A stretch of DNA of 64,000 bases, from the NCBI GenBank assembly GCA_027625915.1, contig JANTQA010000033.1, forward strand, positions 9,858,001 through 9,922,000, given 5' to 3'. Numbering within the stretch: the first letter of the stretch is position 1; the number at the start of each line of letters is the position of its first letter. The notes below the pieces were generated by a model, which was given only the letters and a program-made list of their open reading frames with translations, did no database searches and was not told the DNA's origin. Origin of the DNA: Anaeramoeba flamelloides. Taxonomy: Eukaryota; Metamonada; Anaeramoebidae. The position numbers were made by a program, and so were the translations under genes. Below are positions 1 to 64,000 of this stretch, one piece after another.

Positions 1-829
1 GATTAAATATTTGTTATTTTTTTGTTTGAATTTTTATATTTCGAAAAGAAGATGGAAAAAATGCAATTATTTTTTATTTTTAATTAATTCTTTATTTTAG
101 TTTTTTTAGTTATATAGGTATATAAAATTGAAAATTATCTTTAATCGTAAAAATACAAGAAAAATAAACTAAATATTAAATCTTTGAAATTTAGAAAAAA
201 ATAATAATTTATTTTAAATTCAATAATTTGTTAAATTTTTTATGAAATTCAACAATATATGTAACTTATTTTTAGATAAAAAATGGATTCTAAATACTAT
301 GTGGTTATAATTAATATAAGTTATTTGGGAATGTTTCTAAAAGGTTTTTTTACTGATAAATATTCATCAGGTGTTCTTTTTATTTTTTTGACAATTGTTA
401 AAAAGATGAATTGTTTTGAACTTCTATGGTAAGTTGTAAAAGAAAAGTTCAAGAATATATTTATTAATAATGGAATATTAAACATAAAGATATCAGTAAC
501 TTGAAGTGGGAAAAGAAAAAGTAAAGGTAAAAAATTAACAAAGGTTTAAATCAAACTCAATTTCAAAAGAAAAAAATATGAAAAGAATTAAACAATAATA
601 TCTTCAGTGAAATTTTATAATCAACTATCAAATGTAAATAAATTATTCAAAATAATATGTTAGTTGTTTTAGGTATTATGAAAAAAGCCAATAGTTTGAT
701 TTTTTTTATTTTTGGCCAAATATTTATTATAATCACTTCACAATCATTTTTTTTTCAAATTCCTTTTCCTTTTTTTTTTGTTTTAACTTTTTTTTTAACC
801 TGAAAATTAATTTACTTATTTTCTCTTGG

Positions 830-871
<42 letters not shown>

Positions 872-1282
872 CTTTTCAGGGTATTCGTGGAAAGTTTATA
901 TTTTGATGTATAATACTATCAAAGTTCTAATTAAGATAAAAATGTACAAGAAAAAATACACTAGTATCGGTAAATGGGGAGCATTATCTTTTGATGTAAG
1001 TTCTCTTTTAATCGAGAAGATAAACATAAGCAGTTATTTTTTTCTTGTAATAAATAAGTTCTTTTAACTAAATCTGTTTTATAAATTTCTTATTTTGATT
1101 TAATAATAAAAAAATTATTTCTTATTAAAAATTTGTTAAAAACCCTTTAATTATTATTTGTGGTCTTTATATATTTATTATTATTTTTTTTTATTAATTA
1201 AAAGTCAATTTACCTGTTTTTTTGCCTTTGTAAATTATTGTCAATAATTACAAAAAAAATATGATTTATTTTTTGATTGATT
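1..1282. other. AT-rich spacer, no gene seen
   Basis: No open frame with protein-like composition is visible on either strand. The only clear structure is a (TA)n microsatellite at about 834-870. The remainder is A/T homopolymer-rich spacer. Confidence 0.6.
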
Positions 1283-1835
1283 GAAGTAGTGTAAATTGCA
1301 CTCCCAATGTCCTTTTACTTAAATTTCCTCAAATGTAATTCAAGCGTAAAATTCTAGATTTCACGATTATTAAAGAGAAAGAAACACACAATTTATTTCT
1401 AAGTTTAAAAAGCCAATGGAAAAAAATTGAAAAAAGGGAAAAAAAAGAAAATAAAAAAATAAAAAATTAAAAATGACATATAAGAAGCATTTAGTTAAAA
1501 ATCAAAAAAAAACAATACTATACTTTAATTAAGAACACCCAAAATCAAAAACACGATACTTTTGGTTAATTTAATTTAATTTTTTAATTATCATGTAAGT
1601 TTACTTGGGGATCGTTTTTTAAGTTACTATAATTCCTATTTTGTTTTTTTTTTTTTGATCTTATTTACTTTAAACCTTTAGTCGTTTTTAGCCATTGCTT
1701 TTTCGTTTTTATTTTCAAGTTATTCATACTACTATGTTTCAATTTTACAGTATTAGCAAGTAACCACTTGATATTTTTCCTTTACAACTCTACTTCACAA
1801 TATAAAGAAGATTCAGCCAGATTAAAAAAGGAAAA
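1283..1835 (-). repeat. Family B dispersed element, copy 1
   Basis: This is a reverse-oriented copy of a ~540-bp element that occurs seven times in the window. Read on the minus strand it starts near a GGCTGAATCTTCTTTATATT block and runs through a GTGGTTACTTGC-like block. It ends with a TTGAGGAAATTTAAGTAAAA block and a palindromic tail (here AGTGCAATTTACACT). No terminal inverted repeat pairs the two ends and no long open frame is present. Sibling copies lie at 12.3, 27.0, 38.6, 48.5, 52.7 and 62.0 kb. It is probably a non-autonomous transposable element; the class is not settled. Confidence 0.7.
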
Positions 1836-2080
1836 AAATAAAAATATGGTTAATTGTTTTAATAATTAAATGGGAAAATATTAATATACGTATATGTTTT
1901 TTACAAACTTTTATTAGATTGCGTAGTATATTAGTTATAAAATTTTGAGTAAGAATCTGATATATTTCCAATTAACAATCTTATCCCAGAAATTGTTAAT
2001 TTTTTAATAAAAAAAGTACGAAATAATTAATTATTTATTATTATTTCATTTTTTTTTTGTGAAATTGGAAAATTGTCAAG

Positions 2081-2640
2081 TAAACTCTTTTTCAGTCAAA
2101 GGTGCTAAGTTTTATTAAATAAATAGAACATATTTGATGAATTTAATACAGTGGTCCATTCAAAATAAATTTTCAATTTTTTGATCTGAATCATTTTGTA
2201 GATTTTTTCAATTTTTTTTTTTTGAATTTTTTTGAATTTTGCTTTTTTTTTTATTCTTTTTCTTTAAAAAAAAAAGTCAATTTGAAAAAAAAAAAAAAGT
2301 ATTCATCTACAAATTGACTTTAAGAAAAGTGGGTATTTGTAATGCTCTTTTACAAATAAATACATTTACACTTAAAAAATCTTATTCTCGACAATTTCAA
2401 TTTTCTCAAGAAATAGTGAAATTTTGTATAAGACATTACAATGAAAGAAGATAATAATTTTTTTAATATTTTTTTTTTTTGAAATTTTGACTTTATTCAG
2501 GCATTTCTTTTATGATTATCGACTCTAATCCGAATTTTATTATTTCTCGTATTTCTAAACAATCTATTTTTAGGCTGAATACTTGTAAAAAAATTTTTAT
2601 TTCATTTTTGGCTGGGCCCCTTTCAGTGAAATCAAGTTTA
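2081..2640 (+). mobile_element. Family C TA-flanked inverted-repeat element (MITE), copy 1
   Basis: The left end reads TAAACTCTTTTTCAGTCAAA and the right end carries CTGGGCCCCTTTCAGTGAAA followed by a TTTA border, so the ends are imperfect inverted repeats of roughly 28 bp, each bordered by TA. Two further copies at 27,981 and 47,262 share both ends and internal blocks such as TTTCTAAACAATCTA. A TA border with inverted ends is typical of Tc1/mariner-type MITEs (family knowledge). Small open frames inside are not conserved between copies and are not genes. Confidence 0.75.
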
Positions 2641-3290
2641 TTAATAAAAAAAATTTCCACGAAGAGAAAAGTTTTGAAAATGGTAAGGATTTAATATGTT
2701 TTTCCCTTTGCTTCTATTTTTGATATTAGCTTGATTATCTTAGAACATGATGAAATTCTTTCAAAAAAAAACATTTTATTTGTTACAAAAAAGTGGTAAT
2801 TTCTCACAGCAAAGAGAGAGAAAAACAAAAATCAAAAAGAAAGTTAATATTTAAAGAAGAAATAAAAAAACTTTTTTTTATTAGGACATTATAAATTTGA
2901 AATTACTCATTTAATAGTATTTATTCTTATAAATTTAAATGGTGGTGATAATAATAATAAATTTTCAAAAATTTTAAAGGAAATTTGATTTCTAATAATA
3001 AATGAGCCAAAAAGATAAAAAATAAAATATTAATTATCAAAATAAGGAAACAATTATTATCAAAGTTCACCAAAAAAAATCGAAAAAAAAAAAAGAAGGA
3101 TAATTAGAAAACTCTTTTAAATCTTAGAAATGTGATTTTTATAAGGACGAAATAAATAAAATAAAATGATTACAACGAAATTGAAATGGAATTTTTTTTT
3201 TTTTTTTTTTAAAATAGAATTTGTTGTTGAGCTCTGAGCACTAAAAAACATTTTTTTAGAAAGATTTAGAGAAAATAATAAAATGTAGCA
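2641..3290. other. AT-rich spacer
   Basis: Nothing gene-like was found between the family C element and the coiled-coil exon. It has homopolymer runs only and forms the 3' flank of the minus-strand gene to its right. Confidence 0.5.
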
Positions 3291-3863
3291 TTAATTTTTC
3301 TGAATTTCCAAACGGAATTGTTTGTTTTGTGTTTTTAGTTCACTATTTTCATCAAGTAATTGTGCCACGCGTTTTTTCCATTCATTTAATTGTGTTGTCA
3401 ATTGCGATGTGTTTTGATAAGAATTATTCTGAACGACGTTTTGTAATAGATGAATTTTATCTTCATTCTTAGTAATTGTTTGTTTCATTTCATTTATTTT
3501 TTTTTCTGAATCAAGGACTTTTTCCAATAACTGATTGATTATTTTAGATTTTTCACTGGATTCTTTTTGCAATTCTGTAATTAGGGTATTATTAAATTTT
3601 AATTGGGAAAATTCCTTTTCTAATTTTTCATATTTTGTTTCAATTAATAATAATTTTTCATTTGATAAGGTACTGATAGGCTGACTCCCCATAGTGTTAA
3701 CTACTTTACTTGTATTTTCATTTGGTTTAATAAAAGTTTTAAGTTCATTCGCTAAATTTTTTATTTTTTTCTCGCTTTTTTTTTCTTGAAAATTCTTTAT
3801 TTGATCAGAAATAATTTTTGAAGTCAAGTTATTTGATAAACTTAATGGTGTTTGGTAATCTTT
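3291..3863 (-). CDS. Coiled-coil protein, C-terminal exon (5' end unresolved)
   Basis: A 190-residue open exon ends in TAA at 3291. It is Lys/Glu/Gln/Asn-rich with heptad-like spacing from roughly residue 65 to the end (for example KYEKLEKEFSQL and QLLDENSELKTQNKQ), so it should form a long coiled coil. Upstream, the frame is closed by TAG inside a TTTTTATAG|AAAGATTACC context, which reads as a splice acceptor at 3865-3864, so the exon begins at about 3863 in phase 0 with KDYQTPLSLSNN. No ATG occurs before the acceptor; the only internal Met near the start (MGSQPIS) is about 56 residues in. The 5' exon or exons should lie in 3.9-4.5 kb but I could not identify them. No family was recognised. 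Confidence 0.55.
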   Translation of the reverse strand, partial: KDYQTPLSLSNNLTSKIISDQIKNFQEKKSEKKIKNLANELKTFIKPNENTSKVVNTMGSQPISTLSNEKLLLIETKYEKLEKEFSQLKFNNTLITELQKESSEKSKIINQLLEKVLDSEKKINEMKQTITKNEDKIHLLQNVVQNNSYQNTSQLTTQLNEWKKRVAQLLDENSELKTQNKQFRLEIQKN

Positions 3864-4026
3864 CTATAAAAATTATTATTGTATCAATAAATAAATACAG
3901 ATATACATAAAAATATAAATAAATAATAGACCATTAAAAATAAAGATAAAAAGAATAATATTAATTTTCAAGAATATAAAAATTTATAACAATTAGTTCT
4001 TAAAAAACAAAATAAAAAGTATTTAT

Positions 4027-4061
<35 letters not shown>

Positions 4062-4557
4062 AATAAAAATATATTATATAACAGTTTTTATCAAATTAAT
4101 AATTATTAATTGTTAATGAAAAGATGTTATTTTGAAACAAAAATTAGTCGGTGGATATTAATAAAGAGTATTTTAATTTTTATCACTAAATCAATTTGTT
4201 GGTTGCATTTTATCGGATTAGTAAATTTGGATTTTATTCAATTTGTTAATTTAATTCTATTCAATTAGTAATTTAAGATTTTATACAATTGCTAAAATGT
4301 GGTGTATAATATTAGTAAATTGATGTTTTATACAACTAGTAAAATGGGTTTTTTCATAAATTGTTCTATGTGTAGTTTTAATTTGCATTCCAAAAAGGAT
4401 TTATGAAGTGTCAAAAGCATGTGCGGTTTTTGTTTTTTACCTCATTTATTTAAGAGAAAAGAAAAATTGATGATTTGTAGATTAGAGTTTGCAACAATGT
4501 ATTTCAATCGACGTCCGGGTTTAAAATAATCGTGAAATTAATAAAAATCGAGAATAA
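3864..4557. other. Spacer with an (AT)n tract and a 24-bp tandem array
   Basis: The region between the ankyrin gene stop and the coiled-coil exon. It contains an (AT)n microsatellite at about 4028-4056 and a degenerate tandem array at 4198-4365. An undetected 5' exon of the coiled-coil gene may also lie here. Confidence 0.5.
4198..4365. repeat. Degenerate 23-24-bp tandem repeat, about 7 units
   Basis: Successive units begin GTTGGTTGCATTTTATCGG, GTAAATTTGGATTTTATTC, GTTAATTTAATTCTATTC, GTAATTTAAGATTTTATAC, CTAAAATGTGGTGTATAA, GTAAATTGATGTTTTATAC and GTAAAATGGGTTTTTTCA. Each is 23-24 bp long and ends in an A/T-rich CAATTA-like segment. The regular spacing sets it apart from the random AT spacer around it. 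Confidence 0.6.
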
Positions 4558-6303
4558 TTATAAATTGTTATCTTTATTCAAATCTACGAATTTTGGATTT
4601 TGCTCAATAAAAAAAAAATAAAAAATTAAAAAAACAAAAAATAAGAATAAGAATAATATTACATTTTGTGTGCTAAAATCCGCATTGTGTTCAAGTAAAA
4701 AATCAACAAATTGCTCATTTAAATCATATTTTTTTGTTAATTCATGTAAAGGTGTGTTTTGCTTATGATTCATTGCATTAATATTTGCCCCCTTTTCAAC
4801 CATCAGTCTTACGTTTTGTAAATCTATTTCGTTGTTGATGTAATAGTGTAAAGGGCTGTTGCCGAATTGGTCTTCGGAATTTAGATTTGAACCTTGTTTA
4901 ATTAAAAAATTGACCAACTGATGATCAACGTTATCAGATCTGCATACTGCGGATAAAACGGATAAGCCCTGTGGGTTTATGGACTCCAAAATGGCACCGT
5001 TTTCTAAGGCGAACAAGAGAATTTGGGTGTTGATGTTTAATCGGGTGTATAGCAATTGGAAGGGTGTGAATTTCTCCTTGTTTGGGTAATTAAAATCTGA
5101 GCCGTGTAAAATGAGGAGCTGGATTTTTTCGATTACAGGTGTGGACATACATAAGTAATGCAAAGGTGTGTTTAGTTTGTCGTCTATGCCATTAATTTCC
5201 ACTCCCTCGTTAATCAAATATTCCAAGATCATCGGATCTATATCTTCTCTTTCTGTGAGCATATGCAAAACATTTTTTTGATCGTGGAAAGTGGTTGTGA
5301 GAGGTATACCCTTGGAATTAAGCCAAGCCAAAAGCTCAATATTAATGTCCGAATTTTTGAGCAGGTTATAAAAAGGCGAAACTCGTAACTGAAAATTCTT
5401 TGCTAGAAGTTGCTCTGGATTAATCGACGAACCCGATTGGATCAAAAACTGAATCAATTGTAAATTGGGGTTGCTTTTCTCGAAAACCAAATTTAATGCT
5501 GTTTCTTCGTCATAATTAACACCATTGATATCGATCCTCCCACTTTGCACCACGTTGCTGATCAGCGTGATTGGCAGCGATTGTAAAGAACAAAGGTAAT
5601 GTAATATGTGCTTGTTATTGATTGTAATTAAATTGTATTGCACTAGCTGCTCCTCGAGCCAAAAAAAGAATGTCGTAATATCGTAGCCCTTGGTGACTGT
5701 GAAGTTCAGGCTCTGTTCCAAGACCCTCATATTGTTTTTTTCTTCAAATTCCTTCACTTGCTGGAATGCTCTTTCTTCAATTATAGCACCCGATGCTTGA
5801 AGATGCTTGATTAGGTTGATTTTTGGGTTTCTTTCTCTTAACAAATGCTTCATTAAAGTTTGGTTGTCACTCGATTGTGTATTGATGTCTACCAAACTTG
5901 GTTTGGCTCCGTGTGCAATAAAGAGTTTGATTAAATCATAGTTGTGTTTCTTTTTATTCAGCAGCAGTTGAAGAGGCAGCTCCTGACTTCTGTTGTAAGA
6001 GTTAAGGTCGATATCTAAAGCGACGATTGTACTGACCATATCGGCATTAAAATCCCCTTTAAGCATCTCACAGAATGGATCAATTATGTTTTTTGGATCA
6101 ATTTTTTTAAGATCTGCTCCTATATACAACAGGTAATTGATCGTATCTTTATCAGGGTTTTTCTGTGCTAAAATAACTTCAAGTGGTGTTAATCCTGCAC
6201 GATCCTTATAATTTACATTTATTCGATTGATTGCATTTTTTACAAATTTGAGTCTTCCGTCGTTAATTGCATTTCTTTCCTTTCGTTTCAAGAGTCCGCT
6301 CAT
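4558..6303 (-). CDS. Ankyrin-repeat protein, two exons, 561 aa
   Basis: Probably a protein-interaction scaffold. Start: ATG at 6303 (MSGLLKRKERNA). Exon 1 is 6303-4663 and exon 2 is 4602-4558. The 60-nt intron (4662-4603) has a GTAATA donor and a TTGAG acceptor and is phase 0, joining FSTQN to QNPKF and ending DNNL. Ankyrin repeats of about 33-37 residues run from about residue 35 to the end, with consensus pieces such as GLTPLEVIL, NTPLHYLC, NSPLHYYI and NTPLHELT, each followed by an FLIxxGAxIN-like turn. Central repeats are degenerate. No other domain, signal peptide or kinase is seen. The intron length is a multiple of three and has no stop, so it can be misread as coding; its translation is an improbable Phe/Leu-rich run. 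The partner and pathway cannot be told from sequence. Confidence 0.85.
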   Translation of the reverse strand: MSGLLKRKERNAINDGRLKFVKNAINRINVNYKDRAGLTPLEVILAQKNPDKDTINYLLYIGADLKKIDPKNIIDPFCEMLKGDFNADMVSTIVALDIDLNSYNRSQELPLQLLLNKKKHNYDLIKLFIAHGAKPSLVDINTQSSDNQTLMKHLLRERNPKINLIKHLQASGAIIEERAFQQVKEFEEKNNMRVLEQSLNFTVTKGYDITTFFFWLEEQLVQYNLITINNKHILHYLCSLQSLPITLISNVVQSGRIDINGVNYDEETALNLVFEKSNPNLQLIQFLIQSGSSINPEQLLAKNFQLRVSPFYNLLKNSDINIELLAWLNSKGIPLTTTFHDQKNVLHMLTEREDIDPMILEYLINEGVEINGIDDKLNTPLHYLCMSTPVIEKIQLLILHGSDFNYPNKEKFTPFQLLYTRLNINTQILLFALENGAILESINPQGLSVLSAVCRSDNVDHQLVNFLIKQGSNLNSEDQFGNSPLHYYINNEIDLQNVRLMVEKGANINAMNHKQNTPLHELTKKYDLNEQFVDFLLEHNADFSTQNVILFLFLFFVFLIFYFFFIEQNPKFVDLNKDNNL

Positions 6304-7099
6304 AATGAAAAATTATTTTTTGGAAATTTTTAAAAAAATAAAAAATTAGTGGAATTTCAAATGGTACATTTTTTTTTTGCAGTGATTTTGGCTGATTAGT
6401 TGTTCATTTATTTTGATTTGATTCTTATCAGAACCAAAAAATTTTGTTCTGAAAAATTTGCAAGTAAGGAGAAAAAAAGGATTTTTTGTTTATCAAAATA
6501 ATTTTGTTTTCTTTATCAAATTTCAAGTTCGACTCATTCTTTTCTATTTGGAAAAATTTTTTTTTTAGAACAAATTATTTTTTGAGTTTTTCTTGTAGAA
6601 ATACATGAAAGTTTTGTACATCCTGTTTCGCCAATCCCTTTTCAAGACAAGTTTAAACGACAAGAGTATTTACTCAAAAAAATCTTTCTTATTTTGGTGT
6701 TCTATTTTAAAGACTACACCAAAAATTTCCAACAGTAGCTTACAGTCCAACACAGAGAAAATATTCCCAGATTTTCTCAGCATTTAAGTAAATTTTCTTT
6801 TTTTAACTTTTTTTATTTTCCAACTCAACTGTTAAACTTTCTTTTTGCATGAAATTTTCGCTTTTGAGTTCTGATCAAGTCAAATTATTGTTGTTAATTT
6901 TTACTTTATTTTCTCTTTTTATTTTTAAACTCAAATTGTAATTTGGTTGCATTAATATGTGGAACCACTAAAACAGAAAAAAATTATTCGAATGGTTTTA
7001 AGGTCTAATTCCAAAATAATTTTACCACATCTTCAAATTGAAAAACAAACAAAAAACCTGATTACATACAAAATCTTACTTTTCTTTTAAAGCTTATTT
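6304..7099. other. 5' flank of the ankyrin gene, no gene seen
   Basis: AT-rich sequence that must hold the promoter of the minus-strand ankyrin gene. A 60-codon plus-strand frame near 6605-6787 has no recognisable family or splice context and is not called. Confidence 0.45.
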
Positions 7100-8640
7100 T
7101 TAGAAATGAATTATTGTTGTTCTTAAAAGTTTTAAGGCATATTTCGCTGATTTTTAAAAATGTCAAAAAAAAATATATTTCCTACTATTTTCAAAAAAAT
7201 ATTTTCGTTGGAAGAAAAAAGAAATCTTATTTTCTTCACTCGGAATTCTAACAAAACGTCCTTTAAAAAATAAAAACAACTATACTTTGGAATAACTCAG
7301 TTTTAAATATCTTCTAAATTTCCAAAAAAGTAACATATAGTAGGGAAAAAAATACCGGACATGAAAAAAATCCCTGACAAGATTTTTAATTGTGGGTATT
7401 AGTAAAATTTTTGTCTAATTTCAATAAAATCCTTATTATAAATAACCAATTTTTTTATGAGATTAGTAATAAACCTACCTAAAGTCCATCAAAGTAAGGT
7501 GTCTCTAGAATACTCGAGTAATTGCTTGATAGTCCTATGTTGATCAACTTTTTTTGAAAAACAATCGAGTTTTATTGAGGTTTACTAGAGTTTGGAAAAT
7601 GATAATTTTTCTTCTTGTTTTTTGATTGATTGAATGGTGTTTTGAACAAGTGTGATTTCATCAATCATCATTCTAATAAGTGGGGGAGTTATAATTGAAA
7701 AAGTTTGATTCTTAAAAAAAGGAATTTGATTGTAAATAAATGAAATTACACAATAATTTTACTAATATTCACAATTAAAAATCTTGTCCGGGATTTTTTT
7801 CATGTACGGTATTTTTTTCACTGCTCTAATTAAATTAAACTTTCAAAAAATATATATTTTTTTTTGAGATCAACAAACAATTCTAATTGATTTTTTCTTT
7901 CCACTGAACAAAAAAACACAAGAAAAAAGCCAAACAAACCAACTTAAAAATTCCCCCAAAATACTTTTATACAACCTGGGAAATTACAACTGATAAACCA
8001 AAAGCAATACTTTAAAATTTGATTATTTATAATCAATGATTAATAACTGAATTTAAATTATTTTAGTTTACTATTAACAACCCAAAAGTTAAATTTATCA
8101 ATAGAATTTACATTATTTTTCAATTTTTCAAAGATTTTCAAACAAAGAAAACTAATTCAAATAAATAATTTTAATAAACAAAATAATAGAGATTCTCAAA
8201 TAATTAATTTTAATAATACTAAAAACCCCTTGTTTATACTCTGGGTATTTGAAAAAGAATATCACCCAATCTTTTAAATTTAAAGAAATTTAATAAATAT
8301 TTATGAATAAAATAATAAACGATCAATTTTTTTCGATCTTCAAGGATTCAATATTTGATTTATTTTGATTCTATTTTTAAAATAAGATTAAAGTTTAAGG
8401 TTATTTATTTATACAGACCCTCAGAAAATTACTAAAAGTGTGGTTTCTTCAAAAGAAAATTTTTTTAAAATTTTTCTATGTCGGGTTTGTGATCCAAAAA
8501 TCCAAACAACAAGGATCATATACTTTCGACTGAAAATTTTATTGGGTAAAATCAACTCTTTTAAAAATGATAACTCGTCACTATAAAGTTGATAAATGAA
8601 GCTGTGTATCAGGTTTTAATTGTATCCCTGTGTAAATAAT
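7100..8640 (+). repeat. Family I dispersed repeat, copy 1 (interrupted)
   Basis: About 1.05 kb shared with 60,025-61,094 (same strand) and 57,412-58,460 (opposite strand). It starts TTTTAGAAATGAATTATTG. Shared blocks include TTTGGAATAACTCA, AATACTTT with a nearby AATCAATG/AATCAATA block, and an end block ATAAAGTTGATAAATGA followed by a TGTGTAAATAATTA terminus. This copy is split by the 493-bp family G element at 7336-7828. No transposase-like frame is visible; the class is unknown. Confidence 0.6.
7336..7828. mobile_element. Family G TA-flanked MITE nested in family I
   Basis: Inverted terminal repeats of about 65-70 bp: the left end contains GAAAAAAATACCGGACATG and continues GACAAGATTTTTAATTGTG. 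The right end carries the complements (CACAATTAAAAATCTTGTC, then CATGTACGGTATTTTTTTC). Both ends are bordered by TA, as expected for Tc1/mariner-like elements. The flanking family I sequence resumes on the other side when compared with the 60-kb copy, which shows that this was an insertion. There is no transposase. Confidence 0.75.
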
Positions 8641-10990
8641 TAACCTATTACCTTCGGGAAAAAAAATAAATAAGAGTTATTAGATCCTTTATACCAATAT
8701 AAAAAGGAATTTCATAAATAGATTTATTATTATTACACATTTTTTTAAAGATTTTCAAATAATTAAAAATATATTCAAATTAATAATTCTGATAAAAAAA
8801 AATATAAGATAATATCAAAAAAAAAAAAACCATTTTAATAATAACAGATTGTTCTTATTACTCTTGACATTAGAAAAAAAAACAAAAAGAAAATTATTTA
8901 TACACATAATTGACAGAAATTTAATAAATTCTTGAAAATAAATAAATAAATAATATATATAGATTAAAAATATCTACTCCCAGTTGATAGAATTCACCTT
9001 TTAAATAAAAAATGTTTTTTTCTTCTTTCTCCGATACCAAAACCAACACACGTTCCATTAATATACCAAGTGAAAAAAACCATTTTGGATAAAGCGGTAT
9101 TTTTTTTTTTTGCAAGAAAAAATAGCAATGACAATTAAACTTGTTTAATTTTTTTTTCTCCTCCATTTTTATGATTGTTTTTTTTTTGTTTTTTTTAATT
9201 AACCCAATATTTTATTTGAAAATTTTCTCGATTTGGTGAGAAAAATAATAAATATATTATCATTATTTTTCGATTTACTCTTTTAATAGCAGTTCTTTTA
9301 GAAATCAATATTAGATTTACTTATTACCTGTTATTGGTTTATTTAACATTTTAAATTATAAAAATCCTATAAAAAAAATATAACCTTTGATTTGAAACTT
9401 ATTCTTATCAATTCTCATGTATTTTATTAAAAAAAAACCAAATTGTTCAATGTAACAACAATTAAGATTATATATAACTGTAATGGGTAACTATTTTTAA
9501 TTAACAAGACCATAAAAAGATTTAATTAGAAAATTATTAATAGATTACCGATTTACTAATTTTAATATTGTCTTGTGTTAAAAAAATATGATCAAAAAAT
9601 AAAACCCAAAGAAATTATTTTGGTGTAATCCATTTTTTTCCATTAAATTTTAAAAAAGAAAATTCTTAAATTGCTTTTATTTATTACAATTTAAAAAATT
9701 TTTAATCGGTTTTTCACCATTTTTCACCCTTGAAATACAACATAAATCCTTTTATAATGTGTATTTAATGTCAAAAAGTTTAATTGTTTTTTTTTTTTTT
9801 TTTGTTTATCATAATTCTTTTATATAAACAAAAAATCACCATAATTGATATGTTTTTACAATAATGATATTGTTTTAAGAGGAATAGTTATGATTATTCA
9901 AGTTTTTAAGACATTTACCCATGTTTACTAAGGAATTAACTTTTTGTTTTAATATGAAATTCGATTTTTCACAATAAAATTTTCTTTAGGATATTTTTGA
10001 ATTAGGTAATTTTATCCTCTAAAATTCAAAATTAATTTTTTTCTTTCAGAAATATTTAAATTATTTAAAAAATTCTTGTGAACAAGGACCAAACAATTTG
10101 ATAGAAAAATTTTTCAAAATAGAAATATTTTTTTTGTGATTTTTTTTTCATTTTTCTGATACATGAAAAAAAAAGGACCTTTTCAAACTTTAAAGTATAT
10201 TTTTTTTACCTTATAGATTCTAAATTTCATTGATTAAATTTTGTTAAAATTCAATCAAATTTTGATTTATTTAATCATCTATACTTCAATTAGTTTTATT
10301 TTACAATATTTGAATTGGAATAAAAATAAGTAAAAAAGTATAATACAAAATCAATACTTTCCTACATAAAACCAAAAAAATAATTATCCCCTTTTCAAGA
10401 ATTAGCTTTATTACCAATAAAAACAAGTACTTGCTTTTTTTTTTTTTTTATATTTGAAAAATTGTAATTTAGAATTCAAAAAATAGACTCAAATTAATAA
10501 ATTGTTTAGAGGATGTGAATTTATATTTTTCAAAAGAATCAAATAATAAATTAAAAAAAAAATTAAAATTTCGATACTACTAGATTCTATTTTTAATAAA
10601 TACTAGCCCACCTTATTTTTTTTCAACTCCTATTTTTATTCTGAGAAAAATTTCATCCATTACTCCAAATCTTGGATAATCAATAAAAAAATTCTAGCTT
10701 TCCTTGTTTTTTTTTAAATACTTAAAAATTGCTTTAATTTTGTTTTTTTTTATTCATAAAAAATCTTTATTTCTTAACCACATATGAGTAAATATGAAAT
10801 TTTGTAAAAAATAGAGTTTTTACACCAGTGGAGTTTTGACAATAAAAATAATAACTTTACTTATTGTTTGTTTTTTGTTATGTTAATAATTAATTCTTCA
10901 ATATAATCTTTTTAACTTTTATAACCCATTTTTCTTTTAATTCAACCCAACTTTTTATTAGAAATACTTTCAAATATAAATTCAACACAT
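8641..10990. other. AT-rich spacer, no gene supported
   Basis: Long A/T-rich spacer with homopolymer runs. An 81-codon minus-strand frame at 8921-9166 starts with ATG but has no recognisable family or conserved splice context. No tRNA or other RNA gene was seen. Confidence 0.4.
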
Positions 10991-10994
10991 GACT

Positions 10995-11470
10995 AGAAAA
11001 TTTTCTCTATTTGATTTAATAAAAAGAAAATTTCTTGAGTACATATGTTTAAAAATGATTTCTGAATTTTCATGTTTTTTGATAAACTTGTGATTTTTTC
11101 ATTAACTATGATACTTTTCTGGTATTTTGCACAAGGTTCAGGAAACTTGATCAATATATTTGATATATTTAGTAACGTTCTATTATATTTAAAAAAGAAA
11201 GGAAGCATTTGGAGTAGAAATACCAAGAGAAAATCGAAAATGCTTTTTTCCAATTTAATAAACCCAATCATTTCCAATCGTTTAGTAAATGGAATTTGTT
11301 GGCATTTAAAACAACAAATACACTGCCAAGTTTCCTTACCATAGGGATCATAACAGAAAAGTATCATAGTTAATGAAAAAATCACAAGTTTATGGAAAAA
11401 ACATGAAAAATTCAAAAAACATTTTTACAGATGTGTATTTTTTCTAAGAATAACTTTAATAAGCATGTAT
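10995..11470. mobile_element. Family H foldback element (about 480 bp)
   Basis: A near-perfect inverted repeat of about 51 bp occupies 11,071-11,121 and 11,354-11,405 (CATGTTTTTT / AAAAAACATG ends with CTTGTGATTTTTTCATTAAC inside). Weaker complementarity continues outward for another ~60 bp. The long paired arms and absence of a transposase fit a foldback-type MITE. The overlapping frames seen on both strands are a by-product of the palindrome. Confidence 0.65.
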
Positions 11471-11809
11471 CAGTGTAAAAGAAACACCCACTTTTCATCA
11501 CAATTGTTATGATTTCAACCATATTAAATATCTAATTCAGTTAAACATTTGGTATGATTGTAATTTTAAATAGAAAAAGTAAAATTTAATAATTAAAAAA
11601 TTAAAAATAATGTTGTGAAATTTTCTTTAAAGGTGTTGTTATCATGTAGATCAAAATTATTAATAAATATTTTGATTTAAAATTTCAAAACTTTTAAAAA
11701 TTATTTTCACAACACTGAAAAAACAAAATAAAATAAAAAAAAATATAAATCTGCTTTTAGCCAAAACAATAATTATTATTTTTTAAGAAAAATTAAACTA
11801 TTTGTTGAT

Positions 11810-12200
11810 TTAAAAATTTGACTTTTGTAAGAAAAAAATTTTTTTTGGATAAAAAGTTTTATCTTTACAGACAATGTTTTCAAATGAAAATATCAATTCT
11901 GACCATGTAAAACCATCCAAAATAATTTGAATAGTACCTTCCTTCATTGGTATTATTTGTTCAGATTGCATTCTTGATTTGTCATATAATTGTGGGCTGA
12001 TAACCTTTGATAGTCTAAAATTATTTTCAGATTTAAGATATAATTCGTAACGCTCAGCAAGTGTTTCAAAATAAATCACTTCTGATTGGAGTCTATTTTT
12101 AATCCTTTCATGATTATTTAATCCAAAATCACAAAATGTTTCAATTGAATAAGCAACACTATAATATAGATATGAATGGATATAATGATATAAACCAGTT
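11810..12200 (-). pseudogene. Unidentified ~130-codon open fragment, no start or acceptor
   Basis: One frame stays open for about 130 codons from about 12,200 down to a TAA at 11,810, unusual in sequence this AT-rich. The composition is protein-like: SIETFCDFGLNNHERIKN, ETLAERYELYLKSENNFR, EGTIQIILDGFTWSEL. There is no in-frame ATG near the 5' side and no convincing AG acceptor: the frame runs straight into a homopolymer (poly-T on the plus strand at about 12,200-12,222), beyond which lies a family B element. It could be a single exon of a missed gene or a fragment left by rearrangement. I do not recognise the family. The last ~20 codons (after SFENI) are AT-rich and may be intron read-through. 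Confidence 0.35.
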
Positions 12201-12284
12201 TTTTTTTTTTTTTTTTTTTTTTGTCAAAAATTAGTAATTTAAAATATCTTCAAAATATTAAGTATTTTTTTATTTTTTTCCATT

Positions 12285-12792
12285 TTTAACACTGGGCTGA
12301 ATCTTCTTTATATTGAGAAAAAGAGTTACAAAGAAAAAAAAACAAGTGGTTACTTGCCAATACTGAGATACTGGAACACAAGAGTATGAATAACTTGAAA
12401 ATAAAAACTAAATAGCAAATGGTAAAAAATATCAAAGGGTGACAAATCTGATCAAAAAGAAAAAAAAAATACAACAATTAAACAATTGTCCCCCAAATGA
12501 ACTTTGATGATCAGTTATCAAATTAAATTAAATTAACCAAAAGTATCTTGGTTGGGATTTTGGTTGTTCTTAATTAAAGATATCAGTGGCATTGTTTTTT
12601 ATTTTATTTTTTACTAATTGCTTCTTATCAAACCTTTTTAAATGTCTTTTTTTTTCTTTTTTCCTTTTTTCTTTTCAATTTTTGTTTTTGCTTTTTGACC
12701 ATAAAGAAAACAATTTGGGAATGTCTTTCCCTTGAACAATCATGGAATTTAGGATTTTAAGCTTAAATTTCCTTTGAGGAAATTTAAGTTAA
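12285..12792 (+). repeat. Family B element, copy 2, left part
   Basis: Starts near GGGCTGAATCTTCTTTATAT and follows the family consensus (AGTGGTTACTTGCC, TTGGTTGGGATTTTGGTTG, CTTTGAGGAAATTTAAGT) until it is interrupted at the TTAA at 12,789-12,792 by another element. Its last ~40 bp reappear at 14,174-14,216. Confidence 0.7.
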
Positions 12793-14169
12793 GGGAGTAG
12801 CCACGGTAAAGAAAAATATTTCACTTTTGTGCAATTCTGAAGAGGATCAGAAAATAACATTTTTTACTCTGGTTGTACCTCATTGGTTTTTATTATTTAA
12901 AGTACTTCATTCATTAGATTTTTGAAATTTTTTTTTCAAAGTCTCAAAGAAATTGCCACAATAGAATGTTGAGTTGAATTACTTAAAATAGTGTTTTGAA
13001 TGTTGAATGACTTATCTTTTATTCTTCTCTCAACATTCTATTGTGGCATTTAATTTTTTCATTTTTTATTTTTTCATCATTTTTGAGATTTTTTTAATCC
13101 TGACAAGATAAAGCAATTAGAAATATTTTTTTTATTAGTGGCATTTAGGATTAATGGATTTTGTTTAAAAAGAACAACAATATTACAATTGAGAGAATAT
13201 AAAAGGAAACATAAATGGGACTTAAATAGCTAGAAGAATTCCAAAATTCGAATAATTAAGTAGAATTATTACTTATTAGGATTGTAAAACGTTGGGTTTA
13301 GTGGAATATGAGAAGTGAATATGATTATATGTTATCAAAGTTTAAACCACAAAATAGATACACGTTTTATTCTAAGAATCTGAAATTATCTTCTCCCAGA
13401 AAAAAAAACTAAACCCCATTCCAAAAATTTGGACACATCTAAAATCAAAAATAGTGAAACAAAAAACTCAATTTACTATATTCTCCCAAACCTAAAATAA
13501 AACCAGATTTAAGTAACATAGTATTAATGGTTTTTTAAGTAATCATTTCCATCCAAATATAAGAAAACAATATAAAACAAAAAATCAAAACAAGTGTGTC
13601 CATAAAAAATGAAACGAGCTGAAATGAAAGAGTTTGAACAAAAAATATATTGGTAGATTTGTTAAAATTACACCAACAATGGTTGATCGATCAAATGATA
13701 AGATACCATGTACGGGTTGTATGTGGATTTATCACTTGAAGAAACTCAATTGTAACCATCTAGTAACCATCTATAAAAAATTTTCAGATCTAACTAAACC
13801 GATTAAGTACCTGAAAAAAGAAAATGAAAACAAAAAACAAAAAAACACAAAAAATGATATAGTTTGTTGAATTAAAATTAATTTCCAAATTGATGTAAAT
13901 CATGTTTTTGTTATTCTTCTAACTGTTTAAACTGTGTCTAAATTAATCGAATTAAGTTTATTTTAATAATAAAATAATAAAAAAAAATAATAAAACTATT
14001 TTATCAATATAATCTCTTTTTTTTTATTGTTGAACATTAAAAAAAAAAAATATCAAATAATTTTTTTAAAAAAATTTTTAGAGAATCTACGATCACACGC
14101 CACCAAAATAAAATGTTCTTATCTCATCTCTCTCAAATTTTTATCATGTCTTATGGTGTAGCTACTCCC
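12793..14169 (+). mobile_element. TTAA-flanked element (piggyBac-like MITE), copy 1, nested in family B
   Basis: Bounded by TTAA on both sides (12,789-12,792 and 14,170-14,173), with short inverted ends GGGAGTAGC ... GCTACTCCC. TTAA duplication is the hallmark of piggyBac insertions (family knowledge). The element sits inside a family B copy, whose sequence is contiguous when the element is removed. It is 1,377 bp, against about 820-830 bp for the copies at 22.0 and 54.6 kb. The extra ~570 bp lies at about 13,412-13,990 and includes GTGTCC/GGACAC-type motifs and a 78-codon frame (13,634-13,870) that I cannot assign. It may be a further nested insertion or a segment the shorter copies have lost. 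Confidence 0.75.
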
Positions 14170-14173
14170 TTAA

Positions 14174-14216
14174 AGGTCATTTAGAGTGTAATTTACACTT
14201 CTTCAATAAATAATAA
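14174..14216 (+). repeat. Family B element, copy 2, right end
   Basis: AGGTCATTTAGAGTGTAATTTACACTTCTTCAATAA matches, in two parts, the tails of the other family B copies: the GGTCATTTAG block and then AGTGTAATTTACACT plus TCTTCAAT. It completes the copy begun at 12,285 and fixes the size of the nested insertion. Confidence 0.75.
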
Positions 14217-15534
14217 TAAGTATTTTTTTTTTTATACTTTTTCCTTTTTCCAAATTCCCCTTTTTTAAGTTCTTGGGTACATTGGATTCATTGGGTTCCT
14301 TTGGTTCCTTGAATTCCTCTCCCGCCCCCCCCCCCCTTTTTTTTAGTGTTTGGAGATGTTCAAGGAATAACAAATCATGATAAGATTAATAGACTTGTTC
14401 ATGATTAGCTCTTAACCAAATTAAACTTGTTCTTGATTAGATCTTAAATGAATTGATCTGGACTTAAGCAACTAAACTGAATCCAACGAATGCGAACTGA
14501 ATAAAACTGAACGGATCATAACCTAAATTAACTGGAGCGGACTAGATCAAACTTTCAGGACAATCTGTCTAGTTGATACTTGCACCGAGCTGAAAATGTC
14601 TAGAAAGTATCTTGCACTGAGGTTTTGAGTAAACAATGTTTGGAAAACTTGTAAAAAAAAAAAAAAAAAAAAACCAAAACAACATAAATACCAAAAAGAA
14701 AAAGAAAAATTCGAAAACAAATCCTTATTCTGAAAAACCAACAATTTTTAGATGTGCACTATTATCTATAAAGTTCTGAATAAAAAACATAATAGAGTAA
14801 CATATTTCATTTGATCTTGAGTTGTTCGAATATTTAGACACCCTGATCAAAATAGTAAATTCTAATATTGATCCAGAAATTTTCGACAGAAAAGGAAACA
14901 ACCACCAACCCATCCGATACTTGGAGAGCAAAAAAACTTTTCAATGAAGTTTTTCCCTTTATTTTTTTATTTTTTTACTCTTTGATTTCTGGCTTTTCTT
15001 TCTCTTTTTCTTGTCTTTGTGAAAAAAAAATAATAATTTTTTTTTTATTTTTTTAATAATAATTTAATGAAAATATTCTGAAATAAACACAATAAGGTAT
15101 TGGTTTAATCAGTATTAATATTTTAATTTGATATTACCCGTTTATAAATAGAACCACTGACAAATAGGAATTTTTTATGAAATGCATAAAAAAAAATGAC
15201 ACACTTTTTTGGAAATACCTTATATTCCAGACAAATTCATCTCAATTTTAATAATTCCCAACATTTTTCTTATCTATTTTTAAATTTTTTATCTTTTTTT
15301 TTTATTTCTTCGCTTTTAATCATCCTTTTTTGTCTTGTTAATTTTTTTTATTTTTGAAAGACTCATTAATTCAACCTTATTTTAGAAAACCAAATTAAGT
15401 TTAAAATTCTTCTAATTATGGTTTATAGACGCTAATGGATATGTAACGACACTTTTTGAATTAGAGACACATATTTATTCACTTCAAAATTCACTCATTA
15501 CCAAATTAAGTGTTTTTTTTTTTCAAGATTTAAT
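14217..15534. other. Spacer with a compositionally distinct island (14.26-14.65 kb)
   Basis: At about 14,260-14,340 the sequence shifts to GGTTCC/GGATTC words and ends in a C-run (about 14,323-14,336). It is followed to about 14,630 by less AT-rich sequence with repeated GAACTGAA/AACTGAAC and CTTGATTAG words. A 68-codon minus-strand frame at 14,725-14,931 could be an exon but has no fitting splice phase. No function is assigned. Confidence 0.4.
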
Positions 15535-16060
15535 CCTTAATGACTACTTTTTCGGGTGAAAAAAGTGAAATTGTTAATAAAAACGCCCTTGAAAGAGTTC
15601 TATAATCTAAATTTAAATTTATACACTGAAAATTTCTTTTACAAAAAAAAAAAGGGAAATTTTCATAATTCTAACAATTTTCACAATTTTCAGTTTCTTA
15701 GATCCTGCCAAAATTTCTGATTTTAATCTTTCAAAATTTCCATTTCAAATCTATAAATACAAAACAATTTCCCAAGCTGTTCTGTATATTTTTTGCTGTT
15801 AATTTTACAAGTTTGAAATTTGTTAAAATTTGAACTTGTAAATTTAAAATCCCTTCAATCCATTTTTTTGGAATTTTCATTTAAACATCCATTTTAAATT
15901 ATTTTTTTTTTTGTTTTGTGGTGTTTTCAACATTCGAAAATAGTATTTTTTTGTCCAATTTCTTTAGAATGGAAATTCTTTTTGAGAGGTGAAAGTAAAA
16001 TAACACAATAAATCAACATTCTCAGAGGTAGAAACGTAGTGCTTTACAATAAATTCTCAC
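15535..16060 (+). repeat. Family J dispersed repeat, copy 1
   Basis: About 525 bp whose reverse complement is found at 18,005-18,545 and 21,360-21,850. Shared blocks include GGTGAAAAAAGTGAAATTG, CAAGTTTGAAATTTGTTAA, TTGTCCAATTTCTT and TTCTTTTTGAGAGGTGAAAG. There are no clear terminal inverted repeats or target-site duplication, and no open frame. Confidence 0.65.
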
Positions 16061-16311
16061 TACAAAATTTTTATTTTATAATACTAAATTGTGTTTCAAA
16101 TTCTTATAATTCAAAGAGTATCTTTACATAGACACTAGTTCCTGGAAACAGTCACTAGGAGTATTTGAAACTTAATTTAGTTTTCTAAAGAAATTTTGAA
16201 TTGGAGTTTATATTTAAATTTTAGATTGAAAAGAGCAAACATTCCTTAATGATGGTGCGTATAATTTTTGAAGGGATTTGAATAAGAATTTCATATTAAA
16301 ATGGATTTTAC

Positions 16312-17610
16312 TTACCAGGGGTCATTGGATAATGAGAAATAGATGTTTTGTAAAGATTGTAAATAAATATTTGAATTTTTTGATGATTTTTTTGGATACT
16401 GCATCTTTCGAGGGGTTTTTCTTTTGATTGGTTGATTTGAATTTTGAGTGTTACCATTCAAATTTGTTGGTTGTTGTTGCCTTTCTTTTTCGATTATAAT
16501 TTCGTTTCCCGTATTTAAATTGTTTTCTTGAACACTCTCTTTTTGATCTTGTTCGTTGGTTTCTATTTTCATATCCATACTCGTGTTATTTGTCTGTTGA
16601 TTATTGTTATTAATGCCAATGCTTCTGTTGGTGTTGGTGTTGGTGTTATTGTTGATTTTTTTCATTTTAATAGATTCGAAAAGAAGATCGTGTGCTTGTT
16701 TGAGAGACTTTGTCATAAATTTCAATTGTTCCCTGGACGTTACAGACTCACAATTTGTCACTTCAATTTGTGGGATTGATTTGTCTAATGTGAATCGTGG
16801 CCTAACCCCATTTTGGTTGTGAAGTGCCAAAGTTGTGCTTTTCGGGAGATCACAAAACCTAACTGTCGCAATAACACCCAATTTTGAACATTTTGATTTA
16901 GTTGGAACAAAATTGCCTGAGTGAGTTAACACTTTGTTCGGTGTTTGATTAGAAGAATTTGAAAGGTAATTTTTAAAAAAAAATTTTTTTTTGAATTGTT
17001 TTTTTTTAATGATTGAAAAAAGAAACGAGAAAAAGAGAAAAAAGGAAACAAAAATATCCCTTTGAACCAAATTGAACATCAAAGTTCACAATTGTTTTGG
17101 TTGCTAATAAATTATCAAAAAAAAAAAAAAAAAAAAAAAAGACATTGTAATAATTGTGGAACAAAAAGTAGACTTCTGAAACAAAGCAGTTATTCATTTA
17201 TTAGCCACCTGCCAGAAGAAATTAGTCATCAGGATTTAAATCCTGGAAACTACTTGTAAAAGTGTTAGCTTTAATTTTATACAGAATGAACGAACATTTC
17301 TTGTTTTTGAATCTTTTTTTACTTTTTTTTTGAGAGAACCTTTTTTGAAAAAAAATAAAATTAAAAAAAAAAAAAAAAAAAAAAAAATAGAAAACTAACT
17401 TGCTACTACATCAGACTTTGGATGGTAAGGAGAATTACCCCAAATTTGTCTTGTTGTTAATTGTTGATTCCTTAAACTTAGATCTTTTTCAGGAATATAA
17501 AAGTTGATCGTGCTTCCAATTAAATCAATGTCTTCATTCTGAAAGGATTTGACAATTTGATCACAGGTAAATGATCCATAAAAAACTAAAAATTCAGTCA
17601 ACTGCGACAT
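16312..17610 (-). CDS. Rxt3-domain protein (histone deacetylase complex subunit family)
   Basis: Rxt3 proteins belong to Rpd3L/Sin3-type histone deacetylase complexes in fungi (family knowledge), so a nuclear corepressor role is inferred. Exon 1 is 17,610-17,400 (starts MSQLTEFLVFYG). The donor is AA|GTTAGT and the acceptor CAAAG|TG at 16,933-16,932; both are phase 1, giving SDVVA-M-LTHSG. The 468-nt intron is long here. The Rxt3 signature is clear: GSTINFYIPEKDLSL, then RQIWGNSPYHPKSDVV, LTHSGNF, GVIATVRFCDLP and NQNGVRPRF (about residues 35-140). Then come Asn/Gln/Thr-rich low complexity and a basic KRKTPRKMQYPKK stretch. The exon 2 frame ends at TAA (16,312), giving 276 aa, but that stop lies inside a consensus donor (CTG|GTAAGT), so a further 3' exon is likely and was not found with confidence. 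Confidence 0.7.
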
Positions 17611-18004
17611 TTTGGATTGCCTCTGAGCTTTAGAAAGTTTAAAGGTAAAGTTGTGCAAAAAAGAAAAGCTGAAAAAATGAAAAATTGAGTTTTTCATCTG
17701 TATTATCTAAAAAGACATTTTTCTAAAAATACAAAAATTTGAGTTCTTTCAATCTTTAATAATTTTGAATTGAATTCACTTGAAGCATTCTGCCAAAATG
17801 TCTTTTGGTGATTTTGGTACATTTACTTTTTTTGAAAAGTTTAAATGTATCAAGCATATTAAAAAAAAAGATGTTTTGAGTGTCACAGGTTATTAAAACT
17901 TTGAAAATTGAAAATACCTATCACTACTATATTTATGAAAAGAACTAAAATAATTCAGAGTTGAATCTTTCAATTTTCTATTTATTGAACCTTTTTACGT
18001 GCAC

Positions 18005-18545
18005 CTATTTTGAATTTAAGGACTATGATTATGCCCTTGGGAATGTTTAGTTATTGTCTTATTTTACTTTCACTTCTCAAAAAGAATTTTCATTCTGAAG
18101 AAATTGGACAAAAAAATACTATTTTCGAATGTTGATCACGCGCCAATAAAAAAAAAAAATTTAGAAAGGATCTTTGACTGAAAATTTTTATAAAAATGTC
18201 TTTATGGGATTTTAATATACAATTTCAAATTTTAACAAATTTCAAACTTGTAAAAATAACAGCAAAAAATATTTAGAAACCTTGGGGATTTTTTTTTGTG
18301 TCTATCAAAGATTTGAAATGGAAATTTTAGAGTGTCTAATCAAAATTTTAGCTAGGATCTAATAAAGGGTTGAAAATTGTAAAAATTGTTAGAATTCTGA
18401 AATTTTCTGATTTTTTTTTTTAAAGAAATTTTTGGTGGGTCTATTTAACTGAGATTATGTAACTCTTTCAAGTGTGTTTTTATTAACAATTTCACTTTTT
18501 TCACCTAAAAAGGTTACATCCTTAAGGTTTCTAACCCCTTAAAAT
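18005..18545 (-). repeat. Family J dispersed repeat, copy 2 (inverted)
   Basis: Reverse-complement partner of 15,535-16,060. It carries CTTTCACTTCTCAAAAAGAA, GAAGAAATTGGACAAAAAAA, AAATTTCAAACTTGTAAAA and CAATTTCACTTTTTTCACC. The two copies lie on either side of the Rxt3 gene in opposite orientation. Confidence 0.65.
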
Positions 18546-19510
18546 TAAGTATGATTATATTGTTTGAGAAGTAATATGCCACTACGACCCAAAAAACACT
18601 AAAAATGGAAAACTGATCAAATACCTTACATTAAAAAAAATAAAAAAACTAAATGAAAAAATAAAAATACATAAAGTTTCCATTTAACGATTTCTTTAAA
18701 AATTTTTTTGCCAAAATCAGTTAATTCAAACTTGAAATTATGTATATTTTTATATACAATATCTTATTTTAACTCATTTACTAAAACAAATTCTAAATTC
18801 TGGGAATTTTATTTTAACAAAAAGGACTAATTTGGTCTTCAAATATTTTTCATTTTTAAATGATAAAATTCAAAAAAATTTAAATTAAATAAGATAAACT
18901 CTTGGGAAAAATATTCTAATTTTATATATTAAATTATTCTTTGATTTCAAAATTTTCTCAACCCCAATTTTTCAAAAAAATATAAAAAATTATACAGCAA
19001 TTTCTGAAATTTTTTTCGATATTTAATGGTAGAGGGTTTTTTTATTCTAAAAAAATTTAGTCTAGTAGTTAATTGAATAAAGATATAAGGCTAGATTTCG
19101 AAAAATATTAATCATAAAAAATAGTACTTTTTTATAATCAGGAGATATCATGATATATTGACTCATCTCTGAGTGATCTTTGAATTAATTTGGGTTTTAA
19201 TTAGAATTAAGAATGAATTTAATTTTTATATTCCAAAAATCTGATTTTTTGAGTGGAAGATAATATATGTAGGAAGGTAAGTCATAAAAAATTTTGTGGT
19301 TTGAATTTCTTTTCAATTGAAATTTTTATTTAGGTTTAGGTTTTTTTTTTGAGGTGCTTTAGTCAAAGGGAATGAAATATTTCAATCAAAAACCCAAAAA
19401 TCGAAATTTTATAAATAAATATTCACGAAAAAATCTATTAGTATTGAAATCTTTAATATAGACCAAAGAAAAAAATAGATAAATTCATTGTTTAAGGGAT
19501 TAGGGTCTAC
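18546..19510. other. AT-rich spacer
   Basis: No open frame, RNA gene or dispersed repeat recognised; A/T-rich throughout. Confidence 0.5.
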
Positions 19511-19710
19511 TACAGTCAGTTCCAAATTTAAGGCACAAACCATCAACGGAATTTAAGGCAAAATCAAAATCTCAAATTAAGACACAAAATTCAGATTCTA
19601 GCAAAATTATTTGTAAAAAAAAAAATTACAACTTTTGTTCCTTAATTTGAGATTTTTTTGTGCCTTAAATTTCGTTGATAGTTTGTGCATTAAATTTGAA
19701 ACTGACTGTA
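19511..19710. mobile_element. Family D/E TA-flanked foldback MITE (200 bp)
   Basis: A nearly complete palindrome: it starts TACAGTCAGTTCCAAATTTA and ends with the complementary AAATTTGAAACTGACTGTA, both ends including TA. Internal words AATTTAAGGCA and GGCACAAA are mirrored as TGCCTTAAATTT. It shares the CAGTC end and the AAGGCACAA word with the 310-bp element at 57,096, so the two are one family. Size, TA border and structure fit a Tc1/mariner-type MITE. Confidence 0.8.
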
Positions 19711-21359
19711 AGAAGAATTCTTAAAATTAAATATATTGTCATGAAATATAAATCTATTTGGCATGATAATTCAAATTTCTATAAAAATCCAGATTTAAAA
19801 ATAGTTTTATTTATTGATCTCCACAATTAAAAAAGATCCTTTTATTTGTAAAAAATTCCAAGAATTTCAAAAAAAAATCTACACTTTCAGATAAATTTAA
19901 CAGACGAGTAATCAATATTCAGACTTTCATGTTTTAAAATAATTCGATAAATTTTTCTTAAAATGTGGATTAAATTTTCAAATATATATTCCAATTTTGC
20001 TAAAAAAACAAATAATTAATTCATATATTATTTTGAACAATGATTATTGAAATTAGAAATATATAAAAATAATTAAGAAATAAATAAAACAAAAATAATC
20101 AACCTTTGGTTTTTATGTTAATAATTATTAAGTAAATCTTTGTAATTAAAAAATAAAAAAGATTTTTACTTTTTGGAAGTTTATAAATATTACTGTTTTG
20201 GAAAAAAAGTGAAACAGGGAAAAAAAAAACGAAATATGTTTTTCATATGGAACATTACTAAAAAAAAAGTGAAATTGATAAAAAGAAGAAGCCAATTAAT
20301 TTCAAATAATAACCTATCATATTTTTCCAATCAAACCAGCAAAAAAAAATTAAACGACTTGATTTATTGAAATTGTAGATGTGATTTTGGAGATCGCAAA
20401 AATAATCAATTTCAGGAACAAGTTTTTACTAATTGACCAGTTAAAGAAAATCCAAAACCAAAAGATTATATTCAAAAAAGGTTATTGTGTTGAATCCTAC
20501 ATTTTTTCTTTCTTTCTTTATTAATTCTTTTGTTTAGGTATTTTACTTTTCATTTTCAGTAATTTTCAAAATGAAAAACATTGTTGAACCCCCCGTTTCA
20601 ATTTTTTTTTTGACAAAAAGTAATTATTAATCACTGAATAAGATAATTTATAGTTTCTTTTTTTAGATTAGAGATGAAATTAAAAAAAAAAAATTCCAAA
20701 ATAACAATTTTTAATTACCATAAGTTGTTAAAAAATGAATAATTTGTGATGCAATAAGATTTAAAATAATTATTCTATTTTTTTTTGATCTGTATGAGGC
20801 ATGGGTCTGCTGTATCATGCATTTTTAATTACAATATGCTTTATTTATAAACGAAAATATTGTAGCACTAATGCCTTAAATATTTTTTTTTTTTGGAATT
20901 GATATTTATACTTATTAATACTTTTATAAGTTTTATCACCCATGTTAAACTTGATTTTGTATAAATATTGATATGTGTAGGGGGATTTGATATTATTATT
21001 TATTTTTATAATGTGTTAATTATTTTTCTTCTATTTTCTTTTTAACTTCATAAATTTTCTTGAATTATTCCTTACTCCCAATAAAACTAAACATAAATAA
21101 AATTTTGATCTAAAACCTAAAATCAAATTATTTATAAATCACTTATTAATCTATTAGTCTTACACTCACAAATTTCAATTTCCTAAAACAAAAAAAATTT
21201 CCAATTATTGCTATTAAACCCTATGAAAATAAATTTGAATGTCAAGATCGATCAGATATGAATCACAATAACATTATCTTACAGCTGATATAGGTTAATC
21301 ATTTTTACCATTTTTTTGGAATTGAGAATCTTAAATACTTCGTTACAACCCATAAAGGT
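19711..21359. other. AT-rich spacer
   Basis: No supported gene. A 65-codon plus-strand frame at 20,173-20,370 is Lys-rich low complexity. A slightly less AT-rich spot at about 20,790-20,880 could not be assigned to any RNA gene. Confidence 0.45.
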
Positions 21360-21850
21360 GTTTATTTATTGTGCTATTTTACCTTCACTTCTCAAAAAGA
21401 ATTTTCCTTTTGAAGAAATTGGATAAAAAAATTATTAGTTTCAAAGTTAAAATAAAACCTCTCAAACAAAAAAATTTTTTCAAATTGATTTTTGAATGAA
21501 TGTCAATTTAAAAAAAATCTTTAACGGATTTTCAAGTACAAGTTCAAAATTTGAAAACATTTCAAGCATGTAAAAGGGGATCATAAAAATTTTGAAAATA
21601 TGGAGAAATGTTTTGTGTTTATAGATTTGGAATGGAAATTATGAAATCATAAAAAAGAAATTTTGGAAGGATACAAGAAGTAGAAAATTGTGCAAAATGT
21701 TGGGATTATGAAAAATTTCCTTTTTTTTTGTCATAGAAATCCCCAGTGGGTAAATTTGTTTAAGATTATAAAACTTTTTGAAGAAATTTTTTATCAGCAA
21801 TTGGAATATTTCCACCAGAAAAAGTGGTATTAATCTTTCAATTCTTCCTT
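21360..21850 (-). repeat. Family J dispersed repeat, copy 3
   Basis: Same orientation as the 18-kb copy: CTTCACTTCTCAAAAAGAA, GAAGAAATTGGATAAAAAA, TTCAAAATTTGAAAACATTT and GAAATTTTGGAAGGAT. It is more diverged than the other pair, suggesting an older insertion. Confidence 0.6.
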
Positions 21851-22034
21851 ATTTTTTTTTAAAATATTTATTTCAAATACACAATTTCTTATTTTTATTA
21901 CAAGTAGAATACCTATTATCATGTTTCTAAAATCTCTTCAATGTGTAAATATTTTGATAATTTGTTAAATTTTAGTCATGGGTTAAAGTTAATTAAAACG
22001 GGTTATTATGTTCAAACAGTAATTTGAATTTTAC

Positions 22035-22856
22035 GGGTTTAGCTACGGTAAAGGAAAAATTTTCACTTTTTTTCAATTTTGAAGAGGATCAGAAAATAAC
22101 ATTTTTTACTTTGTTGTACCTCATTGATTTTTATTATTTAAATATCTTCATTAATTAGATTTTTAATTTTTTTTTTAAAAGTCGTAAAGTTGTTATCAGG
22201 GTAGAATGCCGAGTTGAATTGCTTAAAATAGCGTTTCGAATGTTAAATGACTTATCTTTTATCCTTATCTCAATATTCTATCGTGGCATTTAATTTTTTC
22301 ATTTTTTATTAATTCATCATTTTTCAGATTTTTTTCATTACAACAAAAGACAAGAAGAAAGATATTTTTATCAGTGATATTTGCGATAAACATATTTTTT
22401 TTAAAATTAATAGCTATATTACAAATGGGGGAATCACAAAAGGAAATAAGAATCGGGTTTTTAATAGCTATAAGGATTTCAAAAATAATTAGAATTTTCA
22501 CTAAACATTTAAGATTAGGATTTTAAATAGTTGGATTTGGTGTAATTGGAGAAAGTGAATATGATTATATTTTATCAAATTTTTAACCACAAAAGCACTA
22601 TTAGGCTTATTTTGAGAATCTAAAATTATCTTCTCCCAAAAAAAAAAACTAACTAAATAAAAAAATAAAAAAATCAAACCAATTTCTAGATTGTTTTCTC
22701 TTTTTTTTATTGTTTAACATTACCTAAAAACAAAAAATAAAAATAATTTTTTTAAAAAAAATTTTTAGAGAATCTACAATCATATGCCACTAAAATAAAA
22801 GATTGTTTTCTCATCCCTCTCAAATTTTTATCGTGTCATATGGTGTAGCTACTCCC
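22035..22856 (+). mobile_element. TTAA-type element, copy 2
   Basis: Matches the outer parts of the 12.8-kb element: it starts GGGTTTAGCTACGGTAAAG with GAAGAGGATCAGAAAATAAC soon after, and ends GGTGTAGCTACTCCC. The flanks are TTAC and TTAG, decayed from TTAA. It is about 822 bp and lacks the ~570-bp central segment of copy 1. The minus-strand frame inside (22,265-22,501) is not conserved. Confidence 0.7.
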
Positions 22857-23263
22857 TTAGATAGTAAAAAAGTTTTCATTCCTTTAATTTTTTTTTTTTT
22901 TTTTGAGGCAAAGATTCCACTAAGAAGTAGTGTGATGTAGTTGAAATTTGTGTCTATGTTTGAAATAGAAAATGGAATCTGATGTTAAATTGTTTTTTAT
23001 ATTTCTTGAACTGTGATCAATTGTCCATTTTGTTTTGCTAGTTGGATCCATTTCTTCGACTTTGCAAAAAATATTGTTTATGAATTTTAGAAATTTCAAT
23101 GGTTATCAAGGATTTTATTGTTGAAAAAAAATATCAAAATTTTAGAATTTTTTTTTATTGATATTTCTTATTTTGTCTTTTTGTAAAAAAAAATGTGTTT
23201 TGTTTTAAGGCAATTTTCTTTGTAAAAGAAAGAGAGAATAATAACAACAATTAAAAAAAAAGA
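22857..23263. other. Spacer with tRNA 3' flank
   Basis: AT-rich. The A-run at about 23,253-23,261 is the T-run terminator of the minus-strand tRNA gene. No other feature is seen. Confidence 0.5.
23253..23261 (-). terminator. Pol III T-run terminator of tRNA-Cys
   Basis: Nine consecutive T on the minus strand begin three bases after the tRNA 3' end; runs of four or more T terminate RNA polymerase III. Confidence 0.8.
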
Positions 23264-23335
23264 AGGGCGCACGTGGAGTCGAACCCCGGACCTATTGATC
23301 TGCAGTCAATTGCTCTACCACTGAGCTATACGCCC
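23264..23335 (-). tRNA. tRNA-Cys (anticodon GCA)
   Basis: A 72-nt cloverleaf with no intron. The acceptor arm pairs GGGCGTA with TGCGCCC (one G-U), with discriminator U as usual for tRNA-Cys. The D arm is GCTCAGTGGTAGAGC. The anticodon arm is ATTGA-CTGCAGA-TCAAT with GCA at positions 34-36. The T arm is CGGGG-TTCGACT-CCACG, with one G-A mismatch in the stem. The internal A box (TAGCTCAGTGG) and B box (GGTTCGACTCC) match the pol III consensus, and a T-run follows directly 3'. No CCA is encoded, as expected for a nuclear gene. Confidence 0.97.
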
Positions 23336-25020
23336 CTTACAAAAAAGACACTAAAATTATATAATTAATTAATTTAAAAAGCTCATATTTTTTGATTTTT
23401 TTATATTAAAAAACAAACTTTAAATTTCATTGATATAATTTAAAGGAGTCAGTTTATTTTTCATTTTTTGAGTTTACATCTTATAGAAAATAAATTCTTC
23501 AAATCATTACTTTAGCCCAATAAACCGATATGTTCATCAATACTAGAGTGGACTATAATATAGTTTACGATATTATCATACCAATAAAAAAAAAAATCAA
23601 TGAATAAAAAAAATGATCAAAAAAATTCAATAAAAATCTTATATTACTTGATCTTAAATTTAACACTCAACACAATTACTTATATTTTATTTGATTTTCT
23701 ATTTAATTCTTTATGAAAATAATTTTGTTTGGAAAATTTTTGATAAACCAATTACTGTTTAATTCTAAAGAATTTCCAAAATGAATTTAAAATCCTATTT
23801 TCATTTATGTCATCTAATTCTAGTTTTTGTTCAGAAAATTAGAGATTTTTTTAAATTCTTCCTGAGAATAAAGGTTTATTGGACAAATTGGTTTAATTTG
23901 ATAATTATTTATTTTCCATTAAAATGAGAACTCAAAAAAATTCTGAATCTCCTTGAAATTTTTTCTCAATTTTTCAATTATTTTTATTTGAATCTTTTGA
24001 AACTGTTTTTTGATTCCAAGAATTCAACCCCTTTATTTAAATTTTTGAAATAGTACTCTTTGTTATGGCTTGGTTTGATAAAACTATTTGAAAAAAGAAT
24101 TTTGAATGCAAATTTCTCACAGGGTTTTTTAAAATAATAATAAATAGTAATGGAGAGAGAAATTCAAGGAAAAAAATAGTTTGTATTAAAGCAAACTAAG
24201 AAGATAATGTAAAATCAATCTTCGAAAATAAGGCTTTTATCGAATTTTTTTTTTTTTTATTCTTGATGTCAACAAATTTATCTGGAATTGTGATCTTTTC
24301 TGTTTGGTCTTCTAAAAGAAAATATTGTTTCAAATACACACCTTTTCGAGTATATTTTTTTGGTTTACTGTTTGACTAATTTCAATCTTTTCGTATAAAC
24401 ATATCTCTAGATCGAAAAGTTAATTTAATAAAACTCAAAAATTGAATTAAAAAAAATGTTCAAAAAATTGAAAAATTTAAGATTAAACTCATAATTACTT
24501 TGATTCTTTTCACGAATAGACTAGCGAATGGTGTTTTGGTTCCAAAATTTCAATATCTGGTGGCACTCAAAAAATATTTTTCCGTAATGTTAACACAATT
24601 AAAATTTTTCAAAAATGTAAAATGTACTTACTTGTTTAAAATCCAAGAACAACAAATCATAACAAAAAAAAATAAAAATAACTAAAATGATTAATAAATA
24701 AAAACATTCTAAACTAATTAACATATATCAGTCAAAAAAACCAAAATTAAATACAGTTATATCAAAATCTTGTTAGACTTGCATTTCATAATATCTGTAA
24801 ATTATCTTGATGACTATTAACTAAACTCTATTATATTCAATAACCAGGTGAATATAAAATTCATATTGATATTATGAATACCATATCTTGTCAAACTAAA
24901 TTTCAAATTTGGAAGATAGAAAATATTTTAGCCAAATTATAAACTTTATGAAAATATGTCTAAATATTTAAACACAATGATATATCGAAACTCAACATTC
25001 TTTTAAAACAATAAATAAAT
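23336..25020. other. AT-rich spacer, no gene seen
   Basis: No supported coding sequence. A 61-codon plus-strand frame at 24,500-24,685 has no recognisable family and no splice support. Confidence 0.45.
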
Positions 25021-26002
25021 TACAGTCTTCCCAAGGCTACCATAAAATTTTAAATAAAACACAATTTATTTATCGATACTTAAGCTAAAATTCAAAATTT
25101 TCCACAAACCTAAAAAGTTCCAAACAATCACAACAATACAATTTCATTGAAATTGGAGATAATTTTGATTTTTGTAAAATATGAAAATCATTTTTTCATC
25201 TTTTAGTTTTTGTTTTCATTTCATTGTTTGAATTACGTAATTTGCTTCGTTGCATCAAAATTTTTCTACAAGGTTTGTATTATGTCAAAGTCAAGTTGTT
25301 CCAAATAGAAGAACTCAAATGAAATTAGTTGGTAGTATCTAACCTTTTGATCGATCAATATTCCTAATAGAATTTAAACAAATTTATCAAGTTATTTTTT
25401 TGTTTTGCTCTCTCCAAAAATTTTAACACACCCATGATTTATTTTTATTGATAATTATTTATTTTTTGTTTTGTGAGTATTGTAATTTATAAAACGGTGT
25501 TAACATTTCAATTGGTGAATGGTTCTAATTTGGTAAATCTTCGAGAAGTGATTAAATAAGTTTTTTTTTTTCACAAATCGAATTTTGGTGTGTTAAAAAT
25601 TTTGAATTGGGGTTTATTTTATATTTTAAAAAAATTTGGAAATAAGAGTTATTATTCTGAAAAAAGTTTTAATAAATAAGCTATTATTCAAATCAAGAAA
25701 ATCGAAAAAAAAAAATCTTTTGAAGACCCATGAAGCACTTATATATATTGTTCAAAAAATGTAAATTTTTAAAGATAAGAAAATATTGATATTTTTTATA
25801 CTTTTTTGGACTGATAATTTTTATGTTTTATAGGATCTTGAATTTTTTTTTGATTTTCCAGAAATTCAAATAATAGCTCATTTATTAAAATGATTTTGGA
25901 ATAATAACTCTTATTTCCAGAATTTTTTGAAAATGGAAACTAAGTATAGAAAATTCAATTTTATTTTATTTAAAATTTTATGGTAGCCTTGGAACGGTTG
26001 TA
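25021..26002. mobile_element. Family F TA-flanked element (982 bp)
   Basis: The left end reads TACAGTCTTCCCAAGGCTAC and continues CATAAAATTTTAAAT; the right end is ATTTAAAATTTTATGGTAG, CCTTGGAACGGTTGTA. These are terminal inverted repeats of about 35 bp with TA at each border. The interior (about 25,290-25,620) is related to 46,640-46,990 in intron 3 of the RasGEF gene. No transposase frame survives; a Tc1/mariner-like non-autonomous element is the best guess. Confidence 0.7.
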
Positions 26003-26989
26003 TTAGTAATAAAAGTAATATGTAAATGTAATTAAAAATAGGATCGTCCTTATCTATCTTAACAACTTTTCATTAACATATTATCTTGGTAATTGAAATT
26101 CTAAAATCATTTCTTTAAGGGACTAAGCTCTAATAAATTTTTTTACCTAAATTTAATAAAGATTGAGACAACTTTTTTCCAATTATTTCGATTAGAAAAA
26201 CCCTGGTTATTTTCAATATTAAACTTATTTTTAGATTATGATCATAATTTTGAAATTGGTCAAAAAAAAAAAAATGTCAGAGGATAACCTCTTAATTAAA
26301 ACATTTTAATATTTTAACAAAAATAAATGTTCTCTACATGTATTATTTCTATTTATCAGAGGTCATAAACAGATAATACTGTTAATTATAAAACAAAATA
26401 ATCAAAATTTTCATTAAACTTTCCAAAAAATAACAGCCCAAGAATTAAAATAAATCACATAAACCCCATTTCTACCAGGGAAATTAATAATTTAAGATTC
26501 TTTTAAAAATTAAAAATGAAATTTTACAATGATTTACATAATCTTTTTTTGAAAAGCTGAATGAAAAGTTTTATATCCTTTATTTTACAACAAATAGTAA
26601 TCAAGAATCATAATACATTGACAAAGAAAAAAAAAACATTTACTTCATAGACCTTATCAAAAATTTGATAAAATTATTTTATAATTGTTCATCTTTTTTT
26701 TTTTACTTGATTTTATTTTAATTCCAAAAGGAAATTTTTTATTCCGCAATTTCTTTATCAATTTCTAAAGAATTTCCAAAATAAATTTTGAATATCATTT
26801 AGTCAATTAACTCAAAAATATCATATTTTGGTTAACTAAAAATGAATTTCATTTAAATTAAATCTATTAATAATTGGCACAATTTTTATTTATTTTTTTT
26901 TTTACTTTTTTTATTTTATTTTTTGACAAAAAAATTTTTCTAGTTTAAAAAACTGTATATCAAAAAAGTATTTTTTTGATTTTTTTCCA
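26003..26989. other. AT-rich spacer
   Basis: No gene, RNA or recognised repeat. Confidence 0.5.
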
Positions 26990-27545
26990 TTTTCCCCTTG
27001 GATGTATCTTCTTTATTTTTGGAAAAAAAATACAAAGAGAAAAAAGATAAAGTGGTTACTTTCTAATAATTTTACACTGAAAAAGGAAAATATGAGTAAC
27101 TTGAAAATAAAAACAAAAAACAAAGACAAAAAAATGACCAAATGTTTAAATCAAATAAGATCAAAAAAAAAACAAAGAAATTATAACAACTTAAACAACA
27201 ATCCCCAAGTGGGCATTTATGATCAATTAACAAATTAAATTTAATTAACCAAAAATATTGTGGATGTAATTCTGGGGGTCCTTAATTAAAGATAGCATTG
27301 TTTTTTATTTATTTATTTTTTTATTTTTTACCAATTGTTTCTTCTAAATCCTTTTTAAATTTCTTTTTTCTTACTTTTTTTTTTTTTCCGTTTTCCTTTT
27401 TAATTTTTTGTACCTCAAAAAGAAGGGAGTATGTCTTTCCCTTGAACAATCGCGAAATCCATGATTTTAAACTGAAATTACCTTTGAGGAAATTTAAGTA
27501 AAAGTACATTGAGAGTGTAATTTACACTTCTTCCATCAATAAAAA
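26990..27545 (+). repeat. Family B element, copy 3
   Basis: Full-length copy: ATCTTCTTTATTTTTGG at the left, AAGTGGTTACTTTC, GAGTAACTTGAAAATAAAAA, TTAACCAAAAATATTGTGG, CTTTCCCTTGAACAATC, CTTTGAGGAAATTTAAGT, and the palindromic tail AGTGTAATTTACACT then TCTTCCATCAA. The frames on both strands within it are Lys- or Phe-rich and not conserved. Confidence 0.75.
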
Positions 27546-27980
27546 AATAATATTTTTTTTAATAATAGATAACTTCAATTTATAAAAATAAACATTTTCA
27601 AAATTTGATTTTTAAAAGGCCAATTATTTTGAAATGAAGTTTATTTCTACTTCAGAAATTAAGTTTATTTCGTGAATTTTTTACATTTGAAAACCAATTT
27701 CCTTCCCAAGCTATTTATAAAAATATAATTATTATAAATGTAACTTTAAATTTTTTCACGATTATTTTTTTTCTTTGGCCTTGAACTTTTTTTCTTTCTT
27801 TATCATTTCAAAAATTCAACCCCCCCTCCTTTAATCTTTGTAAGAATAAACTTTGCATATAAGCCTGATATATGAAATTTTAAATTATTTTCAGTTAAAT
27901 TCTCCTTTTTTTTTACAGTTTTTTAATGAAAAAATAAATAGATTATTTTTAGTCGGTGTTTTTCTCATAATTAATTTTCA

Positions 27981-28573
27981 TATACTCTTTTTCAGTCAAA
28001 GTGGTCAAGTTTTATTGAAAAATAAAATATATTCTATGATTTTAATTCATTACTCTTATCAAAATAAAATTTCTCAATTTGTAGATCAAATATATTTTTT
28101 TCTCATTTAGTCAATATTTTTTTTGTTTTTTGAGTTTTGTTTATTTTTTTAATTTTTTAGTTCAATTATTTTCTTTTTTTCTCTATATTCGTCCTTTTTT
28201 AACCAATTAGAAGAAGAAAAAAAAACGGTTGAAAACTTCCAAATTAACTTTAAGAAAAATAGGACTTTTTATTAATAGTATATTTCCAATATTTAGTATT
28301 AAAAAATCTTATTGTCAAAAATTTTAATTTTCTAAGAAATTGAGAATTATTCACGAGACGTCCCAATGAAAGTGGCCCAAAAATTATTTTAACATTTTTA
28401 TTTTTTTTATTGAGATTTGTCGTTATTCTTCAGGTATTTCATTAATGATTCTCAACTCTACTCTGAAGTTTATTATTTCTCTTATTTCTAAACAATCTAA
28501 GTTTGGTTTTTTCTATAAAAAAAAAGTGAATATTTCATTTTTTGTTTAACCCCTTTGAGTTAAATGGAGTATA
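27981..28573 (+). mobile_element. Family C MITE, copy 2
   Basis: Ends: TATACTCTTTTTCAGTCAAA on the left and ACCCCTTTGAGTTAAATGG before a GAGTATA border on the right. It shares TTATTTCTCTTATTTCTAAAC and the CACGAGACGTCCCAATGAA block with the 47.3-kb copy. The GC-rich core of the right end is more decayed than in the other two copies. Confidence 0.7.
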
Positions 28574-29346
28574 TTTATTTTTGAGAGAAAAGAGTAATTA
28601 ATAAAAATTTATGATAATAAAAAAAAAAGAGAGAGAAGTAAAATAACTGTTATTATTTGAATGTATTTGAGACAATAAATAATATATTTTTCTTGATATG
28701 GTGATATTTAAAGCACCTGGTTAATATAAATATCTTTTTCATTTGATAAACAATGAATCAAATAGCGTGAGTTATTTTCGTTGAAGTGGAGAGGAACTTT
28801 AAGTGAAAAAAAAGATAAAAGTAATGACAACATCATAAATTAAATAAAATAATTATATCATTTATATGTGGAAATCAGAAATATATCTACTGTTTTTAGG
28901 TTTTCCAGAATTTGAAAAAATAGAGTAATATCTCTGTTTTTATTCAATTCGTTTAAATTAACAAAAAACCTAGACACAGTCCCTAAGAGTGGGACACCTT
29001 GTACAGGAATTTAAAAAAAAAAATATGATCTAACTGAGTGTTGTGTATTTGATTAAAGATTCAAATGTCGTCTCAATTTATAACTCAAAATAATATCCAA
29101 TTATTAATCAGAACAATTTTTTTATTAACAATCCGTTGATAATTTCAAAAAAAAAATAAAAATAAGAAAATTGAAATGGATTAAAAGGTATAAATGAAAG
29201 TTATTTGGTTATTTTTATTTAATTAACAAATTGTTGATTGATTAATAAATAAAAAAATAAAAAATAAAAAAATAGATAAATAAAAAAAAAATTAAAAGGA
29301 AAGGAAAAGAAATCAGAACAAAACGCAAAGGATAATAAAAAGGTTA
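28574..29346. other. 3' flank of the NCAPD3 gene with a small dispersed repeat
   Basis: About 28,650-28,810 resembles 45,970-46,110 in intron 3 of the RasGEF gene (shared AATATATTTTTCTTGATA and GTGATATTTA words followed by AGCACC). Otherwise AT-rich with no gene. Confidence 0.45.
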
Positions 29347-32300
29347 TTAATGTTTTTTATGAAGAATTTTCATATTTCTTTTTGTTGTTGTTCTTCTGGA
29401 AGAGCGATTTCTATTCCCCAAATTTTCTTTTTGGTTTCTTCTTTCAGATTTTTGTTTTAAAGTTCTTGCCTTTTTAACTATTTTTTTACCCCCCTTTTCC
29501 ATATTTTTTTCCTCTTCGTTAGCGATGTGAATCTCTTGGGCAGTTAAATTTGAATCTGAATCTTGGTCAGAATCAAAATTAGAATTAGAGTCTGAATCCA
29601 AATCTGAATCCAAATACGAATCTGAACCTGAACCTAAATCTAAATGTGATTTGTTTTTTTGATGTGATTTTTTTTCCAATCTGGATGGTGTTTGGACATT
29701 CCATACCCTAGGTTTTGGTGAATTATTTTGTGGGCTTATGAGAAAGAGATCTGTTTTTTGCTTTTTGGAATCAATTAATGGGTTTTGGTTTTTTGTTTTC
29801 TTTTTTTTTATTGTAATTTTTTTTGAAGAGTAAACTCTCATTGGCAAATTACTTGGAATAGGTGATTTTAATTCAATTGTATTTAATCTCTTTTTATTTT
29901 TTTTTGGAGTTTTTTTAATTTCTTTTTTTTCTGTCTTTTTTTCCTTCTTTTTTTCCTTCTTATTTTCCTTCTTATTTTCCTTCTTATTTTCCTTCTTATT
30001 TATTTTTTTTTTTACATTTTTTTTATTTTTTTCGATTATTTCTGATTCTTCTGACTCCTCTGACTCTTCTGACACACCCGACTCTTCTGACTCTTCTGAC
30101 TCTTCCGACTCTTCTGACTCTTCCGACTCTTCCGACTCTTCTGACTCTTCTGACTCTTCCAACTCTTCTGACTCTTCCAACTCTTCTGACTCTTCTGACT
30201 CTTCTGATTCTTCTGATTCTTCTGACTCCTGGGACTCTTCTGACTCCTGTTTAGTTTTTTTCTTTTTCTTTTTTTTCTTAACGGATTTAGGTTCTATCTC
30301 AATTTCCATTTTTAATTGGTTTGTGTCTTCATCAAAAAATTTTCTTTCTTTTTCCTTTTCCAATTTCTTATCTATCTCTCCCTTTTGATGTTTTTTAAAA
30401 GCCCTTTTCAATGATTTGTTGATACTATTATTGTTTTGAGCCAACAAAGAATTTGATTTTTTAAAAGTAGATTTTTTTGATCTCGATCTCAACATTGGTG
30501 ATTTGAAATCTTTTAATTCGTTTTGTGTGACTCTGGGTGTTTGCATAACCCTAAATGGTGTTTTTAATACTGATTTAGGTGTTTTAGGATTCAAATTTGG
30601 GTTTTGGTTATTTTTCTTTGGTGTTTTTAACAACACATTTCCATCATGATCATTATTTTTTTCAATTTCGATTCCATTTTCGTTTTCGTTTTCATTTTCT
30701 TTTTGAATCATATCTTCATTGGGCATAGTTGATAAACGTCTCTTTTTTTGGTTTTCTCTAATTCTTCGCTGTAATTCCAATGCTTCTTTCTCTTTTAATT
30801 GCATCTGTAATAACATTTGTTGTTCAAATTGTTTTAAATCATATTCCACTTCCTGTGCGAGTTGTTTATCTACAACTAAAATATCTTTAATTTCGTCTCT
30901 ATAGTCTTTCATCAATTCACGTAGATATAGCATCAGATCTTTTAAAAGAGGAGATCTATGTTTTTCAAGAATTCGTTTCAAGCCAATTATTATTGGCACA
31001 ATATTCTCTATAACATTTTTTTTCATTATTTGGGAAAGTATATTACTCTTGGCAATATTTAAATTATTGACAACATCTTGTGAATTTTGCTGCTGCTGCT
31101 GTTGTTGTTGCTGCTGGTTTGAACTTTGGCTATCTGAATATTTCATAGCATTCAATTTAATTTCATTTGAAGAAAGAATTGCCAAGGCATCGGAAATTAC
31201 ATCTGTGGCATTATTTAAAGGGATGATATCCTCTGTTACTGCTGCCAAAATTTCGTGACAAAGCTTTGAAATAATTTCAAATTTTTGATTATCACTTAAA
31301 AATTCCAAAAGTGTTTTATAAATATATAATCTTTTATTTTTATTTTTTGGCCCAATTAGGGAAAATAATTGCTTTTCATGTATTGAGTGTTTTAATTTAT
31401 TATAAGTGGGATGATCTAAATAATGATTTAAATAAAAAATCAATTCAACAAAATGAGTGAAAAACAATAAGGGAGTTTTTTGTAACAGGAGTTCGCAAAG
31501 ACAAAATTTTGCAAGTTTGGAAACACGGATATTCTCATCAACCAATGAAATAACAAATTTATAAAATAAAGATCCTTTCCATTTGATATAATCTTCTTGC
31601 AATAAACGAGTTATTAAAGTCACTGTTTGCTTTCTAACAACGACAAAAGGATCTTTAAAGCAATTTGCCATTAAGGGTATATAGCGATCAATTAAAAAGG
31701 TGTGCCTTAAGCAAAGATCACACATCACCACGAGGCAATTGTTTCTAATCATTGGTATTTCTGAATTTTCAATTTCATGTGCAAATACACCAACACATTT
31801 TTTTGCAAGTTGTTGATCAAATAAACACATTTTCCCCAAGGTACCAAAGGCAAAGGTTCGAACCCTTGAAGGGATCGGGGTCCTGCTTGGTAAACTGTTT
31901 GCAATCAATGCTTGAACAGTTGTTTGTAACCGTTGAGTGGTTTTTGTTTCGGAAAAAACAACTATTTCGCCTAAAGTAAAGAGATTTTTTGAAACAAAGG
32001 GCTCATCAATTTCAACAATTTTATTTACCGAATTATTAAGATTTTTCCTATTATTTTTCACTAAAGAAGAAACAGCTGTGGAATTATCATCACCATCCTC
32101 GTCGTCATCATCATCACCTTCGTTGTCGTCTTCGTCATCGTCAACATCATCATCTTCGTCTTCATCTTTATTATTTTTCTTGTTCTTATTAATATTATTG
32201 AAAATTGGCGTAATATTGGAGTTTTTGATTTCATTTTTATTATTTTTAATTAAAGATAAGGGTGAATTGATTAAAGAACTATTATTTTCATCAATATTTT

Positions 32301-35145
32301 TATCATTAAGTGTATTATTTGAAAATGGTGAGGGGGTAACTAATAGACCCTGAACATCCCCCGAGAGAGGATGGGTAAAAACAACATTCCCCAAATTTTT
32401 TGAGCAAATCATTAACAAATCTTCCAAACTTGAAGAAATAATTTTTTGTAATTTTTTTTTATATCTTTTTTTATTTTTCTTTAAATCCGTATTCTTATTA
32501 ATACCGGATTTTCCAACTGATAACGATATATATGTTTTTAAAAAGTAATGTATCAGCCCAACAGTCAATTCGTTAAACTGGGTTAAAATAAAGCATAAAT
32601 CCTTGCTTATTAATTCGATTTGCTCCTTTGTTAATAATTCAGATACAGAAGATAAGACCGATAGATATTGGATAATATAAGTTTTCTCTGAAAAGGAATT
32701 ATTATTTTTGATTTTCTCCCAAGTTTTTAAAATTAAATTTACTTTTATATATTTTCTCAAATATGGAGAGATAATATCAAAAAGTACCCATGCATTTTTT
32801 AGAATATTTGGGTTTTTTTCAAGTAGAATGATTTTTTCAATTGATCTTATTAATTCCTTTTTCAATAAGTTTCTTCTTGAAAGTGTTGCAGAAATTCTTC
32901 TTAAATATTCGATTAATTCCAAATTTAAGTCATCTAATAATTTCCAAACATTTCCATTTCCATTTCCATTTTCATTTTCAGTGTATTTATTAAATTTTTT
33001 TGTAGTTAAATTTTTTGAAGATTTTATAACTCTTGAAAAAATTGTGGAATTGACAAATTCTAAACACTTGTCTTGAACGGTTGGCTCTGTATCAGTGATC
33101 ATCGGTAAAATGGACTCTAAACAAATTTTTGATAAAATTAAATCAGAATTAAATTCAGACAACAATTTTGTTAAACAGATTAATGCCTGTTTACGTATAC
33201 CAACACTTGGATCTAAGCATCTTTCTTGAAATATTTGATAGATTGCTTTTTTTTTTTTATCACTTTCTTGCTGAGTGAAAGGGAAATCAAAATAAAAAAT
33301 GGTTTCTAATAAAGTTAGAATTGATTTTCTTACTAAAGTTTTTTCATCTTTTGCCCTATTTGTCAATAGTTTCATGAATGCTTTAAATTTTACAATATGT
33401 TGTTCTTCTATTTTACCAGTCTCTTCTATTTCTAAACGCTTTTCTTCTTTTTCATTATCATCGTCGTCATTTTCATTTTCATTTTCTTTTTCAATTTCAA
33501 TATCATTTTCATTTTCTTCTTTGTTTTCATTTTCATTTTCTGTTTTCTTTTTCTTTTTCTTATTCTTTTTCTTTTTTTTATATTTAACCTTTAAATTAAA
33601 ATCCAAACCAATTAATTCTAAAGTTTTTTTTTGTAATAAATTTATTGATTCTTTTTCAATATTTGGATCAAAATTTAAATTATCTTTTTTAATTAATGAA
33701 AGTATTTTATAAATATTTGTAATGGCTTTGCTTCTCACTGTGGAAGCCTTATCAGACATTCTTTGAAATAGAGTTTGCAATAATAGTTGAATTCCCAATT
33801 GAGAGATTGAATTTAAACATGGGCTTGTCAATATTTTTAAGCCCAGCTCTGTGGCTAGAACTCTCATTGAAACTCTCGTATTCTTTGAAAGGCTTGAAAC
33901 AAAAGACAAAAAATTTGAAATTGTATCGGATCTTAAATGTGATAATATTCTTGTCAAAATTGTTGTCATTTCATTTCGGTACTCTGCTCGGTCGGGGCAT
34001 TTCATTGACATGTTTTTGAGCAGTGCCAAAACACAATTATTGAGGATTTTTTCTTCAATAAAGGCCCTTTCTAATTCAAGCTCTAAAAAGTTGATTGCAT
34101 TTTCTCGTATTTTGATTTCAATAAACGGGATGGTTGTTTCCGATAAAGTTGGAGAGACCGTGCAGAGAAAGTTCTTTAATAAGGATTGCAAAATAGTTGA
34201 AAAGTTTTCTTCTTGTTCTCCGTTCCGAGGATCTAATAAGCGATGAAAAATATTTTTGATAATCTTGCTTGTTTTTGGTACAATGTTTAGTGTCTTCTTA
34301 TTTCTCCTTGCCCTTGACTTCTTTTTTTTTAACGCAACAGTGTCTCCTAATAATTTCCCGTCATTGCTAAATTGACAATTTTCATTGAGCCAGAAGCAAT
34401 TGTTTGAAATCTGAATTAAGACAGAAATTACATACCGATAAATGTCGGGGTGATCCTTTAAATCTAGGCGCTTTAAAAGATCGAAAATTTCGATTAACAA
34501 TTTGTCAATCCATTCCAATTTTAATCCGACGGGTATCAGCTCTTCTTCGTCTTCTTCTTCATCGTTGTCGTCGTCACTGTCATTATTGTTTTTTTCTTTT
34601 TCTTTTTCTCTTTCTCTTTCATCGTTCCCAAGATCATCAAGATTGTCATCATCATTTTCTTCATTGTTATTAGTGCTGTTGCTATTTGTTTTTTTTTTAG
34701 TTGACGATTTCAAGTCTTTCGAAGTGCCAAACGCACCCTGTGACAATTCGTTACTCCACCGTTTCAATAACGAAAATATTTGTTGAAATAAGATTGGCTT
34801 GAAAATGTTATAAGAATTTGATCCATATTGGTTCAATAATAACAAATAAATGTTTGCTCCTAAATAAACAATGTTTTGCTCCTTTGTCGAAATGAGATCC
34901 TTCGAGATCAAGACAATGTTACGTGGGATGATCGACTCTTTTGTACACAAATCCCAAAACGTTTCTTCACTTTTTTCATCTTTCTCTTTCCACACTTTTA
35001 ACACACGTACAAAGTCAGATAACAAATCGACAGAATAATGGTTTGTTATTGATCGGATCGCCTCTAAGTCGCTTTTTTCATGAAGATCCGATAAGCAAAG
35101 CTCTTGTAAAATTGTGCTTGTGTCAGTAACTAAGACTTGGGACAT
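29347..35145 (-). CDS. Condensin-2 complex subunit D3 (NCAPD3-like HEAT protein)
   Basis: Non-SMC HEAT-repeat subunit of condensin II, acting in mitotic chromosome compaction (family role). It is 1,932 aa if started at the ATG at 35,145 (MSQVLVTDTS); the frame is open 43 codons further up, but that part is Phe/Lys/Asn-rich UTR-like sequence. No intron is needed. HEAT segments run to about residue 1,430. The diagnostic block is at about residues 1,165-1,330: MCDLCLRHTFLIDRYIPLM, DPFVVVRKQTVTLI, VDENIRVSKLAKFCL, FFTHFVELIFYLNHY, HEKQLFSLIGPK and ISKLCHEILAAV, matching the animal/plant D3 order. Human D3 is about 1,500 aa; the excess comes from Lys/Glu/Asn/Asp insertions, a poly-Gln run and a long C-terminal tail. 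The tail has TP/SP sites (LLKTPKK, VLKTPFRVMQTPR), consistent with CDK control, a Ser-Glu-Glu tract (about 1,635-1,702) and basic clusters. Confidence 0.9.
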   Translation of the reverse strand: MSQVLVTDTSTILQELCLSDLHEKSDLEAIRSITNHYSVDLLSDFVRVLKVWKEKDEKSEETFWDLCTKESIIPRNIVLISKDLISTKEQNIVYLGANIYLLLLNQYGSNSYNIFKPILFQQIFSLLKRWSNELSQGAFGTSKDLKSSTKKKTNSNSTNNNEENDDDNLDDLGNDEREREKEKEKNNNDSDDDNDEEEDEEELIPVGLKLEWIDKLLIEIFDLLKRLDLKDHPDIYRYVISVLIQISNNCFWLNENCQFSNDGKLLGDTVALKKKKSRARRNKKTLNIVPKTSKIIKNIFHRLLDPRNGEQEENFSTILQSLLKNFLCTVSPTLSETTIPFIEIKIRENAINFLELELERAFIEEKILNNCVLALLKNMSMKCPDRAEYRNEMTTILTRILSHLRSDTISNFLSFVSSLSKNTRVSMRVLATELGLKILTSPCLNSISQLGIQLLLQTLFQRMSDKASTVRSKAITNIYKILSLIKKDNLNFDPNIEKESINLLQKKTLELIGLDFNLKVKYKKKKKNKKKKKKTENENENKEENENDIEIEKENENENDDDDNEKEEKRLEIEETGKIEEQHIVKFKAFMKLLTNRAKDEKTLVRKSILTLLETIFYFDFPFTQQESDKKKKAIYQIFQERCLDPSVGIRKQALICLTKLLSEFNSDLILSKICLESILPMITDTEPTVQDKCLEFVNSTIFSRVIKSSKNLTTKKFNKYTENENGNGNGNVWKLLDDLNLELIEYLRRISATLSRRNLLKKELIRSIEKIILLEKNPNILKNAWVLFDIISPYLRKYIKVNLILKTWEKIKNNNSFSEKTYIIQYLSVLSSVSELLTKEQIELISKDLCFILTQFNELTVGLIHYFLKTYISLSVGKSGINKNTDLKKNKKRYKKKLQKIISSSLEDLLMICSKNLGNVVFTHPLSGDVQGLLVTPSPFSNNTLNDKNIDENNSSLINSPLSLIKNNKNEIKNSNITPIFNNINKNKKNNKDEDEDDDVDDDEDDNEGDDDDDEDGDDNSTAVSSLVKNNRKNLNNSVNKIVEIDEPFVSKNLFTLGEIVVFSETKTTQRLQTTVQALIANSLPSRTPIPSRVRTFAFGTLGKMCLFDQQLAKKCVGVFAHEIENSEIPMIRNNCLVVMCDLCLRHTFLIDRYIPLMANCFKDPFVVVRKQTVTLITRLLQEDYIKWKGSLFYKFVISLVDENIRVSKLAKFCLCELLLQKTPLLFFTHFVELIFYLNHYLDHPTYNKLKHSIHEKQLFSLIGPKNKNKRLYIYKTLLEFLSDNQKFEIISKLCHEILAAVTEDIIPLNNATDVISDALAILSSNEIKLNAMKYSDSQSSNQQQQQQQQQQNSQDVVNNLNIAKSNILSQIMKKNVIENIVPIIIGLKRILEKHRSPLLKDLMLYLRELMKDYRDEIKDILVVDKQLAQEVEYDLKQFEQQMLLQMQLKEKEALELQRRIRENQKKRRLSTMPNEDMIQKENENENENGIEIEKNNDHDGNVLLKTPKKNNQNPNLNPKTPKSVLKTPFRVMQTPRVTQNELKDFKSPMLRSRSKKSTFKKSNSLLAQNNNSINKSLKRAFKKHQKGEIDKKLEKEKERKFFDEDTNQLKMEIEIEPKSVKKKKKKKKTKQESEESQESEESEESEESEESEELEESEELEESEESEESEESEESEESEESEESEESGVSEESEESEESEIIEKNKKNVKKKINKKENKKENKKENKKEKKKEKKTEKKEIKKTPKKNKKRLNTIELKSPIPSNLPMRVYSSKKITIKKKKTKNQNPLIDSKKQKTDLFLISPQNNSPKPRVWNVQTPSRLEKKSHQKNKSHLDLGSGSDSYLDSDLDSDSNSNFDSDQDSDSNLTAQEIHIANEEEKNMEKGGKKIVKKARTLKQKSERRNQKENLGNRNRSSRRTTTKRNMKILHKKH
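30040..30245 (-). repeat. Ser-Glu-Glu coding microsatellite in NCAPD3
   Basis: A 9-nt unit encoding S-E-E (reading GAGTCAGAA-like on the minus strand) is repeated about 20 times, with a few EL, GV and Q variants. It occupies about 65 residues of the C-terminal tail and creates a strongly acidic stretch with potential casein-kinase-2 sites. The near-identity of units implies recent slippage. Confidence 0.85.
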
Positions 35146-38100
35146 AAAATGGTTTTTCTTTTTTGTATTTTTTTGTATGTTTTTTATTTTCCTTGGTGTA
35201 GTTATGAAGCTATTTTGATTATTTTGAATTTCACCAAAACAATTAAAAAAAAAAAAAATCAAAACCAAAAACAAAAAAATAATTTTTGGTCGATTTCAAG
35301 AGTTTAATTTTTGAATTTGGGATTATTAATCTTTATTATATTACTATACACAAAAACACATCAATTTTTCTTGGTTTTTATCATTTTATTAAACAATTTC
35401 GAAAACTTTAATGTACGTTAAAATTTATTTTAAAAAAAATTTCTTTTAGATTTATCAAAATCCTGGTTTGTTTTTTGGATGTTTGTTGTTAATTTGAAAG
35501 AACATTTAAAAATTTGGTTAATCTTAAACCATTATTTTTTTGAAATATGGACCAATTACTCAAACCTTGAAGACACCAAACAAGAATTGAATGAATTTCC
35601 AAATATTAATTCACCTCACGGAATAAAACATTTTCCAAATACGAGAAAAAAATAAATTAAATTCCAATTTTATAATCATTTGTTTGATTTTGGATCCTGT
35701 ATTTTAAAGACGACTGTGAGGAGTGTTTCTGAAATTTGGAATTTGTCTTTGTGTTTGTTAAGTTACTGGTGTATGTTGGCTTTGGTAATTATTTTTGAAA
35801 ATCTGCATTATTTTTTGTTTAACTCCAAAAAAATATATGAAATTCTTCTAGTTTTCCGCTACGATCAAAAATTAGTTCCACTCACAATGAATATGATTCC
35901 ACCAAAATTAATATTGTGAAATTTGATTTCTTTTATTCTAAAAAATTTAAATTACAAAAAAAAAATATCGATCATCAATTACTAAAAAATTCAATTAAAA
36001 ATAAGTTTAAAAAAATTCTCAATGAAAAAAATCAAATTTTTAAAAAAAAAATTACTTGTTTCAAATTTTAAATTTCCAAAGGTTCAAATTTCTTCAATTT
36101 AAAACAAATATGTTTTCAGTAAAAAATAAATTGAATTTAATTTACTCCAATTTGAGGTTATTTTGTAACCCTTTATATTCCACAAAGCAATAATTTTGGG
36201 TATTTCTTTTGATAAAAATAACTCATTTGTGAAAATATAAAAAAAAAAATCTTAAATGAAAGTAAAAAGTGCCAATGAGCAACACTTCAAAAGAAAGATT
36301 GTTGTTTTCAAAATTATATATTCTAACCCTTCTAATTGGAAATTGAGGGACTTGTTACTCTTTACCTTTTTTATAAAAATGTCCTCTTTTCTATTGTTGG
36401 TTTTTGAAATCTACAAAGTATCACTTGTTGGGCTTTTTTTATTTGTTATTAAGTATTCATAATAATTACAATTCTTTTTTTTCCATTTCCGATAATTATT
36501 TTTCCACCATAATAACTCTGCACTTTTGAGTTCGCTTTTTTTATATTTAATTATTATATTTGATATTAAAGAAGGTTTTGATTGAATTATTTACCTTTTA
36601 GTCTCATATTTGTGCTTTTTTCACCTATTAAAAGTATTAAAAACAAAATATCACTTTATAAATTATTTTTAAAAAGTTGGTATAAAGTTTTACAAAAGAT
36701 AGAAATTAATTGCCTTAATTATTTCGATTTAATGGTCATTTTTTCTTGAAAAAACCAACATTTTACATATTATGTATAAATTTTTTTTAATAATTTAATT
36801 TTAATATTTGTAGATCAAAGTTCATAATATACTATAAAATTAATAATAAACGATAAAATTATGCAAGAATTTGGAAGGAACAAAAATAGTGATAAAACCC
36901 TAAAATCAAAAACATCTATTCAAATAAATGACTCAGAAACCCGTTTAGAAAAAGAAAAACATTTAGAAAACGATTTTTAAAGAAGGAAAATTTTAAATGA
37001 AAAAAATAAAACTTTTTTTTTTAGAACAAAAAAAAAAAAAAAATCAACTAAAGTTGTTAAACTCTAAATCATCAAACCAATAATTAGTAAATTTTCGTTT
37101 GGATTAGTGTTTTTAAACGACTCAAAACTATTTTAACACTATCAAAACAAAAATAAATAAAAATGTAAAAGTGTATTAAAAAAATAAATCCACATTCTGA
37201 AAGGATAATTTCTAAAAACGAAGCAAAAATATATCAAGTCTGAATTTCACAATATAAAAGAAAATATAAACCCAAAAAAAAAAAAAAAAATCAACACACA
37301 TGTTTTGAAAACATCTCAGATAAATTAAAATTTCTAAAAAAAAAAAAAAAAGACGAAAATATTATTTTGAGACGATAATTGGAAATTATAAGAGCCATTT
37401 AAAATAATTTAGACAAAATTTAATAATAAAAAAAAAAAATATATTGAAATATAAAAAAATTGGAAAATTATTAAATATAATAATAATAGCAATAAGCAAT
37501 AGTTTGATAGATGAAAATTTATAAAATAAAATTGCAAACTTTTACAAAATGAAAAAGAATAGAACAAAATCAATGATTTCAATGAATTTTTTTAAAATTT
37601 AAAAATAAAAAAAAAGTATCACAAAACAAATTTTTCAAATTTGTTGGTTTAACTTCGATATTAACAATTCGAAAATTTTCAGATAACTTAAATAAGCTTT
37701 TTTAGGTTTATGATAAGATTTTATGAAAAATAAAATAGTATGATTGATGCAAAAGAAACATACTAATTTAGAAATAGATATAAACAATGATCATTTTTAT
37801 CGAAGAGGTTCATGTGGTAAAGAAAACCAAATCCTTCTACTTATATTAATCCAAAAAAAAATAAAAAAAAAAAAAAAAAAAAAATACTAAAAGATAATAT
37901 CTTTGAGATTTTTCAAAATAATGTCCCTTTGTTTATGTAATAATTAGTTAATGATAAAGAAAATTATTATTATTTATTACAATTCATAAAAAAATATTTA
38001 GAAATTATGGAAATATCTTCAAGTAATATGGAGTAATATAGAGTGTCTAGGTTTTCTTGGGGTTTTCTGAAAACTACCTAAGATTTTTCAGAATTCAATA

Positions 38101-38549
38101 TAATGGACAAAAATCAAAGATTTTAATCTATACTTTTAAATCCTGTTAAAGTTAATTCTGTGTTTTTTTTTCTTATTTTATCTGTAAAATTATCTACTTT
38201 AGGTTTAAACAGAAAACAAAAGCCAACCTAATGACTCTTTTCTTTCAAATCCTGTTTTTGTTTCGAAAATCTATTTGTCATCTTGTCAAAATAAAAATTA
38301 AAATGAAAGCTAATGACATTTTTTTTTAAATGGAAAGAATTGAATATAAACAGATATTTTACCATATTCTTTTAAATTAAGAAAATATAGCGATTTTTAG
38401 AGTAAAATTAACACCTCTTCTTTCTAATAAATTAAAAATTATTTTGATTTTTTTTTGGTTATTCACAAATTTATTTGAGTTCAGACATAGCTATATTTTC
38501 TTAATTTAAAAGAGTATGGTTAAATATTTGATAATATGAATCTTTAGGT
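35146..38549. other. AT-rich spacer, no gene supported
   Basis: The left end is the 5' flank and promoter of the NCAPD3 gene. Plus-strand frames at 35,680-35,919 and 36,256-36,462 lack family resemblance, splice context or conserved motifs. Near 38,040 there is a GAGTGTCTAGGTTTTCTTGG word also found in the RasGEF intron 4 repeat field. Long A-runs occur at 37.0, 37.3 and 37.85 kb. Confidence 0.45.
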
Positions 38550-39115
38550 TTTTTCCCCATTTTTTTGATGTTGGCTTTTCTTTTTATTGGGAAGAAGAGT
38601 TACAAAAGAATAGGATCAAGTACTTACTTGTTGATACTGAAATAATGAAAAACGCAAGTATGAATAACTTAAAAAAAAAAAGATTAAAAACTAAGGTAAA
38701 AAAAACATAGTTTGTGACAAATATGATCATAAAAAAAAAACCAAATTACCACAATTCAAAAACTATCATCAAGTGAACAATCATGATCAATTATTAAATC
38801 AAATTTAATTAACCAAAAATATTGTGGCTATGGTTTTGAAAGTACTTAATTAGAGATAACATGTTTTTTTTTTTTTATAATTATTATTTTTTACCAATTT
38901 CTTCTTATAAGCTCTTTTTAATTTTTTTTTTTTTTATTTTCAATTTTTCCCATTTTTTTTTTCAATTTTTTACTTTTGCTTTTTAAACATAAAAACAATT
39001 GCGTGTGTTTTTCCTTTGAAAAATCTTGAAACATATGATTTTATACTTAAATTACTCTTAAGTAAATTTAAGTAAAAGGATATTTAGGGTGTAATTTACA
39101 CTTTATCTAAAATAA
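38550..39115 (+). repeat. Family B element, copy 4
   Basis: Matches the family along its length: TTCTTTTTATTGGGAAGAAG, AGTACTTACTTGTTGATACTG, TTAACCAAAAATATTGTGGC, CTTAATTAGAGATA, and the tail AGGGTGTAATTTACACTTTA. Confidence 0.7.
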
Positions 39116-40189
39116 TAATATGAATATTTTTATTCTATTATTTTTGAATTTAAATCAAATTAATAAACAATCCAAAATTAAAAATGTAAATTCAACCCAC
39201 CCCCCCCACCCCTTGGAAATAATTTGTTTTTTTTTCACTAAACAGAGGAAAACTTTAAATATTTTAACATTTAGGCCAGTTATTTTTTATTTTTTATTTT
39301 TTTTTTTACTTGTCAAACACTTCGATTCTCTCATTTTAATTTTTTATTATTTCTTTTTGGAATAATAATTTTTAATAGCTTTTATATATTGAACAACATA
39401 AAGAAAAGTTAAAGAGTTGGGTTTTTATATTTGTTGTTGATAATGAGTTTTCCGTTATTAATTTTATTCTCTATCTTTTTAAAATTCTTTTCCTTTAGAC
39501 TATTTGATTGTCAAAAATTACATTTATTATAAAAATGTTTTACATTTAACAAATAAATTTAAAAAGGAAAATTTAAGTTCAATAAAATATTCAAAAAGAT
39601 TTCTGCTTCGATTAAATAGACTTTGTATAAAAAAATGAATTAGTTCACATATCTAAGATATAATTTATTTGATTTTTATTTTGTCTAAAAATAAGTTTTA
39701 TTTTTCTCAATAAAACCCCTTTAATTAATATTTTTAAACAAAATTCTGAAAGATCTATTATTATTATTATTAAAATTTAAATAGTATTATACCTAATAAA
39801 ATCAAATAGAAACGATTAAACCAAATTGAGTCATTATTAAAGAATTATCAAAAAAAAAAAAATGAGATTGCTTCAATGTACATACCATGATTATAATTAT
39901 GTAATTATCAAAAAAGATTAAAATATTTTGGGTATGAGTTTTCATTTTTTGAAAAAAAGATAAAATTTTTTACTTACAGAATAAAAACAAATTTCCTTTT
40001 AAGAAAGAACCAATAATTAAACAAAATATTTACAATGTAATGAAAAATATATCCACGTATGCACACCGCCAAAAATATATTATCTCTTATTGATTCTATC
40101 AATCAAACCATTAATAAAACATCTTCAATAAAAGAAAAACAAAAAAATAAAAAAGAAAAAAGAAATAAGAATAAAGAAAAATATTATTA
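39116..40189. other. 3' flank of the RasGEF gene
   Basis: AT-rich; the 81-codon plus-strand frame at 39,120-39,365 starts at the edge of the family B copy and is hydrophobic low complexity. A short C-run (CCACCCCCCCCACCCC) lies at about 39,200. No gene is called. Confidence 0.45.
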
Positions 40190-43100
40190 TTAATCTTGGT
40201 GTGATTTTTTCTCAGAACCATTTTGTAAATAATTACTTCTTAATAACAACTCTTGGTTATTTTTAGGTTCTTCCAATTTATCAAAAAGCAATTGAATTTG
40301 CTTTACTTTTTGGAAATTATACCTTCTAACATGATAGGATTTTACGTCTTCGATTACATTGAATAGCAATCTTCTTTTTGTTAAATGTATTCTACCACCA
40401 ATGTCGTTCTGTGATCCTTTATTGAATTCTCTCATTAAGCCAACATACATACCATGGTAGGGTATTGATCCACTTGTAACTTTCTTTAAGAACTTTCTAC
40501 CGGAAGCATAATTTGAATCTGTATTTGCAATTTTTTTTAAACGAGTAAAGATTTTTAAACTATTCTTGGGCACTTCACTCATATTTGCATCTAGTATTTG
40601 AATAGATTTATGCTTAAGGGCAGAAACTAGAGCGAAGAGGCTTTCCAAGTTACAAAAATTATATAGATACTCACCAATTTTAATTATTCTCGTTATTTCC
40701 TTTACCCGCTCTCTCGGCTTTTCATGCTTCAATATTTCCCAAACAAAAAAGCTTAATTGTTGATTAAATATATTTTTCAGTTTAAATAAATTTGGTGAAT
40801 GTTCAACTGAAAATTTATTTGAAATACCTGCTGCGAGCAGTTCTGTAGAATCAATTTTTAAAAATAATTTATGAATATATAATGTCAGTTGCCTCGCAAA
40901 TTCTAATTCATCAATTTGTGATAAATGGAAATTTTTTGAAAAAAGGTTTTTTGGTACTCTTGGCTTTGGTGGCGGTTCGGGAAATTGTGTTTTGTTTTTG
41001 CTCTTTTGAGAACTATTTTGTTTTTTTTTTTGAATCAATTTTTGTAATTGCTTGGGATGTGAAGGATGAGATTGCGCCATTACTTGCACACTGAAATTTT
41101 CAATCATTCGAATCATCGTCTGTGTAAATTGCCCATAATATTCTAAAATCCATGTATGAAGTACGGAAAAGACCCTCAATTGAATCAATTTTTTTCTTTT
41201 ATCCCATTCCTTTTCTTTTATTCCTTCTCTGGTTTCTGGTACTTGATATCTTTGGAAAAGTTTTAATAATAAATATTCCGAAGTCATAAATGATCTATGA
41301 GTCGTCAAAAATACTCGAATAAATTCAGAATCTATTTTTAATGTTTATTTTTTTTTTTTTTTTATTTTTAATTTTTGTTTTTAGTTTGTAATGCAAATAA
41401 GAATATGATAAATTTATATATAAAAAATTAAATAAATCACTTTATTATAAAATTAAATTATTTATTTTAATATATGGTGTTTTTTTTTTTCTACTTATTA
41501 TAAAATTGCTATTTATTTTTTTTTTTTAGTCCCAAACTTTTCCTTGGCGAAAATTTTATGTCAATAATTTTCGATAACAACATATAAGAAAGAGATTAAA
41601 ACGCTTAAAAGTTTAAGATAATATTTTAGTTGCTGTGGAAATATTTTGAGAAATCATTACATTATTATTGGCAAAGTTTTAAAATTTTCTGATCTTCTTA
41701 TTTTCAATTCTAATGAAGTAAAATAAAAATTATTTTACAAACAAAATTTGAGTTTAAATATGATATTTAAAGTTATTTTACAAGACTTTAACAATTTTTT
41801 TTGCGACGTTGTTTCATTGATAACAGTGATATTAGCGAATATCACAATTTCAAAATATTTAAACAAATATTTTGGTTCAGGGAACCATAGCATTTGTTCT
41901 TTAGTAGCCAATAAAAAAAGTGTTTTATAATTTGGGGAAAGTTTCGAAAAGGAATAAATTTCATTTCTTTATTGAAAAAAATGTCGAAATACAAATATTG
42001 TTTTTTTTTCTAAAATAGAAAAAAATCAATCTCATTTTTAAAAATTGTTTAATCCCTTTTTTTCTTCAAAAAAAGAAAAAAGAGAAACTAAACCATTTAT
42101 AGAAGATTTCAAAGAGAGAAAAAAACAAATGATCATTTAAGAAAAGAAAAAAAAAAAAAAACATTTTTTTTTGCTTGGTCAAGTCAAGAAATTTTCGAGG
42201 AATGTTCAAATTTAGTTGTTAATAACGTCAGGTTCATGCGAGGTTTTTATGTTTGATCTTTTTCGAGAATTGACTGACAAATGGAGAATAAAAGAGGAAA
42301 TAGATCTCATTGAAATGATGAACGATCTAGTTTGTATCTGTAAAATTTAAACCAGATTTTGTATCCAATGGATGAAAATGTAAAATTTAATTTCAATGTT
42401 TTTCAGATTCCATTTATCGAAAAAAAAAAGATCATTTGAAAAATAAGTTCTTCAAAGTATCTTTAAAAATAGCAAATTAGTTTGTTTTGTTTAAATTTGT
42501 TTATTTTTATTTTTTTTTTGTTGTGTAGAGTTAGAATTTGAGTTGCAAAAAATAAAATAGCACCTCATATTGTTTCATTTGTTCAACAATCACCTTTTAT
42601 AATTCTTCGTCTTGGATCCACTTCCAGACTCAAAATAATGAGATTGTTCTAGTGCTAAGATGATATCTATCGTCATTCTTCGAAGAACTTCACAATATCA
42701 TCTTATATCACTTCAAATAATCTCATTTTTTTTGTTCTTCCAAGTCAAACTAAGATTATAACAGGGAGATTGTTTCCAAATCGAATCAATAAACACAATT
42801 ATATTATATCTTATTAATCATTATGTTAGATTGATTTCATTCTATAGTTTTTGAGAAAAAAAATTTGAATAATGAAATAAACTTTGTTTCAGTAAGAGTT
42901 CGTTATGTTTTCGTAGATTCCCGTCGAGTACCTAGCTTTTCCAGAATTCAAAAGAATAGAGAAAAATCAAAGATTTCACTCAAATTTTTTTAAATTCTGG
43001 AAAATCTAACGGCGGTTTTTTTTAATTTTTGAAATAAAAGAGTAAAATTTTTGAAATTTTCAATTGTATTTCTTAAATTAAAAAAAGCCTAACAGCGCTT

Positions 43101-46100
43101 TTCTCATGATTTTCTGTATTTGATTCAAAAAATCTATTGATTTCCGTTAGGTTTTCTTGAGTTTTCTGTTTATTTGGAAAATCAATAGATTTTCTTGAGG
43201 TTTTTTTATAATTTTAAATTTGATTAGAAAAATCTATTGATTTTCGTTAGGTTTTTTTGAGTTTTCTATTTATTTAAAAAATCAATAAACTTTCGTTAGG
43301 TTTTTTTTACTTTAGAAATAAACCGAAAATTTTAATAAATTTTAGGTTTATTTCTAAAGTAAAAAAAACCTAGAACACTTCACAAATAAAATAGAAAACC
43401 TCAAAAAAACCTAGAACACTTCACAAATAAATAGAAAACTCAAAAAAACCTAACGAAAATAGATAGATTTTTCTAATCAAAAACAAAAAATATCTAGAAA
43501 CCTTATGCACTCTAAGATACTGGTACAATTTTTTTTTTTTATGATTTATTAATGTTTAGATCTTCTATAAAAACAAAACAAGGCTTTTATTATGAAATAA
43601 TGATTACACTATTGTACCCTCAGTTTATTTTGGCAAATGTAAAATTTGTTTCAATCAAAGGTGTCCCAATAATTTTTTTCAAAATATCAATTAATTTTTT
43701 AAAAAGTGTCTGTGAAATAATGAAGAGGTAATAAGTAGAATAGTACACGTCAGTGAAGATTTGATATCCATGTTAGCCATATCTAATAAATTTGTATATT
43801 TTCTTAAAAAATTTCAAAACCCAAAATTCTTATTTCCCTATTGAGAAAAAAAAACAACAAGGTTTATTTTGATCTTCAATTGAAGATTAAAGAAATTTCC
43901 AATAGAAATCAATAGGTTTTTTATCAAAGTATTTCCAATGTTTCAACTGCCTTCGAGCAACACAGTTTTTACTTTGTAGCTCTAGGTCAACTAAAACTTT
44001 TTTTACAAAGCAATTACTTAACAATGGAAATTAGAAAAAATGAAAAAAGTAAAAATGATTTCTATTTTGAAATTTACTCAAATAATTTTTTTTTCTTTTT
44101 ATATACATTCAAACTCTTTAAACTCTGTGTAATTCCTACATTAAAACTTGCCACTGTTGTATATAGTTTCCTAAAGTACCGTAGAGCGTTATCAAGTGTC
44201 TAGGATGCCTAGTTTTTTAAAAATTCAAAATAATTGAGTAAAATGATTGATTTTCTTTCATTTTTTTAAATTTTGAAAAACCTAACGACATTTTTCTACA
44301 CTTTAAGTTTTTATTTTGAAAACACATACAACCCATCCATTGAAACTGGGAACAGTACCATATAGTGCCTAGATTTTTTTTATTCTGGGTTTTCTCTTTT
44401 ATTCAGAAAATCGATTGATTTTCAAAACAAACAGAAAAATCGAAAAAAACCTAATTACAGTTTTTTTTTTTGTTTAAAAATACATTGATTTTATAACCAA
44501 ATCTCAAACCCAAGAAAAGTTAATCACCCTTTTCAAGAATTCAGATGTATTGAATTCAATTTTTGGATTTACTTTATTAAATTTTTTTAAATTTTGGAAA
44601 ATCTAACTCATTTGACTGGAAAACAGTTTATATTTTTTTACGATGGATTACCTTCTACAAATTTTTTATTTTATTTTATGATTGTGAGTTTTTGAAAGAG
44701 TTTTTTTTTTTCATTAAAGAGATTAATAGAAAAAAAAATACTCTTGAATTTAATATATTTATTTATTTTTCATCAAAATCTTTTTTAAATCAAATAATTT
44801 GATAAAAAGGTAATCAAAAATAAAAAAACAAAAAAGTCTTGAATTTCAAAAAAAAAAAAAAAAAAAAAAGCTTACCAGAAGCTTGCCACCAAGTTAATCT
44901 TTCAATTAATTTATTAATATTGGCTGAAACAACGGTTTCTAGGATATTTCTTGAGGAATTTGAACCTAATTTTTTTTTTTCCTTTTCATCAAAAACAATA
45001 TTGTCCTTATTATCCTGTGGTTCGTCCCATATTGACACATCACTACTATCCAATCGTAAAGTTTCCATTTCTTCTTGTTCTTCATCGATGCCCTTATCTG
45101 ATTCTCTTCGAAATGATGTTCTAAACAACATGTCATTTGTTTTTAATACTAATCTAACCAAAGAATATAAATCACTTTCAATTTTATTTTCATTTTTAAT
45201 TAATGATTCGGGAACTTTATTTTTATTTTAATTTGTTATTTTTTTTGTATTTAATTTTAAAATAATAATAAATTAAACGGAGGAAATTAATAAATATTGA
45301 AAAAAAATAAAATAATAATTCTAAGAAAAAATAAGATGGATTATTTCTAAATCAACGCAAAGTGATTTCCAAAAAAGCTGGTAAATTTTTATTTGAAAAT
45401 ATCTTTATTAAACTCAATTCTAATATTACTCATTTAAATCTCCAAAATAATCATTCACAACCATTTCTTGATTTTTAATAATAATTTAATTTTTTGTTAG
45501 TATAGCGTTACGTTAATAAAAGTTTGATAAGGTTTCTGTTCTCAATTTTATATGATATTTGTTTAAGGGTGAAAATATGTGATTATTTTTTTCTTTTTGA
45601 TATAAAAAATCATTTTCATAACTTTTTTAATCTCGACAAAATTTTCAAATAGAATTGAAAATATTTAACTGTATTTAATTGTTTAAAAAATCATTTGTAC
45701 CCTTTCCATATTTCCAGTTTTTTATTGAAATTGGTGGTACATTGTTTTCTCCAAAAAAAAGTGCAATTTTTTTGAATCATTTTTTATAAATAAATCGATG
45801 AACAGTTTTTCTAATAAATATCTCACAGTATGCTCTGATTAAATTAGTATTAAAATTTCTCTGAATTTGATATAACCTATTTACCAATAGAACCACTACC
45901 AAAAATTGATTTTTTCTGAAATATAAAAAAAAAAATACCCCACTTTTTTGGAAATACCTGTCGTTATTTGAGTGAAATTGAGAAAATAAGCAATATATTT
46001 TTCTTGATAGAGTGATATTTATAGCACCCAGATTGAAAAATATTTTGCTTGTTGTTGAAATAATGGGTTAAATAGTGTGATTTATTCTATTTTGAAATGT

Positions 46101-46497
46101 GAGTATCTTCAATGAAAAAAAATTAATAAAAAATATATGAAAAAAAAAAAAATAGAAAAAATTCTGAAAAGTTTTTTTTTTCATTTTTTTTAGATCATTA
46201 AAGCTAGACGAATTTTTAAATTCAAATAAAAGTATTAAAAGTAATTACTCTCAACTAAAAAATTATTTTTTTCTAAATTACAACATTTTTAAAAAGTTAT
46301 TTTCTTCACCATCTTTAAACTCTCAAAATAAATAACACCATCCAATAACAACACTTTTGGATTCAATTTTTTTTTTTTTAATAAAAAACATAAATAGTTA
46401 ATTAAGAATTAGACAAAATTCACATTTATTCTATCCATCTGTCTCTTCTATTTTTTATATTTAGAAACTTTAACGAAAAACTCAACCATTTATTTCT

Positions 46498-46538
<41 letters not shown>

Positions 46539-47399
46539 CAATAATACTCATAATCAGGTAAGTATTATCTAACAAAGATCTTTTTTTCAAGAAATAACCA
46601 ATATAAATATTCCTAGGAAAAAAGGTTATTTTTTATCATTTTTTTAGCTTAGCTTTCAAAAAAATGATAACTCAAATAAAATTAGTTGATGGTATCTAAC
46701 CTTTTGATTGATCAATAATTATTATAGATTTTTAACAAATTTACCAATACATTTTTTAGTTTTGCTCTTTTGCTCATCTCCAAAAATTTTAACAATTCTT
46801 GATTTATTAGTTTTGATAATTATTTATTCTTTTGTTTTGTGAATATTGTTATTTATAAATGATTGATAACATTTCAATTAGTGAATGGTTCTAATTTGGT
46901 ATTACCCAGATAATTTATTTAATAAGATTTTTTTTTTCAAAAATTGAATTTTGGTGTGTTAAAGATTTGGAATTGGAGTTTAAATCAATCAAATTAAAAA
47001 CTATTTTTCAGAAATCTTTATTCACCTTAAAATTCTTTAAATAAATTAAATAAATTTTCCTTTCAAGTTTAAATTCAGAGAAATTGATAAAAAAATTCCC
47101 TTTGAGATTCATCATTGTTTAATATTTTTTTTTTTTTTTTTTCTTCATTGCTCTTTTGTTTTATTCCAATTTAAAAATTTGAAACAATTGATATTCATTA
47201 ATTTATGAAGTAGTTTTATTGGAAAATGGTTGTGTTTGGTGTTTATTAAAATATTTAAAAGTAAACTCTTTTTCAGTCAAAGGGGCCCAGTTTTATTGAA
47301 GAAATGGAAGACATTCTATGAGTTTAATTCATTACTCTTATCAAACTAAAATTTTCAATTTTTAGATCAGAATCATTTTTTCTCATTTTGTAAAATTTT

Positions 47400-47447
<48 letters not shown>

Positions 47448-50400
47448 CAAAGAAAAAAAAATGTTTGAAAAACGAAATAAACATTAAGAAAAGTTAAGCT
47501 TTGTATGTTCTTTTAAAATTCATACATTTACAAGTAAAAAATCTTATTATCAACGATTTTAATTTCCTAAAGAAATTGAGAATTTTGCACGAGACGTTCC
47601 AATGAATGGGGCCCAAAAAATTTTTTAACATTTTTTTTTTTTTGAAATTTATGGTTTGTTCAGGGGTTTCTTTTATAATTATGGACTCTTATATGAAGTT
47701 TATTGTTTCTCGTATTTCTAAACAATCTAAGTTTGGTTGATTCTTAAAAATAAAGTGACTTTTTCATTTTTGGCTGGGCCCCTTTGAGTGAAATGGAGTT
47801 TATTTTTAAAAAAATTCTATTTTTCAACAAGCAACAATTTACATTGTTTTTGAATCCCAGTGAAATAGGTTGTTATTAATCATATATATATACATATATG
47901 AACTTTTTTTCTTTCAAAATTGGCCAACATTTTTTTCAAATATCAATTCTTTTTAATAAATTAACCATTTGAAGATTAAATTAGAAATAAGTTGAATAAT
48001 ATCCATCAAAGAAGAGTTGATATGTGTCTGAAAGAAATGAATTAATCAATATATTTTCTTAAAAATTTCAAAACTCAAATTCTTAGGTACCTATTGAGAA
48101 AAACAAAAGATGTTCATTTTGATCTTCAATTGAAGATCTAAAAAAAATTCTAATTGAAATCAATTATGATTTCTCAATAATCATTTTTATTGTTTCAACA
48201 ACATTAGAATAACACATTTTTACCAAGTGACTATTAGATCCTGCAATAAAAAAAAAATTGCAAATGAATTAGGTTTCTTAAAAAAATAGAAAAATGAGCA
48301 AAAATGTGAAAAAATGATTTCAATTTTGAAATTTACAAAAATAAATTTTATTTTACTAATATCCATTCAAGGCCTTTAAACACGAGTGCTTCGCTCCCTA
48401 AAACCGGGGCCCGTTGACTGGAAAATGGTTTATATAATATTTCAGTTTCAGTTAGCACTTATTCTTTTTATTTTTTCCCCCCATTTTTTTCCTGGTTATA
48501 TTTTCTTTATATTGGAAAGAAGAGTTACAAAATAAAAAAGATCAAGTGTGTTACTTGCTAATTGCTAATACTGAGATACTGAAACAGGATAGTGTGAGCA
48601 ACTTGAAAATGAAAACGAAAAAGCAAAGGATAAAAAATATCAAAGGTTTAAAGCATATCTTTGAAAAAAGAAAAAAGAAATTATAAAAATTAAACAAGGA
48701 TCTCCAAATGAACAATCATGATCAAATTTCAAATTAAATCAACCAAAAGTATTTTTGCTGTGATTTTGGGTGTTCTTAATTAAAGTATAGTATTGGTTTT
48801 TTTTTTTTGATTTTTTACCAATTTTTTATTATAAACTCTTTTTAAATTTCTTTCTTTTTTTCTTGTGATTTTTTTGTTTTTGCTTTTGAACCTTAAAGAA
48901 AATTTGGGTATGCATTTCCTTTGAATAATCGCTGAATCTAGGATTTTACACTTAAATTACCTTTGGAAATTCAAGTATAAGGACATTTAAATTGTAATTT
49001 AAACTTCTTCAATAATAATAAAACTTTGTCTTTTTTTAAAATTATATATTTATAAATAATATCTTCATATTAAATTACATGGATGATATTATATATACAT
49101 AACCCCTCATAAATAAACATTTCACACTTGTTCATATTCTGGTTATTACCTTTAAATTTCAAAAAAAAAAAAAATCATATGATTAAAAAGATTATTCTTA
49201 TTTTTTGAGTGGTAATAAAAGTTTTTGATATATATCGATTATGTTAAAAAAATTTTTTATTAGGTGGGTAAGTTGTTGATTAAAATATCCACGAGCTGTA
49301 AATTATAAAAAAAGAAAAAGAAATAATTAATATAAGAAATAATTAAATGACAATGAATAAAAAAAAAAATTAATAGCTACCTGTAATTGAAAATTTTTTT
49401 TTTAAAAAATCCACCAAAGTTTTTTTCCCTTCTTTTGTATAGTGTTGTATAATTAAAGATAATATAAAATTTGAATTAATTAATTCAGACTTTTCTGATT
49501 TGGAAGTCTGATAAAATCTTGAAAAAGATAATTTTTTGGTAAAAACATTGAGCCTTTCTCTCATGTGTAAAATTTTTGGGTTTCTTCGCATTAAAATAGG
49601 TATCCATTTTGTTTTATTTTTTGAGAATGCTACAAGTGGTAGTAATGGTTTGGTTTGCTCAATTTTTTTTTCTGTAAATGCCAATTCTTTTTTCGATTCC
49701 TCTAATTCCTTTTCTAAAAATTTGATTTCTTTTTTTAAATTCTCACTATTTGTTCCAATTGTTGACGGTGACGATAATTGTTTGATCAAGTTCTTTCTTT
49801 GTAATTCCAAATAAGTTATTAATTTTTCTCTTTTGGCGATTTTTTGGTTTAGTTTTTCTTTAGAGTTTAAACAATTACAATAAGACAAAAAAAAAAAAAA
49901 ATTTTTTTTCAAATTAAAAGTTAATAATGTTATCGGAAAAGTTAAGATCATGGCTCGAAAGAATTGAGTTGTGTTATTAAAGTTGGGTTTTAAATTGATT
50001 TTATTATTACTCAAATAAAGAGTAGTTGTTCAGAAACGAAAAAAAAAAGGATTGTGTTGTTAAATAAAATTTTTTTTTCTTGTTATTCAAAAAAAATAAG
50101 AATAAAAAAGAGAAAAAAGAAAACCCAGATAAAAGAAAACAAAAACTGTACCAGAAAAAAAATGAAAAAAAAAATAGCTCAAAAAAAGATGAAGAAGGGG
50201 TTGAAAATGGAATAACCAAAAGGAAGAAATAAATTATTATAAAAAAAAAAATTTTGAACAAAAAAAGAAAAAGAAAAAGAAAAAGAAAAAGATAAAGAAA
50301 AAGAAAGTGAAAAAGAAAAAGAAAAAGGATTTCTTACGAATTTGTCTTTCGCCTGTTGACTTGGCGAATTTTAAATCAATTTGTAAGGAGTCGTTTCGTT

Positions 50401-51256
50401 CTTTTAGTAATTTCATTTTCTGTTTTTCGTTCGATAAACTTTGTTCTGATTTTTCTAATTTCTTATTCACTTTATTGACGTGTTCAATTTTTGGTTGTAT
50501 GGCTCCCTTGTTTGTGTCACTTTGAATTTTTTCCAAGCCACTTTCAAAATACTCGATTTGTTGATCTGTTTGTTGGATTTCGTTTTTCACCAATTCTAAT
50601 TGCTGAATAATTTTCTCAAGTTGTTGTTCTTCTTCGATTTCTTGTAAAACGGAATTGTCGATCCCGTTTTCTATTAATTTGGTTTCTAAACTTGCAATTT
50701 CTTTTATTAATTGTTTTTGATCTTGTACCAAAAAGTCTAATGATTTGCTGTGCAAATAGACGGTCCTTTGAAGGGACAGATCTGAAAAGTTACCCATGTT
50801 CCTTAATGAATCACGAACATTGATTGAATTTGTTTTTGATTTTGTTTTTGATTTGTTCAGCGTTAAATATTCCGAACGGATAAATAAGCCATGGTTAGGT
50901 TTACATTTGAAGTATTCTACATCTCCAACTGTTCCGTTATTATTTCCTTCTATTAATGGGATGAAAGTTTTTTTTTTATTTTATTTTATTTTATTTGTTA
51001 GTTTTTTGTTGTGCAAAAGACGACAATAAATTCAATTGTTTTTTTAAAATTTCTAAAACACGTTTGTCATTTAAGTGGATATTGTTTGGAATCAAAACCA
51101 AAAAAAAAATTCTTTTGTCAGGAAACGAAATTTACTTGGTTTAGATAGTTCAAGCCCAACCCAATTCCCCTCATCAAAATCGGTTGTTCCTATAAAACGA
51201 ATTTTTGCCTTTAGACCATCAATAATCAATTGTTTTCCGATTTCAAAATTAGCCAT
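40190..51256 (-). CDS. CAP-Gly / coiled-coil / LisH / RasGEF_N / RasGEF protein, 5 exons, 896 aa (predicted)
   Basis: Predicted Ras-family guanine nucleotide exchange factor with a microtubule plus-end/EB-tail-binding CAP-Gly head. Exons: 51,256-51,136; 50,949-50,338; 49,857-49,381; 45,214-44,876; 41,331-40,190. All four introns are GT-AG and phase 1; the exons sum to 2,691 nt. CAP-Gly (about 1-70): IRFIGTTDFDEGNWVGLEL, then across the junction KGNNNGTVGDVEYF and KPNHGLFIRSEYL (usual GKNDG is GNNNG here). Coiled coil about 105-330. LisH about 373-400: ILSLIIQHYTKEGKKTLVDF. IESDLYSLVRLVLKTND matches the segment following LisH in amoebal RasGEFs. RasGEF_N includes TTHRSFMTSEYLLLKLFQRY. CDC25 domain about 650-880: DELEFARQLTLYIH, NLESLFALVSALKH, GSIPYHGMYVGLMREFNKG. 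Exons 1-3 and 4-5 are separated by 4.2 kb, so two adjacent genes remain possible. Confidence 0.72.
42637..42726. repeat. Imperfect inverted repeat (90 bp)
   Basis: AATGAGATTGTTCTAGTGCT and AAGATGATAT on the left are mirrored by ATCATCTTATATCACTTCAAA and TAATCTCATT on the right, arms of about 30 bp. It may be the core of a small MITE; no clear target-site duplication was identified. Confidence 0.55.
43297..43372. repeat. Perfect 28-bp inverted repeat, 20-nt loop, within intron 4
   Basis: The left arm (43,297-43,324: TAGGTTTTTTTTAC, then TTTAGAAATAAACC) and the right arm (43,345-43,372) are exact reverse complements over 28 bp. In the unspliced transcript this would fold as a strong stem. It is embedded in a field of related but imperfect inverted words. 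Confidence 0.85.
43600..44180 (+). repeat. Family K dispersed repeat, copy 1 (intron 4)
   Basis: Shares TTTTCTTAAAAAATTTCAAA, CTATTGAGAAAAA, TTTTGATCTTCAATTGAAG, ATGTTTCAAC and an AACACAGTTTTTAC-like block, in the same order and orientation, with 47,860-48,400 in intron 3. No terminal repeats are evident. Confidence 0.6.
46640..46990 (+). repeat. Partial relative of the family F interior
   Basis: Shares AAATTAGTTG, GGTATCTAACCTTTTGAT, CCAAAAATTTTAACA, AGTGAATGGTTCTAATTTGG and AATTTTGGTGTGTTAAA with 25,290-25,620, but the CAGTCTTCC terminal repeats are not found around it. Confidence 0.6.
47262..47802 (+). mobile_element. Family C MITE, copy 3 (best-preserved ends)
   Basis: The ends TAAACTCTTTTTCAGTCAAA + GGGGCCCAG and GCTGGGCCCCTTTGAGTGAA + ATGGAGTTTA are inverted repeats with TA borders. 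The GGGGCCCAG core is the GC-rich hallmark of the family. Internally it contains a T47 homopolymer at 47,401-47,447. It lies inside intron 3 of the RasGEF gene. Confidence 0.8.
47401..47447. repeat. T47 homopolymer
   Basis: Uninterrupted run of 47 T within the family C element, the longest homopolymer in the window. The true length may be affected by sequencing. Confidence 0.9.
47860..48400 (+). repeat. Family K dispersed repeat, copy 2 (intron 3)
   Basis: Same order of blocks as the intron 4 copy (TTTTCTTAAAAATTTCAAAA, CTATTGAGAAAAAC, TTTTGATCTTCAATTGAAGA, TTGTTTCAACAACA). Because the copies are in the same orientation on either side of exon 4, they form direct repeats around it. Confidence 0.6.
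48480..49020 (+). repeat. Family B element, copy 5 (intron 3)
   Basis: Contains TTCTTTATATTGGAAAGAAG, GTGTTACTTGCTAATTGC, ACTGAGATACTGAAACAGG, TGAACAATCATGATCAA, CTTAATTAAAGTATAG and the decayed tail TTGTAATTTAAACTTCTTC. Confidence 0.7.
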
Positions 51257-52729
51257 TTTGGAAAAGAGAACTTTTTGTTCTTGAAAGAAAATGGAAAAAA
51301 TAAAACAAAATCTACTTTTGAAATTAAACTTTACTTTAAAAGACCATAGAGTGTAGACAGTGGGATATCAAAATATAAAGACTTCCTGTTTTTCAAATCA
51401 AAATTGTGATCAATTTTGGAAAATTTGAGCAAAGTGTTTTTAAATTTGAGAAAATAGCAATTTTAAAGACTTGTTATTTCTTCAAGTTTTAATTGGAAAA
51501 ATTAGTAAATTCCTTATTGGGCTTATCTAACCATCAGGCTAAACGTTTAAATGAAAGTTTTTTTAAGGGAGAAATGTTATTTTGAATAATATTTATGACA
51601 GGACAAAGATCAAAAATATTAATTTACACAGATTAAAAAAGTGTACAGAAAAGTTTAATCGATTTTTCAAAATAAAAAGTGTTTTTTTTTATACTAGAAG
51701 GCCTACACACCAACGGATCCAAGAAACTAACAGTAGTCTCTAATTAAATATGATATTGGTTACTCTGAGTTCTTATTATTGAAAAAGAAATTTTAAAAAT
51801 AAAGGATTAAATTGGAAAATATATAACCAAAAATTGAGTTAATTTTTAAGTTAATTTTTATCATTAAAAAATATAAAAATTTCAAAAAAATTGAGAATAT
51901 TACGAAAAATTTTCATACAAATCATATTCTTAATTTTAAATTTACTGAAAATATCAAGGAATTAACCTTAAAAATCTATTTGAACTTTGGTAAACTATAG
52001 TGAAGGAAATTGGATGTTGGCCTTGGAATAATTCAAAAAAAAAAAGTAAGGTTTTTATATTTTAAAACACCAATTATTATGCTTTGGTCACATATTATCT
52101 TGTTCACTGTGAATTCAGCAAAAAAAAAAAAAGAAATTTAGTAAAAAAATCTACTTTTCAAACTAAGTTAAATATTGAATAATCAATATTCAACCTCTAT
52201 AATTGAAAAATGCCTAAATTAAATAATATCTGAATTTGGATTAATTATGAAACAAATTCTATTTTTTTCTTAAATTAAAATAATGAACCTAATGATATTA
52301 TCAAATTATTTAAACATTAAAAATACAACTATTTTATATTTAGAACCTAAAAATAATCTTTTTTTAGGTATTAATGTTATTAATTATAAAAAAATATTCA
52401 AAAGTAAAAAATTACAAAAATCGTAACTTTTTACTTGGCTCCAATATTATTTTTATTAAATATCTTACGAACAATGCTATTTTGATATTTGTCTTTATAT
52501 TTCTAAAATTATTTAAAAAAATTCAAAAATTTTGATTTTTTGTTTCCATCCTAATTAAGAAATACTTTAAGAAATTTTTTAATATTTTTTTTTTTTTTTA
52601 TAAAATAATTTAAATCACAGTGTATCAATATAACTTTCTCAAAATTATAAAATACCTCAATTCTACATGAATAGATTGTGAAACTAAACCCCGAAAAAAA
52701 TAAATTATTTTTTTATATTTTTTCCATTT
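51257..52729. other. 5' flank of the RasGEF gene; AT-rich spacer
   Basis: Should hold the promoter of the CAP-Gly/RasGEF gene. No other gene, RNA or clear repeat was found. Confidence 0.5.
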
Positions 52730-53650
52730 TAACCCTCGCAGAAACTTTTTTATATTGTGAAGCATAGATACAAAGTTAAAAATATAAACTGGTTATTGTC
52801 AATATTGTGACCCTAAAACACAAAATTATAAGTAACTTTAAAATAAAAAGGAAAAATTAAATGCTAAAAATTAGCTAATATTTAAAGAAAATCGATAGTG
52901 TAAATATAAATGTTGTAAAAAATAGAGTTTCTACAATTTTGCGATAAAAAGTTAAATGTATTTATCCAAATTTTGGTAATAGTTAATATAATACCTGATT
53001 ATCTTAATAAAATAATAATTATTTTAATAAAAAAAATCGTTTAGTAAAGACCAATCTTTCAATTTTTTTAAACAAATATTTTACAAACAAAGTATTGGTA
53101 TCCACCAAACGATTTTTTATTGAAAATCCATTCAAGTACAAAAATCAAAAGGAGTGGCTCGTTTACTATTACCAGAATTTGGATAAATATTGGGATTTCT
53201 TTATTTATCTCTAAAATTGTAAAAAATTTATTTTTTAAAAATTCCATATTTTACCCTTGTGATCAGCACAAAAAAATAAAGAAATGTAAAAAAATTAATA
53301 ACGATCCTCAGGTGAACAATCATGATAAATTATCAAATTACTAAATCAACCAAAAGTATTTAGTTTGATTTTGGGTTCTTAATTAAAGGATATCATTGTT
53401 TTTTTTTTTTTTTTTTTGATTTTTTTCCAATTACTTCTTATAAACCCTTTATAAATTTCAATTTTTTTTTTTTATTTTCCTTTTTCTTTTTTCCTTTTCT
53501 ATTTTATAATTTTGATTTTTAAACATAAAAAAAATTGGGTATGCCTTTCCTTTGAAGAATTGGTTGAATCTAGGATTTTACACTTAAATTACCTTTGGAG
53601 AAATTGTAGTAAAATTATATTTAGAGTGTAAATTACACTTCTTCCATCAA
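52730..53650 (+). repeat. Family B element, copy 6, interrupted
   Basis: The left part (TTTTTATATTGTGAAGCATA, AAACTGGTTATTGTC, AAGTAACTTTAAAATAAAAA) and right part (CAGGTGAACAATCATGATAA, AATCAACCAAAAGTATTTAG, CTTTCCTTTGAAGAATTG, AGTGTAAATTACACTTCTTC) match the family. They are separated by about 370 bp (about 52,885-53,255) absent from the other copies. Confidence 0.7.
52905..53250. mobile_element. Short inverted-repeat MITE nested in family B copy 6
   Basis: Left arm words AAAAAATAGAGTTTCTACAA, GATAAA and TATCCAAATTTTGGTAATAG are mirrored on the right as CTATTACCAGAATTTGGATA and TTGTAAAAAATTTATTTTTT. The arms are imperfect, about 60-80 bp. The exact ends and the duplicated target are not resolved. 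Confidence 0.55.
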
Positions 53651-54601
53651 TAAAAAAAATAAGTTGTTTTTCATCTAAAAAAAAAATGATTTTAGAGATA
53701 AATTTACAAAAAAAAAAATTTACCCAACTAAATTAGTATTTCATAAAGTATTAAAAAAGGTTTTATAAATATAGTATGACACCCAAAGAAAAATTGCCTT
53801 TCAAAATGGTTTATTTTACTTTTTTTAAAAAAAATAATAATAATAATAATCGTAAATTTATGTATTCATTATTTTATATTCATAATGAACAGATTTTATG
53901 AAATAACATAAAAAAATATTAATCTTGGTCTATATTGTGACACACAACTATTATATTACCCCCCCTTCTGTATCATATTTCTTATCATTTGGTATAAATT
54001 TTTGAAAGGTTATATCAAAATAAGAACTTGACCCGATTTAAAGTTTTTAAAAAGTTAAAGAAAAAAAAAAAAAAAAAAAAATTTATATTTGTATTTTTTT
54101 TTATTCGAAAAGTAGTATATATTTAAGAATTTTTTTCTGATTTTCATAAAATAAATTTTCGGAGTCCAAAAATTATTTTGATATTGAACATTCAATGAGA
54201 AATATCTTAAAATTTCACCCTTGAAGTAGTGAAATTTTTTTAATTATGTTAGACGAATATTTTAAAGATGGGTTAATAAATGAAATTTTTATATTCTCAT
54301 GTTTAATATTTTAAAAATCAATGATAGTATAAAAATTTTATTACGATAAAAAAACTATATTGCAACCTTGTAATACACATTCCCGTTTCAAAAATTTAGC
54401 CACATATATACAGAATTTTTTATAAATTTATTAGGTAATTTTAACTAAAATCTAAATAATAAGAAAAGATAATTAAAATTCAAATCAAAGGTATTTAATA
54501 CTTGTTTTTATTTACAAAGTACAAAATCTACTTCTAAAGTCTCATCTTGCAAAATTTGAGATATACTTTATTGGAAAAAAATGTATTTATTATCGATTTA
54601 A
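53651..54601. other. AT-rich spacer
   Basis: No gene, RNA or repeat recognised. The TTAA at 54,598-54,601 is the target duplication of the next element. Confidence 0.5.
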
Positions 54602-55431
54602 GGGGGTAGATACACCATAAGACCTGATAAAATTTTGAGAGAGGTGAGAATACTTTATTTTATTTGAGGGACATCTGATCTTAGATTCTCTAAATAATTT
54701 TTTTTAAAAAATTATTTGATATTTTTTTTAGGTAATATTAAACAATAAAAAAACTAGAAAAAAAAATATTGATAAAATTGTTTCAGTAATTGTTTTAATT
54801 ATTTCAATAGGTTTTTTTTTAGGAGAAGATAATTTTTAGATTCTTAGAATAAAACTTATAGCTATTTAAGTTTAAAATTCGATAAAATATTATCATATTC
54901 ACTTCTCCAATTCTACCAAATCCAAGTGTTTAAAACCCTAATCAATAATGTTTTGGGGTTAGTATATTTTTTTTGGAATACTTCTAGCTATTAAATCCCC
55001 ATTCATGTTTCCTTTTGTGATTCTCCCAATTGTAATATTGTTGTTATTTTTAAACAGAATCCATTTATTCCTAATGTCAAAGATAAAAAAAATCTTTCTT
55101 ATTGATTTTTGTTGTAATGATTAAAAAAAAAAAATTTCAAAAATGATGAATAAATTAAAAATAAAAAAATTAAATGCCATAATAAAATGTTGAGATAAGG
55201 ATAAAAGATTAGTAATTCAACACCTGAAACACTATTTGAAGCAATTCAACTCAACATTCTACCCTGACAATTACCTTCAGACTTTTAAAAAAAATTTAAA
55301 AAATCTAATGAATAAAATATTTTAAATAATAAAAATCAATGAGTTCCAACCAAAGTTAAAAAATGTTAATTTTTTGATCCTCTTCAAAATTGCAAAAAGT
55401 GAAAAAAATTTCCTCTACCGTGGCTACTCCA
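54602..55431 (-). mobile_element. TTAA-flanked element, copy 3 (reverse)
   Basis: Bounded by TTAA at 54,598-54,601 and 55,432-55,435. It starts GGGGGTAGATACACCATAAG and ends CTCTACCGTGGCTACTCCA, the reverse complement of the 12.8-kb and 22.0-kb copies. It is about 830 bp without the central extra segment of copy 1. The two intact TTAA borders make this the best support for a piggyBac-like insertion signature. Confidence 0.78.
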
Positions 55432-55938
55432 TTAAATACAAATATAATATAGTAGTTTGAATAAAATAAAATTGAGAATTTTACATTAGAAAAAACCAAT
55501 ACTTTCATTAACATTTCATGACCGGTGATAAATATTATTGGTAATATAATCAGATATCCAGAACTTCAAATTTTTGAAATCAATGTATTTATTCTTATCA
55601 ATAATACTATTATTTTTTAAACATTATCAAGTTGGAGACCAAAATGGTTTTCTGAAATTTGAAAGTAACAAACACTCATTTAGAAACACAACACTGAAAT
55701 TAAATAAAATTATTTCCCGCATTTTGAAAAAAAAAACAAAGCATAACAATGAAGAATTCTTTTGAATAAATATAGAAAGCAAATAAAAACAAAAAATTGA
55801 TTTAATTTCATCTTTATTCTAAAGAAAAGAATTCAAATAATAAAGCCAAAGTCCAAAATCCAACAACAACTTAACTCAAAGTCTCAGCCCACAAAATGAT
55901 CAAGTGAATAAATGGATTGTTTCCATTTGAAAATAGCT
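55432..55938. other. Spacer 3' of NOL12
   Basis: AT-rich; the 63-codon plus-strand frame at 55,574-55,765 is unsupported. It is probably the 3' untranslated/flanking region of the minus-strand NOL12 gene on its right side. Confidence 0.45.
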
Positions 55939-56834
55939 TTATTTTTTTTTTTTTGAGAGATGTTGTTTGTTACTTTTGAGAAAATATTTTTTTTTCCTTC
56001 TTTTCTTTTTAGCTTGGTTTCTTGAATATTGCATTTTATATTTTTTATATTTCTTTTTCTTTTTCTCTTTCTCACATTTATTGGGGCATTTTTTCTTATC
56101 CTCTTCTTCTCCTTCTTCCTTGTTTTTCTTTCTAATTTCTTTTTCCTTTTTCTTTCTATTTTTAACTTCTTCCTCTTTTTCTTTTTTTTTTTCAAGGTCT
56201 TTCTCGATATTTTTTTGTTGTTTTTCTTTCACAAGCTGATCAATTTCCTCTTCTTCTTTAAAGTTCCTGACAGACACCGTCGACTTCATTCCATTGCCTA
56301 CGTAGGTGAGTGTTTCATCAATTTTTTCAAAGCCTTCGGTGACAGATCCTTTTAAATTAATTACTGTTTCGACAATTGGTATGCCTTGTTTTTCCAATTC
56401 ATCTAATCTCTGTTTTCTCCGATCTGATTTGATCTGTCTAATTCGTTTTTTTGTTTCTACTTGTGCTTTTTTTCTTCTTTCTACCTTTCTTTTATGAAAC
56501 CCTGTAATAAAATCTCTTTATTTGGCAATTTTTTGTTTTGGATGAAAAATTATTTATTATTATTTTTGTTTAAAAATTTGTTACGTAATAGTTTAATTTT
56601 TATGTTTTTTTGCAAACAGTGGTCCACAAAATTGTGGAAATCAAACAAAATAATGAAAAAGAATCAAATTAATGTGTTTTACTTTCTTGATTGAGGATCA
56701 AAAGTCACAACATGCTTTCTCTTTCGGCTTTTTAATCTCTGTAAATTTAATTTTGGTTTTGAAGAAGAGGTTTGTACAAGTGGGTTAATAATCAGTGCGT
56801 TTTGTAAATCGGTAAATTCTCCTTGGAAATTCAT
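55939..56834 (-). CDS. NOL12/Rrp17 family nucleolar rRNA-processing protein, two exons, 242 aa
   Basis: Rrp17/NOL12 proteins are nucleolar and act in pre-rRNA 5' processing and large-subunit assembly (family role). Exon 1 is 56,834-56,683 (starts MNFQGEFTDLQNALII). The donor is AGAAA|GTAAAA; the acceptor AAATAAAG|A lies at 56,517-56,516; the intron is 167 nt and phase 2. Exon 2 is 56,515-55,939, and the exons sum to 729 nt. The join recreates the family core VTFDPQSRKDFITGFHKRK followed by VERRKKAQVETKKRIRQIK (about residues 42-80). The second half is Lys/Glu-rich and likely helical (KEEEEIDQLVKEKQQKN, then a poly-Lys/Glu tail with KKCPNKCEKEKK), consistent with RNA binding and nucleolar targeting. 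The length is close to human NOL12 (213 aa). The neighbour to the left is a TTAA element. Confidence 0.85.
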
Positions 56835-57095
56835 TTTGTGAATAAGAATATCGAAAATGTAAAATATTAAAGAAAAAAGTACAAAAAATGATTCTCAGAT
56901 ACTTTAGATTTTCCTTCAAATTGTGGTTGTTTGATATAGAACTTATTTTTTGATTGCCAACTTTTGTATTACGATTTTTTTAAACATTTAATTGTTTGAA
57001 AAAGATCCGAAGTTTTACAGTAGAGAATATTAGTTTTCATAATAGGAACATTAAAGGGAATAGTAATACTTATTTATTTTTTTTCCCAAATGTAA
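56835..57095. promoter_or_regulatory. Presumed promoter region of NOL12
   Basis: A 260-bp AT-rich gap between the NOL12 start codon and the next MITE; it is the only space for a promoter before repeats begin. No defined motif is seen. Confidence 0.3.
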
Positions 57096-57405
57096 TACAG
57101 TCCTGTGCCATTTTAAGGCACAAGAAAAATCAACATATAAGGCACAAAATTTTGTTCACTTTAAGGCACAAATTTTTGATTTAAGGTACTTTTATCAATT
57201 TCAAGATATAATTTCATCGAATGATTACAGAGTTAGTTTGAGTGTTTTCTTCAATATATATATAGAATATTACATATGAGTAATCTTGGAAATTACACAG
57301 AAAAATTGTGCCTTATTTTGACCACTTTGATTTTGTTCCTTAATGGGATTTTTTTGTGCCTTATTTCTTGATTTTTTCTGTGTCTTAAAAAGGCACAGGA
57401 CTGTA
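57096..57405. mobile_element. Family D/E TA-flanked foldback MITE (310 bp)
   Basis: Left end TACAGTCCTGTGCCATTTTA, AGGCACAAG; right end AAAAAGGCACAGGACTGTA. Both include TA. Inside, the word AAGGCACAAA or its complement TTGTGCCTTA occurs several times. It shares the CAGTC end and these words with the 200-bp element at 19,511. Confidence 0.82.
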
Positions 57406-57411
57406 GTGTAA

Positions 57412-58460
57412 TTATTTTACACAAGCTCAAAATTAAAATTGTTAAGTGACCATATTTATCAACTTTCGAGGAATGAGTTATAATTTTTAAAGAAGTTTAT
57501 ATTTTCGATTAAATTTTTAGTAAAAAGATCTGGATCCTTTTTTTGTTGGTATTTGGGATCAAAACAATAATAGAAAAATTTGCCAAGCAGTTTGGTTTTG
57601 ACTCAGTCTCAATTTAGTATTTTCTGAGAGTCTTTTAAAAACAAATAAAATTGATCTTTGAGACTTGATTTCAAAATACAAGAAAAATCAATCAAATATT
57701 GAATCCTTTAAGATCTTAAAAAAAAGTAGATCATTATATTCACAAATAAAGTTATTAAATTTCTAGAGATTTAATAAAATTAGGCAATATTCTTTTTCAA
57801 ATATTCAGAGAATAAACAGCTATCTATTATTATTAAAATCAGTTATTTGTTGAGAATCTAGCTTTTTTTTTTTATTAGAATTATTAATTTATTTTATTTG
57901 TTTGAAAATTTTTTAAAATTTGATAAATAATATGAAAGACTATTGATATTTTTAATCTTTGGGTTGTTAATAATTCACTGAAAGAATTAAGATAGGGCTA
58001 TTACTTATTGATTAAAAATAATCAAATGAAAAGGTATTACTTTAGGTTTTTTAGTTAAATTTTCTAGGTTTTCAAAAAGTATTTTGGAAGAATTTTTAAT
58101 TTAATGGTTTGGTTGTTTTTCTCGGATTTTTTTGTTCAGAAAAATGAAAAAATTCATTTGGACTATTCTTTAAATATATAAATTATCGTTTTTTAGAATG
58201 TTTAATATAATTATTATTAAGTTTTTGAAATAATGTTGATGATTTATATCAAGTTATTCCAAAATTTAGTTGTTTTTAATATTTACAGTGTATTTTTTTA
58301 CACTTCCTTTGCAGAAGATAAAATTTCTTTCTTCTTCAAAGAAAATATTTTTTTTTGTTATAAAATTTAAAAATATAATTGAATTTTGAACTTTTTCAAA
58401 AATGAAAAAATTGATCAAACCTTTTAAAAGCAATGATTCATTTCTAAAAATCCCTTTAAA
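57412..58460 (-). repeat. Family I dispersed repeat, copy 2 (reverse)
   Basis: Reverse complement of 60,025-61,094 and 7,100-8,640. The left terminus TAATTATTTTACACAAG sits a few bases from the D/E MITE; the right terminus carries CATTTCTAAA (complement of TTTAGAAATG). There is no coding capacity. Confidence 0.6.
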
Positions 58461-59261
58461 TGAAATTTAGTCTTAAAGTTTTCAGATTTTAACATTTTTT
58501 TTTGAATTTTAAGATGTAGTAAAATAATTTGTATTTACTATTAAATTTATTGCCATTTTTTTTTTTTAATTTACTAGCAACTTTTAGGAAATAAAATAAT
58601 TGTAATTTTTGTTATTTTTGTTTTATCAAGAATTCTTTTGATTTTTGATGATGATCTGTATTGTATTACAATAAAATTTACTTTTGTACCAATAGTAGAC
58701 TTGGTGGAAATTAAAGTTATTTGTGTATAGAGAACTTCTTAACATTTTATTTGGGTTTTTTTATTTTAGAAAATTTAAAGTTAGATAAATCCATTTTTTT
58801 TTTTTTTTTTTGGAACAAATTAACAAATTAATCATTTTCTCACGATAATTCAAAGTTTTTTAATTCTAAAAATATAAAATATTTTTCCTTCCCCTTTCGG
58901 GTATGTCTAAATCATATTCTTTGGGGTTGAGTTTTCCTTTTTAAATTAATTACATACCATTCGGGCGCTTTGAAACCAAATTTTATATATTTAAGATGGT
59001 ATAATTGTTTTTATTTTTTTATAAAAATTCACTTTTTGCATCAAATATGAGATGTTTTTGAATGGAAAAATTAATTTTAAATTTGATGTTTTGTTACAGG
59101 GTTTTTATGTGAGTTATGAAGAAACGTAAAAAAGACTTCTTGAAAATTATATAGTAAATTTCAAAAAAAGTTAACGAATATTGATATTGAAAAAAGCTTT
59201 GTAAAACTCTGACTACTCCATAATTAAACTCCCCTTTAATGTAATTTTCAGAAATGGAGAA
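58461..59261. other. AT-rich spacer
   Basis: Spacer between the family I copy and the inverted pair; no gene seen. A short less AT-rich stretch at 58,885-58,975 (CCCTTTCGGGTATG, ACCATTCGGGCGCTTTG) stands out but is unassigned. Confidence 0.45.
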
Positions 59262-60025
59262 TCTTTTAAATATTCCCGAAAATACCCAAAAATTGAAAAT
59301 ACCCGAGAATTTTTTAACAACGAAAAAGCACTTTTTGAAAAACTTCTAAGAAACTCTAGTATCAGAATACGGGTTTAACAGTAAATTTGGACTTTTATTA
59401 TAGAACAAAATATTTTTTTGAAGTTTGAAAATATAAAAATTCAAAAAAAAATAAATTTAAGGGAATAGTATTCAACCCATTTTGTGTGAAAGGGGTTGTT
59501 ATCTTAGATGACTGTAACAGTTCTGATCGTTTTGATTAGTTATAACTGAAAGAGAGAAATTGTTCTTGTAAAGAAAATTTTTAATTGTACATCCTTACCC
59601 ATAATTTGGTAATCTTAAATATAATCCAAAAATAACCAATTAATATCTAATCGTACAATACCTATAACCTATACCAAGTTGACACAAGCCAAACTTTATT
59701 TAACTTTTCCATTTCATAAAATGAACTGGCTTAATTAAAACAATAAACACACACCATACTAATACCCTGACATACCCATACACGTACCCTAATAAGTAAA
59801 AACAATTACTCAAATATACTCAAAAGGTTCAAAAACCTCTTTAGAGGGGATTATAGTAGAAAATTCATAAAATCTATTTTGTCTAAAAGTAAAATTGTTA
59901 TTTTACCGTTAAATTGAGTATATTGGCACTAGAGTTTCTTAGAAGTTGTTCAAAAAGTGTTTTTATATGGTTAAAAATTTTTAGGTATTTTCAATTTTAG
60001 GGCATTTTCGGGAATATTTCAAACA
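59262..60025. repeat. Inverted repeat pair with ~95-bp arms
   Basis: The left arm (about 59,262-59,357) contains ATTCCCGAAAATACCC, AAAAAGCACTTTTTGAA and CTTCTAAGAAACTCTAGT. The right arm (about 59,932-60,025) carries ACTAGAGTTTCTTAGAAG, TTCAAAAAGTGTTTTT and GGGCATTTTCGGGAATATTT. The ~575-bp centre has no gene. It is probably a MITE abutting the family I copy on its right. Confidence 0.6.
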
Positions 60026-61094
60026 CCAGAAATGAATTATTGTTTTTTAAAGTTTGGTCAGAATTTTTCATTTTTAAAAAGTTTAAAATTCAACATATTT
60101 CTTATTTATTTAACAAAAAAAAAAAAACATTATTTTTTTTTATCGAAGAAAGAAATCTAAATTTCGGTATAGAAATCAAACAAAACACATTTTAAAAAGA
60201 AAAATACAAAATTTTGGAATAACTCAATATAAAAAATCAACTTTATAACAAAAATATTATAATAATAATTTTAAACTTTGAAAAAAAAATATATTTTTTT
60301 ATTCTAAAGTCAGCCATAATCAATTTTTTCTTTTTGCTGAACAAAAAAATCTGAGAAAGGCACCAAAAAATTAAATTAAAAATCATCCTAAAATACTTTT
60401 TGAAAACCTAGAAAAATTAGCTAATAACCTAAAGAAATACTTTTTGATTTGATTATTTTTAATCAATAAGTCATAACCCAATATTAATTCTTTCAGTGAG
60501 TTATTAATAACCTAAATTTTAAAGGTATCAATAAACTTTATTATTATTTACCAATTTTGTAAAGATTTCCAAACAAATAAAACCAATTCATATTAATAAT
60601 TTGAATAAAAAAAAATAATTAGATATTCTCAAATAACTAATTTTAAGAATATAAGTTCCTTGTTTAAACGCTTGATATACGTAAAAAGAATATAAATTAT
60701 TTTTTTTTAATTTCAAGAAATTTAATAAACATATTTAAATAAAATGAAATAAATATTCATTATTTTTTAGATATTAAAATGTGTAAAATTTGATTTTTTT
60801 TTTATTGTTTTTTTTTTGAAATAAGATTAAAGGCCCATGGTTATCTGGTAACACATACTCTCATTAATTACTAAAAATGAGATTGCTTCAAAAAATAAAA
60901 ATCTTTAGCAAATTTTTCTATTTTTGGTTTCGGTTCCAAAAATTAAATAAAAAAATTGTTTTTTAACTATAAATTGTGAATTGAATTGAAAAAAATGAAC
61001 CATTTTAAAAATGATAACTCATCTCTATAAAGTTGATAAATGAGTTGCATATATTGGGTTTAATTATATCCTTGTGCAAATAATTACTCTTTTG
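60025..61094 (+). repeat. Family I dispersed repeat, copy 3
   Basis: Starts AGAAATGAATTATTG and ends near CCTTGTGCAAATAATTA, matching the 7.1-kb copy without the family G insertion. Shared blocks: GGAATAACTCAATAT, TGATTATTTTTAATCAATAA and CTATAAAGTTGATAAATGAG. It lies opposite to the 57.4-kb copy, forming an inverted pair of ~1.05-kb arms. Confidence 0.6.
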
Positions 61095-61984
61095 CATTTT
61101 GAAAAACAATAAAGTTTACTAGCACCTTAAGGAAAACTACCACTGTGAAATTTACCTTTAGAACCGAATAGACCCCACTTTTCTTTTCTTTTTTTTTTTT
61201 TTTTTTTATTTTATTTTTCATGTTCGTTTCATTTTTCATTTGATTTTTTGAAATTGGTATTTTTTGTTTAGGTAAGTATATTAATTCACCTAATAGACAA
61301 GACAATAATTATAAATTGCAGGATCTGATCAACTACAAAAAGTCAATATATAAAAAATAATATGCAACAATTCTGCCTGGTTTAGAATTGGGAACCAAAA
61401 TTGGTGATTTTTTACTCTACAAAAAACAAAATATTCGAATTATTTCTAAATAAGAAATTATTTCTTATTTATATTCTCTGGAGACTTAGTATTAAAAATT
61501 TTTAGAGAAGATATTCAAGTGGTTATTTCGAAATTAGAAAAATAATTTTTTATGTTGTTTTCATATTGGAAACCCTATTCAAATTTGAACTGGAAAAGTT
61601 TTTAATTTTTTTTTCAAGATAGTGGAAATTAGAATTTAGATTTATTGATTTTTTCAAAAAAAAAATGATTTTCAAAATAAAAATAAATTTTTAAAAGTTA
61701 TAAGAATAGAATAAAATTAAATAAATAGTTTATTTTATTTGTTTGAAGATTGAAAATTGATAGTTTAGGGAAAATAATGTTTCTGATTTTTGATTCTTGT
61801 AAAACAAATTTCAAAATTTTCTGCTATTTGAAACCCAATTTATTTTCTAAATTTAAAAAAATCGTTATATCAACTATTTCTTTTAATTTTTACTTCACTT
61901 TTAAATTAGACTAGTTTTTGATAAAAGTAGTCATATAATAGAATATTAATTAGATAGAAAACCTAGGGGTGCAAAAAACTTGTT
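61095..61984. other. AT-rich spacer
   Basis: The 73-codon minus-strand frame at 61,084-61,305 straddles the end of the repeat and a poly-A/T tract and is not supported. Nothing else is seen. Confidence 0.45.
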
Positions 61985-62530
61985 GTGATTATTGATGAAG
62001 TGTAAATTAGAAGCTAAGTGTCTTTTTACTTAAATCTTCGAAAAGGCAATTTAAGAGTAAAATCATAGATTTCACTATTTTTCAAGTGGAAGAAATATCT
62101 TAATTTTTTTTTAGTTTAAAATAATAAAAAAAAAAATTAAAAAAAAAATGAAACAAGAAAAAAAAAGATTGTTAAAATGGTTTTATAAGATGCAATTGAG
62201 AATAAAAATTAAAAAAAAAATATTATCTTTAAATAAGAACTCTACAAAAATCAGACCATAATTTTGGTTAATTTAATTTAATTTGATAACTGATCAAGAA
62301 TCTTCATTTGGGGATGGTTGTTTAATTTTTGTAATTTCTTTTTTCTCTATGATCATATTTACTTTAAATCTTTGATATTTTTTAGACTTTTACTATTTAT
62401 TTTTTATTTTCAAGTTATCTACACGGTTGTTTCGTTACTAAAGTATTAGAAAGTGGGTACTTGTTTTTTTTTTTTTTTTTTTTTGCGTTGTAACTATTCT
62501 TCTTAATATAAAGAAAGATTTAGCCCCGGA
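61985..62530 (-). repeat. Family B element, copy 7 (reverse)
   Basis: Reverse orientation: it begins with the decayed tail TGATGAAGTGTAAATTAG and contains TTACTTAAATCTTCGAAAAG, GGTTAATTTAATTTAATTT, TTTTCAAGTTATCTACAC and ATATAAAGAAAGATTTAGCC, matching the 1.3-kb copy block by block. Confidence 0.7.
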
Positions 62531-63737
62531 AAATTTGGAAAAAAGATTATAAAAAAAATTTTTTTACATATATCGCAAAATAGAGATTAGTAACTCAAAA
62601 AATGTGTTTTTTTAGAAAAAAATAAATAAACACAATAGAGGTTTTTTTTACAAATTATTTTTACTTTTTAGAAATTTATTGATAATACACCAGTAACTTT
62701 ACAAAAACAAATCAAAACAATTTTTCTATACATTTTTATTCTAACTATAATAGAGAAAACCTTGGGATTAAAAAAAAAAAAAAAAAAAATTGTAACTTTT
62801 GGGGTGGTTCGAAATATCGGTTTAAATTATAAATATCTGTCTTTTAGAATTGGGGAACTTTGAAGATTTATTTAATTCGTGGAATACAACTTTTTTCAGA
62901 AGCTGGATGAAAAGTTAGATCTTTTTATTTGGAAATTAACAGTATTTAGCTATTTTAACGATTATAAAAAATTTGAATAGATTACTTCGTTTATAAATCT
63001 GTTTTTGGAAAGCTGAATGAAAATTTTGTTCAATTTATTTTGAAACGAATAATAAATACGGAAGGCATTTGATTGATTTCTATAATTAGATTTGGAAAGG
63101 TTGTTTAAAACAAACTATTTCCAAAATGAAAATTTTTAATAGAGATAATTAGTAAATACATCAAAATAATTTATTACGTAATAAGATCTATAATAGATTT
63201 TTTAGAGACCATTTGAACAAAGGGAGAATCAATTTCATTAACCCCCAATTACAAAATACTTTCATTATCGACAAATCTATAGTGAGGCTAATCCCTTAAA
63301 TTTAACTTTTTTGTTCTCGATTACACTTTTTTTCAAAATAACACAATAAAAAAAAAATCACACAATGTGTAAACAAACTTTGAGTATTTGACAACGCAAT
63401 TCCCTTTAAAAGTGTTGGAAATTCTTCTCAAGGTTTTTGAATTGTCTGAAAGTGTTTGAACTCTTGAAAAGGTATTTAGATTGATGATAATTCCCAAACC
63501 TTTGAAAAAATTTTTTTAAACAATTAAAAATTTAAAAAGAATTTTTTTCGGTGAAAATTAAAAACTTTGACAAATTTAAAAAAAAATAAACAAAAAAAGT
63601 TTTTATTTTGTAATAATAAGAAAATGTAGCTCTTGTTGTCAAAAAAACAAACAAAAAATACAAAGAAGATTTGATTTTGGTAAAAAAAAAAAGAGAAAAA
63701 TTTGAGAAAATGATCAAAATGCTAAAAAATTAAGATT
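62531..63737. other. AT-rich spacer, 3' flank of the receptor gene
   Basis: No gene seen; the 61-codon minus-strand frame at 63,532-63,717 is Phe-rich low complexity. Two diverged AGCTGGATGAAAAGTT / AGCTGAATGAAAATTT words at about 62,900 and 63,010, with similar flanks, suggest a short local duplication. Confidence 0.4.
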
Positions 63738-64000
63738 TTACAGTTCCCTTTCGTCATCATCAAAGGAAGTATCTCTGGTCATGTCTGGGTTTTCCTTTGG
63801 TTCTTTGCAGCAAACCAATTCTTTCAATTTTTGCCGCGAATATGAGCTAAAGGCCACAAAGACGACACAATCGAAGAAACCCTGCAATGGGTTAGTTAAA
63901 GAATGAAGGATGTTTAGTGTCGAGTTTTGTTCCGAGTCTGGGAAGAAGATTTCGCGGCTCCTCCTTATTGAAGCGATCAGCCAGGTCAAAACCAAGGAAA
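63738..64000 (-). CDS. Seven-transmembrane receptor, C-terminal part (runs off the window)
   Basis: Membrane receptor of the cAMP-receptor-like/secretin-like GPCR type (inference from the last helix). The open frame enters from the right edge and stops at 63,738, giving about 87 residues. A hydrophobic segment LVLTWLIASI (probably helix 6) is followed by a short loop with RRSREIFFPDSEQ. The last helix is LHSLTNPLQGFFDCVVFVAF: the NPLQGFxxxxVF pattern is typical of helix 7 in cAR/secretin-related receptors. A cytoplasmic tail with KELVCCKEPKE (a possible Cys-Cys palmitoylation site) ends in the acidic FDDDEREL. Helices 1-5 lie outside the window. Confidence 0.72.
   Translation of the reverse strand, partial: SLVLTWLIASIRRSREIFFPDSEQNSTLNILHSLTNPLQGFFDCVVFVAFSSYSRQKLKELVCCKEPKENPDMTRDTSFDDDEREL

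Follow-up and report, generated by a model that had tools for sequence, protein, structure and literature searches.

Of the known systems closest to the gene analysed here, CLIP-type CAP-Gly proteins and dynactin-1 have, to our knowledge, no exchange-factor domain, and SOS carries a DH-PH part. Microtubules and Ras are usually considered to communicate indirectly. In Dictyostelium, 25 RasGEF genes are described in the main text of the relevant survey, five of them with only LisH besides the RasGEF domains (PMC1273635, Genome Biol 2005). The abbreviation list of a paper on Naegleria fowleri contains both LisH and RasGEF.

The literature that we searched contained no description of a CAP-Gly and RasGEF fusion, in agreement with the preliminary description of this locus, which had regarded a CAP-Gly head on a RasGEF as a non-standard combination. 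The papers found to mention both domains are cancer reviews, judging by their titles and abstracts, and no further title listed pointed to such a fusion. Here we describe such a gene from the anaerobic amoeba Anaeramoeba flamelloides, located in a stretch of 64,000 nucleotides (the window). We propose, with a probability of about 0.6, that it encodes a protein with CAP-Gly, coiled coil, LisH-like segment, RasGEF_N and CDC25, in a family of at least 56 genes that would act on Ras at microtubules, and that the branch containing the window gene consists of dead scaffolds or decoys.

Gene structure and domain content

The window gene lies on the minus strand at 40190..51256, and its five exons join into a single frame of 896 amino acids (CDS of 2,691 nt with the stop codon), with GT-AG boundaries and phase 1 at all four introns, confirming the model first drawn for the locus, including a length divisible by three. 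Exon 1 (51136..51256) holds the start codon and the first half of the CAP-Gly domain (residues 1–41), while exon 2 (50338..50949) encodes the second half (GNNNG...YFKC...GLFIR) and the first coiled-coil segment (residues 41–245). The second coiled-coil segment and a conserved helical motif (approximately residues 371–402) occupy exon 3 (49381..49857), which is followed by intron 3 (45215..49380; 4,166 bp, phase 1). Exon 4 (44876..45214) contributes a linker (ESDLYSLVRL..., DVSIWDEP) and the start of RasGEF_N (residues 404–517), and exon 5 (40190..41331) the bulk of RasGEF_N, the CDC25 (RasGEF) domain, the C terminus and the stop codon (residues 517–896).

Using Pfam, we identified CAP_GLY at residues 13–67 (E = 5.6e-20; 71.5 bits versus a curated cut-off of 26.5), RasGEF_N at residues 498–596 (E = 1.8e-21) and RasGEF at residues 660–837 (E = 1.7e-33), the last over the full length of the profile (1–181 of 181). 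Its Pfam score and aromatic pocket place the protein among CAP-Gly proteins, with a GNNNG core in place of GKNDG, and the combination of RasGEF_N with a full-length CDC25 domain, both covered by an alignment to SOS2, places it among CDC25-type RasGEFs. The coiled coil predicted to follow the CAP-Gly domain was recovered as a heptad signal across residues 95–325 that exceeded all 200 shuffles (z = 7.6); periodicity was weak in two of the six family members tested (L047, 11/200 shuffles; L050, 5/200 shuffles).

Of the domains originally proposed for the 896-residue model, only LisH went unmatched. The helical motif is conserved across the family alignment, yet Pfam LisH (PF08513) matched neither the whole window protein nor the isolated segment, and LisH_TPL was matched in just 2 of 15 family members (best E = 0.031). 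A search of solved-structure profiles with the segment returned seven matches, the best to SGT2 (E = 0.71), without confirming LisH, and a genome search with PF08513 gave six matches, none within paired CAP-Gly/CDC25 loci. A LisH assignment by profile was set aside, neither Pfam (protein, segment and 15 members) nor solved-structure profiles having confirmed it, and we refer to the segment as LisH-like.

Paralog L032 contains the same four introns (residues 41, 245, 404 and 517), all in phase 1, and its counterpart of intron 3 is 126 bp long at the same residue and phase, compared with 4,166 bp in the window gene. Among 20 paralog loci chosen non-randomly from CAP-Gly matches, and modelled by automatic spliced alignment guided by the window protein or L032 (models in which coiled-coil introns are unreliable), a phase-1 intron was found at CAP-Gly residue 41 in all 20 and at residues 402–413 in 15. 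Because L032 shares these intron positions and phases and has so short an intron 3, the predicted structure of the window locus is that of one gene across the 4,166-bp intron, as had been suggested. The length of that intron would suit two adjacent genes, one encoding CAP-Gly and the coiled coil and the other the RasGEF, that were falsely joined; we consider this highly improbable and dropped it in view of the intron positions and phases common to the paralogs, the 126-bp intron of L032, a distance of ~3.4 kb from CAP-Gly to CDC25 in L033 and L034, and the genome-wide pairing of the two domains described below. Three close copies of the window gene also carry the five exons in the same order.

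A family of CAP-Gly and RasGEF genes

We detected 65 CAP-Gly gene clusters in the 254-Mb genome, 55 of which had a same-strand CDC25 domain downstream, against 0.57 expected, when compared with 179 RasGEF loci, a deliberately enriched list in which 29 loci from family-protein searches, their CDC25-covering matches picked by hand, were added to 150. The unselected list of 150 RasGEF matches alone paired 28 of the 65 clusters (0.48 expected), and the control directions yielded one CAP-Gly/CDC25 pair with the 179-locus list. L040 is a 56th locus with both domains, bringing the family to at least 56 genes, with pairing based on gene models within L031–L050 and on coordinates elsewhere. Overall, CAP-Gly followed by RasGEF occurs far beyond chance (56 of 65 CAP-Gly clusters), and the fusion is the rule among the CAP-Gly genes detected. 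The nine unpaired clusters include seven with an uninterrupted CAP-Gly domain (L001–L007), the others being C33:8524782 and C9:7052410. Judged by eye, L004 and L007 resemble tubulin cofactors B and E.

The CAP-Gly pocket and its ligand

Eight pocket residues (F27, W32, G34, Y53, F54, C56, G61 and F63) are identical in all 21 rows of the family alignment, and N44 is found in 19. Nineteen of the 21 rows have N or R at the lysine position of GKNDG, among them the window protein with its GNNNG core, and this change may shift the choice of ligand. The CAP-Gly domain here could bind another acidic C-terminal tail, as that of CYLD does with NEMO, and the family could link Ras to a scaffold other than microtubules. 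Such a target would fit the altered core and the one alpha-tubulin tail pattern tried (EEGEEY-stop), which had no exact match in the genome and eight one-mismatch matches versus nine in a reversed control. However, the unchanged aromatic pocket and the solved relatives, among which CLIP-type CAP-Gly domains score best and dynactin ranks lower, speak against this alternative, and we regard it as unlikely while giving it some weight. An EB1 domain model had no genome match, its controls being equally silent.

An altered catalytic helix

The helix at residues 807–823 (PYHGMYVGLMREFNKGS; 40412..40462, minus strand) aligns to PFFGIYLTNILKTEEGN of SOS (928–944). In the alignment with SOS2 and the family, T935, L938, E942 and N944 of SOS1 correspond to G814, R817, K821 and S823 of the window protein. 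The Ras-contacting residues (T935 and E942 in SOS1; T1184 and E1191 in RasGRF1) are thus replaced by G814 and K821, with SOS numbering and Ras contacts taken from the portions of the literature that describe this helix. Arginine at 938 and lysine at 942 are common to the window protein and its three close copies; the pattern behind this comparison covers residues 815–822, with the Thr935 position outside it, and was matched 21 times genome-wide versus 30 in a reversed control; the matches that count are the three lying within exon 5 of those copies. An acidic residue at the Glu942 position is kept in 7 of the 10 family rows readable there, the other 11 of 21 rows stopping short of it and several models ending with the fetched stretch. 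Signature residues RL..T, DL and GL.NF are present in most paralog rows and lost in the window row.

Since several positions of this helix are not the same in SOS and RasGRF1 either, these substitutions suggest rather than establish a loss of catalysis. Because Thr935 and Glu942 are replaced and the lysine is common to the three close copies, the window branch is probably, on residue comparison, a conserved pseudo-GEF. The preliminary description had expected the CAP-Gly head to couple Ras activation to the ends of microtubules or to EB-type tails; for the window protein itself, this expectation sits poorly with a helix altered at the positions of SOS1 Thr935, Leu938, Glu942 and Asn944, whose Arg at 938 and Lys at 942 recur in the copies. 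The protein could instead be a normal, active RasGEF whose unusual helix has co-varied with the specialised Ras that it activates, a possibility favoured by the full-length CDC25 match, by the conservation of exon 5 among the close copies (82–85% identity) and by the great size of the Ras superfamily (150 scored among 1781 first-look candidates), in which such a partner could find a place. The reversed charge at Glu942, the loss of Thr935 and the loss of the further signature residues make this rather improbable.

Close copies and selection

The three close copies share 89–94% identity with the window gene in exon 3 and 78–87% in exon 4; in exon 5, the copy on C57 is represented by two overlapping matches (84% and 74%). 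That copy has a TAA and overlapping frames within exon 5 and may be a pseudogene. This stop in a sister copy, together with the lost catalytic residues, could indicate that the window copy is itself decaying, but its five open exons, intact splice sites and retained CAP-Gly pocket, the high identity of exon 3 and the sharing of the altered helix itself among close copies leave that explanation little room.

Related family pairs are under purifying selection. Among six recent pairs, dN/dS in the CAP-Gly domain was 0–0.17 in five and undefined in one (no changes), and from residue 330 on it was 0.04–0.15, over C-terminal stretches of 117–546 amino acids that span the whole CDC25 domain in just one pair (L033/L034). 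The wider pair L031/L032 had a dN/dS of 0.44 overall (dS = 1.3), with values of 0.54 for the CAP-Gly domain and 0.56 for the part beginning at residue 330, so constraint within the window clade itself is not well supported.

Discussion

In the reading that we prefer, a microtubule-directed family with a catalytically dead window branch, the N-terminal CAP-Gly pocket would dock on the acidic-aromatic tails that microtubule-tip or tubulin partners carry, and the coiled coil and helical motif would dimerise the protein. The C-terminal CDC25 module would then work on a Ras-like GTPase there, activating Ras along microtubules or at their ends. The window protein and its close copies would most likely be catalytically dead scaffolds or decoys that keep their CAP-Gly-directed placement, and they may have retained Ras binding or form heterodimers with those family members that are active. 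More tentatively, and at less than even odds, one fusion expanded to at least 56 genes may have re-wired Ras signalling onto microtubules, with the window sub-branch acting as pseudo-GEFs that regulate active members by hetero-dimerising with them or by holding Ras at microtubules.

These genes place CAP-Gly and Ras-exchange ends on a single polypeptide, at least 56 times in one genome, and form a natural set of paralogs with intact or altered catalytic helices that is suited to testing whether microtubule placement controls Ras. Anaeramoeba microtubules radiate from an acentriolar centrosome beside the symbiont-housing mass, according to PMC11550330, and given this layout the CAP-Gly-RasGEFs are a concrete signalling family to examine in the organism.

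Compared with known systems, the family resembles the LisH-RasGEFs of Dictyostelium in pairing RasGEF_N with CDC25, some of those proteins having LisH, and in forming a large gene family, as presented in the main text of PMC1273635. It differs in its CAP-Gly domain, a term absent from that main text, and in a LisH-like segment that, in the window protein, goes unrecognised by Pfam LisH. The CAP-Gly domain is shared with CLIP-type proteins (CLIPR-59, CLIP4, restin/CLIP-170 and CLIP-115), the best solved relative being 1whj (E = 6.1e-18) and dynactin-1 more distant (E of about 1e-11). As in SOS1, SOS2 and RasGRF1, RasGEF_N is joined to CDC25, and an alignment of the two with SOS2 (E = 2.9e-30) takes in almost all of the query. 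Unlike SOS1, the window protein has a catalytic helix without equivalents of Thr935 and Glu942, and unlike SOS, it carries a CAP-Gly head in place of the DH-PH part.

Gene structure and domain composition

The predicted CAP-Gly/RasGEF gene lies on the minus strand and was reconstructed as five exons (51256-51136, 50949-50338, 49857-49381, 45214-44876 and 41331-40190). As the preliminary description had proposed, these are separated by GT-AG introns that are all in phase 1 (186, 480, 4166 and 3544 bp) and splice into a single frame of 896 aa. The proposed combination of CAP-Gly, RasGEF_N and CDC25 domains was likewise recovered by Pfam, which matched CAP_GLY at residues 13-67 (E 5.6e-20), RasGEF_N at residues 498-596 (E 1.8e-21) and a complete RasGEF profile at residues 660-837 (E 1.7e-33). 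Residues 95-325 gave a heptad signal exceeding all 200 shuffles, as did three of five paralogs tested; L047 (11 of 200) and L050 (5 of 200) did not. The LisH motif placed at approximately residues 371-402 was not confirmed: its helical pattern is conserved across the family, but Pfam LisH matched neither the whole protein nor the helical segment alone, and LisH_TPL was matched in 2 of 15 family members (best E 0.031). Because the pattern is conserved, we retain 'LisH-like' as an unconfirmed label.

An alternative is that the locus comprises two genes divided within the 4.2-kb third intron. Against this, when the window protein was aligned with splicing to the paralog locus L032, all five exons were recovered; the four introns there interrupt residues 41, 245, 404 and 517 in phase 1, and intron 3 measures 126 bp versus 4166 bp in the window gene. 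Across 20 paralog loci, a phase-1 intron was found inside the CAP-Gly domain at residue 41 in all 20, at residues 243-249 in 10, at residues 402-413 in 15 and at residue 517 in 2, and in L033 and L034 the CAP-Gly and CDC25 domains are only ~3.4 kb apart. Three close copies, on contigs C57, C61 and C39, match all five exons in the same order, with protein identities of 89-94% in exon 3 and, apart from C57, 82-85% in exon 5. The C57 copy has two overlapping exon 5 matches in different frames (84% and 74%; C57:3523779-3524922) with a TAA stop, possibly reflecting a pseudogene or a sequence error. The shared paralog introns and the short L032 intron thus bear out a single gene. The long introns 4 and 3 share repeat stretches (43796-44094 versus 48049-48353; 75-89% identical, ~4.25 kb apart), which may account for part of their length, and intron 4 also contains a 64-nt inverted repeat (43212-43275 / 43425-43488).

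A large family in the genome

A CAP-Gly profile search of the 254-Mb assembly (76 contigs, including the window) gave 101 matches, which were merged into 65 gene clusters. A cluster counted as paired if a CDC25 domain lay no more than 25 kb downstream of it on the same strand. Using 150 scored RasGEF matches, 28 of the 65 clusters were paired (0.48 expected); after adding 29 RasGEF loci from searches with family proteins, this rose to 55 (0.57 expected), each with a different RasGEF at a distance of 3.4-16 kb, while the control directions gave one pair. L040 represents a 56th locus. In seven of the nine unpaired clusters the CAP-Gly domain is uninterrupted, and these appear by eye to include tubulin cofactors B and E. 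The RasGEF counts are minimum values, as 150 of 304 candidates were scored, and at least 179 distinct loci exist overall. LisH-like exons also occur near RasGEF matches with no detected CAP-Gly (for example, C32:3258296, C33:3145260, C13:2067350 and C1:9781644), which we read as family members whose CAP-Gly was lost or is too divergent to detect.

In this genome, the ribosomal L14-type gene has 16 copies (16 C-terminal among 32 matches), and Fe-hydrogenase has 26 matches above 270 bits among 48 genome-wide. The Ras superfamily appears very large (150 scored of 1781 first-look candidates), with a model that also matches 12 of 14 prokaryote controls. According to the Anaeramoeba genome paper, the A. 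flamelloides genomes are nearly six times as large as the A. ignava genome, and each of them contains >1100 ribosomal protein genes (PMC11550330). The window itself has a G+C content of 19-31% per 2-kb block and carries, on the minus strand, a 1,982-aa open frame (29347-35295) that matches the Cnd1 condensin-subunit domain (E 1.4e-26) and contains long, acidic Ser-Glu repeats near its C terminus, and a 584-aa open frame with ankyrin repeats (4558-6312).

Selection and the catalytic helix

Across six recent paralog pairs, dN/dS was 0-0.17 in the CAP-Gly domain, except that it is undefined for L033/L034, which show no substitutions in that domain. Residues 65-330 gave 0.16-0.43, and the region from residue 330 onward gave 0.04-0.15. 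Because several loci were cut, the C-terminal stretches compared span 117-546 aa, and only L033/L034 covers the entire CDC25 domain. L031/L032, a wider pair from the window gene's clade, gave 0.44 overall at a dS of 1.3, which provides no information on strong constraint. In the CAP-Gly domain, F27, W32, G34, Y53, F54, C56, G61 and F63 are invariant in all 21 rows (the window protein and 20 paralogs) and N44 is kept in 19; only one row retains the GKNDG Lys.

In an alignment with SOS2, residues 807-823 of the window protein (PYHGMYVGLMREFNKGS) correspond to PFFGIYLTNILKTEEGN; residue numbering in two papers (PMC9814687, PMC8623491) identifies the latter stretch as SOS1 928-944. In simulations described in the second of these papers, SOS Thr935 touches Ras Gln61 and Ala59, Glu942 touches Ser17 and Ala18, and RasGRF1 retains both residues as Thr1184 and Glu1191 (PMC8623491). 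In the window protein, Thr935 and Glu942 are replaced by Gly814 and Lys821, and Leu938 and Asn944 by Arg817 and Ser823. The pattern L-x-R-E-F-x-K-G, taken from residues 815-822 and so not reaching the Thr935 position, recurs within exon 5 in each of the three close copies; because it has 21 matches genome-wide versus 30 in a reversed control, these matches are meaningful only through their place. Among 10 readable rows of 21, the Glu942 position is acidic in seven (L033, L034, L037, L042, L046, L047 and L050, of which L033 and L034 are near-identical), Lys in the window protein and L032, and Ser in L040. The window gene groups with L031 and L032 in a single clade (support 100/100); L032 is flagged as a long branch. 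The altered Thr935 and Glu942 equivalents and the Lys shared with the close copies suggest that the window gene's branch is probably catalytically dead, but conserved.

Proposed role and known systems

Judged from sequence, CAP-Gly would bring a putative dimeric RasGEF to microtubules or microtubule tips, and the RasGEF could load Ras-like GTPases at these sites. In the window gene's branch, the module would be placed but inactive, and may hold on to Ras or dampen its active relatives. Ligand searches found no exact EEGEEY-stop tail (8 one-mismatch matches versus 9 in the control), and an EB1 search gave no match, as did its controls.

We found no fusion of CAP-Gly with RasGEF among the openly accessible papers searched; papers naming both were, by title and the start of the abstract, cancer reviews. 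A word search of the main text of the Anaeramoeba genome paper returned no CAP-Gly, LisH or GEF (PMC11550330). The closest known proteins are the LisH-RasGEFs of Dictyostelium, whose main-text description does not include CAP-Gly; the same text counts 25 RasGEFs in Dictyostelium (PMC1273635), compared with at least 179 loci in this genome.
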